Below the pieces are notes generated by a model, which was given only the letters and a program-made list of their open reading frames with translations, searched no databases and was not told the DNA's origin. Both the position numbers and the translations under genes were made by a program. DNA of 40,634 bases from positions 1-40,634 of the forward strand of contig JABEUU010000072.1 in assembly GCA_013044295.1 (NCBI GenBank), in the 5' to 3' direction. Source of the stretch: Candidatus Dormiibacterota bacterium (GTDB lineage: Bacteria; Chloroflexota; Dormibacteria; Aeolococcales; Bog-877). The first letter of the stretch is position 1. Each line of letters begins with the position of its first letter. Of this stretch, positions 1 to 40,634 are shown piece after piece.

Positions 1-1484
1 ATCTGGGCCAGCCGGCCGGGGCCCGCGGCCGGTCCAGGATCTGGAGTGCGAGACCCGCCCCGACCCCCTGGAATCGAGGGGGATGCCCCGTCTGATGGCC
101 CGGGCGGGACGGCGACGGACATGGTCAGACGCACGGTCGTCCCCTGCCCAAGGACTGAGTTGACTTCAAGACGGCCCTTGGCCAGGGTGGCGCGCTCACT
201 CATCCCGCGCAGGCCCAGGCCGGGTACCGTGGTGTCCACCAGAAAGCCGCAACCGTCATCCTGAACCTTGACCCGCACAGTGCGTTTGGCGAAGCTCAGG
301 TGGACGTCGACGTGGGAAGCCCCCGCGTGGCGCTCGACGTTGCGGAGGGCCTCCTGCACGATCCGGTAAATGTCCGTCTTGCGGTCCCACCCAAGGTCCA
401 GCTCGTGGCCGCTGACGCGGAGCGACCCCTTGGTCTCAGAACGGCCACTGAAGTCGGCCACCAGCTGGCGCAGCGAGGCCACCAGTCCGAGATCGTCGAG
501 CAACGGAGGCCGAAGGCCGTCCGCCAGCTGCCGGAGCTGGACCACGACGCTCACCAGAATCTGTCTGATGCTGGCTACCGCCTCGCGATGAGTGGCGAGA
601 ACGGCCTCGTCGTCCGATATCGCCTCCAGGCGCCGGGACAGGTAGATGAGTGTCTGCAGGGGCTCGTCGTGGATGTCCTGCCCGATCCGGCGGCGCTCCT
701 GCTCTTGGACGTGGACCACCTGGAGGGCGAAGGACTGGGTCTGGCGCTGCCGTTCCTCGTCCTCGGTCACATCCTGCAGGATGATCTGCAACAGTGGGTC
801 ATCACCGCTGTCGGTAACCAGGGTGGAGAGAGGGTGCAGGACTCGGCCGGCGCCATCTGGCAGGACGACCGGCAACAGCTTTGGAGGCGTCTGGGCCAGG
901 AGCCGCCTGGCGACCCCTTCGCCGACCAGGTCAGCCAGTTGGCGCCGGCCGAGCCGAGCTCCGAAAAGCGCCTTGGCGGCCGGGTTGGCCTCGCGCAGGG
1001 CGCCGGACTTGTCCGTCACCAGGGTGGGTGCGGAGCTGGCTTCGAAGAGCGCCCGAAAGCGCGCCTCGGCAGCCGTGTGGGCCCGGATCGCCAGGTCCGC
1101 ACGCTCTCTGGCGATCGTCTCGCGCTCGACCCGCTGGCCCACCGCCACCGCCACCAGACAGATCAAGACCAGCAGAGTCCCATCCGACCACAGATCGGTC
1201 CGCGAGTCGACCACGAACAGGTCCGGCATCATGAGGAGGGTTCCCCAAGCGGCGCTGGCACAGGCACCACCGATGCCGAACCGGAGAGCCGCGTAGATCA
1301 CGGGCAGCAGGAAGAGGCCGACCGTGGGGTAGTCGGGAACCCCTGCCGGGAGCCAGGACTTGTGCAGGTCCAACAGCAGATGGCCCATGACCAAGACGAG
1401 GATCACAAACTGGATGACCCAGAAGCGGCGGTCCCGCAGGGGCGGCCGCAGCACCTGACCCACCACCCCCTTGAAACCCGGCAT
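1..1484 (-). CDS. Membrane sensor histidine kinase, PAS + HisKA_3/HATPase (NarL-type), truncated by the left window edge
   Basis: Read directly on the minus strand; absent from the ORF track because no stop lies inside the window. ATG at 1484 gives MPGFKGVVGQVLRPPLRDRRFWVIQFVILVLVMGHLLLDLHKSW..., hydrophobic N-terminus. H-box ERRRIGQDIHDEPLQTLIYLSRRLE, then HATPase-like VKVQDDGCGF...GLGLRGMSERA. The + strand ORF 300..1532 is its antisense shadow. Confidence 0.88.
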   Translation of the reverse strand, partial: MPGFKGVVGQVLRPPLRDRRFWVIQFVILVLVMGHLLLDLHKSWLPAGVPDYPTVGLFLLPVIYAALRFGIGGACASAAWGTLLMMPDLFVVDSRTDLWSDGTLLVLICLVAVAVGQRVERETIARERADLAIRAHTAAEARFRALFEASSAPTLVTDKSGALREANPAAKALFGARLGRRQLADLVGEGVARRLLAQTPPKLLPVVLPDGAGRVLHPLSTLVTDSGDDPLLQIILQDVTEDEERQRQTQSFALQVVHVQEQERRRIGQDIHDEPLQTLIYLSRRLEAISDDEAVLATHREAVASIRQILVSVVVQLRQLADGLRPPLLDDLGLVASLRQLVADFSGRSETKGSLRVSGHELDLGWDRKTDIYRIVQEALRNVERHAGASHVDVHLSFAKRTVRVKVQDDGCGFLVDTTVPGLGLRGMSERATLAKGRLEVNSVLGQGTTVRLTMSVAVPPGPSDGASPSIPGGRGGSRTPDPGPAAGPGRLAQ

Positions 1485-1543
1485 CGAAGGCTTGGGGCCG
1501 GGCCCCGCACCGGCTGGGCCAGGCAACCCTGAACCCGGCCGGC

Positions 1544-3367
1544 TCAGATCTCGGACTCGCTCCAGGGCCGGCACGTCTGCAGTACCGCTCGGGCCGCCTC
1601 CCGGCCCTGCGCCATCGCTCCGACCACCGTCGAGGGGCCTACCAGAGCGTCCCCCACCACCCACATCCGGTCCCCCCTCGGAGCCTGGGCCGCATCCAGC
1701 CCCATCGCCGCCTGGTGACGCCATAGCCAGGTCCACCAACTGGTGCGAACGGCCCCATCACCGGCGCGCCGGTGGTGTAGGAGACGCCCCCAGACACCGC
1801 CTTGAGCGGGCGCCTCAGCCAACGCCAACGTGACCTCCCTGGCCAGTGCCTGAGACCCCACCGTGCCTCCGGCCAAGATACCACTGGCAAGCCAGCGGCG
1901 GGGCGGGATCGCTTGGCGCAGGTCCACCGGCGGTAGGGGCAACTCGACCACCCCCCCGGAGACATCCTTGGCCACCCGGTAGCCAAGCGCGAAGACCACC
2001 CGGTTGACGGTGATGCGCTCGGGCTCTCCGGGGAGCACCCGGGGCCGCTCGCCCACCCGCCGCTGGCGAGTGCGCTGAAGGCATGCGGACGAAACCCCGA
2101 TCGAGTCGCCGTCCAGCCTCTGGACGGTGCAGGAGAAGCGCACCTCCACCCCCTCCTGGCGTGCCTCATCGAGTTCATCAGGGCGGACCCTGGTGAAACG
2201 CTCATCCATCCACTCGACGGCGATCGCGTCGGCTCCGAGCCGGCGCACCGTCCGCGCCACATCCATGGCCGTGTTGCCGCCGCCGACCACGAGCACGCGG
2301 GCCCCGGGGCCAATCTCCGGGAGTAGCTCACCCGCCAGCAGAGCTCGTTTGGCACGGTCCAAGAAGACGGTGGCATCCTCGGTTCCGGGCAGATCTGTCC
2401 CCGGGATCGGAGGCACGATCGGAGCCGAGGCTCCTTGGGCCAGAATCACCGCGTCGTGCTGGTCGACCAGGCCCGCGAGGGCGATGTCCCGGCCGACCTC
2501 GACGCCGGTTCGCAACTCGAGGCCCGCTTCGATGAGGGCGCCGATAGGCCGTTCCGCGACGTCAGTTGGCAGGGTGAAGTCAGGGATTCCCCACCGCAAA
2601 ACCCCCCCGGGGCGCTCGTCCTTTTCGAGCATCGTAACCTTGGCCCCAGCCGCCAGCAACCACCAAGCGGCGGCACAACCAGCCGGCCCTGACCCCACCA
2701 CTGCCACTGACAAATCCACGCCGTCGGCCGAACTTCTCTCCACGCCGGGGACAGCGGCTCGGTCGGTGATGAACCTCTCCAGCTGGCCGATCGCGACCGG
2801 CTGCCCACCGGCGAGGGCCCACGAGCAGGCGCCCTCGCATTGGACGCTCTGGTCGCAGACTCGGCTGCAGATGTCTGGCAGCACGCTGGTCTCCCGCAGG
2901 ACCGCGTGGGCGGTGCCCAGGTCCCGCTCCCGGACGGCGGCGATGAAGCCAGGGATGTCGTTGTGAGCGGGGCACCCTTCCAGGCAGGTGGGGTCCGGGC
3001 ACCTGAGACAGCGCTCGGCCTCCGCCACGGCCTGACCCCAGCTGGAGAAACCTCGGCGGACTTCACGGACGTTTCCGACCAGGGCACTTGGATGTACGAC
3101 TGGGACCTGCTGGCGCGGTCCTACCACCATCGGCCCGCTGACCGAGATCGCGGAGTAGGGACAGACGCGCTGGCACTGGCGACAGCCGACGCAGAGCTGG
3201 TCATCCGCCTGCGCGATCCAGTTCTTGCTGTCGAGGCTGAGGGCGCCGGTGGGGCATCGGATCACACACTCCTGGCAGCCAACACAGCGTTCGGCATCGA
3301 CACGCACCAGCCCGTGGAGCCGGCTTTCGACGTTGAACACGTCGCGCGGCGGCGACTCAACGCTCAT
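1544..3367 (-). CDS. FAD/NAD(P)-dependent oxidoreductase, glutamate-synthase-small-subunit (GltD)-like, with N-terminal 2x[4Fe-4S] ferredoxin domain
   Basis: Motifs CVGCQECVIRCP and CVGCRQCQRVCP; GltD-like CLRCPDPTCLEGCPAHNDIPGFI; nucleotide-binding VAVVGSGPAGCAAAWWL and VLVVGGGNTAMDVART. Confidence 0.9.
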   Translation of the reverse strand: MSVESPPRDVFNVESRLHGLVRVDAERCVGCQECVIRCPTGALSLDSKNWIAQADDQLCVGCRQCQRVCPYSAISVSGPMVVGPRQQVPVVHPSALVGNVREVRRGFSSWGQAVAEAERCLRCPDPTCLEGCPAHNDIPGFIAAVRERDLGTAHAVLRETSVLPDICSRVCDQSVQCEGACSWALAGGQPVAIGQLERFITDRAAVPGVERSSADGVDLSVAVVGSGPAGCAAAWWLLAAGAKVTMLEKDERPGGVLRWGIPDFTLPTDVAERPIGALIEAGLELRTGVEVGRDIALAGLVDQHDAVILAQGASAPIVPPIPGTDLPGTEDATVFLDRAKRALLAGELLPEIGPGARVLVVGGGNTAMDVARTVRRLGADAIAVEWMDERFTRVRPDELDEARQEGVEVRFSCTVQRLDGDSIGVSSACLQRTRQRRVGERPRVLPGEPERITVNRVVFALGYRVAKDVSGGVVELPLPPVDLRQAIPPRRWLASGILAGGTVGSQALAREVTLALAEAPAQGGVWGRLLHHRRAGDGAVRTSWWTWLWRHQAAMGLDAAQAPRGDRMWVVGDALVGPSTVVGAMAQGREAARAVLQTCRPWSESEI

Positions 3368-3410
3368 CAGGCGACCCTCCCCACCAACACCAGGCCAAGT
3401 CCTTGGGCCA

Positions 3411-4961
3411 TCACGAGGCTCCCCCCATGGCGACGTAGAGCAACGCCACGCTCAGACCGCTGAGGCAGATGACCGCGAGACTGACCGCCCGCAGCCTCCC
3501 CAGGTGAGCGGTCAGCGGTCGCAGGTCGCGTCCCGAAATCCGCCAGGTGGCGTAGGCCGCCCCCAGAGTGCCCACGGCCGTCACCACGATCTGGCTGATG
3601 ACCACCCCGTGCGGCGACAGGATCCGGAAGTTGTAGAGGGATGAGTGGGCGGTCCCGAAAAGGTTCCACCCGAACCCGAACGGGTCCGAGATCGCGGGAA
3701 TGATGCGGGCGGCGTGGTACCAGAGTCGCGGCAGCTGGCGGGCCAGGTAGTCCGAGGCCATCAGCGGAATGAAGCCGTAGGCCAGCGGCGCAAACCAGTT
3801 GGCATAGGAGCCGGCCCGGCCGGGCACCCGCCTGACAGCCTTGGCAAAGGCCACGCTCCGCTTCGCCAGCAGCTCCCGGGTGGCCCACGCGTAGGCCCCT
3901 ACCAGCAGCGCCACGATGGCGATGATGCCAAGGTAGTCGACCGGGTTGGGATAGCCCGGGAACCCGGTGGTGCGGTTGAGCCAGCGGTCCAGAGGCGCAT
4001 AGAAAGGCATCGCGTTGACCTGCTGGAAGACCACCAGTCCGAAGAGGATCGCAACCGCCCAGGCGACGTCCACCCGACGCCGGACCGGAGCTATCACCGA
4101 GGTCAGCGGCTTTTGCACGAAGATCCCCACGTTGTCGTAGGGGCAGTTCTTGATGCACTCGGTGCAGAGCCCGCACATCAGGTTCGAAGTCGCGCTCCCG
4201 GGCCACTCGTACCACGGGCACGGGTAGCCCCGCTCGCTTCCTCGCAGGCAATCCTTGGTGGGGCAGGTGATGCAGCGCTCGCGGTCGCGAGTGCGCATAC
4301 CGGCCACCATCCCGGTGGACCCGACCGTGCCGATCAAGGCGGTCAACGGACAGAGGTACCGGCAGAATGTCCGCCGCTCGAAGACCAGGAAGGTCAACAG
4401 GGCGGAGCCGATCACGAAGAACACCAGGAAGCTGGTGAACCGGGGGTCTCCAGGGGCGGCAATGTTGAAGTACTCTTCGAACCAGGTCAGGCCCAGAAAC
4501 ATCGCCACCGAGGGCAGCAGCGCCCACTTGGTCAGGGCCTGGGGCCAGCGCAGGTTGAGCCCGATGGGAGCGGCATGGCGAGCCCACAGCGTGTGCCGCT
4601 GCACCCACTCGCCAAGCCCGCCGAAGGGACACATCACGCACCAGCCCCGGCCAATGCCGACCATCAGCAGGAACACGGCGCAGAACCAGATGTACCAGGT
4701 GATCACCGTGGCGAAGTTCCGGGTTGGGGCAATGATCCCGGCCAAGCCGGTGACAATCACCAACCAGAAGATGATCTGGTTGGGCAGGATCAGCATGAAT
4801 TGGAACGGCCGACTCTTCAGCACCCGGCGAACCCGCGGATTGCGCGAAATGTCGAGCTTGGGGTCGGTGGGACCGAAGTGCTCCGCCTGGCCCTCACGTG
4901 ATGGCGGCCGGAGCTCGCGGGGCAACTCCCGAACCGGCAACTCCCGAAGCGGCAATGCCAT
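3411..4961 (-). CDS. NapH/NosR/CcoG-like polytopic membrane 4Fe-4S protein
   Basis: Several TM segments; GRGWCVMCPFGGLGEW, CRYLCPLTALIG, CITCPTKDC, CGLCTECIKNCPYDNVGIF; strong SD (AGGAGGAG) upstream of ATG 4961. Confidence 0.85.
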   Translation of the reverse strand: MALPLRELPVRELPRELRPPSREGQAEHFGPTDPKLDISRNPRVRRVLKSRPFQFMLILPNQIIFWLVIVTGLAGIIAPTRNFATVITWYIWFCAVFLLMVGIGRGWCVMCPFGGLGEWVQRHTLWARHAAPIGLNLRWPQALTKWALLPSVAMFLGLTWFEEYFNIAAPGDPRFTSFLVFFVIGSALLTFLVFERRTFCRYLCPLTALIGTVGSTGMVAGMRTRDRERCITCPTKDCLRGSERGYPCPWYEWPGSATSNLMCGLCTECIKNCPYDNVGIFVQKPLTSVIAPVRRRVDVAWAVAILFGLVVFQQVNAMPFYAPLDRWLNRTTGFPGYPNPVDYLGIIAIVALLVGAYAWATRELLAKRSVAFAKAVRRVPGRAGSYANWFAPLAYGFIPLMASDYLARQLPRLWYHAARIIPAISDPFGFGWNLFGTAHSSLYNFRILSPHGVVISQIVVTAVGTLGAAYATWRISGRDLRPLTAHLGRLRAVSLAVICLSGLSVALLYVAMGGAS

Positions 4962-5003
4962 GCCTTCTTTCTCCTCCTAAGGTCGGACCCTCGCGGGTGG
5001 TTC

Positions 5004-5031
5004 CACCTATGAAGGTAGGTGACAACACCTA
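5004..5031. promoter_or_regulatory. Three alternating hexamer half-sites CACCTA-N6-TAGGTG-N4-CACCTA
   Basis: Sequence cacctaTGAAGGtaggtgACAAcaccta lies between the divergent genes starting at 4961(-) and 5129(+). Confidence 0.5.
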
Positions 5032-5036
5032 GAGTT

Positions 5037-5080
5037 GCCAGGGCCAATGGTCCCTAGATGTCGGGACCTTGGGCCCTGGC
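5037..5080. promoter_or_regulatory. Long near-perfect inverted repeat (hairpin or dimeric operator) in divergent intergenic region
   Basis: GCCAGGGCCAATGGTCCC-TAGATGTC-GGGACCTTGGGCCCTGGC: 16 of 18 arm positions complementary, 8-nt centre. Confidence 0.6.
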
Positions 5081-5128
5081 GATCTCGCCTTCGAAAGGGG
5101 CGGGCTGGTAGATTTCTGACCCGTAACC

Positions 5129-6751
5129 GTGATTGCAAAGAGCCCGGACCGCCGCGACGCTCTCCTGGAGGCCGGCCTGGGCCTGGCCTCGGAGCTCTCG
5201 CTCTCGGTTGTCCTCGACCGGATCGTGGCTGCGGCCTGCGACTTGACGTCGGCCCGCTACGGGGCGATCGGCGTGCTGGGGCCGACCGGGACCATGGTCG
5301 ACTTCATCACCAGGGGCATCTCCCCAGCCGCCAGGAGACGGATTGGAGACATGCCATCCGGACGCGGGATCCTGGGGGTTTTGATGGCGGACCCCAGGCC
5401 ACTCCGGCTGGCCGATATCTCTAGGGATCCTCGCGCGGCCGGATTCCCCTCACACCATCCCCGGATGACCTCCTTCCTGGGGGCGCCGGTACTGGCCGGA
5501 GGCAGGGTCTTCGGCAACATCTACCTGACCGACAAGCGAGGGGCCGCGGAATTCAGTGGGGAGGACGAGCGGGCCTTAACGATGTTGGCCAGCCAGGCCG
5601 CCGTCGCCATCACCAATGCCACCCTTTATGGAGCCGCTCTCTCCCGAGGGCGCTGGTTGGCGGCCGCCCAGACGATCACCGACGCGACCCTGGCCGGCTC
5701 CCCCATCGGAGAGATATTGGGCCTGGTGGCCGACCGCGCCTGCGAGCTGCTGGCGGGTGACTTTGCCCTGATCGCGACGCCGATCGGAGATGGGGACGGC
5801 GGCCTGCGCATCGAGGCCAGCGCCGGGCGGGGAATCGCCCCGCTCGCCAGCAGGCTCCTGCTGTCACCGCGAGGGCCCGCTGACCGAGCCCTGCGAGGAA
5901 GCCACCCGGTCGTGACCCGAGCCAGCCACCCGGGCGGGAGCGGGCAGCCGGGGCGGGCCACCCCGAGCGGAGCCAGCGTGTTCGCGAAACTCTCCGGTCA
6001 TGAGGGAACCCTGGGGGTCCTGGGGGTGGTTGGGAGACGTGGGCAATCGCCACCGGCGCCGGACGCGGTTCGTATGGTCGAGAGCTTTGCCGCCCAGGCG
6101 GCGGTTGCGCTGGAGTACGCCCGGAGTCGGCACGAACTCCAGCGTCTGGTGCTGCTGGACGAGCGCGAGCGGATCGCCAAGGAGCTCCATGACGGTGTCA
6201 TCCAGTCACTCTTCGCCGTCGGCATGGGCTTGCAGGCCATCAACCCAAGCGCGGCCCCCGACGAGATCGCACGCCGCATCGAAAGTGCGGTCGGAGAGCT
6301 GGACCACGTGATCGGGGACCTGCGCAGCTACATCTTCGGGCTGCGACCGGGAATCCTGACCGATAGACCCCTGGGAGAAGCGCTCCGCCTCTTGACCATG
6401 GAGTTCGAAGCCCGGTGCGGGGTCAGCACCAAAGTTGAGATTGACGATCAGGTGGCGGGGCGACTGACGGAACTGGGCTCGGATGTGGTCCAGCTCACCA
6501 GAGAAGCGCTCTCCAACATCAGCCGCCACGCCCAAGCCCATAGCTGCCGGCTCCGTTTGGCAACTGTGAGAGGATGGGCGGTCTTGACCATTCACGACGA
6601 CGGAGTCGGTTTCGCCCCCTCCGGCGCTCGCACCGCCGGCCTCGGCCTGCTGAACATGGAGCAGCGGGTTGCCGCCCTGGGAGGACGGATGTCGATACGG
6701 TCTCGGCCCCAGCAGGGGACCCGGGTGCGCGTGGCGCTGCCGCTTGACTGA
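5129..6751 (+). CDS. GAF-GAF sensor histidine kinase, DosS/DevS-like
   Basis: GAF1 region DISRDPRAAGFPSHHPRMTSFLGAPVLAGGRVFGNIYLTDK closely resembles the heme-GAF of mycobacterial DosS; H-box ERIAKELHDGVIQSLFAVGMGLQ; HATPase IHDDGVGF..GLGLLNMEQRV. GTG start. Confidence 0.92.
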   Translation: MIAKSPDRRDALLEAGLGLASELSLSVVLDRIVAAACDLTSARYGAIGVLGPTGTMVDFITRGISPAARRRIGDMPSGRGILGVLMADPRPLRLADISRDPRAAGFPSHHPRMTSFLGAPVLAGGRVFGNIYLTDKRGAAEFSGEDERALTMLASQAAVAITNATLYGAALSRGRWLAAAQTITDATLAGSPIGEILGLVADRACELLAGDFALIATPIGDGDGGLRIEASAGRGIAPLASRLLLSPRGPADRALRGSHPVVTRASHPGGSGQPGRATPSGASVFAKLSGHEGTLGVLGVVGRRGQSPPAPDAVRMVESFAAQAAVALEYARSRHELQRLVLLDERERIAKELHDGVIQSLFAVGMGLQAINPSAAPDEIARRIESAVGELDHVIGDLRSYIFGLRPGILTDRPLGEALRLLTMEFEARCGVSTKVEIDDQVAGRLTELGSDVVQLTREALSNISRHAQAHSCRLRLATVRGWAVLTIHDDGVGFAPSGARTAGLGLLNMEQRVAALGGRMSIRSRPQQGTRVRVALPLD

Positions 6752-7427
6752 GTCTGGCACCGGCGCACCCTCCCCCCTGCGCATCATGCTCGTGGACGAC
6801 CACGAGCTGGTGCGCGAGGGCCTGCGCGCAGTGTTGAGTGGGGTGCCCGAGTTCGAGGTCGTGGCCGAGGCCGGTGACGCGGCGGCCGCGATCCGAGACG
6901 CGGAGCGAGCCCGGCCCGACGTGGTCGTGATGGACGTCCGGCTCGGGTCCGGCAGTGGGATCGAGGTGACTCGGGAGATCCGGGCTCGAAATCCCCAGGT
7001 CCGGGTACTCATGCTGACCTCCTTCGCCGACGACGAGGCGCTGTTCGCCTCGATCATGGCCGGCGCCGCGGGATACCTTTTGAAGCAGATCAGGAGCGGT
7101 GAAATCGTGCAGGCGATTCGCGCCATCGGGGCCGGGCAGAGCCTGCTCGACCCCGCCGTAACCAAAGCCGTCCTGGACCAGTGGCGGCAGGCGCGGAGTT
7201 TGATCCGGGACGAGAGGCTAGCCCGCCTCTCCACCACCGAGGAGCGGATCCTGGCACTGGTCGCCGAGGGTCGCACCAACCGGGAGGTGGGGGCGGCCTT
7301 GCATCTGGCCGAGAAGACCGTGAAGAACTACGTCTCCAGCATCCTCGCCAAGCTCGAGGTGGCCCGGCGAGCAGAGGCAGCGGCCTACCTCGCTCGCCAC
7401 AGCACGGTGTCTCCGCCGAAGCTGTAG
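6744..7427 (+). CDS. LuxR/NarL-family response regulator, DosR/DevR-like
   Basis: REC domain LRIMLVDDHELVREG..DVVVMDVRL..; HTH LSTTEERILALVAEGRTNREVGAALHLAEKTVKNYVSSILAKL. Probable TTG start overlaps the kinase stop; the ORF-track start at 6669 is probably too early. Confidence 0.92.
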   Translation: MTESGTGAPSPLRIMLVDDHELVREGLRAVLSGVPEFEVVAEAGDAAAAIRDAERARPDVVVMDVRLGSGSGIEVTREIRARNPQVRVLMLTSFADDEALFASIMAGAAGYLLKQIRSGEIVQAIRAIGAGQSLLDPAVTKAVLDQWRQARSLIRDERLARLSTTEERILALVAEGRTNREVGAALHLAEKTVKNYVSSILAKLEVARRAEAAAYLARHSTVSPPKL

Positions 7428-7565
7428 GGCCCAGTGCCGACTCGGCTCGGGATGGCCCCGCGTCGGTCCGGTTGAGGGCTTGGTCCCCCTCCACCCGGGT
7501 GACACGCCGCCCGCCCGACCGCACTCCGGGCCTGGCGACGGTTGTGCGAGCCCCAAAGCCCTGGT

Positions 7566-7997
7566 TCAGGAGTCCAGCAGCACCCCGTAGTCGGTCGTCT
7601 CCCCGCCACCCGCCAGGCCCTTAGCGGGCGGGACGTCACTGCCCTTCTCCACCAAGCCCATCACATGGTCGCTGACGCCCTCCCGGCGCAGCACCTCCCA
7701 GCCGGCCTCCAGCGAGAGCTCGTTCAGGACCACCACCAGGTCCCCCTCGATGCGGACATCCCAGCCGATGTTCTCCAACCGTCGCAGCACGTCGCTGAGG
7801 ATGGAGAGCCGCTCATGGACCAGCTTTCCGGAAGCGGCCAGCCGGACGGAAACGGGCAGGTTGGCGGCCCTGGGCCGGTCCGGAAAGCCGAAGGAGTGCA
7901 TCTCCAGGTAGGTCTCCATCGTCCGGGAGATCGGCGGTTTGGTCACCTCCCGGAACTCGTCGGATGCCTTGTGTATGGGGCGGAAGATCAGCTTCAC
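7566..7997 (-). CDS. Conserved-looking hypothetical protein, 143 aa, last gene of the cytochrome cluster
   Basis: GTG start at 7997 overlaps the TGA of the upstream CydA-like gene (GTGA). VKLIFRPIHKASDEFREVTKPPISRTMETYLEMHSFGFPDRP... no family recognised. Confidence 0.7.
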   Translation of the reverse strand: MKLIFRPIHKASDEFREVTKPPISRTMETYLEMHSFGFPDRPRAANLPVSVRLAASGKLVHERLSILSDVLRRLENIGWDVRIEGDLVVVLNELSLEAGWEVLRREGVSDHVMGLVEKGSDVPPAKGLAGGGETTDYGVLLDS

Positions 7998-9385
7998 GGG
8001 TGCAGGTCCGACGGCATGATGATCGACACTCCGCTGGCCGGGCCGTTGAGGGCTGGACCGCTGGCGGAGGGCGGGGTGAAGTCCTGCTGCTGGTTGATCA
8101 ACATGTGGTTGGTGATCAGGAATGGGCCACGACTGTTCTCCCGGATATAACCCATCAGGGCCATGATCAGCGAGATGGACACCCCCACCGCGATCAGGGC
8201 CACCGCCTGGCTCTTGCCGGCGTCTCCCCAATGCAAGCGCCCCCGGCTGACGTGTTTCAGATAGAGGGTGATGGCCACGATCGCGACCCCGGTGAAGGTG
8301 ACCAGGGCGGTCAGCTTCCAGGGGATCATGGCTCCCCAGGGGATCAGCAGGCCGCCCTGCCAGATGGGCACGTTGGCATTGGCCGCGAAGACGCTCTCGT
8401 AGCTCCAGGCCAGGGACGATGGAGTCGAGATCAGCAGCCAAGCCAGGAACGACAAGGCGGTGCACACAGCCAGGGCGGGAGAACGAAACCCACTGGCCCG
8501 GACCCGGCGCCACAGGTAAAAGATACCCCCGGTGAAGATCAGCCCGAGCAGGAACACCTGGAACAAGAAGGCCACGCTGAGCCCGCCCAGCATCATGTCG
8601 TACCAGGAGGCGTAGGCATGGAGCTGGATCTCCTTGGCGTACTCCCACCCAACCAGAGGCTGGGCGATGGTGAACCCGATCGCCCACACCAGCCCGTATT
8701 GCCCCATCCAGTCCACGTAGGCGCGCAGCTGGGGTGCCTTGGCGCGCCTCAGCAGGCGGATCCCCGCCACCAGGGCGATGATCGCTCCGGCGAAGGCGAT
8801 GTTGCCCACGAAGCGGTGGATCTCCAGGGGGATCATGGTGGGGTTGAACATGATCAAAGGCAGGTTGAAGGCCGGCCGGGGGGTCAGCATGTAGGAGGCG
8901 ACCATGTTGATCAACAGCATTTGGATGGAGGCGTTGACGAAGAGCAGGACCTCCAAGCCAACCCGGAGCCCGCGCACCCGGCCGAGCTGTTCCCACCTGG
9001 CGTAGAGCGGGTAGAGGCAGGCGATCTCTCCCACGAAGGCCGCCGCCTCGGCCAGCAGGGGCCAGAAGAGGACGCGCAGGAGGGTGACCCAGAAATGGCT
9101 CCAAAGGCCGGTGAACAGGATCACGACCGCGAAGATCGCCAGTGATCCCCCCAGCGCGAAGCTAGCCCCCAGCATCGTGACCAAACCCCTGGAAAAGCGG
9201 TCGTGATGTTCGCTCTTGCGCTTCCAGCCCATGAAGTCGCTCACCGCCAGGATGATGTAGCCGCCCTGCTGCCAGGCCGCGAACTGGACATGCATGGTCA
9301 TGATCACGGCCACCAGGATGGTGGCCACCCCAGTGGAGATCGGGACCGGCGTCAGCTGCGGGGCGAGAGCGCCAAGCAAGTGCAT
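7994..9385 (-). CDS. Cytochrome bd oxidase subunit I (CydA)-like membrane protein, copy 1
   Basis: Polytopic; MHVQFA (H19-like), HRFVGNIAFAGAII (H186-like), SWYDMMLGG (M393-like), AEAAAFVGE acidic pair. Only about 20 residues between presumed TM6 and TM7, so no long Q-loop; C-terminal MGYIRENSRGPF. Confidence 0.82.
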   Translation of the reverse strand: MHLLGALAPQLTPVPISTGVATILVAVIMTMHVQFAAWQQGGYIILAVSDFMGWKRKSEHHDRFSRGLVTMLGASFALGGSLAIFAVVILFTGLWSHFWVTLLRVLFWPLLAEAAAFVGEIACLYPLYARWEQLGRVRGLRVGLEVLLFVNASIQMLLINMVASYMLTPRPAFNLPLIMFNPTMIPLEIHRFVGNIAFAGAIIALVAGIRLLRRAKAPQLRAYVDWMGQYGLVWAIGFTIAQPLVGWEYAKEIQLHAYASWYDMMLGGLSVAFLFQVFLLGLIFTGGIFYLWRRVRASGFRSPALAVCTALSFLAWLLISTPSSLAWSYESVFAANANVPIWQGGLLIPWGAMIPWKLTALVTFTGVAIVAITLYLKHVSRGRLHWGDAGKSQAVALIAVGVSISLIMALMGYIRENSRGPFLITNHMLINQQQDFTPPSASGPALNGPASGVSIIMPSDLHP

Positions 9386-9386
9386 A

Positions 9387-10601
9387 TCAGAGGTTGAAGA
9401 GCCGGTTGACGGCGAGCATCGCCTCGAAGATGAGGAAAAGGAGCACGAACAAGGCCGGCACCATCACCTCGGGGCGACGCCATGGTTGGCGTCCTGGGGT
9501 GCGGTCAAGGAAGGGTACCAGGATCAGCAGGGTGGTCCCGATCCCCGGCAGGATGAAGACTCCGACCGGGATCATCCAGGCCTGGGGGAACTGCACCAGC
9601 AGCTGGTCCAAGGGCAGGAAAAACCACTCCGGGGTGGGCACGTAGTTGAGGGCGGCTGGGTTGGCCGCCCTCTCGATGGGAGCCCCAATTACGATCGCCA
9701 TGATGAAGATCAGCAACACCAGGCCAAAGCTCACCAAGGCGTCCTTGAACACCTGGGACGGGAAGAAGTCGTCCAAGTCCATCGGGACCGCGTAGCCGGG
9801 ATCGCTGGGGAGAGCGGGATAGGGAGCTTCCGCGCGGGCCATCCGCTCGGCTCGCTCGGCCTCGGTCTCCTCCTCCACTCCCTCGTAGTTGACCCAGGAC
9901 CCGTGCTCCCCGTGGCGGCGGAGCAGGATCAGGTGGAGTCCGATCAGGGGCACCAAGAGCGCCGGCAACAGCCAGATGTGGATGGCGAAGAAGCGGGTGA
10001 GGGTGGCGGGACCCATCTGAGGGCCGCCCCGCAGGATCTCCTGCAGCTGAGTGCCAAAGATGGGGAAGTAGTCGACCACATGGGTGACCACGGTCGCCGT
10101 CCAATAGGCGGCCTGGTCCCAGGGCAGCATCGCCCCGGTGATCCCCAGCCCCAGCACCAGCAGGAACAGCACCACGCCGACGATCCAGTTCAGCTCCCGG
10201 GGCTTCTTGTAGGAGCCGCTCACGAAGGTCCGGACCATATGGAGCCCGATCACCACGAAGAGGATGTAGGCCCCCCAGAGGTGCATCCCCCGGACGATGG
10301 CGGCGAACTCGTCGTGGTGTTCGATGAAGTTCAGGCTCAGCCAGGCCTCCGTGGTGGATGGCACATAGGTCCAGAGCAGGAACATCCCAGTCACGATCTG
10401 GAGGACGATCAGAATCAGGGTGGCACTTCCCAGCGAGTAGGCCCAGGCGCCGCGCCTGGGCACCGCCTCGTAGAGCAACTGGTGGACCAGGTCGGTGACG
10501 CCCAGGCGCTCGTCGACCCAGCGATAGGTGGTGGCCATCAACCCCGAGATCGGTCGGGTCAGCCTCCCGACCAGGACGCTGCGCTCTAGCTCCTCCGCCA
10601 C
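9387..10601 (-). CDS. Cytochrome b of a bc1/b6f-type complex (fused b6 + subunit IV-like)
   Basis: H-N13-H in HLWGAYILFVVIGLH; H-N14-H in HIWLLPALLVPLIGLH (b6-type spacing); GAMLPWDQAAYW; PEWF ef-loop variant in NYVPTPEWFFLPLDQLL. Confidence 0.93.
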   Translation of the reverse strand: MAEELERSVLVGRLTRPISGLMATTYRWVDERLGVTDLVHQLLYEAVPRRGAWAYSLGSATLILIVLQIVTGMFLLWTYVPSTTEAWLSLNFIEHHDEFAAIVRGMHLWGAYILFVVIGLHMVRTFVSGSYKKPRELNWIVGVVLFLLVLGLGITGAMLPWDQAAYWTATVVTHVVDYFPIFGTQLQEILRGGPQMGPATLTRFFAIHIWLLPALLVPLIGLHLILLRRHGEHGSWVNYEGVEEETEAERAERMARAEAPYPALPSDPGYAVPMDLDDFFPSQVFKDALVSFGLVLLIFIMAIVIGAPIERAANPAALNYVPTPEWFFLPLDQLLVQFPQAWMIPVGVFILPGIGTTLLILVPFLDRTPGRQPWRRPEVMVPALFVLLFLIFEAMLAVNRLFNL

Positions 10602-10602
10602 C

Positions 10603-11124
10603 TCACTGGCCCTCCGTGAGCACGTTGCGAACGTAGAGGGTGGTGCCCACCAGCTTGTGCTGGTAGCGGAAAAGCGGCTGGGGCGGTGGGCCCCCGATGT
10701 TGGTGCCGATCATGCTGTAGAGGCCACCGTGGCAGGGACACAGGAACACCTGCAGGTTGACGTCCCAGTGCACATCGCATTGCATGTGGGTGCAGACGTT
10801 GGAGAGGGTGATCAGCTGGACCGCGTTGCTGAGATTGGCCTTGACCACGTAAACGGTCCGGGGCACGGCCGGCACCTGCCAGGCGTCCCCGCTGTCATTG
10901 AGCATGACCACGTAGGCGGTCGGCACCCCGACCGGGACATGCCGGATGTCAGCCACCATCACCCAGGGCTGCTTGCTCTTGTAAAAGACGGGGCTGAGAA
11001 TGTCGCCCACGATGGGGGCCGCGATCAGGAGGCCGGTCGCGGCCCCGGCCGCATTGATGCCCATGATCATGAAGCGGCGGCGCGACATCCGACGCGCCGA
11101 AGCCTTCACCGGGGACTCAGCCAC
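10603..11124 (-). CDS. Rieske [2Fe-2S] iron-sulfur protein
   Basis: CTHMQC...CPCHGG cluster ligands; Tat-like RMSRRRFMIMGINAAGAATGLLIAAP. Confidence 0.95.
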   Translation of the reverse strand: MAESPVKASARRMSRRRFMIMGINAAGAATGLLIAAPIVGDILSPVFYKSKQPWVMVADIRHVPVGVPTAYVVMLNDSGDAWQVPAVPRTVYVVKANLSNAVQLITLSNVCTHMQCDVHWDVNLQVFLCPCHGGLYSMIGTNIGGPPPQPLFRYQHKLVGTTLYVRNVLTEGQ

Positions 11125-11350
11125 TTCCGAGCGCCACTATCTCGACCAGCAGGGCCAAGCAGAGTCCCAACAGAAATAGGAACGTGAACAGGCTGGCCCC
11201 TACTGTGAGCCAGGCCGACATCTCGTCGCCTGCCAGGAAGAGCTGGCGGACTCGCTTCATGGCGCTCCAGAAGCCCACCAGCATGATCACGAAGAAGGCG
11301 GTCACGATCAGACCTATGTACCAGGCCGACTCGAAGTCCTGGTAGTTCAC
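11117..11350 (-). CDS. Small membrane protein (77 aa, two predicted TM segments) of the cytochrome cluster
   Basis: MNYQDFESAWYIGLIVTAFFVIMLVGFW...LTVGASLFTFLFLLGLCLALLVEIVAL; overlaps both neighbours (8 nt and 4 nt). Confidence 0.75.
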   Translation of the reverse strand: MNYQDFESAWYIGLIVTAFFVIMLVGFWSAMKRVRQLFLAGDEMSAWLTVGASLFTFLFLLGLCLALLVEIVALGSG

Positions 11351-12618
11351 GGAAGCACCCCAGGGGGGGCATTGAAGTTCTGGGCGGACTGATGCAGGGT
11401 GAGCAGGCAGGCGCTCTGCCCGGTGGTCGCGTCGATCCCACAGGGGAGCTTGGCGTTCTCCTTGATCACCCCCATGAAAATCGACAGCGCCAGGGCCGCC
11501 ACCCCCACGGTGGCGATCAGGCGACCCACCGAGCGCCCCAGCATCACCTCTGGCCCGGTGTGGCGGAGCGAGCGCAGGTAACGGACCAGGTTGATGGCGG
11601 TCGCGACGAAGGCGATCAACAGTGCCAGGTAGCGGAGCAGCACCAGCTGACTGGGTATGACCGCCGCCGGCAGGGCCGTCCCGGCCATCCCCAGGAGCGC
11701 CACCACCGTCAGGCTGGCCCCGGTGCCCTGATCCTGGAGCTCGGGGTTGTGCAGCCAGAAGACCAGGTTGGCGCCCAGCACCACGACCGCCAGCAGTACC
11801 ACCATCCCGATGAACATCGTCCCGGAGTTGAAGATGAAGAGGTTGTCGAAGGCCGGAGCCGACGAGGTCTTGATGCTCTCAGCCAGCAGGAACCCGGTGA
11901 CCGGCTGGGCCATCAGAAAGACCGAGCCGATCGCAAAGTTGATCCGGGCCGCCCAGCGCTGGTAGATCGCCTCGGCCTCTGACTTGGCCCTCCGGCCCCT
12001 CCAGATCGCGACCGCGGCCAGGAACAGCGCCGACCACGAGATGGCGCCGCCCGCGTACATGAGCAGCAGCCAGGGGTAGCTGGGTGAGTACATGGCATGG
12101 GCGGCGCTGATGGCGGTCCCGGGGGTGAGGGCGTAGCTGTCCAGCTGGACGATCATGAACAGGAAGAGGAACTGGATCGCCGAGAAGGTAAAGCCAATCG
12201 CCAGGTGCAGGCGGGAGTTCAGCTTGTCCCAGCCGTAGACGTAGAGCAGCAGCAGCGGCACCCCCACGAAGAAGCTCGCAAAGGCGATCGTGAGCGGCAG
12301 CAGCAGGAGGTTGAGGAGAGTTCCGATCAGCCGGCCATAGATGCCGGTCAGGAGAACCACCGCCATCACCGCCCAGGTCGCCCCGAAGCTGTAGAGGTAC
12401 AAGATGGCGTGGGCGAGGCTGCGGGCGTAGCGCAGGTAGCGCTCGTCCCCCCCCCTGCGCCGGCCCGCCAGCTCCATGAAGGGAGCCAGACCGGCCGCGC
12501 CCAAGATGAATCCGACCAGCGCAATATGGATCAGGAAGGTGGCGCCTATCGTGATCTCGGCACCGAGGGTGCCGAAGGGTAGGCGCGGTTGCGGGGTCGG
12601 GAATGCGGAGAAGAGCAC
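11347..12618 (-). CDS. CydA-like membrane protein, copy 2 (divergent, putative CydA'-type)
   Basis: Shares C-terminal MGVIKENAKLPC with MGYIRENSRGPF of copy 1; FLIHIALVGFILG (H19-like), VYGWDKL resembles E. coli CydA GWDRL. GTG 12618 preferred here; ORF track extends to TTG 12657. Confidence 0.75.
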   Translation of the reverse strand: MLFSAFPTPQPRLPFGTLGAEITIGATFLIHIALVGFILGAAGLAPFMELAGRRRGGDERYLRYARSLAHAILYLYSFGATWAVMAVVLLTGIYGRLIGTLLNLLLLPLTIAFASFFVGVPLLLLYVYGWDKLNSRLHLAIGFTFSAIQFLFLFMIVQLDSYALTPGTAISAAHAMYSPSYPWLLLMYAGGAISWSALFLAAVAIWRGRRAKSEAEAIYQRWAARINFAIGSVFLMAQPVTGFLLAESIKTSSAPAFDNLFIFNSGTMFIGMVVLLAVVVLGANLVFWLHNPELQDQGTGASLTVVALLGMAGTALPAAVIPSQLVLLRYLALLIAFVATAINLVRYLRSLRHTGPEVMLGRSVGRLIATVGVAALALSIFMGVIKENAKLPCGIDATTGQSACLLTLHQSAQNFNAPPGVLP

Positions 12619-12698
12619 TGCCCTGCAATGCTGACGGGCCGAGGGGTCCGAGGGCAACCCTGGAGCGATATCAATCTCGATCTCGCCATACTCTGGGC

Positions 12699-13679
12699 AT
12701 GCTTGAGCCGCTCCTCTTGATCCACGGAGCAGACTCCTACCTGGTCACCAAGGCCGCCCAGGAGGCGCGCTCCGCGCTCTGCCAGGACCTGATCTCGGAC
12801 CTCGGCCTGGAGGAGTTCAAGGCATCGGCAGATCTGGATGCCATCGAGCGCAGCCTGGCCACCCCTCCGTTCCTGGCCATCCGTCGCGTGGTGATGATCT
12901 GGGACCCGCCCCAGCTGGGTGGCGGCAAGCGCTCGCCCCGGGAGATGGAGCGCCTCTTGGCAACCCTGGCGGCCCGCGCCGAGACCACGGCCACCTGCCT
13001 GGTGGTGCGGACCCAGCTACCGGTCACCTCGGTCCTCGGCAAAGGAGTGCGGGCGCTCGGGGGTGAAGTGCGCCTGATTCCGCGGCCCACCGGCCACGAC
13101 CTGAGAGGCTACCTGGAACGACGCCTCCAGGCCCGCAGCTTGCGGCTGCCGGCGGGCGCGGTCCGGCTCCTGCTCGAGGTCGCGGCTCAGGACCTTGGCT
13201 GGCTGGAGATGGAGCTGGAGAAGCTGGAGCTCTACCAGCAAGGAGGTCAAGTGATCGGCGATGAGGAGGCCTCCATTCTGATCACCCCGGCACCTCCTAC
13301 CGATCTGTACCGGGTGACCGACGCGCTCTTCGACAGTCCGGCCACCGCCGGACCGAGGCTTCAGGCGGTGCTCTCCCGTCCGGATATTCAGCCCCCCATG
13401 GTGGTGGGCTCCCTAGCCCGAACGCTGAGAGATCTCATCGCCTATTCGGATTCCCGGGCGAACCCACCGGTAAAGGCGGTCCCGCCGTGGCTCCAGGAAC
13501 GGCTCGCCCGGCAACTGAAGCAGGTCGGACGCGAACGGGCCCGACGTTGGCTGGTCGAACTAGCGGACCTGGATTGGGCCACGAGAACGGGCCTGGTGGA
13601 CGCCGCTAGCGGGCTGGACGCGCTCCTGGCCAGAATCGCGGTCGAAATTCAGCGGGGCCGAATGGACCGGACCCCCTAA
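12699..13679 (+). CDS. holA: DNA polymerase III subunit delta
   Basis: LLLIHGADSYLVTKAAQEARSALCQDL.., DLGWLEMELEKLELY, overall HolA-like layout. ATG 12699 preferred over the ORF-track start 12603. Confidence 0.85.
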   Translation: MLEPLLLIHGADSYLVTKAAQEARSALCQDLISDLGLEEFKASADLDAIERSLATPPFLAIRRVVMIWDPPQLGGGKRSPREMERLLATLAARAETTATCLVVRTQLPVTSVLGKGVRALGGEVRLIPRPTGHDLRGYLERRLQARSLRLPAGAVRLLLEVAAQDLGWLEMELEKLELYQQGGQVIGDEEASILITPAPPTDLYRVTDALFDSPATAGPRLQAVLSRPDIQPPMVVGSLARTLRDLIAYSDSRANPPVKAVPPWLQERLARQLKQVGRERARRWLVELADLDWATRTGLVDAASGLDALLARIAVEIQRGRMDRTP

Positions 13680-14131
13680 CCGCGTTCGGTACCCGAGGAT
13701 CCTGCGGTGCGTCGGGTGCGGGCGGCGGTCCGCTCGGTCTTGGTGACCGGCTTCGCCTTGCCACCAGCGGCTGACTTCTTGGCCGTCTGGCCGAGTTTGG
13801 ACTTGGTGCCCCGCACCGTGGCCGGGCGCTTCTTGACCGTCGCCTCGACCGGTGCTGCCGACTCCGCCGCGGCCACCTTCGCAGCCAGCTTCATCAACCG
13901 CGACTTACGTCGGCTCGCATTGCGAGCGTGCAGGACTCCATGCTCGGCCGCCTTGTCGAGAGCGGAACTCGCCAGCCGGACCAGCGACTCCGCCTCTTCG
14001 GGCTCAGCCGCGACCACCGCCCGGCGCGCCTTGACCACGGCAGTGCGCACCGCCGACCGCACTCCCCGATTCTGTTCGTGCTTGCGCTCGGCTGAGCGAA
14101 TCCGTTTGCGCGCTGAACTGCTGTTGGCCAA
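13676..14131 (-). CDS. rpsT: 30S ribosomal protein S20 with extended basic C-terminal tail
   Basis: LANSSSARKRIRSAERKHEQNRGVRSAVRTAVVKARRAV...LASSALDKAAEHGVLHARNASRRKSRLMKLA; TTG start 14131 behind GAGGAG. About 60 extra residues rich in A/K/R/T. Confidence 0.88.
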   Translation of the reverse strand: MANSSSARKRIRSAERKHEQNRGVRSAVRTAVVKARRAVVAAEPEEAESLVRLASSALDKAAEHGVLHARNASRRKSRLMKLAAKVAAAESAAPVEATVKKRPATVRGTKSKLGQTAKKSAAGGKAKPVTKTERTAARTRRTAGSSGTERG

Positions 14132-14231
14132 TTTCTCCTCAACCTGTGTGGGTCCGGGTCGGAATCTCCCCGGACCAGGTTCGCCGACGTCGCAGTATAT
14201 CAAGCCGCTCGGCCGACCACTTAGAGTAGGG

Positions 14232-15122
14232 GTGGTGTTGCGCTTGGGACGGGCCCCTGCCAAGTTGAACTTGGTGCTGGAGCTGACCGGTCGGCGTGCC
14301 AATGGGTACCACGAGCTCGCCGCGGTCTCTCACACCGTAGGCTGGAGCGACGTGGTCGGGCTGGAGGCCCTGGCTCCTGGCGCCCGGGCCCCAGACGCCT
14401 GCCAGCTGTTGGTCTATGGGCCCCACTCGGCCCAGGTTCCCCATGGCCCAGAGAACATCGTCTTGAAGGCCGTGCGGCTGCTCTCGGAACAGGGCCTTGG
14501 CCAGGCCACGAGCCGGATTGTGTTGGAGAAACGAATCCCAACCCAGAGCGGCCTCGGGGGTGGATCGGCGGACGCAGCCGCCTTGATCCGACTATCAGCT
14601 CCGGATGCCCCCACCTCGGCCCTGGAAGAGGTCGCTCTGGCCTGCGGCGCGGACGTCCCGTTCGCCCTCACCGGGGGAGCGGCTCTTGTCGGTGGAATCG
14701 GCGAACGGCTGGAGCCGCTGCCCCCGCTCTCCGACCAGCTCTTTCTGGTGGTCGTGCTGGCCGCGATCTCGACCGCAGCCGCCTATGCTGCGGTGCAAGC
14801 CAGGGACTTCAGTGACGGGTCTCGAGCCGAGCGCCTGGCCAGCTCCCTGCGGGCTGGGAGCGTGCCCGACCCCGAACTGTATGGCAGTGACCTGCAGCCC
14901 GCCGCCCTGCGCACCTCTGCAACCCTGCGCCAGCGGCTACAGGCGCTGAGGCACGCCACCCCGGGTACTCCCTGGGCCATGACCGGCAGCGGCGGGGCCT
15001 TCTTCACACCGCTCGACGACCCTGAACGAGCGGTCAGCACCGCCAGGACGGTCGCGCTGGCCTGCCCCGGCGTCCTGGTTAGGACAGTGGTTTCGGAGCC
15101 AGGATGGCCGGACCGGATCTGA
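14232..15122 (+). CDS. ispE: 4-diphosphocytidyl-2-C-methyl-D-erythritol kinase
   Basis: APAKLNLVLELTGRRANGYHELAAV and IPTQSGLGGGSADAAA (GHMP kinase motif), MTGSGGAFF. ORF-track start 13707 is an upstream extension antisense to rpsT. Confidence 0.92.
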   Translation: MVLRLGRAPAKLNLVLELTGRRANGYHELAAVSHTVGWSDVVGLEALAPGARAPDACQLLVYGPHSAQVPHGPENIVLKAVRLLSEQGLGQATSRIVLEKRIPTQSGLGGGSADAAALIRLSAPDAPTSALEEVALACGADVPFALTGGAALVGGIGERLEPLPPLSDQLFLVVVLAAISTAAAYAAVQARDFSDGSRAERLASSLRAGSVPDPELYGSDLQPAALRTSATLRQRLQALRHATPGTPWAMTGSGGAFFTPLDDPERAVSTARTVALACPGVLVRTVVSEPGWPDRI

Positions 15123-16522
15123 GGCTGAGCGCGGCCGTCGGACTGGGCAAACTAGTCGGTTCGGCCAGTCGGCGCCTTCGACTCGGCGGGGGAACCACCC
15201 TGCCTGGGGATGTCGCTCGGGCGATCGACCCTCGCGTGCTCGCCAAGCTTGCGGCCAGCCTCACCGGGGGCACGGTGCTGGTGACCGGCACCAACGGCAA
15301 GACCTCCACCGCCGCCATGCTCCGCGCCATCGCCGGCACGGCCGGCTGGCGTGCGGGTGGCAACCCCAGCGGCTCGAACCTGGTGTTCGGCCTAACCGCT
15401 GCCACTCTGGACCGAGCCGACCGCCACTGCCGGGTGCCCCTGGACTGGATGATTCTGGAAGTCGACGAGCTGAGTGCGCCTCAGGCCGTGGCCGAGATCC
15501 AACCTCGGGGACTGGTGGTTCTGAACGCGTTTCGCGACCAGCTGGACCGGTCCTTCGAGGTGGAGCAGATCGCCAGCCGTCTGGAGTCGGCGGTCAATCG
15601 ACTGCCGCCGACCAGCTTCTGGGTCGGCAACGCCGACGACCCCCGGGTGGCCCTGATCGGGGCGGAGCCGGGCAGCAGGTCGCACCGCTCCCGGATTCTC
15701 TTCGGACTCGACGACCCCAGCGCCGCCCGGGCAGGCCTGCCTGTCGTGGCGGACGCCCGAGACTGCCCCCGCTGCCGCGGCGAGCTCGAATTCACCACGG
15801 TTTACTACGCTCATTGCGGTGAGTACGCCTGCCCCAACTGCGGCTTCACCAGGCCGGCACCGGCGGTTCGGGCCACTCAGATCCAGCTGTTCGGACTCGA
15901 TTCCCTCCAGCTCCGGATGGTCGACGCCGCGGGCCTGGGCACCTCGATCTCGGTCCCCTTGGGAGGTGTCTTCAACGCTGCCAACGCGGCCGCTGCCTTC
16001 GCCACGGCCACGGCCATGGGAGCCACAGGGGCCCAGGTCAACTCCGCCCTGGCCACCTTCCAGCCCGCCTTCGGGCGCTCCCAACTGGCCACCTGGAAAG
16101 GGGCCAGGGTCCGCCTCATGCTGGCCAAGAATCCCGCCGGAATGGGCGAGAACCTGGCCTCGCTGGCGACCCTAGACGCCAGCCCAGTCGTGGCCATCGC
16201 CCTCAACGACGGGATCGCCGACGGGCGCGACATCTCGTGGATCTGGGACGTCGACCTTGAAGGTCTGGCACGTGCTCGGCGGCTGACCATCGTGGCGTCT
16301 GGTACCCGCACCCGCGACCTGGTGTTGAGGCTGGCCTATGCCGGCTTCGAGCCAGACCGGATCCGGGTCTGCCCGGAGCCCGGGGCAGCTCTCGACGCAC
16401 TCGCGGAGATGGCCACGCCCGGCGTCCCCGCGCCGGCTCTGCTCACCTACACGGCTATGCTCAACTGGCAGCGCCAGCTGGTGCGCTCGGGGGCGAGCCA
16501 GCCATTCCGGGAGGCCGTGTGA
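15104..16522 (+). CDS. murT: MurT-like Mur ligase, lipid II isoglutaminyl synthase subunit
   Basis: VLVTGTNGKTSTAAMLRAI; zinc-ribbon-like CPRCRGELEF...CGEYACPNCGF insertion; followed by GatD. Confidence 0.92.
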   Translation: MAGPDLRLSAAVGLGKLVGSASRRLRLGGGTTLPGDVARAIDPRVLAKLAASLTGGTVLVTGTNGKTSTAAMLRAIAGTAGWRAGGNPSGSNLVFGLTAATLDRADRHCRVPLDWMILEVDELSAPQAVAEIQPRGLVVLNAFRDQLDRSFEVEQIASRLESAVNRLPPTSFWVGNADDPRVALIGAEPGSRSHRSRILFGLDDPSAARAGLPVVADARDCPRCRGELEFTTVYYAHCGEYACPNCGFTRPAPAVRATQIQLFGLDSLQLRMVDAAGLGTSISVPLGGVFNAANAAAAFATATAMGATGAQVNSALATFQPAFGRSQLATWKGARVRLMLAKNPAGMGENLASLATLDASPVVAIALNDGIADGRDISWIWDVDLEGLARARRLTIVASGTRTRDLVLRLAYAGFEPDRIRVCPEPGAALDALAEMATPGVPAPALLTYTAMLNWQRQLVRSGASQPFREAV

Positions 16523-17331
16523 GCAGCACCCGCCTGGTACTTGGCTGGCTCTACCCACGGGAGATGAACCTCTACGGCGACCGCGGCAACGTGCTGGCTC
16601 TGACCCACCGCGCCGAGCGTCGGGGCCTGCACCTGGAAGTGGTGATGATCGGGCTCGAAGCAGAGGCCGCGAGCCTGATCCCCGCCTGCTCTGGATTCTT
16701 CATAGGGGGCGGCCAGGACCTTGACCAGGTCACGGTGGCGGAGGACCTGGTTGGTCGCAAGGGCCCGTCTCTCACGACCGCGATCTCGAAGGGAGCGCCC
16801 CTGCTGGGCGTTTGCGCGGGGTTCCAGCTGCTGGGCAGCCACTACCTGACCCAGGAGGGCACCAGCATCCCCGGCCTGGGTCTTCTGCCGATGCACACGG
16901 TGGCTGGCTCGGAGCGGTTGGTCGGGAACCTGCTGGTGGAGGCGGACCCAGGGCTCGGGCTGCGGGCGCCGCTGCTGGTTGGGTTCGAAAATCACAGCGG
17001 CCGGACCGAGCTCGCCCCCGGGGTGACTCCCCTGGGCAGGGTTGTGCGCGGCGGAGGGAACACCGGGCACAGCGGCTTCGAGGGCGCCTGGTGTGGGAAC
17101 GTGCTCGGCACCTACCTGCATGGCCCGCTGCTACCCAAGAACCCTCAGCTGGCGGATTGGTGGCTGGGCGCCGCGCTGGCCTGCGCCGGCGAAGATCCGG
17201 AGCTCGCCGAATTGGACGACTCCCTGGAGGAGGCCGCTCGGGTCGAGGCGATCGCCAGGACCATGCACCCGGACCGGGCGCCCCGGCTACGACTGCTGGG
17301 TCGAGGTTTGGGGCCTAGGGGAGCTGGTTGA
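16519..17331 (+). CDS. gatD: GatD-like class I glutamine amidotransferase, lipid II isoglutaminyl synthase subunit
   Basis: GAPLLGVCAGFQLLG nucleophile-Cys motif, GFFIGGGQDLDQ, GTYLHGPLLPKNP; 4-nt overlap with murT. Confidence 0.92.
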   Translation: MSSTRLVLGWLYPREMNLYGDRGNVLALTHRAERRGLHLEVVMIGLEAEAASLIPACSGFFIGGGQDLDQVTVAEDLVGRKGPSLTTAISKGAPLLGVCAGFQLLGSHYLTQEGTSIPGLGLLPMHTVAGSERLVGNLLVEADPGLGLRAPLLVGFENHSGRTELAPGVTPLGRVVRGGGNTGHSGFEGAWCGNVLGTYLHGPLLPKNPQLADWWLGAALACAGEDPELAELDDSLEEAARVEAIARTMHPDRAPRLRLLGRGLGPRGAG

Positions 17332-18268
17332 GGGAGCTGGGCAGAGGCAGCTGCCCGGGGACAATGTCGGTCGGCGTCTGAATTTTGAAGGTGGCCCGGT
17401 ACTGACCGAAGTTGGCCGAGAAGTTTGCTGTCAGCCCCAGGCTTCCTCGGGGCGCCCGAGTCTGGCTGGGGGCCAGCAGCGCCAGCGCCCCCAGGTTCAC
17501 GGAGACACCGCCGTTGAACGCCTCCTCCTGGGGCAGGTGCGTCTTGGTGGCGATGTACACGTCACCGGTCGACGGCCCGAACTGGAGCAGCTGGGCGAGG
17601 CCTGCAAGGGGGATCGCGGAAGGGGTCGCGCTGCTGCTCGCAGTGCTCAGCGCCGAGCTGAAGATCTTCTCCAAACCAGCGCTGGTCACCACGGCGTGAA
17701 TGTGGTCGACCTCCACCCCGTCCCGGGACAGAGGCCCACTGCTGGTCACGGTCGCCCCGCCCTGGGCCAGGGTGCCGAGGCTCTTGAGTTCGGCGGGGAG
17801 ATTGGTCAGGGATGATGGCAGGGGAGCAACCCCGCCGGCGCCGGTCGGCACCGCGCCCTCGCGGTACCACTGCTGTCCGTTCAGGCTCGCGTAGGAGTTG
17901 CCGCCGACCTCGACCAGCTGCAACGGGGTTGCCAGGAAGGCCGGCGCGTCGTACGTGATTCGGAACTCGGTCGGGCTCTGAAAGTCGATGGTCCCGCTGA
18001 CCGGGCCTGAGTTGAGCTCGGTCTGGAGCTTGGCCAGCTGCTGCTGGCTGCTCGCCGCCAGACCGCTCACCCCCGTCAGGGTCATGTTCAGGCCACCCTT
18101 GAAGGTCACCTGAAAGCTGGTGGCGAAGGCACTGGAGTTGGCTGAGCCCAAGAGCTTGGCCGCGACCGCGTGAGAGTTCCTGGTACTGGAAGTCGCGGCC
18201 GCCCCGCAGCCGACCAGAACCAGCGCTCCTGTCATCGCCGCCGCCGCGATCAGAGTCCTTTGCATCAT
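17315..18268 (-). CDS. Lipoprotein, LppX/LprAFG-like
   Basis: MMQRTLIAAAAMTGALVLVGCGAAATSS lipobox; FKGGLNMTLTGVSGL...GTIDFQSPTEFRITYDAP lipid-carrier-like layout. 17-nt convergent overlap with gatD. Confidence 0.75.
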   Translation of the reverse strand: MMQRTLIAAAAMTGALVLVGCGAAATSSTRNSHAVAAKLLGSANSSAFATSFQVTFKGGLNMTLTGVSGLAASSQQQLAKLQTELNSGPVSGTIDFQSPTEFRITYDAPAFLATPLQLVEVGGNSYASLNGQQWYREGAVPTGAGGVAPLPSSLTNLPAELKSLGTLAQGGATVTSSGPLSRDGVEVDHIHAVVTSAGLEKIFSSALSTASSSATPSAIPLAGLAQLLQFGPSTGDVYIATKTHLPQEEAFNGGVSVNLGALALLAPSQTRAPRGSLGLTANFSANFGQYRATFKIQTPTDIVPGQLPLPSSLNQLP

Positions 18269-18371
18269 CTCGCGATGGTACCTAGAATGCGGGCCACCAC
18301 ACCCGCCTGCAACCTGTTCGCGACAGGCCAGGCACCGCCGCCCCGGGCGGCTCCGTAGTAGCGTACACGGG

Positions 18372-20582
18372 GTGGCGGACGACCCCCGGCGGCGCAAACG
18401 GCCCGCGCGAGGGGCCAAACCCTCCCGGCCGACCCGCCTGCGCGCGGTGACTGGAGGAGTGGGCGCCGCCGCCGATCCTCTCAGCGACCCCTCGAGCTAC
18501 ATCAACCGTGAGTTGAGCTGGCTGGACTTCGATGCCAGGGTGCTGGCTGAGGCCCAGGACCCGAGGGTTCCTCTCCTAGAGCGGCTCCGGTTCCTCGCCA
18601 TCACGGCCAACAACCTGGATGAGTTCTACATGATCCGGGTCGCATCCTTGAAGCGGCAGCTGGGCGAGCACGTGCAGGCCACCCACGCCGACCAGATGAC
18701 CGCCACCGAGCAGCTCCAGGCGATCACCATGCGGAGTCAGGAGCTGGTCGCCGCCCAGCTCCGATGCCTGCTCACCGAGGTGGTCCCGGCCCTGGAGGAG
18801 AAGCGGGTGCGCCTGCTCCTGACCGGAGAGCCCCTGACGGCTCTAGAGCGAGCTCGCTGTGACGACTTCTTCGACCGCCAGCTCTACCCCCTCCTTACCC
18901 CGCTTGCGATCGACCCGGCGCACCCCTTCCCCTACCTGAGCAATCTCTCCTTGTCCATCGCGGTGGTGCTGGGCGAGCCGGGCGACCGCACCCCTCGAGT
19001 GGCCCGGGTCAAGGTGCCCTCCTTCCTGCCGCGGTTCTTTAGAGCCGGCGGCCAGGGCCCGTTCGTCCCCGTGGAGCGGATCATCGCAGAGCGCCTCGGC
19101 AGGCTCTTCCCAGGGATGGACATCCTCTCCCATGGGGTCTTTCGCATCACCAGGGACGCCGACTTCGACGTCGACGAAGACGAACCCGACCTGCTCTCCG
19201 CCATCGAGGAGGAGCTGCGGGAGCGCCGCTTCGGCGCCATCGTGAGAGTGGAGACCGGACCAGCCTTGGCGCCTGAGCTGATCAGCATGCTGGAGACCGA
19301 GCTGGGCGTCGGCCACCAGGACATTCAGCCGGTAGATGGAGTGCTTGACCTCACCGGTCTCTTCAGCGTCGCCGACGAGGTCGATCGGCCGGACCTCTCC
19401 TATTCCGCGTTCAGCGGCACCACGCCGCCCCGCCTGCTCAGCGTCCAAGATCAGGACCCTGACATCTTCGCGGTGGTGAGGCGCGGCGACGTCCTGGTCC
19501 AGCACCCCTACGACTCATTCGCCGCCACCACCGAGCGCTTCATAGAGCAGGCCGCCCGCGACCCCAAGGTAGTGGCGATCAAGCAAACGCTCTACCGGAC
19601 CAGCGGCGACACTCCGGTGATCGGAGCGTTGACCAGAGCGGCCGAGGATGGCAAGCAGGTGGTCGTGCTGGTGGAGATCAAGGCCCGCTTCGACGAGCAG
19701 AACAACATCCGCTGGGCCAGGCAGCTGGAACAGGTCGGTGCCCACGTCGCCTACGGTGTCCCGGGCCTCAAGACCCACGCCAAACTGGTGCTGGTGGTGC
19801 GCCAGGAGGAGGGCGGGGTGCGCTACTACGCGCATATTGGGACCGGCAACTACAACGCCGTCACCGCCCGGCAATACACCGACTTCGGCCTCCTCACGGC
19901 CCGCACCGAGATCACCGAGGAGGTGGCGGACCTCTTCAACTACCTGACCGGATACTCGCGGAAACGCGACTATCACTACCTCTGGGTCGCCCCCATCAAC
20001 GCCATCGAACGCTTTGAGGCGCTGATGGAGCGGGAGCTCGACCACCTTCGAGCCGGCCACCCGGCGGGGGTCATCATCAAGGTGAACGGGCTCACCGACG
20101 GGAGGGCCATGCGGGCGATCTACAACGCCTCTCGCCAAGGTCTGCCGATAAGGCTGTTGGTGCGCGGGATCTGCGCCCTCCGCCCGGAGGTTGCCGGCCT
20201 CAGTGCCAGCGTGGTGGTGCACAGCGTGATCGGACGGTTCCTCGAGCACGGCCGCGTCTTCGCCTTCGAGAATGGAGGGCAACCGGAGGTCTTCATGGGC
20301 AGTTCCGACCTGATGGGGCGCAACCTCTATCGGCGGGTGGAATGCGTCGTGCCCCTGCACGACGCCCAGGCCCGCCGAGAGGTCCTCGATGTACTGGAGA
20401 TGATGTGGCAGGATCGCCGGCAGAGTTGGCAACTGGCCGCGGATGGCAGTTGGAGCCGGGTCGATCCCGACTCCTTGGAACCCGGCATTCAGGAGCGCTT
20501 GATCGAGCGGGCCAAGGCCAGGCCGCTGAGTTGGGAGAGTCCGCGCCCCGAGGGAGGAGGCCGTGAACGCAGATCAGGCTAG
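18372..20582 (+). CDS. ppk1: Polyphosphate kinase 1
   Basis: YINRELSWLDFDARVLAEAQD, LRFLAITANNLDEFYMIRV, HPYDSFAATTERFIEQAARDPKVVAIKQTLYRTS, HAKLVLVVR, HIGTGNYN. Confidence 0.97.
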   Translation: MADDPRRRKRPARGAKPSRPTRLRAVTGGVGAAADPLSDPSSYINRELSWLDFDARVLAEAQDPRVPLLERLRFLAITANNLDEFYMIRVASLKRQLGEHVQATHADQMTATEQLQAITMRSQELVAAQLRCLLTEVVPALEEKRVRLLLTGEPLTALERARCDDFFDRQLYPLLTPLAIDPAHPFPYLSNLSLSIAVVLGEPGDRTPRVARVKVPSFLPRFFRAGGQGPFVPVERIIAERLGRLFPGMDILSHGVFRITRDADFDVDEDEPDLLSAIEEELRERRFGAIVRVETGPALAPELISMLETELGVGHQDIQPVDGVLDLTGLFSVADEVDRPDLSYSAFSGTTPPRLLSVQDQDPDIFAVVRRGDVLVQHPYDSFAATTERFIEQAARDPKVVAIKQTLYRTSGDTPVIGALTRAAEDGKQVVVLVEIKARFDEQNNIRWARQLEQVGAHVAYGVPGLKTHAKLVLVVRQEEGGVRYYAHIGTGNYNAVTARQYTDFGLLTARTEITEEVADLFNYLTGYSRKRDYHYLWVAPINAIERFEALMERELDHLRAGHPAGVIIKVNGLTDGRAMRAIYNASRQGLPIRLLVRGICALRPEVAGLSASVVVHSVIGRFLEHGRVFAFENGGQPEVFMGSSDLMGRNLYRRVECVVPLHDAQARREVLDVLEMMWQDRRQSWQLAADGSWSRVDPDSLEPGIQERLIERAKARPLSWESPRPEGGGRERRSG

Positions 20583-20973
20583 GGAGTTCCTGGGCGACAA
20601 CCACCGTTCGGTGCTGGCCACCTATCGCCGCGACCAGAGCGTCCAGATGTCTCCGGTTGTGGCCGGAGTCGACCAGGATGGACGGGTCGTGATCAGCAGC
20701 CGGGAGCGGGCGGCCAAGACCCTCAACTTGAGGCGGGACCCCAGGGCGGCGCTGGTGGCCTTCACCGACTCCTTTTATGGGCCATGGGCGATGGTCTGGG
20801 GCCAGGCGGAGGTCGTCTCCCTACCCCAGGCGCTGCCCCTGCTGGAGGATTACTACCGCCGGATCCTGGGCGAACACCCGGACTGGGACGACTACCGCCA
20901 GGCGATGCGGGACGAGCATCGGGTGCTGCTGCGGATCGCCATCACTCAGGCCGGCCCGGTCCGCCTCGGCTGA
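20563..20973 (+). CDS. PPOX-class (F420/FMN split-barrel) oxidoreductase
   Basis: FLGDNHRSVLATYRRDQSVQMSPVVAGVDQDGRVVISSRERAAKTLNLRRDPRAALV split-barrel pattern. Confidence 0.85.
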   Translation: MNADQAREFLGDNHRSVLATYRRDQSVQMSPVVAGVDQDGRVVISSRERAAKTLNLRRDPRAALVAFTDSFYGPWAMVWGQAEVVSLPQALPLLEDYYRRILGEHPDWDDYRQAMRDEHRVLLRIAITQAGPVRLG

Positions 20974-20980
20974 CCGGCGC

Positions 20981-21691
20981 ATGGCCGAGATCGACTTCCA
21001 GGCGGCGGTCGCTCAGGTCGGTGCCTTTGTCGCCGCCCTGATCGAGCCGGGCATGCGTCTGGGGCTGGGTACCGGGCGGACCACCAGCGCCTTTCTGGAA
21101 GCGCTCCGGCCCCGGCTCACCGGCCAATTCCCGATCACGGCGGTGTGCACCTCGGCCGCCACCGAGGAGCATGCCCGCTCGCTGGGCATCACCGTCGTCG
21201 CCTCGACCACGATCCCCCTCGACCTTGACATCGACGGCGCCGACGAGATCGACCCGGCCCTGGACCTCATCAAGGGTGGCGGCGGAGCCATGGTCAGGGA
21301 GAAGGTCGTGGCGGAGCGGAGCCGACGCTTCTGGGTGATTGCCGACGCGGGCAAACTGGTGCCCCGGCTGGGAGAGCGTCACCCGGTGCCTCTGGAGGTC
21401 CTCCCCTTCGACTGGGAGGGCACCGCCGCCAGGGTGGCGCACGTGACGGGTGCTACACCCATCCGCCGCGGCCAGCAGGCGCCCTTCGTCACGGACAATG
21501 GCAACTTCGTGCTCGATCTCCCCTACCGAGACCGCCGCCTGGCGCCCGCAGAGCTGGCCCGGGCCATGGAGGTCATCCCCGGCATCGTCGGACACGGCCT
21601 CTTCCTGCGGACAGCGACCGCGGCTTTGATCTCCGACGGTCAATCGGTCACCGTCTTGGGAGATCTGCAGCATCGGCGCGATCCCCTCTGA
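20981..21691 (+). CDS. rpiA: Ribose-5-phosphate isomerase A
   Basis: MRLGLGTGRTTSAFLEAL, LDLDIDGADEIDPALDLIKGGGGAMVREKVVA, DNGNFVLDL. ATG 20981; the ORF track extends upstream into the preceding gene. Confidence 0.95.
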   Translation: MAEIDFQAAVAQVGAFVAALIEPGMRLGLGTGRTTSAFLEALRPRLTGQFPITAVCTSAATEEHARSLGITVVASTTIPLDLDIDGADEIDPALDLIKGGGGAMVREKVVAERSRRFWVIADAGKLVPRLGERHPVPLEVLPFDWEGTAARVAHVTGATPIRRGQQAPFVTDNGNFVLDLPYRDRRLAPAELARAMEVIPGIVGHGLFLRTATAALISDGQSVTVLGDLQHRRDPL

Positions 21692-21702
21692 GCGCGGCTG
21701 TT

Positions 21703-22293
21703 TCAGCCGCGCTTGCGGCGGCGGTTGAGCCCTAGGATCAAGCCCATGGGAATGACCACTCCCAGGAATCCCGTCACCACTGCAATCCCGTCCGGGAGTT
21801 GCTTGGGGTTGGACATTCCGACATAGGAGAAGACGGCCGACAGAGCCGCGATCACCAGGATCACCACGATCGCCAGGATCAGCACCCAGTTCTCGTTCTC
21901 GGTGCGGCTCAGGATGAAGTTGGGCCAGCGGTTGCGGACGAAGCGATAGACGTTGATCCCGCTCAGGCTGTTCAGGATCAGGGCGCTGATCACCGCGCTG
22001 ACCGCGACTCCCCAGCGGAAGGCGCTCAACTGCGAGATCACCCAGGCGGAGAAGTTGACCACCAGAAGACCAATTGGGGTGGCCAGCCCGATGACTGGCA
22101 GAATGCACGAGCGCCAGTCCTCGGGGAGCGGGATGAAGATCCCATTTTGAACTGCGCTCCCGCTGCGCCGGAGCCGGCTCACCCGCCCTGTACCGCTACG
22201 CTCTGTGTCCAAACTCTCACTTGCATATGTGGGGGTCCCTCCGGCATTGTGGCGAAGTTCGGTGGGGCCCATCACCGGTGCCGGTGGTCGCAT
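21703..22293 (-). CDS. Hypothetical membrane protein (about 4 TM segments)
   Basis: ILPVIGLATPIGLLVVNFSAWVISQL..., WVLILAIVVILVIAALSAVFSYVGM, GFLGVVIPMGLILGLNRRRKRG. Start uncertain; N-terminal ~40 residues look non-coding. Confidence 0.6.
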   Translation of the reverse strand: MRPPAPVMGPTELRHNAGGTPTYASESLDTERSGTGRVSRLRRSGSAVQNGIFIPLPEDWRSCILPVIGLATPIGLLVVNFSAWVISQLSAFRWGVAVSAVISALILNSLSGINVYRFVRNRWPNFILSRTENENWVLILAIVVILVIAALSAVFSYVGMSNPKQLPDGIAVVTGFLGVVIPMGLILGLNRRRKRG

Positions 22294-22308
22294 GATGGCA
22301 GGAGGAGC

Positions 22309-23487
22309 ATGGACCTAGTCGATCTGGTGATCATTCTGGCCCTCATCTACGCGGGGCTGAGCGGTTACCGCCGCGGGTTCGTCTACTCGGTCTTTTCCTT
22401 GGTGGGCTTGCTGGCGGGCCTGGGGCTGGGGTCGTGGGTCGCCACCACCGTCCCGCCCTTGCTGCCGGGATACAGCGGCACCATTCGCACGGTCATAGCG
22501 ATCGGGCTGCTGCTGACTCTCGCCTTTCTCGGCGACGCCCTGGGGGCGCTGTTGGGGGCCCGCCTGCGCACCACCGCCCTGCGCCGGCGCCTGGGAGCGC
22601 TGGACGCCTTCCTCGGATCGGCGTGGGGCCTGCTGGTGGTGCTCATGGTCAGCTGGTATCTCGGGCTGGTTTTCGCCCAGGGCCCGATCCAGCCTCTGGC
22701 GGCCCAGATCCAGGGGTCGGCGATCCTGCGGACCCTGGGCCGCCAACTTCCGGCGGGTCCGGCGTGGCTGGGCGGCCTGCAGCATGTCTTCACCGACGTG
22801 CCGTTTCCGCAGGTGTTCGCCAACCTCATCCCGCCCCTGCCTGGGCCGGTGCGGCTGCCGGGCAACCTCGGCGGTGACGCCGCGATCACCCAGGACGCCG
22901 CCGAGACCGTGAAGGTGGTCAGCGTCGGCTGCGGCGGCCTGATCGAGGGCAGCGGATTCCCCGTCGCCGGCGACGTGGTGGTCACCAACGCCCATGTCGT
23001 GGCGGGCACCCACGGGACCACCGTGGCGGTGCCGGGCCGGGCTCTTGCCCTGGCGGCCCAGGTCGTGTTCTACGACCCGCGCACCGACCTCTCGCTGCTG
23101 CTGGTGCCCGGGCTCAACCTCACCCCGTTGCAATTCTCCAGCTCGGCTCAGAGGGGCACCCAAGGCGCGGTGATCGGCTATCCAGAGGGTGGCACAGAGC
23201 AGGTGGTGGGGGCCGCCGTGCAGGGCCAGATCCAAGCCGTGGGACGGGACATCTACGCGAACCAACTGGTCAGCCGCCAGATCTACATCCTGCAGGCTTC
23301 CGTGATCCCCGGCAATTCAGGCGGCCCTTTGGTCAACCTCCACGGGCAGGTCCTGGGCGTCGTCTTCGCCAAGTCGCTCGTGACCCAGGATCAGGGCTAC
23401 GCCCTGACCGCGGCTCAGGTCCTCCCAGACATCAATCGAGGTGACCAGACCCGCACACCTGTCTCCACGGGGGCGTGTGTCCAGTAG
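22309..23487 (+). CDS. CvpA-domain membrane-anchored trypsin-like serine protease, MarP-like
   Basis: N-terminal CvpA-like MDLVDLVIILALIYAGLSGYRRGF; protease motifs VVVTNAHVVAG, DLSLLLV, QASVIPGNSGGPLVN. SD ggaggag; ATG 22309. Confidence 0.9.
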   Translation: MDLVDLVIILALIYAGLSGYRRGFVYSVFSLVGLLAGLGLGSWVATTVPPLLPGYSGTIRTVIAIGLLLTLAFLGDALGALLGARLRTTALRRRLGALDAFLGSAWGLLVVLMVSWYLGLVFAQGPIQPLAAQIQGSAILRTLGRQLPAGPAWLGGLQHVFTDVPFPQVFANLIPPLPGPVRLPGNLGGDAAITQDAAETVKVVSVGCGGLIEGSGFPVAGDVVVTNAHVVAGTHGTTVAVPGRALALAAQVVFYDPRTDLSLLLVPGLNLTPLQFSSSAQRGTQGAVIGYPEGGTEQVVGAAVQGQIQAVGRDIYANQLVSRQIYILQASVIPGNSGGPLVNLHGQVLGVVFAKSLVTQDQGYALTAAQVLPDINRGDQTRTPVSTGACVQ

Positions 23488-23502
23488 CGCCAGATTGCCA
23501 TG

Positions 23503-23526
23503 TAGTTAGGCAACCTAATTAGTTAG
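23503..23526. promoter_or_regulatory. Putative MarR operator
   Basis: TTAGG-CAA-CCTAA inverted repeat (23506-23518), adjoining palindrome CTAATTAG (23515-23522) and direct repeat TAGTTAG (23503-23509, 23520-23526), immediately upstream of the MarR ATG. Confidence 0.6.
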
Positions 23527-23535
23527 ACTTACCAT

Positions 23536-24018
23536 ATGGCAGGCGCACCGGGCCCGGTGGAACCCTCTCAGGGCGGCTCGATCGACTCCCGGGCAGCTGG
23601 AACCCAGCTGAGCTCCCGACTGCCCAACATCATGAGCCTCCTTGCCCGCCAGCTCCGCCATGCCTACGGGCCCCTGGGTGTGAGCCCGGGATGGTATCCA
23701 GTTCTGAACTCACTGCTCGGCCAGCCCGCCGCCACCGCCTCGGAGCTGGCCGGTCGGGAGCGAGTGAGGCTTCCCTCGATGACGGCCATCGTCAACCAGA
23801 TGGAGGCCGACGGGCTGGTGACCAAGGCCCCCGACCCTTTGGATCGCCGCTGTGTCCGGATCAGCCTCACGCCCTCCGGCGTGGAGGTGGCCCGAGCCGC
23901 CCAATCGGCCCGAAGTTCCTGGTTCGCAGCCCGGCTCGACCACCTCTCCCAAGCGGAGGTGGCGGCGATCAGCCAGGCTCTGTCCGCCCTGGAACACCTG
24001 GTCGAGACCTCACCGTGA
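23536..24018 (+). CDS. MarR-family transcriptional regulator
   Basis: NIMSLLARQLRHAYGPLGVSPGWYPVLNSLLGQPAATASELAGRERVRLPSMTAIVNQMEADGLVTKAPDPLDRRCVRISLTPSG winged-helix pattern. Confidence 0.93.
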   Translation: MAGAPGPVEPSQGGSIDSRAAGTQLSSRLPNIMSLLARQLRHAYGPLGVSPGWYPVLNSLLGQPAATASELAGRERVRLPSMTAIVNQMEADGLVTKAPDPLDRRCVRISLTPSGVEVARAAQSARSSWFAARLDHLSQAEVAAISQALSALEHLVETSP

Positions 24019-25307
24019 AGATGAGGCTGAACGTGCGCGGGGTCACCATCAGAACCTTCCAGGCCCTCTCCACCCGCAACTACCGGTACTTCTTCTGGGG
24101 TCAGCTGGTCTCGGTCACCGGGAGCTGGCTCCAGAGCACCGCCCAGGCCTGGCTGATCCTTGACCTCACCCACTCCGCCTTCATGCTCGGGCTGTTGGTC
24201 ATGGTCCAGTTCCTGCCCAACCTGCTGCTGCAGCCCTTGGGCGGGCTGGTGGCAGATCGGTTTCCCAAGCGCGCCATGTTGCTCGGCACCCAGAGTGCCT
24301 TCGCGATTGTGGCCGGCGTCCTGGGATTGTCGGTTGGCCTGGGGGTGGTCCAGGTCTGGGAGGTGTTCGTGGTGGTGCTCGCCTTCGGTTTGATCAACGT
24401 GATCGACGGCCCCACTCGGCAAGCGTTCGTGCCCGAGATGGTGGGCTCAGACCAGCTCCCCAACGCAGTGGCCTTGAACTCAAGCGTCTTCAATGCGGCC
24501 AGGGTGGTGGGCCCGGCAGTCGGCGGCATCCTGATCGCCACCGTCGGCACCGCCCTCTGCTTCGACCTCAACGCGATCTCCTATCTGGCGGTGATCGCGG
24601 CGCTGTACCTGATGCATCCCGAGGAGCTCCACCTGATGAAGCGCACCGCCAAGCGGGTGGAGGGCACCCTGGCCCAGCTCCGGGAGGGAGGCGCTTACGC
24701 GGTGCGGACCCCGGAGGTGCTCTTGGTGATGGTCCTGATGCTGGTGGTGGGCACGTTCACCTACAACCTCTCGGTTCTGATCCCGGCCTTCGCCCGCGAC
24801 GGCCTCCACTCTGGAGCCACCACCTTCGGCCTGCTCAGCGCCGCTCTCGGAGTGGGAGCCCTGGGTGGCGCCCTGGGGGTGGCCTACGCCGGCAAGGCGG
24901 CGATGCCAACCCTCCTGGTCGGTTGCGGGGTCTTCGGAGGCTTCCTGGCGCTGGCGGGGCAGACCACCAGTCTGGTGCCGGCCATGGGCCTGCTGGCAGT
25001 CACCGGGGTCGGCATGATCGTGTACTCGGCTCTCTCCAACAGCATCATCCAGCTCTACACCCCAGCTCGCCTGCGCGGCCGGGTGATGGCTCTTTATCTG
25101 TGGGTGTTCATGGGCTCGACTCCCATCGGCAGCCCCCTGACAGGGCTGATCGAGCAGAACTGGGGCAGCCGCGCCGCCATGACCATCGCCGGCCTGGTGG
25201 CGGTGGCAACCGCCATCGGGGGCTCGATATGGTGGGCGCGTCGGCGGCGCCGGCCGAGTGGCGGCTACGCCTCGGCTGGGCCTCTGGCCGAGGCCCCGAC
25301 CGCGTGA
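24015..25307 (+). CDS. MFS transporter (EntS/DHA3-like)
   Basis: 12-TM-like protein; NYRYFFWGQLVSVTGSWLQSTAQAWLILDLT, LVADRFPKRAML. GTG start overlaps the MarR stop. Confidence 0.9.
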   Translation: MKMRLNVRGVTIRTFQALSTRNYRYFFWGQLVSVTGSWLQSTAQAWLILDLTHSAFMLGLLVMVQFLPNLLLQPLGGLVADRFPKRAMLLGTQSAFAIVAGVLGLSVGLGVVQVWEVFVVVLAFGLINVIDGPTRQAFVPEMVGSDQLPNAVALNSSVFNAARVVGPAVGGILIATVGTALCFDLNAISYLAVIAALYLMHPEELHLMKRTAKRVEGTLAQLREGGAYAVRTPEVLLVMVLMLVVGTFTYNLSVLIPAFARDGLHSGATTFGLLSAALGVGALGGALGVAYAGKAAMPTLLVGCGVFGGFLALAGQTTSLVPAMGLLAVTGVGMIVYSALSNSIIQLYTPARLRGRVMALYLWVFMGSTPIGSPLTGLIEQNWGSRAAMTIAGLVAVATAIGGSIWWARRRRRPSGGYASAGPLAEAPTA

Positions 25308-26056
25308 TAACCACCGTCCACGTGAATCATCTCGCCGGTGGTGGCGGGGAAGTAGTCTGAGAGCAGCGCCACCACCGCCTTGCCGACGGGGTCCGAGTTG
25401 CGGGCGTCCCACCCCAGCGGGGCCTGCTCGGCGAAGACCTCTGGGAAGCGGGAGAAACCTGGGATTCCCTTGGCGGCGGTGGTGAAGGTGGGTCCGGCCG
25501 AGACGGCGTTGACCCGGATCTGACGCGGACCCAGGTACTGAGCGAGATAGCGCACGACCGACTCCAGGGCCGCCTTGGACACCCCCATCCAGTCATAGCC
25601 TGGCCAGGCCTGGGTGGCGTCAAAGTCGAGAGTGACGATGCTGCCCCCTGCCTCCGGCATCAGCGGAGCCAGCGCCACCGCCAGCTGTTTGAGGGAGTAG
25701 GCGCTGATCCGCAGGGCCACCGCGGCCGACTCCCAAGGGGTGCTCAGGAAGGCTCCCCCCAGGGCGTCCCCGGGCGCGAACGCCACGCCATGAACGATCC
25801 CGTCCAGCCGCAGGCCCCGGCCGCTGAGCAACGCCGCCAGCGCCTCGAAGTCCTGGTCCCTGGCCACGTCCAGCTCCAGCACCTCGGGCCTGGGAGACAG
25901 CCTGGAGGCGCTGCGCCTAGTGAGGCTCATCGCTCGCCCGAATGAGGTCAGCAGCACCTCCGCCCCGTCGGCCTGGGCTTGGCGGGCGACAGCGAAGGGC
26001 AATGAAGCCGGGGTGAGCACCCCCGTCACCAGAATCCGCTTACCTGCGAGCAGCAT
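25265..26056 (-). CDS. fabI: Enoyl-[acyl-carrier-protein] reductase (FabI/InhA-like)
   Basis: LAGKRILVTGVLTPASLPFAVARQAQADGAEVLLTSFGR; DFDATQAWPGYDWMGVSKAALESVVRYLA; SAGPTFTTAAKGI; GEMIHVDGGYH. Confidence 0.88.
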   Translation of the reverse strand: MLLAGKRILVTGVLTPASLPFAVARQAQADGAEVLLTSFGRAMSLTRRSASRLSPRPEVLELDVARDQDFEALAALLSGRGLRLDGIVHGVAFAPGDALGGAFLSTPWESAAVALRISAYSLKQLAVALAPLMPEAGGSIVTLDFDATQAWPGYDWMGVSKAALESVVRYLAQYLGPRQIRVNAVSAGPTFTTAAKGIPGFSRFPEVFAEQAPLGWDARNSDPVGKAVVALLSDYFPATTGEMIHVDGGYHAVGASARGPAEA

Positions 26057-26143
26057 GAATGGCAAGGTTAACGCCTTGGGGCCATGGCCGAAGGCCGAGT
26101 TGCCCGAGAGGCCACCGCGGCGGGGCGGCTACAATCTGCCTGC

Positions 26144-27190
26144 ATGGCTGCCGGGACCAGGCCAAGGCGCCGCCGCGCCGGGCTATCGACCCACAAATCG
26201 TCCTTCTCATGGGGCCGGCACCGGACGCTGTTGGCGTTCCTGGTGGTGATTGGCTTTGCCGTTTCGGGCCTGAGCGGAGTGGTCGCCTATTTCCTGCCCG
26301 CAGTCACCGCCGCCTTCCACGTCACCGGCCAGGCCACCACCGGCAAGGGCGGCCGCAACGGCACCTCCAAGGGGACCATCCAGGCGACCGCGACCCCTCC
26401 CCCACCGGGAGCGCCCTTCACCGTGCTGCTGCTGGGGTCCGACAACGATGCCAAGTTCGTGGCCGGTCAGGTCCTGACCCAGACCATGATCCTGGTCCGG
26501 GTCGACCCCCAGACCCACAAGGCGGTGATGCTGTCCATCCCCCGCGACCTGTGGGTGCCGATCGCCAGCGGCGGCAGCGCCAAGATCGACGCCGCCTACC
26601 TCGATGGAGGGGCCACCGACGCCATCCAGACAGTCGAGAACAACTTCGGGGTCTCGGTCAACTACTGGGCCTGGATCGGGCTCGGGGGCCTGGTCCAGCT
26701 GGTCAACCAGCTAGGCGGGGTCGACGTGATCGCCCAGATGCCCATCTTGGACGACCAGTATCCCTACGACCTGACCGGCAACAACCCCTATGCCAACCAG
26801 CGGATCGCAGTCCTGCCAGGGCCGCAGCGACTGGATGGGGTCAACGCCCTGACCTATGTGCGCTCCCGGCACGGCGACATCCTGGAGGACATCGCCCGCT
26901 CCCAGAAGCAGCAGCAGCTCCTGGTCGATATCAAGGACGCCGCCAAGCATCTCAGCTTGGCCGACATCCCTCGCATTGCCAGCGCGCTGGGCAACGGGGT
27001 CCGGACCAACATGGCGCTGACCCAGCTGAGCTCCATCGCCGCCCTGGCCAAGGACTTCAGCAACGGCGGGGTCACCCAGATCGTGATGCTTAGCCAGGAC
27101 TACAGCAACCAGACCATCAATGGACAGCTCGCCTTGGTACCCAAGTGGCCCGCGATCAATGCCCTAGTGGCGCAGTACTTCCCCAAATGA
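26144..27190 (+). CDS. LytR-CpsA-Psr (LCP) family cell-wall ligase
   Basis: TM anchor; FTVLLLGSDNDAK, TMILVRVDPQTHKAVMLSIPRDLWVPI, LTYVRSRHGDILEDIARSQKQQQLLV. Confidence 0.92.
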   Translation: MAAGTRPRRRRAGLSTHKSSFSWGRHRTLLAFLVVIGFAVSGLSGVVAYFLPAVTAAFHVTGQATTGKGGRNGTSKGTIQATATPPPPGAPFTVLLLGSDNDAKFVAGQVLTQTMILVRVDPQTHKAVMLSIPRDLWVPIASGGSAKIDAAYLDGGATDAIQTVENNFGVSVNYWAWIGLGGLVQLVNQLGGVDVIAQMPILDDQYPYDLTGNNPYANQRIAVLPGPQRLDGVNALTYVRSRHGDILEDIARSQKQQQLLVDIKDAAKHLSLADIPRIASALGNGVRTNMALTQLSSIAALAKDFSNGGVTQIVMLSQDYSNQTINGQLALVPKWPAINALVAQYFPK

Positions 27191-28212
27191 GCCCGCGCCA
27201 AATACTTGCCAGCCTGGCCACGGTGGGACTTATGGCCCTTTTCGGGTTCGGAGTCTGGGCCGGGCTGGGCACTCTCCAGACCAAGGCCTCCAATGTCGCC
27301 GACCCCACCCAGCAACAGGCGCTGGTGGCGCTGCCCGGAACTGTGGTGGTGGCCCAAAACGGGTCCCTCTACAGCCTCCACGGGCTGACCTTCAGCAAGC
27401 TGGGCACCGCGCCCGGGAACTGGGTGCAGGTGGCTCCCGGGCCGAGCGGGGACCTCCTCGCCGTGGACAAGGGCAACGGCTACTCCAACGTCCTGCTGCT
27501 GAACCCGCAGGGCCAGACGATTCGGCTGTTGCTGAGCGAGAGCTCCACCCAGTTCTTCAACAACCACTTCGCCTACTACCCAAGGCTGAGCAGCAACGGG
27601 CAGACCCTGTTCTACGCCTGGAACTGGGTTGATCCCAGCGCCAACTACAACGTCGACTTCCAGATCCAGGCCGTGCCGCTCTCCAACCCGGGCGCCACCC
27701 CGACCCAGTGGAGCATCCCCAACTACTACCAGGGTGGCGATGTCGAGCCCCTGCCGCTCAGCAATGGCGGCCTGATCTACGCCAAGTACGCGGTCAATAC
27801 CACCACCGGAGCCACCTACTCCCAGCTGGTCTCGGTCAGCTCTCCCGAGGGCCAATTGAACTACCTGACCACCCCAGCTCAGAACTGCAGTGAGCCCGCC
27901 CTCAACCCGCAGGCCACCGAGCTGGCGATGATCTGCACCGACAATCAGACCCAGACCAGCACCCTCCAGGTGGCCAGCTGGAACGGCTCGTCCCTGGGAA
28001 CGCCCCGGCTCCTTTCGGCCGGCCCCATGGCCGCCATGCCGACCTGGTCCCCGGATGGCAAGAGCCTGGTGTTCATGGACCCCCTCCAGCGGAGCTACCC
28101 GTTCCAGATGTGGTGGGTCCCAAATGCCGCCGGAAGCAAGCCCGGGGTACCCCAGCAGGTCACCCAGAACCTGAGCCTCACCGCCACCTCAGCGCCGGTC
28201 TGGTACTCGTAG
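27187..28212 (+). CDS. TolB/PD40-like beta-propeller protein with N-terminal signal or anchor
   Basis: 4-nt overlap with the LCP gene; repeats such as PTWSPDGKSLVFMD and PRLSSNGQTLFYAW. Confidence 0.75.
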   Translation: MSPRQILASLATVGLMALFGFGVWAGLGTLQTKASNVADPTQQQALVALPGTVVVAQNGSLYSLHGLTFSKLGTAPGNWVQVAPGPSGDLLAVDKGNGYSNVLLLNPQGQTIRLLLSESSTQFFNNHFAYYPRLSSNGQTLFYAWNWVDPSANYNVDFQIQAVPLSNPGATPTQWSIPNYYQGGDVEPLPLSNGGLIYAKYAVNTTTGATYSQLVSVSSPEGQLNYLTTPAQNCSEPALNPQATELAMICTDNQTQTSTLQVASWNGSSLGTPRLLSAGPMAAMPTWSPDGKSLVFMDPLQRSYPFQMWWVPNAAGSKPGVPQQVTQNLSLTATSAPVWYS

Positions 28213-28228
28213 TCTCCCGCCAGGGCGG

Positions 28229-30871
28229 CTAGGGATTCTCGCTCCAGCGACCGGTCTCTGTCTCCGGCGGCTGCCAGGGGACGCGGAGCTCATCCACCAA
28301 GATGGCGGCCAGAGCCGTCCAGCCGGTTTGGTGCGAGGCACCCTCACCACTGCCGTTGTCGCCATGGAAGTACTCGTGAAAGAGCAACCGGTCGCGCCAC
28401 TCCGGGTCGGTCTGGAACTTCTCCAGGGCGCCGAAGACGGGCCTTCGACCTGCCGCGTCGCGGCGAAAGATGGCCAGCATGCTTTTGGTCAGTTCATCGG
28501 CGATCTGGCCCAGGGTCATGGGCTTGCCGCCGGGATACGGGAACTCGTGGGTGAAGGTGTCCCCGAATCCTAGCCCGAGCAGCCGCAAGGAGCGCAGCAG
28601 CAGGTACCCGGTGGGGAACCAGACCGGCCCGCGCCAGTTGGAGTTGCCACCCATGATTCGCTCATCGGAGGCGCCCGGCTCGTACCTGACGGGGGCCATC
28701 TCGGGAACCAGGGTGGACTGGAAAGGCTCGGCCAGGTGAGCCTTGGAGAGTGAGCGCAACCCAAAGTCGGAGAGAAACTCCCCCGGACTCAGCAGCCGGT
28801 CGAGAAGCTGGTGCAGCCTGTTGGGGCTGACCAACGAAAGGCAGGCGTAGGGATCGTCGCCAGCCTCTCGATAGTGGAACGCCTTGTTGCGCTCCGCCGC
28901 CTCCAGGTAGGCGGCCAGGCGGGGCAGCCGCGCCAGGGTGTGAGCGTGGACCACCTCGCAGGCGGCCATCGGCATCAGTCCCACCAGGCTGCGCACGCGC
29001 AGGCTCTCGGAGCTGCCGTCGGCCAGGCGGAGACGGTCGTAATAGAAGCCCTCCTGATGGTCCCAGAGCCCGGGCTCGCCATCCCGGCCATTGAGGGCGG
29101 CCGCGATGTGGGCGAAATGCTTGAAGAAGCGCAGCGCCATGTCCTCGTACTGAGGTTCATATATCGCCAGCTCGGCGGCGATCCGGAACATCTTGACCGC
29201 GAACATCCCCACCCAGGCGGTGGCGTCCACCTCCCAGATCTGAGCCCCGGGGGGAAGATGGCTGCGGTCCACCGCCGAGATGTTGTCCAGCCCCAGAAAC
29301 CCGCCGGAAAAGATGTCGTGAGCGTCCGTGTCGCGGCGGTTGACCCACCAGCCGTAGTTGAAGAGGAGGGATAGGAAGGCGCGCTCCAGAAAGGCCCGAT
29401 CCGGCTTGCCGGTTCGGTTCCGGTCCCGCACATAGAGCTGCCAAACGGCCATCGCGTGCACCGGCGGGTTGGAGTCGGAGAAGTTCCACTCGTAGGCGGG
29501 CAGCTGACCATCCTCGCGCAGGTAGCGCGACTGCAGCAGCAGCAGCACCTGCTGCTTGGCCAGATTGATGTCGATCGGGTCCAGGGCCAGGGCGTGGAAG
29601 GCGAGGTCCCAGGAAGCGAACCAGGGATACTCCCAGCTGTCTGGCATCACGATGATGTCCGCCGCCTCCATCCCGACCCAGGCGGCGTTGCGACCGGTCA
29701 GGCGCTCGGGCGGCGGCGGCGGGCCAGCGGGGTCACCGTCCAGCCATCTCGCCACCTCGAGCTGGTAGTACTGCTGACTCCAGATCAGGCCCGCGAACGC
29801 CTGGCGCTGGATCAACAGATCATCCGCGTCGCCGTTGTCCGGGCCGACTGCGGCGTAGAAATCGTCGGCGGCGCGACGGCCGTCCAGGCAGAGCCCATCC
29901 ACCTGGCCAGGCGCATACCCCTGACGATCGCTCCAGATGAAGCGCACCACCTGCGACTCTCCGGGGCCAAGCTCGAATATGAAGTGGGCCGCCGCCTTGG
30001 TCCCGGTCCGCTCCGGGTTGCACCGGCTGGGATCTCCGCTCACGACCGCGTCCCCGATCGCGTTCTTGGGATAGGGGCTGAGACCAGGGGCGCCAAAGAG
30101 CAGTTGGTTGTCGGTCTCGTTGTCACAGACCAGCCAGGCGAAATCGCCTCCAACCTGGAGGCGGTAGCCCACCAGCTCCGGGTGCTGCAGGCGAAGCTCC
30201 GCACCCTCCGCATGCAACTGCGCCTGGGGGGACCGAGGCGCATTCCAGCTCCAGGTGTTGCGCAGCCAAACCTGCGGCAGCAGATGCAGCTGGGCCGCCT
30301 CCCCACTTCGATTAGTCACTGTGATCCGCCCGGCGACCACGGTGGGCTCAGGTTTGGCGTATTCGACCTCCACATCCCAGTAGCGGTCATGGTCGAAGAT
30401 CCCGAGATCCAGCAGCTTGATCTCCGGGCCCGGCACCGAGTTGCGCTGCCGCAGCTCCTGGTAGGGGAATGCCGCCATCGGATATCGGTAGAGCGCCCTC
30501 AGGTAACGGCCGTCAGGCAGAGCGTCCAGATAGTGCCAGTACTCCTTGACATCCTCACCATGGTTGCCCTGAGCGTTGCTGAGACCGTAGAACCTCTCTT
30601 TGAGGATCTCGTCCTGGCCATTCCAGAGACCGAGCGACAGGCACACCCGCTGCTGGTCGTCGCAGATCCCCAACAGTCCGTCCTCGCCCCAGCGGTAGGC
30701 GCGACTCCTGGCATGCTCGAAGGGCAGGTAGGCCCAGGCGTCGCCGTCAGCGCTGTAGTCCTCTCGGACCGAGCCCCACTGCCGCAATGAGAGGTAGGGG
30801 CCCCACAGTCGCCAGTCCGCTCGGTTACCGCCCTCGCCCGCAAGCTGAGAGGTGGGACTTGGTGCTGGCAC
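28229..30871 (-). CDS. GH63/MGH1-like glucosidase
   Basis: RLWGPYLSLRQWGSVREDYSADGDAWAYLPFEHARSRAYRWGEDGLLGICDDQQRVCLSLGLWNG; GGFLGLDNISAVDRS; NSNWRGPVWFPTGYLLL. GTG 30871 preferred start. Confidence 0.88.
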   Translation of the reverse strand: MPAPSPTSQLAGEGGNRADWRLWGPYLSLRQWGSVREDYSADGDAWAYLPFEHARSRAYRWGEDGLLGICDDQQRVCLSLGLWNGQDEILKERFYGLSNAQGNHGEDVKEYWHYLDALPDGRYLRALYRYPMAAFPYQELRQRNSVPGPEIKLLDLGIFDHDRYWDVEVEYAKPEPTVVAGRITVTNRSGEAAQLHLLPQVWLRNTWSWNAPRSPQAQLHAEGAELRLQHPELVGYRLQVGGDFAWLVCDNETDNQLLFGAPGLSPYPKNAIGDAVVSGDPSRCNPERTGTKAAAHFIFELGPGESQVVRFIWSDRQGYAPGQVDGLCLDGRRAADDFYAAVGPDNGDADDLLIQRQAFAGLIWSQQYYQLEVARWLDGDPAGPPPPPERLTGRNAAWVGMEAADIIVMPDSWEYPWFASWDLAFHALALDPIDINLAKQQVLLLLQSRYLREDGQLPAYEWNFSDSNPPVHAMAVWQLYVRDRNRTGKPDRAFLERAFLSLLFNYGWWVNRRDTDAHDIFSGGFLGLDNISAVDRSHLPPGAQIWEVDATAWVGMFAVKMFRIAAELAIYEPQYEDMALRFFKHFAHIAAALNGRDGEPGLWDHQEGFYYDRLRLADGSSESLRVRSLVGLMPMAACEVVHAHTLARLPRLAAYLEAAERNKAFHYREAGDDPYACLSLVSPNRLHQLLDRLLSPGEFLSDFGLRSLSKAHLAEPFQSTLVPEMAPVRYEPGASDERIMGGNSNWRGPVWFPTGYLLLRSLRLLGLGFGDTFTHEFPYPGGKPMTLGQIADELTKSMLAIFRRDAAGRRPVFGALEKFQTDPEWRDRLLFHEYFHGDNGSGEGASHQTGWTALAAILVDELRVPWQPPETETGRWSENP

Positions 30872-31048
30872 GGCCCCGATTCTCTCAGTTCGGGATGGAT
30901 CCGAGTCGCCGGCATGGTGCGCCCCCGCCGGGCGCTGGCCTTTCGGACGCTCGGCCGGGCCAGCCCCGGTTCTGGGAGGAAACCGGCCGCAGCTCCCCAC
31001 CCTGGCCGAAGGTGCGATGCTTGGCCGCAGGTAACCCTGGAGATTCAG

Positions 31049-31690
31049 ATGCCCAAGCCGCCGGCGGAGTACCCATCCCACTCACTCTTCGCCTGGGCAT
31101 ACTCGCGGGTCGGAAGCGCCTCCGACAATCGGGGAGCCCAGGGCCACCGCCGGCAGCTGCTGGCCGGGCTGCGAGGGAATGTCATCGAGATCGGGGCTGG
31201 CAACGGCCTCAACTTCCTCCACTACCCCGATACCGTGACTGAGGTCGTCGCGGCCGAGCCTGAGCCCTACCTTCGTTCCGAGGCCGAGCGGGTCGCCCGC
31301 GGCCACCGCCAGGTGAGGGTGATCGACGCCCGTGCCGAGGCAATCCCCGCCGGGAACGCCAGCTTCGATGCCGCCGTCACCTCATTGGTGCTCTGCTCCG
31401 TGCCGAACCCGAGGCTCGCCCTCGCCGAGTTGAAACGAGTGCTGCGTCCAGGCGGCGAGCTTCGCTTCTACGAGCATGTCGCCTCCCATCACCGGTCGAT
31501 CGCCCGCCTGGAGGGTCTGGCAACTCCGCTCTGGTCCCGCATGGCGGCTGGGTGTCACCTGAACCGGGACACCCTGGCCGAGATCGAGGCGGCCGGATTC
31601 GTGCTCGAAGAGGTGGAGCGGTTCTCCTTCGGCCCGATTCCCCTGCTACCCGCCGTCGACCACATCCTGGGCCGCGCCAGCAGGCCCTGA
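31049..31690 (+). CDS. Class I SAM-dependent methyltransferase
   Basis: GNVIEIGAGNGLNFLHYPD, ASFDAAVTSLVLCSVPNPRLALAELKRVLRPGGELRFYEHV. Confidence 0.93.
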   Translation: MPKPPAEYPSHSLFAWAYSRVGSASDNRGAQGHRRQLLAGLRGNVIEIGAGNGLNFLHYPDTVTEVVAAEPEPYLRSEAERVARGHRQVRVIDARAEAIPAGNASFDAAVTSLVLCSVPNPRLALAELKRVLRPGGELRFYEHVASHHRSIARLEGLATPLWSRMAAGCHLNRDTLAEIEAAGFVLEEVERFSFGPIPLLPAVDHILGRASRP

Positions 31691-31700
31691 CCAAGCCCGG

Positions 31701-33194
31701 TCAGGTTTCCGAGGGGCTGGGAACTGCCGCCTCGGGCGAAGGATCCGCGGTCGAGGCCGGCTCTGCCCTCCCAGGTGGCTCCGGCGGGAGCGGCGCAGCC
31801 CGGGGGATCGCCACTCGAAAGGTCGCTCCACCCCCTGGCGTCGGCAGCAGGCTGACCTCCCCGCGATGGCTGGCGACTATGGCAGCCACGATCGCCAGCC
31901 CCAGGCCGGCTCCGCCCCTGGCTCGGCCCCGGGACCCGTCGACCCTCACAAACCGCTCAAAGATCCTGCCCGCTGCCTCGGCGGGCACCCCGGGCCCATG
32001 ATCGACCACTTCCAGGATCCCTCTGTCCCCCTCACTTGCCGTGAGGACCTGGATGGCTGTCCCATCAGGGGTGTGGACCACGGCGTTGCGAACCAGGTTG
32101 GTGACCACCTGGCGGAGCCGGGCCTCGTCACCGGCCACCAGGACAGGCTCGGGGGCCGCCACCACGATCGGGTGGTGGCGATCCGCGGCGGCCTGATCCG
32201 CCGCCGCGTCGAAGGCCAGCTGTGTCAGATCGACAGGCCTCAGGTCCAGCGGCCGGTCCTCGTCCAGACGGGCGAGCAAGAGCAGATCGTCGACCAGCTG
32301 TCCCATCCGGATGGACTCGCTCTCGATCCGGCTCATGGCCTTGCCCAAGTCCTCCGGATTGGACCGCGCCCCGCGGCGGAACAGCTCGGCATAACCACGG
32401 ATCGAGCTGAGCGGGGTGCGCAGCTCATGAGAGGCGTCGGCGACGAACTGGCGGAGGCGCTCCTCAGAGGCGGTCCGAGCCTCAAACGCGTGCTCGATCT
32501 GCGCCAGCATCTCATTGAGGCTCATACCGAGCTGGCCCACCTCGGTCCGGGGATCGACCGAGTCAACCCGCTGGCTCAGGTCACCCGCCGCGATCTGCTT
32601 CGCCGTGTCCCCAATCCGACGCAGCGGGCTGAGCCCCAGTTGCACCATCCACCAGGCAAGGCTGGCAAGCGCGAGCAGGATCACCGCGCTGACCAGCGCC
32701 TCCAGCAAGCGCAGCTGACTGAGGGTGGCATCAACATTGGCCAGCGGCATGGCCACGACCAGGGCCGAGCCGGCCCCGTCGGCAACTTCCAAAACTCGAA
32801 ACTCGCCACCTCCGGAGATTGCCGGCGCGGTCGTGAAGCGGATTGCGGCGCCCGCATCGGTCCCAAAGGCAGGGGGGAGCCGTGGCCCTGGAACAGCCGG
32901 ACGGTTGCTCTGATGCACCGTTATCGACAGAGGGGTACCTCCGCTGATCGGGACCAGGGCACCATAGGTCCCAACCGGCACGTAGAGGCCGACGCAGAGA
33001 GCGTTGGGGTTGCCTTCCGGCCCGTATTTGAGCTCCAGGCAGCGATATACGGAGTTGGCCGAACTGGTCAGCTGGGAGTCCATCTGCTGGCTGAGCGATG
33101 ACTCCAGGGTGAGGTAGGTGACGGCATCGATGGTGCTCAGCCCGATCACCACCAGGGCGACCAGGGCCAGCATCAGGCGCAGCCGCAGGGTCAC
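31701..33194 (-). CDS. Sensor histidine kinase (TM-sensor-TM-HAMP-HisKA-HATPase)
   Basis: DASHELRTPLSSIRGYAELFRRG H-box; LRQVVTNLVRNAVVHTP; VDHGPGVP; GAGLGLAIVAAIVASH. Confidence 0.95.
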   Translation of the reverse strand: MTLRLRLMLALVALVVIGLSTIDAVTYLTLESSLSQQMDSQLTSSANSVYRCLELKYGPEGNPNALCVGLYVPVGTYGALVPISGGTPLSITVHQSNRPAVPGPRLPPAFGTDAGAAIRFTTAPAISGGGEFRVLEVADGAGSALVVAMPLANVDATLSQLRLLEALVSAVILLALASLAWWMVQLGLSPLRRIGDTAKQIAAGDLSQRVDSVDPRTEVGQLGMSLNEMLAQIEHAFEARTASEERLRQFVADASHELRTPLSSIRGYAELFRRGARSNPEDLGKAMSRIESESIRMGQLVDDLLLLARLDEDRPLDLRPVDLTQLAFDAAADQAAADRHHPIVVAAPEPVLVAGDEARLRQVVTNLVRNAVVHTPDGTAIQVLTASEGDRGILEVVDHGPGVPAEAAGRIFERFVRVDGSRGRARGGAGLGLAIVAAIVASHRGEVSLLPTPGGGATFRVAIPRAAPLPPEPPGRAEPASTADPSPEAAVPSPSET

Positions 33195-33196
33195 TG

Positions 33197-33889
33197 TCAG
33201 CCCCGGGGCAGGCGCAGCACGTACCCCATGCCCCGCACGGTGTGGATCAGGGGCGGGTCGAAGGCGTCCACCTTCTTGCGCAGATAGCTGATATAGGTCT
33301 CCAGGATCCCAGCGTCACCTCCGAAGTCGTAGCTCCAGACGTGATCCAGGATCTGAGCCCGGGTGAGCACCCGGCGGGCGTTGATCAGCAGGTACCGAAG
33401 GAGCCGGTACTCGGTGGCGGTGAGCTCGACGGGCTGGCCCGCACGGGTGACCTCGCGGAGGTCCTCATCCATCTCCAGGTCGGCGAAGGCAAGCCGGTTG
33501 CGACTCTCGTCGCGGCGTCCGCTGCGGCGGAGGATCACCCGCACCCGCGCGATCAGCTCGTCCAGGCTGAAGGGCTTGGTCACGTAGTCATCACCGCCAA
33601 CGGTCAGGCCCCGAATCTTGTCCTCGGTGCCATCGCGCGCGGTGAGAAAGAGGATCGGGACCTCCGAGCCCGCACTCGCGAGCCGTCGTGCCACCTCGAA
33701 TCCATCGAGATCCGGGAGCATCACGTCCAGGATGATCAGGTCAGGCTTGAAGCTTCCAGTCTTGGAGATCGCGGCTTGGCCGGAGCCAGCGGTAGCTGTT
33801 TCGAAGTCGGCATAGCGAAGGGCGGTCGAAACCAGGTCCGCCAGGTTCGCCTCGTCATCCACCACCAGCACCCGGGGCGCATCTGCCAT
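33197..33889 (-). CDS. OmpR/PhoB-family response regulator
   Basis: RVLVVDDEANLADLVSTALRYADFE..LIILDVMLPDLDGFEVARRL; winged helix ELTATEYRLLRYLLINARRVLTRAQILDHVWSYDFGGDAGILETYISYLRKKVD. Confidence 0.95.
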   Translation of the reverse strand: MADAPRVLVVDDEANLADLVSTALRYADFETATAGSGQAAISKTGSFKPDLIILDVMLPDLDGFEVARRLASAGSEVPILFLTARDGTEDKIRGLTVGGDDYVTKPFSLDELIARVRVILRRSGRRDESRNRLAFADLEMDEDLREVTRAGQPVELTATEYRLLRYLLINARRVLTRAQILDHVWSYDFGGDAGILETYISYLRKKVDAFDPPLIHTVRGMGYVLRLPRG

Positions 33890-34395
33890 GTCGGACCCAT
33901 TCTGACCGCGACATCTGGGAATCTGCTGAGAGCTAGCTGGGTGACGCCAGGCACGACCCAGCAGGCCCGAAAGGCGACGAGCGTTCAACGGGAAGACTCA
34001 TCAACTTCCCAGCTAAGGCTCATCAGGGTCCCAGCCTGACAGGTCATCGTGTTCTTTGCCGGCCGGGGCCGCCCTGGGCCCCGCCGGCGCGACCGGATAG
34101 TCCCTCCCTCCCCGCAGCGGCCCGGCAATGGCCGGGTCGCTGTACCGGGAAGGACCGGCCCCATCCGAGAGTGCGATCCTCGGGCTCGAGCGACTCCGAG
34201 GCGCGCATCGACCTTCCCGCCTCTGGCCCACGTGTCCCGGGCTACCCGAGACAGCGTGGCGGTGCCGGGCCCCGGCTTCGGATGGTACCCTGGGGTCCTA
34301 CTCGGCCGTGTATATCTGTCGGGCTGTACCGGCAAGGTTAGTCCGGGCCAGTGCCTTTGCCGCTTCGAAAGTGGCAGGGGCCAGCGTCCACCTCA

Positions 34396-34470
34396 GGGGC
34401 CGTGGCGCAGCGGCAGCGCGCTTCCTTGGCATGGAAGAGGTCGAGGGTTCGATTCCCTCCGGCTCCACCA
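34396..34470 (+). tRNA. tRNA-Ala(GGC)
   Basis: GGGGCCG/CGGCTCC acceptor with G3:U70 alanine identity pair; anticodon arm CTTCC-TTGGCAT-GGAAG; T-arm GAGGG-TTCGATT-CCCTC; encoded CCA. Confidence 0.95.
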
Positions 34471-34629
34471 GGGTTGTGGCAGGCGGAGCTGCACGCCTGC
34501 TTCCAGCCAGATCGGATTTGGGGCGTCCCCGTCCCTACTCTCGGGCTTGACTCCCTGATGTTTGCTTGGCATCGTGGGACTCCGGGACCTCACAGATTTG
34601 GTCCCAAGATCCATCGCGGGAGACAGGTG

Positions 34630-34935
34630 ATGTCTGACCAGATTGACCGGACCGTCGTCGAGCGCGTGCAGCTCGGCATCCGCATGGAAAAGCGCATGGT
34701 CCAGGTCCTGAAGGGCTTGGCCGAGTTCGAGGGCCAGAGCCTGGGGGCACTCCTGGAGAGGATCGTCCTGCACTCCTTCGAGCCGGTGGAGGGCCACGAG
34801 GGGGAGGTGAGCGCCAGTCCCCATGGCAAGAAGGCGTTGCGGGCAATCGCCGATCTCAAACGAGTCTATGGAATGGACTATGACGTGCACAGTTCGCGTG
34901 ACTTCGACCCAGGGGAAGACGCCCCAAGCGCCTGA
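34630..34935 (+). CDS. Small hypothetical protein (101 aa), possible ribbon-helix-helix-like
   Basis: VERVQLGIRMEKRMVQVLKGLAEFEGQSLGALLERIVLHSFEP and LRAIADLKRVYGMDYDVHSS; ATG 34630 with upstream purine-rich stretch. Confidence 0.65.
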   Translation: MSDQIDRTVVERVQLGIRMEKRMVQVLKGLAEFEGQSLGALLERIVLHSFEPVEGHEGEVSASPHGKKALRAIADLKRVYGMDYDVHSSRDFDPGEDAPSA

Positions 34936-35010
34936 CCAGCATTCGATGCCGAAGATAGGGATGAGTCGAGGAACCTCAAGAGGGCAGCCGGTCTCGAATA
35001 TCTTGGCCTG

Positions 35011-35832
35011 GTGACCCGCCTGCTGCAGGCCGCGCGCAATTGCAGCCCGACCGGCGGCCTTTGGGAAGCCGCCGATCTCCAGTGGTGGTGGAGACGGGAC
35101 CAGCATCCCGACCCTCATCACCAGACCTTCTGGCTCCAAGACGGTGTGCCAGCGGCTGCGCTCGTGCTCACCAACTGGGGCGACCGCTGGCAGTGCGATC
35201 TGCTCAGTGCCGACCACGAGCCCACCCGGTGGCTGTCCATCCTGTGGCCGGACGCCCTGGACCAAATGAACTCCCTCAAGGCGAATCCCGTGGAGCTCAT
35301 GGTTCGCCCGGACGACCTCTATCTGGTCGAAGCCCTAACCCGAGCCGGCTTCTCGGTCGAGGACGGAGATGGCGTTACGGCCTGGATGGACGCGGCAGAG
35401 CGGCCGCCCGTGCCGCCGATTTTGAGAGGCTTTGAGTTGCTCGATCGAAGCCAGCTGTCCAATCAGCCCCACCACCTCATCACCCGAAACGGAGGGGCGG
35501 TCGCGGCGCGCTTGTCAGAATGCTCGCTCTATCGGCCGGCGCTTGACCTCGCCATCTACTCGCCGGAAGGTAGGGCGGTGACCTATGGAGTCTTTTGGGC
35601 GGATCCGGTAACCGCAGTGGGCCTCGTCGAGCCCATGCGTACCGAGGACGGATATCAGGGCCTCGGTCTGGCTCGCCACCTACTCGCCGTTGGTTTGGAG
35701 CGGCTCGCCGGGGCTGGCTGCTCCCGGATGAAGGTAAGTTTCGACCCGCTCAATGCACCCGCCCGGCGCCTCTACCTCGGCGCGGGTTTCCAACCGATCT
35801 CTTCCACCAGGAATTATGTGCGGGGTGGGTGA
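35011..35832 (+). CDS. GNAT-family N-acetyltransferase
   Basis: C-terminal GLVEPMRTEDGYQGLGLARHLLAVGLERLAGAGCSRMKVSFDPLNAPARRLYLGAGFQ. Confidence 0.85.
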   Translation: MTRLLQAARNCSPTGGLWEAADLQWWWRRDQHPDPHHQTFWLQDGVPAAALVLTNWGDRWQCDLLSADHEPTRWLSILWPDALDQMNSLKANPVELMVRPDDLYLVEALTRAGFSVEDGDGVTAWMDAAERPPVPPILRGFELLDRSQLSNQPHHLITRNGGAVAARLSECSLYRPALDLAIYSPEGRAVTYGVFWADPVTAVGLVEPMRTEDGYQGLGLARHLLAVGLERLAGAGCSRMKVSFDPLNAPARRLYLGAGFQPISSTRNYVRGG

Positions 35833-36247
35833 CCGGCCCCAGTGCCGGCATCCAGATTGCGGGTCACCTGGCCAAGGCACATGAGCAAGTGACCGGTGGC
35901 GACTCGGCTACCGCGACGATTCCGAAGTGGGGCTGGCAGTTCCAGCTGACCAGCTGTGATCCGGTGCGACCCAGGGACAGCTGGCGGATGATCGGGAACC
36001 AGTGCCAGCTCCGCGGCAGACCCTGACTGCTGCGGCCACCAATAAGCGATCCTCAAACTGGGGACGCCCAACCACTGGGAGGACGCCAGCCAAGCTCGCC
36101 AGAATTCTTGCCGCCCAACATGTCGCACCTCATCTGCCCGAGGCAGCCAGGTGTCCCCTGAGCGACTCCCGGGTCGGTGCGATCTCCCACTCTGAAGATC
36201 TGACCGCCGAGAGCGCCCGGGAACGCTGCGCCGAATGCCAACAGCCC

Positions 36248-36460
36248 CTACTTGGCCGCCCGACCCATCAGCGGGCCGCCGACCACCGGGGCCAACAGGC
36301 AAACATTGGTTGCTCCCACCAGCAGGAACACCGCGCCGATCACCGCCAGGACAATCCCCAGCGCACCAGCCGCGTAGATTCCGACGCCGATCAGAACCAC
36401 CCCCGCCACAATCCGCACCCCGCGCCCCGTGCCGCTGGACATGAACTTCGCGAATCCCAT
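36248..36460 (-). CDS. Small membrane protein (70 aa), DUF2892/YgaP-TM-like
   Basis: GRGVRIVAGVVLIGVGIYAAGALGIVLAVIGAVFLLVGATNVCLLAPVVGGPL; ATG preceded by GGAGGCGAG. Confidence 0.7.
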   Translation of the reverse strand: MGFAKFMSSGTGRGVRIVAGVVLIGVGIYAAGALGIVLAVIGAVFLLVGATNVCLLAPVVGGPLMGRAAK

Positions 36461-36606
36461 CTTGCTCGCCTCCTAGTAGTTTGGCCGCTGTTTACTTGGA
36501 CGCGCCCACCAGGGAAAAGGATGCAGCCAAGGTTGCGACCGCGGCTGGCCCCAACTGCGGGAGGCGCGCCGGGCGGCACCGGCCGGCCCTGGCCCAGAAC
36601 ATCTGA

Positions 36607-36653
36607 CCGCCTCCTGGGGGCGGGCGGTGGCCGGGGCTCCCTCTGGTGGGAGC
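36607..36653 (-). terminator. Putative terminator hairpins downstream of the HIT gene
   Basis: Perfect GCTCCC-TCTGGT-GGGAGC (36636-36653) and CCGCC/GGCGG (36607-36623) just past the HIT stop; no clear T-tract. Confidence 0.35.
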
Positions 36654-36661
36654 GCAGACGG

Positions 36662-37198
36662 CTAGCCGGGCGGCTGCCGACTGAAGGCGGCCAGCAGTTT
36701 CGCTCTGGTGGCTTCGAGGTGCTCGGGAATCACCTTCACGTCCGCCAGCACGGGCATGAAGTTGGTGTCACCCGACCATCTCGGCACCAGGTGGAAGTGG
36801 AGATGGGAGGCGATCCCGGCTCCGGCGATCCGATCCTGATTCCAGCCCCCGTTGAAGCCGTCGCAACCAAGTTCGGACTTGAGCACCCGGGTGGCCAGTT
36901 GCAGCTCGCCCGCCACCTCCTGAAACTCCCCTGGATCCAGGGCGCCGAGGTCCCCTCCATGGCTTACCGGAGCCACCAGAAGGTGCCCTGGGTTGTATGG
37001 GAACCGGTTGAGCAGGCTGACCACCCGGCCAACTCGGTGAACCACCAAATCGCTGTCAGCTCCTCCCGGCGCCGCGGCCCGGCAGAAGACGCAACTTGCC
37101 TCCGCGCTGTCCTCATTCACCCGGTCGATGTAGACCATCCGCCAAGGGGCCCACAGTGTGTCCACGGCTCTCCTCCCGGCAAGCCCCATTTGACTCAC
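36662..37198 (-). CDS. HIT-family hydrolase (AP4A-hydrolase-like)
   Basis: WAPWRMVYI; CVFCRAAA; LLNRFPYNPGHLLVAPVSHGGDLGAL; HLHFHLVPRW histidine triad. Confidence 0.95.
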   Translation of the reverse strand: MSQMGLAGRRAVDTLWAPWRMVYIDRVNEDSAEASCVFCRAAAPGGADSDLVVHRVGRVVSLLNRFPYNPGHLLVAPVSHGGDLGALDPGEFQEVAGELQLATRVLKSELGCDGFNGGWNQDRIAGAGIASHLHFHLVPRWSGDTNFMPVLADVKVIPEHLEATRAKLLAAFSRQPPG

Positions 37199-37219
37199 CC
37201 AATTGCGTGCCCTTAGACT
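37190..37219 (+). promoter_or_regulatory. Putative promoter of the bS22-like gene
   Basis: TTGACT (37190-37195), 18-bp spacer, TAGACT (37214-37219). Confidence 0.5.
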
Positions 37220-37295
37220 ACCCTGGTACTAGGGTACGAGATCCATGGTCTCGGCTCACCGCCTGCCTAAGGGCATTTCTGAGGTTTTCTTCTTC

Positions 37296-37391
37296 GTGGG
37301 ATCGGTGATCAAGAAGCGGCGCAAGAAGATGCGCAAGCACAAGCACAAGAAGATGCTGAAGAGAACGCGTTGGAAGCGCCGCAGCGTCTGA
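37296..37391 (+). CDS. bS22-like small ribosomal protein (AURKAIP1/COX24 domain), 31 aa
   Basis: GTG GGA TCG GTG ATC ... encodes (M)GSVIKKRRKKMRKHKHKKMLKRTRWKRRSV*, closely resembling the mycobacterial bS22 / AURKAIP1-COX24 sequence as I recall it. Below the ORF-track length cutoff. Confidence 0.88.
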   Translation: MGSVIKKRRKKMRKHKHKKMLKRTRWKRRSV

Positions 37392-37432
37392 TCGGCTGCT
37401 TTCGGCCCTGATTCCACTTCCCCAGGGCGGTC

Positions 37433-37438
37433 TATACT
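37433..37438 (+). promoter_or_regulatory. Putative -10 element (TATACT) for tRNA-Ala(CGC)
   Basis: TATACT ends 10 nt before the mature tRNA 5' end; no convincing -35. Confidence 0.4.
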
Positions 37439-37448
37439 GAGTCGCCGA

Positions 37449-37524
37449 GGGGCGATAGCTCAGTTGGCAGAGCGCTGCTTTCGCACGGCAGAGGTCAGGG
37501 GTTCGAATCCCCTTCGCTCCACCA
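37449..37524 (+). tRNA. tRNA-Ala(CGC)
   Basis: GGGGCGA/TCGCTCC acceptor with G3:U70; anticodon arm CTGCT-TTCGCAC-GGCAG; T-arm AGGGG-TTCGAAT-CCCCT; encoded CCA. Confidence 0.96.
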
Positions 37525-37923
37525 AGCCGTCCTGGATGGAGCGGGCGGGCTGACCGAGCGCTGCCGGATCGTGCTTCCGTCTCCTCCCCCTTCCCTCACT
37601 CCCAGAGTGGGTGAACCAAATCCAAAAGTGGCCATCATGGGCACCAGGCCCGAGCCGCCGTCCAACTGCTGATCGCGATCTCCTCTTTGCTCCCCGAACC
37701 GGCCCGGACAACCCAGAGTGCCTATGGCTGGATGAGGCCAGGGAATGGAAGGGTGGTCGGCTAGCCCAGCGTCCACTCTGGCCCTGGTCGGGCTGCCCGG
37801 GAGTGGAGGCATGACCGGGAACCCATGCCGGGCGCTGGGCGAAGGCAGACCCGAACCCAGGAGCGGTGTCCACCAGCAGGTCGCTGCGATTTCCCAGCGG
37901 CGGAGCGGCGACGTCGGCTCGCC

Positions 37924-39864
37924 TTAGCTGGCCAGGTCAAGCGCAGCTGTGAACTGACTCTGGTACAGGTCGTAATAGAAGCCCCGGAGCTCCATCAGCT
38001 GGGGATGGCTGCCCTGCTCGATGATCCTGCCCTGGTCCATGACCACGATCGAGTCGGCGTTGCGGATGGTGGAGAGCCTATGGGCGATCACGAAGCTGGT
38101 CCGGCCATGGCGTAGGCGGGCCATCGCCTCTTGGATCAGGACCTCGGTGCGGGTGTCGACATTGCTGGTGGCCTCGTCCAGAATCAGAATCGCGGGGTCG
38201 GCCAGGAACGCTCTGGCGATGGTGAGCAGCTGGCGCTGGCCGGACGAGATGTTGGACGCGTCCCCGTCCAAGAGGGTGTCGTAGCCCTCCGGCAGGGTGC
38301 GCACGAACTGGTCCACGAAGGCGGCCTGGGCCGCATGGAGGACATCCTCGGGACCGGCCCCCACCCTGCCGTAGGCGATGTTGTCCCGGATGCTGCCGGC
38401 GAAGAGCCAGGTGTCCTGGAGCACCATCCCGAAGCGGCTGCGCACCTCTTCCCTGGGGAGCTGCTGGGCGTCGATCCCATCCAGGTAGATGTGACCGGAG
38501 TCGATCTCGTAGAAGCGCATCAGAAGGTTGACCACGGTGGTCTTGCCAGCTCCGGTCGGGCCCACGATGGCGACCGTCTGGCCGGGCTGTACCTCGAGCG
38601 TGAAGTCTTCGATCAGGGGCCGGTCCGGCTGATAGCTGAAGTAGACGTGGTCGAGCAGGACGTGTCCGACCGGCGCTGGTGCCGCGGCCGACTGGGGAAG
38701 ATCGGGAGCCTCCTCCTCGGCGCCGAGGAACTCGAACACACGCTCCGCCGACGCCAGCCCGGACTGCAACATGTTCATCTGGCTGGCGATCTGGGTGATC
38801 GGATTGGTGAACTGGCGCGAGTACTGGATGAACGCCTGAATGTCGCCCAGGGTCATGGACCCCGACACCACCCAATAGCCTCCCAGTGCAGCGATCGCCA
38901 CGTAGTTGAGGTTGGCCAGGAAGAGCATCGCCGGCTGGATGATGCCAGACAGGAACTGGGCCCGGAAGCTGGGTTCGTAGAGTCCCTGGTTCTCCTTCTC
39001 GAAGTCCTCCATGATCCGGCGGCTGCGGCCGTAGACCTGAACCAGAGCGTGCCCAGTGTGGGTCTGCTCGACCAGGGAATTCACCGACCCCGTGCGCTGC
39101 CACTGGGCCCCGAACTGGACCTGAGATCGGCGCGCGACCAGCAGAGTCACCCCCATCGACAGCGGCACCGTGATCAACGAAATGACCGCCAGAACCGGGC
39201 TCAGCAGCAGCATCATGGCGAGGACTCCGATGATGGTCAGCCCCGAGGTCAGGAGCTGGCTGAGGCCCTGCTGGATGGTGGTGGTGATGTTGTCGATGTC
39301 GTTGGTGACGCGGCTCAGGAGGTCGCCATGGGGATGGCTGTCGAAGTAGCGCAGGGGCAACCGCGCGAGCTTGTCCTCCACGTCCCGGCGCATGCGCTGG
39401 ACGGTGCGCTGGGCGACCCCGGCCATGATGAAGCCCTGCATCCAGGAGAAAACCGCGCCCACCAGGTAGAGCAGGGCGACCACACCCAGCAGCTGGCCCA
39501 ACTGGGTCAGGTCAATGCCCTTGCCCGGGACCACACCGGTGCCGGAGACCAGCTGGGCCACCTGCCCCTCCCCGTGGGCGCGCAGGTACGCCACCGCCTG
39601 AGCCTTGGTCAGACCGGCGGGGAGGGTCTTGCCCAGCACCCCATTGAAGATCACATTGGTGGCGGTCCCGATGATGCGAGGAGCGATCACCACCAGGGCG
39701 ATCCCGGTGGCGGCCAGGACCACCGAGGCGCCGATGGCGCCCCATTCGGGACGAAGCCGTCGCACCAGCTGGCGCAGGGTGGCGCGAAGGTCCTTGGCCG
39801 CCCGCGGAGGCGAAATGCCACCGCCTGGTCCCACTCGGGGACCCGCCCCCGGCCCCCGCATCAT
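37924..39864 (-). CDS. ABC transporter, fused permease/ATP-binding (MsbA/MdlB-like exporter half)
   Basis: Walker A VAIVGPTGAGKTTVVNL, signature NISSGQRQLLTIARAFL, Walker B ILILDEATSNVD, six-TM N-terminal domain. Confidence 0.96.
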   Translation of the reverse strand: MMRGPGAGPRVGPGGGISPPRAAKDLRATLRQLVRRLRPEWGAIGASVVLAATGIALVVIAPRIIGTATNVIFNGVLGKTLPAGLTKAQAVAYLRAHGEGQVAQLVSGTGVVPGKGIDLTQLGQLLGVVALLYLVGAVFSWMQGFIMAGVAQRTVQRMRRDVEDKLARLPLRYFDSHPHGDLLSRVTNDIDNITTTIQQGLSQLLTSGLTIIGVLAMMLLLSPVLAVISLITVPLSMGVTLLVARRSQVQFGAQWQRTGSVNSLVEQTHTGHALVQVYGRSRRIMEDFEKENQGLYEPSFRAQFLSGIIQPAMLFLANLNYVAIAALGGYWVVSGSMTLGDIQAFIQYSRQFTNPITQIASQMNMLQSGLASAERVFEFLGAEEEAPDLPQSAAAPAPVGHVLLDHVYFSYQPDRPLIEDFTLEVQPGQTVAIVGPTGAGKTTVVNLLMRFYEIDSGHIYLDGIDAQQLPREEVRSRFGMVLQDTWLFAGSIRDNIAYGRVGAGPEDVLHAAQAAFVDQFVRTLPEGYDTLLDGDASNISSGQRQLLTIARAFLADPAILILDEATSNVDTRTEVLIQEAMARLRHGRTSFVIAHRLSTIRNADSIVVMDQGRIIEQGSHPQLMELRGFYYDLYQSQFTAALDLAS

Positions 39865-40634
39865 GCCGCTGCCTCCTCGCCCAGCTGGGACGCCACGATC
39901 TCGCGGTAGGCGGTGCAGCTGGTCAAAAGCTCCGCATGGGTGCCGCTGCCCACCACCCTGCCCCCGTCCAGCACGATGATCTGTTCAGCGCTGAGGATGG
40001 TGCTCACCCGCTGGGCCACAATCACCACGCTGCTCTGGCTGGTCTCGGCCTTCAGGGCCGCTCGCAGGCGGGCGTCGGTGGCTGCGTCGAGAGCCGAGAA
40101 GCAGTCGTCGAAGAGGTAGATCCGAGGTTGCTTCACTAGCGCTCGGGCGATCGAAAGCCGCTGGCGCTGACCTCCCGAGACGTTGGTGCCACCCTGATCG
40201 ATCGTGGCCTCCAACTGCCCCCCCATGGCGGCCACGAAGTCGCTGGCTTGGGCCACCTCCAGGGCGTGCCACAGCTCGGCGTCCGAGGCGCCGTCCCTGC
40301 CAAACCGAAGGTTGTCCCCCACTGTTCCGCTGAAGAGGTACGCCTGCTGGGGCACCAGCCCGATCTGGGCCCAAAGGTCTTCCAGCGACCACTCGCGGAC
40401 GTCGACGCCGTCGATCAGCAGGCTGCCCGAGGTGACGTCGAAGGAACGCATGATCAGGCCCAGCAGGGTGGTCTTGCCAACCCCAGTGCCACCGATGATG
40501 GCGCTGGTCTGACCGGGCAGGAGTTCGAACGAGAGCCCCTCCAGCACCGGATGCTCTCCCCCCGGGTAGGCGAAGCCCATGTTGCGCAGTTCGATGCGGC
40601 CCAAGGAGGCAGGCGGGGACGCGGGGTCGGGTGG
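39861..40634 (-). CDS. ABC transporter ATP-binding domain, partial (exporter half truncated by the right window edge)
   Basis: Walker A AIIGGTGVGKTTLLGL, signature NVSGGQRQRLSIARAL, IYLFDDCFSALD; frame stays open to 40634; ATGA overlap with the next gene. Confidence 0.93.
   Translation of the reverse strand, partial: PPDPASPPASLGRIELRNMGFAYPGGEHPVLEGLSFELLPGQTSAIIGGTGVGKTTLLGLIMRSFDVTSGSLLIDGVDVREWSLEDLWAQIGLVPQQAYLFSGTVGDNLRFGRDGASDAELWHALEVAQASDFVAAMGGQLEATIDQGGTNVSGGQRQRLSIARALVKQPRIYLFDDCFSALDAATDARLRAALKAETSQSSVVIVAQRVSTILSAEQIIVLDGGRVVGSGTHAELLTSCTAYREIVASQLGEEAAA

Follow-up and report, generated by a model that had tools for sequence, protein, structure and literature searches.

The operon and its genes

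The window, by which we mean the whole 40,634-nt stretch of DNA analysed, comes from an uncultured acid-mine bacterium of the Dormibacteria (Bog-877). Its minus strand carries six tightly packed ORFs at positions 7566-12618, which were confirmed by re-examining the gene calls. Listed from the CydA-like 2 end, they encode CydA-like 2, a degenerate CydA'-type paralogue of 423 aa (11347-12618); a 77-aa protein with two predicted transmembrane (TM) helices (11117-11350); a Rieske [2Fe-2S] protein (10603-11124); a cytochrome b (9387-10601); CydA-like 1, of 463 aa (7994-9385); and a 143-aa soluble protein (7566-7997). The spacings in this direction are -4, -8, +1, +1 and -4 nt, and the GTG start of CydA-like 2 is backed by relatives. 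Gene calls and Pfam matches agree with the number, packing and order of genes reported in the first-pass annotation, and its observation that the six genes lack CXXCH motifs extends to every called gene of the window. CydB (PF02322) was not found in the window's genome. Standard annotation overlooks this operon since CydA-like 1 is unrecognised by Pfam, and the published description of the genome (MAG 12) mentions a caa3-type oxidase only (PMC8357290).

The HMM searches proposed by the first-pass annotation gave direct Pfam matches for the Rieske protein, cytochrome b and CydA-like 2. The Rieske protein matches PF00355 with 28.5 bits (NF045928/TIGR01416 fall below their cut-off) and its single TM helix is N-terminal and follows an RRR stretch; its cluster-binding boxes are CTHMQC and CPCHGG, with ligands invariant in all 25 sequences aligned. 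Cytochrome b matches PF00033 (159.5 bits) and PF13631 (141.6 bits). Its four heme-ligand histidines (107, 121, 208 and 223) are invariant in 26/26 sequences, and its Qo motif reads PEWF, the PEW motif being found in 24 of the 26, window included. With all these ligands and the PEW motif, the two proteins resemble their counterparts in cytochrome bc1 and b6f complexes. Unlike in those complexes, cytochrome b and subunit IV are fused, there is no cysteine for heme ci, and a cytochrome f/c1 partner is missing: besides the lack of CXXCH in the window's genes, genome G000 has no PF00034 match. The two small proteins have no assigned family. The 77-aa protein matched nothing in Pfam, and a hydrophobic protein of 74-89 aa fills its slot in the other loci examined. 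The 143-aa protein has no Pfam or NCBIfam match and no TM segment; it is conserved in the window's family and was also detected in all three loci of f2 and in that of f4.

Two CydA paralogues without a quinol site

As a single sequence, CydA-like 1 matched no Pfam family and its phmmer matches in the PDB were at chance level, so that profiles were needed to place it. Among 18 aligned orthologues, 10 match PF01654 (best E value, 1.1e-21), and the CydA-like 1 profile retrieves solved CydA chains from the PDB (5doq_A, E=1.3e-12). In hhalign comparisons it aligns with canonical CydA at E=6.7e-10 and with CydA-like 2 at E=9.6e-72. CydA-like 2 itself matches PF01654 with 47.3 bits, as do 17/18 of its orthologues. 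By this homology, both proteins belong to the cytochrome bd superfamily (CydA fold). The AlphaFold models, built on alignments limited to close relatives, have mean pLDDT values of 46.6 and 53.4; the top Foldseek matches of these low-confidence models are all CydA, which we take as corroboration only, and the models were discarded as too weak for measuring heme geometry.

Residue mapping sets the two paralogues apart. In CydA-like 1, H32, E113, E120, H190, E416 and R419 correspond to H19, E99, E107, H186, E445 and R448 of Escherichia coli CydA; the equivalents of H19, E99 and H186 are kept in 25/25 sequences and those of E445 and R448 in all 24 rows that cover them. The Q-loop is absent, with a gap at E257 and no K252 in any aligned sequence, and M393 is replaced in all of them; a conserved histidine, H256, lies near the Q-loop entry position. 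CydA-like 2 keeps H31 (H19) and E387 (E445), has Ala112 in place of E99 and Gly119 in place of E107, and shows Met187 at the H186 position, which is a histidine in the other 24 of 25 sequences. CydA-like 1 is thus the presumed catalytic subunit. The pair resembles the OR-N type CydAA' in comprising two CydA paralogues devoid of a quinol site, while the hallmarks of canonical quinol-oxidising bd oxidase (CydAB), namely CydB, the Q-loop residues K252 and E257, and M393, are all missing.

These features could also be read in another way: the CydA pair could be an electron conduit that stands in for cytochrome c1, through which the Rieske protein would reduce a soluble acceptor or which, running in reverse, would supply the quinone pool. 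The loss of M393, of the Q-loop and of the catalytic acid in CydA-like 2 would fit such a role, and a reverse-flow, complex-III-like function was suggested for the bd-like proteins of Nitrospina (PMC3578206). However, a conduit would not need the equivalents of H19, E99 and E445, which CydA-like 1 keeps in every covering row, and we regard this reading as rather improbable.

Conservation of the operon

The first-pass annotation had named, as findings that would refute it, a lack of conserved linkage and a placement of both CydA-like proteins in ordinary quinol oxidases; neither was seen. The five-gene core occurs in the same order in all 26 neighbourhoods examined, across seven families, so this arrangement is not due to chance. 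Pairwise distances among CydA-like 1, CydA-like 2, cytochrome b and the Rieske protein correlate at 0.94-0.98, or 0.84-0.95 on diverse members. In the tree, CydA-like 1 and CydA-like 2 form clades with matching branching order, apart from the two quinol oxidases included. A complex III merely adjoining an ordinary quinol-oxidising bd oxidase is therefore very improbable. CydA-like 2 does match the Pfam model of quinol oxidase subunit I, but CydB and the Q-loop are absent, E257 is missing in all sequences, the clades are separate and the linkage is kept in 26/26 loci; moreover, in G135, where we looked for it, canonical cydAB lies on a different contig. The cytochrome b of the cluster is present in 18/18 genomes of the window's family. 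The family has a second, weak cytochrome b, which we rejected as an alternative complex III since it is a short form with no adjacent Rieske gene. The cluster is the only full-length bc complex remaining in the family.

Apparent loss of cytochrome c and possible replacements

The cytochrome c maturation domain PF01578 was found in none of the 18 genomes of the window's family, whereas 10/11 genomes that bear the cluster outside the family have it (Fisher p 5e-7, a contrast that probably reflects a single evolutionary loss). Cytochrome c domains follow the same pattern, with PF00034 in 1/18 genomes and PF13442 in 0/5 within the family, versus 11/11 for each among the cluster-bearing genomes outside. 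The sole match in the family, in G205, lies at a contig end of a 64% complete MAG with no c maturation and may be contamination. The family thus appears, from its gene content, to have lost cytochrome c altogether, which makes cytochrome c, the donor in a published hypothesis on the OR-N type, unlikely as the donor to its CydA pair. The situation differs in two distant relatives, G081 and G177 (2/26 clusters), where a monoheme cytochrome c is encoded directly downstream of CydA-like 1. Hence, the first-pass annotation's expectation that no dedicated cytochrome c accompanies the cluster holds in the window's family and fails in these relatives, where one of the findings it had named as refuting it is partly borne out.

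Copper proteins could have taken over. In Sulfolobus, sulfocyanin takes the place of cytochrome c. The SoxM supercomplex of this acidophile resembles the operon in its cytochrome-c-free Rieske and cytochrome b module, and differs in its terminal unit, a CuA heme-copper oxidase with sulfocyanin instead of bd-like proteins. By analogy, the bc half could reduce a membrane-anchored blue-copper protein that supplies the bd-like pair as well as a CuA heme-copper oxidase, a cupredoxin having replaced cytochrome c. At least one plastocyanin-type protein was found in 10/10 genomes tested in the window's family. One of these proteins, a lipoprotein, keeps its C-H-M site intact (CTLHPGM), and in several genomes its gene lies at a distance of 0.5-10 kb from the cluster; in G000 a blue-copper lipoprotein is encoded at 7045-7473 of contig C122. 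COX2 retains the CuA motif GQCYEFCGVGHDQM. Because the family keeps these lipoproteins and a CuA-type heme-copper oxidase, a copper carrier could accept the Rieske electrons. Yet the link is loose: the cupredoxin lies outside the operon in every family locus read and on a separate contig in the window's genome, and the lone in-cluster cupredoxin-like gene (in G036) lacks a copper-ligand motif. We consider this scenario unlikely, while deserving more weight than a conduit.

Comparison with known systems

The archaeal CydAA' enzyme reportedly oxidises quinol itself. This quinol oxidase (Murali et al. 2021, as cited in PMC10839748 and PMC8951039) has two CydA paralogues and no CydB, like the operon; the CydA-like proteins described here lack the Q-loop residues, and the bc module is probably their electron source. 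The closest precedent comes from Nitrospira, for which a supercomplex of cytochrome b, Rieske protein and the products of two bd-like genes has been proposed (PMC6606698); clusters in which two bd-like genes adjoin those of complex III are thus already published as a general kind. The CIII_1 and bd-like_1/bd-like_2 genes, or OR-N1/OR-N2 CydAA' (PMC6606698, PMC12342949, PMC10839748), share with the operon the grouping of Rieske, cytochrome b and two CydA-like genes and the lack of a canonical CydB. In Nitrospira, an NXR anchor and several cytochromes c are encoded in the region as well, and the enzyme is presumed to oxidise cytochrome c, whereas the operon is compact, with six genes and no cytochrome c, in a family without c maturation. 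The operon is most likely a cytochrome-c-free variant of this Nitrospira kind of cluster; what is new here is the family-wide lack of cytochrome c maturation and the near-total lack of cytochrome c domains. The bd-like oxidase of Nitrospina and Kuenenia (PMC3578206) also has a CydA-like N terminus with heme ligands, and TM helices in place of the Q-loop, but it is a single protein, encoded outside any Rieske/cytochrome b operon, in an NXR cluster with cytochromes c and cupredoxins.

A possible quinol:O2 oxidoreductase

We see roughly even chances that the operon encodes a single membrane complex acting as a quinol:O2 oxidoreductase. In such a complex, cytochrome b and the Rieske protein would run a Q-cycle, with quinol oxidised at a normal Qo site. 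The high-potential electron would leave the Rieske head, at the outer side of the membrane, for an outer-side heme of CydA-like 1 and then reach a heme pair at H32/E113/E416, where O2 would be reduced. CydA-like 2 could be a non-catalytic, CydB-like partner in a CydAA' scaffold and the 77-aa protein a linker subunit. In distant relatives, the small cytochrome c may bridge the bc and CydA halves. In the window's family, which apparently makes no cytochrome c, the transfer would be direct or via a bound non-heme carrier.

The self-contained quinol-oxidising supercomplex of the first-pass annotation survives in part. The Q-loop-less CydA pair, corroborated together with the absence of CydB by residue mapping and the PF02322 search, speaks for it, as do the linkage, the clades distinct from ordinary quinol oxidases and the lack of c maturation. 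Four points weigh against the quinol:O2 complex: 2/26 clusters have an adjacent cytochrome c; the predicted structures are of low confidence; the CuA oxidase and blue-copper lipoproteins kept by the family need a donor, for which the cluster is the only full-length bc source; and the loss of M393 puts the ligation of b558 in CydA-like 1 in doubt. Direct Rieske-to-CydA electron transfer is plausible. The stricter claim, that the sole full-length bc complex of the family passes electrons from Rieske straight to a bd-type heme with neither a c heme nor copper in the path, is tentative, the balance tilting somewhat against it.

At stake is the identity of the electron donor to bd-type oxidases without a quinol site. 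A family that apparently lacks cytochrome c, and whose only complete bc module is encoded with the CydA pair, takes away the donor usually considered and allows direct transfer from Rieske to bd to be tested. If the model is correct, such a chain would, going by the Q-cycle, separate about twice as much charge as a quinol bd oxidase does, with no need for copper or c-type cytochromes.

Operon layout and inheritance

The organism is MAG 12 (SAMN14771063; Dormibacteria, order UBA8260, family Bog-877), from an acid mine drainage source, for which a caa3-type enzyme is the sole oxidase given (PMC8357290). Its genome comprises 2,296,128 bases in 226 contigs, the window being one whole contig. The six genes of the cluster lie on the minus strand at 7566-12618, with intergenic spacings of -4, -8, +1, +1 and -4 nt. 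Opposite-strand genes border them on both sides: by sequence reading without family search, they encode a histidine kinase with a response regulator at 5129-7427 and, from 12603 onward, a DNA polymerase III delta-like protein. The minus strand at 1544-4823 encodes a pair that is possibly a separate redox unit: a ferredoxin/flavin NAD(P)-type oxidoreductase of 607 aa (Fer4_20, Pyr_redox_2) and a membrane 4Fe-4S protein (Fer4_5) of 470 aa.

Relatives of CydA-like 1 occur in 19 of 201 genomes sampled across the phylum. We read 26 cluster neighbourhoods, a few truncated by a contig or slice end: 15 from the window's family, 3 from a second family in its taxonomic order, 5 from another two families within the class and 3 from other families of the phylum. 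The order CydA-like 2, small membrane protein, Rieske, cytochrome b, CydA-like 1, on one strand, recurs in all 26, so the linkage of bc and CydA-like genes noted in the first-pass annotation is conserved. CydA-like 1 and CydA-like 2 each form one clade, both apart from two quinol-oxidising CydA sequences, in keeping with the proposal that neither is an ordinary quinol oxidase. The branching order matches between the clades, and the distances of the four large proteins (the CydA-like pair, cytochrome b and Rieske) correlate. Together with the shared gene order, these comparisons indicate that the operon is inherited as a unit. When 110 genomes of the class were searched with the cytochrome b, strong matches came from every one of the family's 18 genomes and from some of the other families.

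Two divergent CydA relatives

In Pfam searches, Rieske and cytochrome b each match their own family and CydA-like 2 matches PF01654. CydA-like 1 as a single sequence matches no Pfam family; PF01654 is matched by 10 of its 18 aligned orthologues (best 1.1e-21), the top six matches of its profile to solved structures are CydA throughout (5doq_A, 1.3e-12), hhalign relates it to canonical CydA (6.7e-10), and it is homologous to CydA-like 2 (9.6e-72). It thus belongs to the CydA superfamily, and both proteins are CydA relatives, as first annotated.

Residue numbers follow E. coli CydA, aligned with both proteins. The equivalents of H19, E99 and H186 are kept in 25/25 CydA-like 1 sequences and those of E445 and R448 in 24/24; E107 is also present in the window's protein. 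The Q-loop is gone from every CydA-like 1 sequence, and M393 is substituted in all. CydA-like 2 retains H19 in all 25 sequences; since it has Ala, Val or Ile in place of E99 and has lost E107, it probably does not reduce oxygen. At residue 187 (H186, the heme b558 position) the window's CydA-like 2 (11347-12618) has Met, the other 24 of 25 His. No substitution occurs among the Rieske ligands (25/25) or the four cytochrome b histidines (26/26). H256, near the E. coli Q-loop entry position, is found in 23 of 25 CydA-like 1 sequences and missing in exactly the two loci with an operon cytochrome c; because these are tree sisters, the putative association is a lead only.

The electron acceptor

Among the neighbourhoods read, a cytochrome c gene beside the cluster, which counts in part against the first-pass reading of simple direct transfer, occurs in genomes G081 and G177, as a monoheme gene directly downstream of CydA-like 1, and is missing at the window. 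Since a CXXCH protein is likewise encoded next to lone bd-like genes in genomes G047 and G137, cytochrome c was likely the ancestral donor. At loci L048 (2658-4759) and L049 (1565-3643), a lone bd-like gene is followed by a CXXCH protein, likely a membrane-anchored cytochrome c, and a small membrane protein; this may be a further pairing of a CydA-like protein with cytochrome c within the phylum.

In the window's family, the cytochrome c maturation protein PF01578 was found in 0/18 genomes, versus 10/11 cluster-bearing genomes outside it; the figures are 1/18 versus 11/11 for PF00034, the lone match lying at a contig end of a 64% complete MAG, and 0/5 versus 11/11 for PF13442. MAG incompleteness is an unlikely cause, since the contrast persists among MAGs of similar fragmentation; a single loss in the family ancestor is probable. 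The operon is the family's only cluster with a full-length cytochrome b; outside the family, genome G054 has a separate Rieske/cytochrome b/cytochrome c cluster preceding a heme-copper oxidase. A three-gene set conserved in the family (L120, on contig C122 of the window's genome, 3313-5118; L121, 16064-17869) encodes a 55-aa membrane protein, a short cytochrome b (PF00033, ~40 bits) and a protein of 328-335 aa that matches no Pfam family. The set has no Rieske gene near it, and a gene for a blue-copper lipoprotein is 2-3 kb away at most.

Direct transfer has a serious rival, a copper carrier linking the bc half to either oxidase, because the family retains a heme-copper oxidase with an intact subunit II CuA motif and blue-copper lipoproteins, some encoded close to the cluster (0.5 kb away and convergent in genome G208). 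In the window's genome, the heme-copper oxidase genes, CuA motif intact in a family without cytochrome c, lie at L084 (contig C219, 8258-13550), with a conserved 359-388 aa membrane protein of no Pfam family downstream. The G036 cluster (L039) includes a cupredoxin-like lipoprotein at 5511-5870, between CydA-like 1 and the homologue of the 143-aa protein, without the C-H-M copper ligand motif.

Neighbours outside the family

Outside the window's family, universal-stress-protein (Usp) genes with one to five PCP_red domains (PF08369, the protochlorophyllide reductase 57 kD subunit family) adjoin or lie near the bd-like genes of most clusters and of lone loci, often accompanied by an ABC-2 ATPase/permease pair. 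They lie at 2741-5338 (L036), 6045-8555 (L040), 14902-16143 (L041), 15557-18175 (L043), 12498-14486 (L044), 4529-6580 (L045), 11749-13692 (L046), 5733-6920 (L047), 933-2141 (L048) and 7306-8505 (L050). As heme d is a chlorin, a putative role in heme handling is conceivable.

Comparison with known systems and a proposed mechanism

Nitrospira moscoviensis carries two bd-like genes and several cytochromes c next to its complex III genes, an arrangement for which a supercomplex has been put forward (PMC6606698); cytochrome c oxidation was hypothesised for OR-N CydAA' enzymes (PMC10839748, PMC12342949), and a Nitrospina bd-like protein lacking the Q-loop was termed enigmatic in function (PMC3578206). 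The window's system is of the same kind but is compact and cytochrome-c-free. Full-text searches on oxidases with Dormibacterota or Dormibacteria, of partial coverage, returned no description of it, and an earlier mention is possible.

We infer that the bc half and the bd-like pair may form one heme-containing complex. Its most likely route, to which we give an even chance, is that quinol would be oxidised at the normal Qo site and the Rieske protein would pass electrons to CydA-like 1, which would reduce oxygen with CydA-like 2 as its structural partner.
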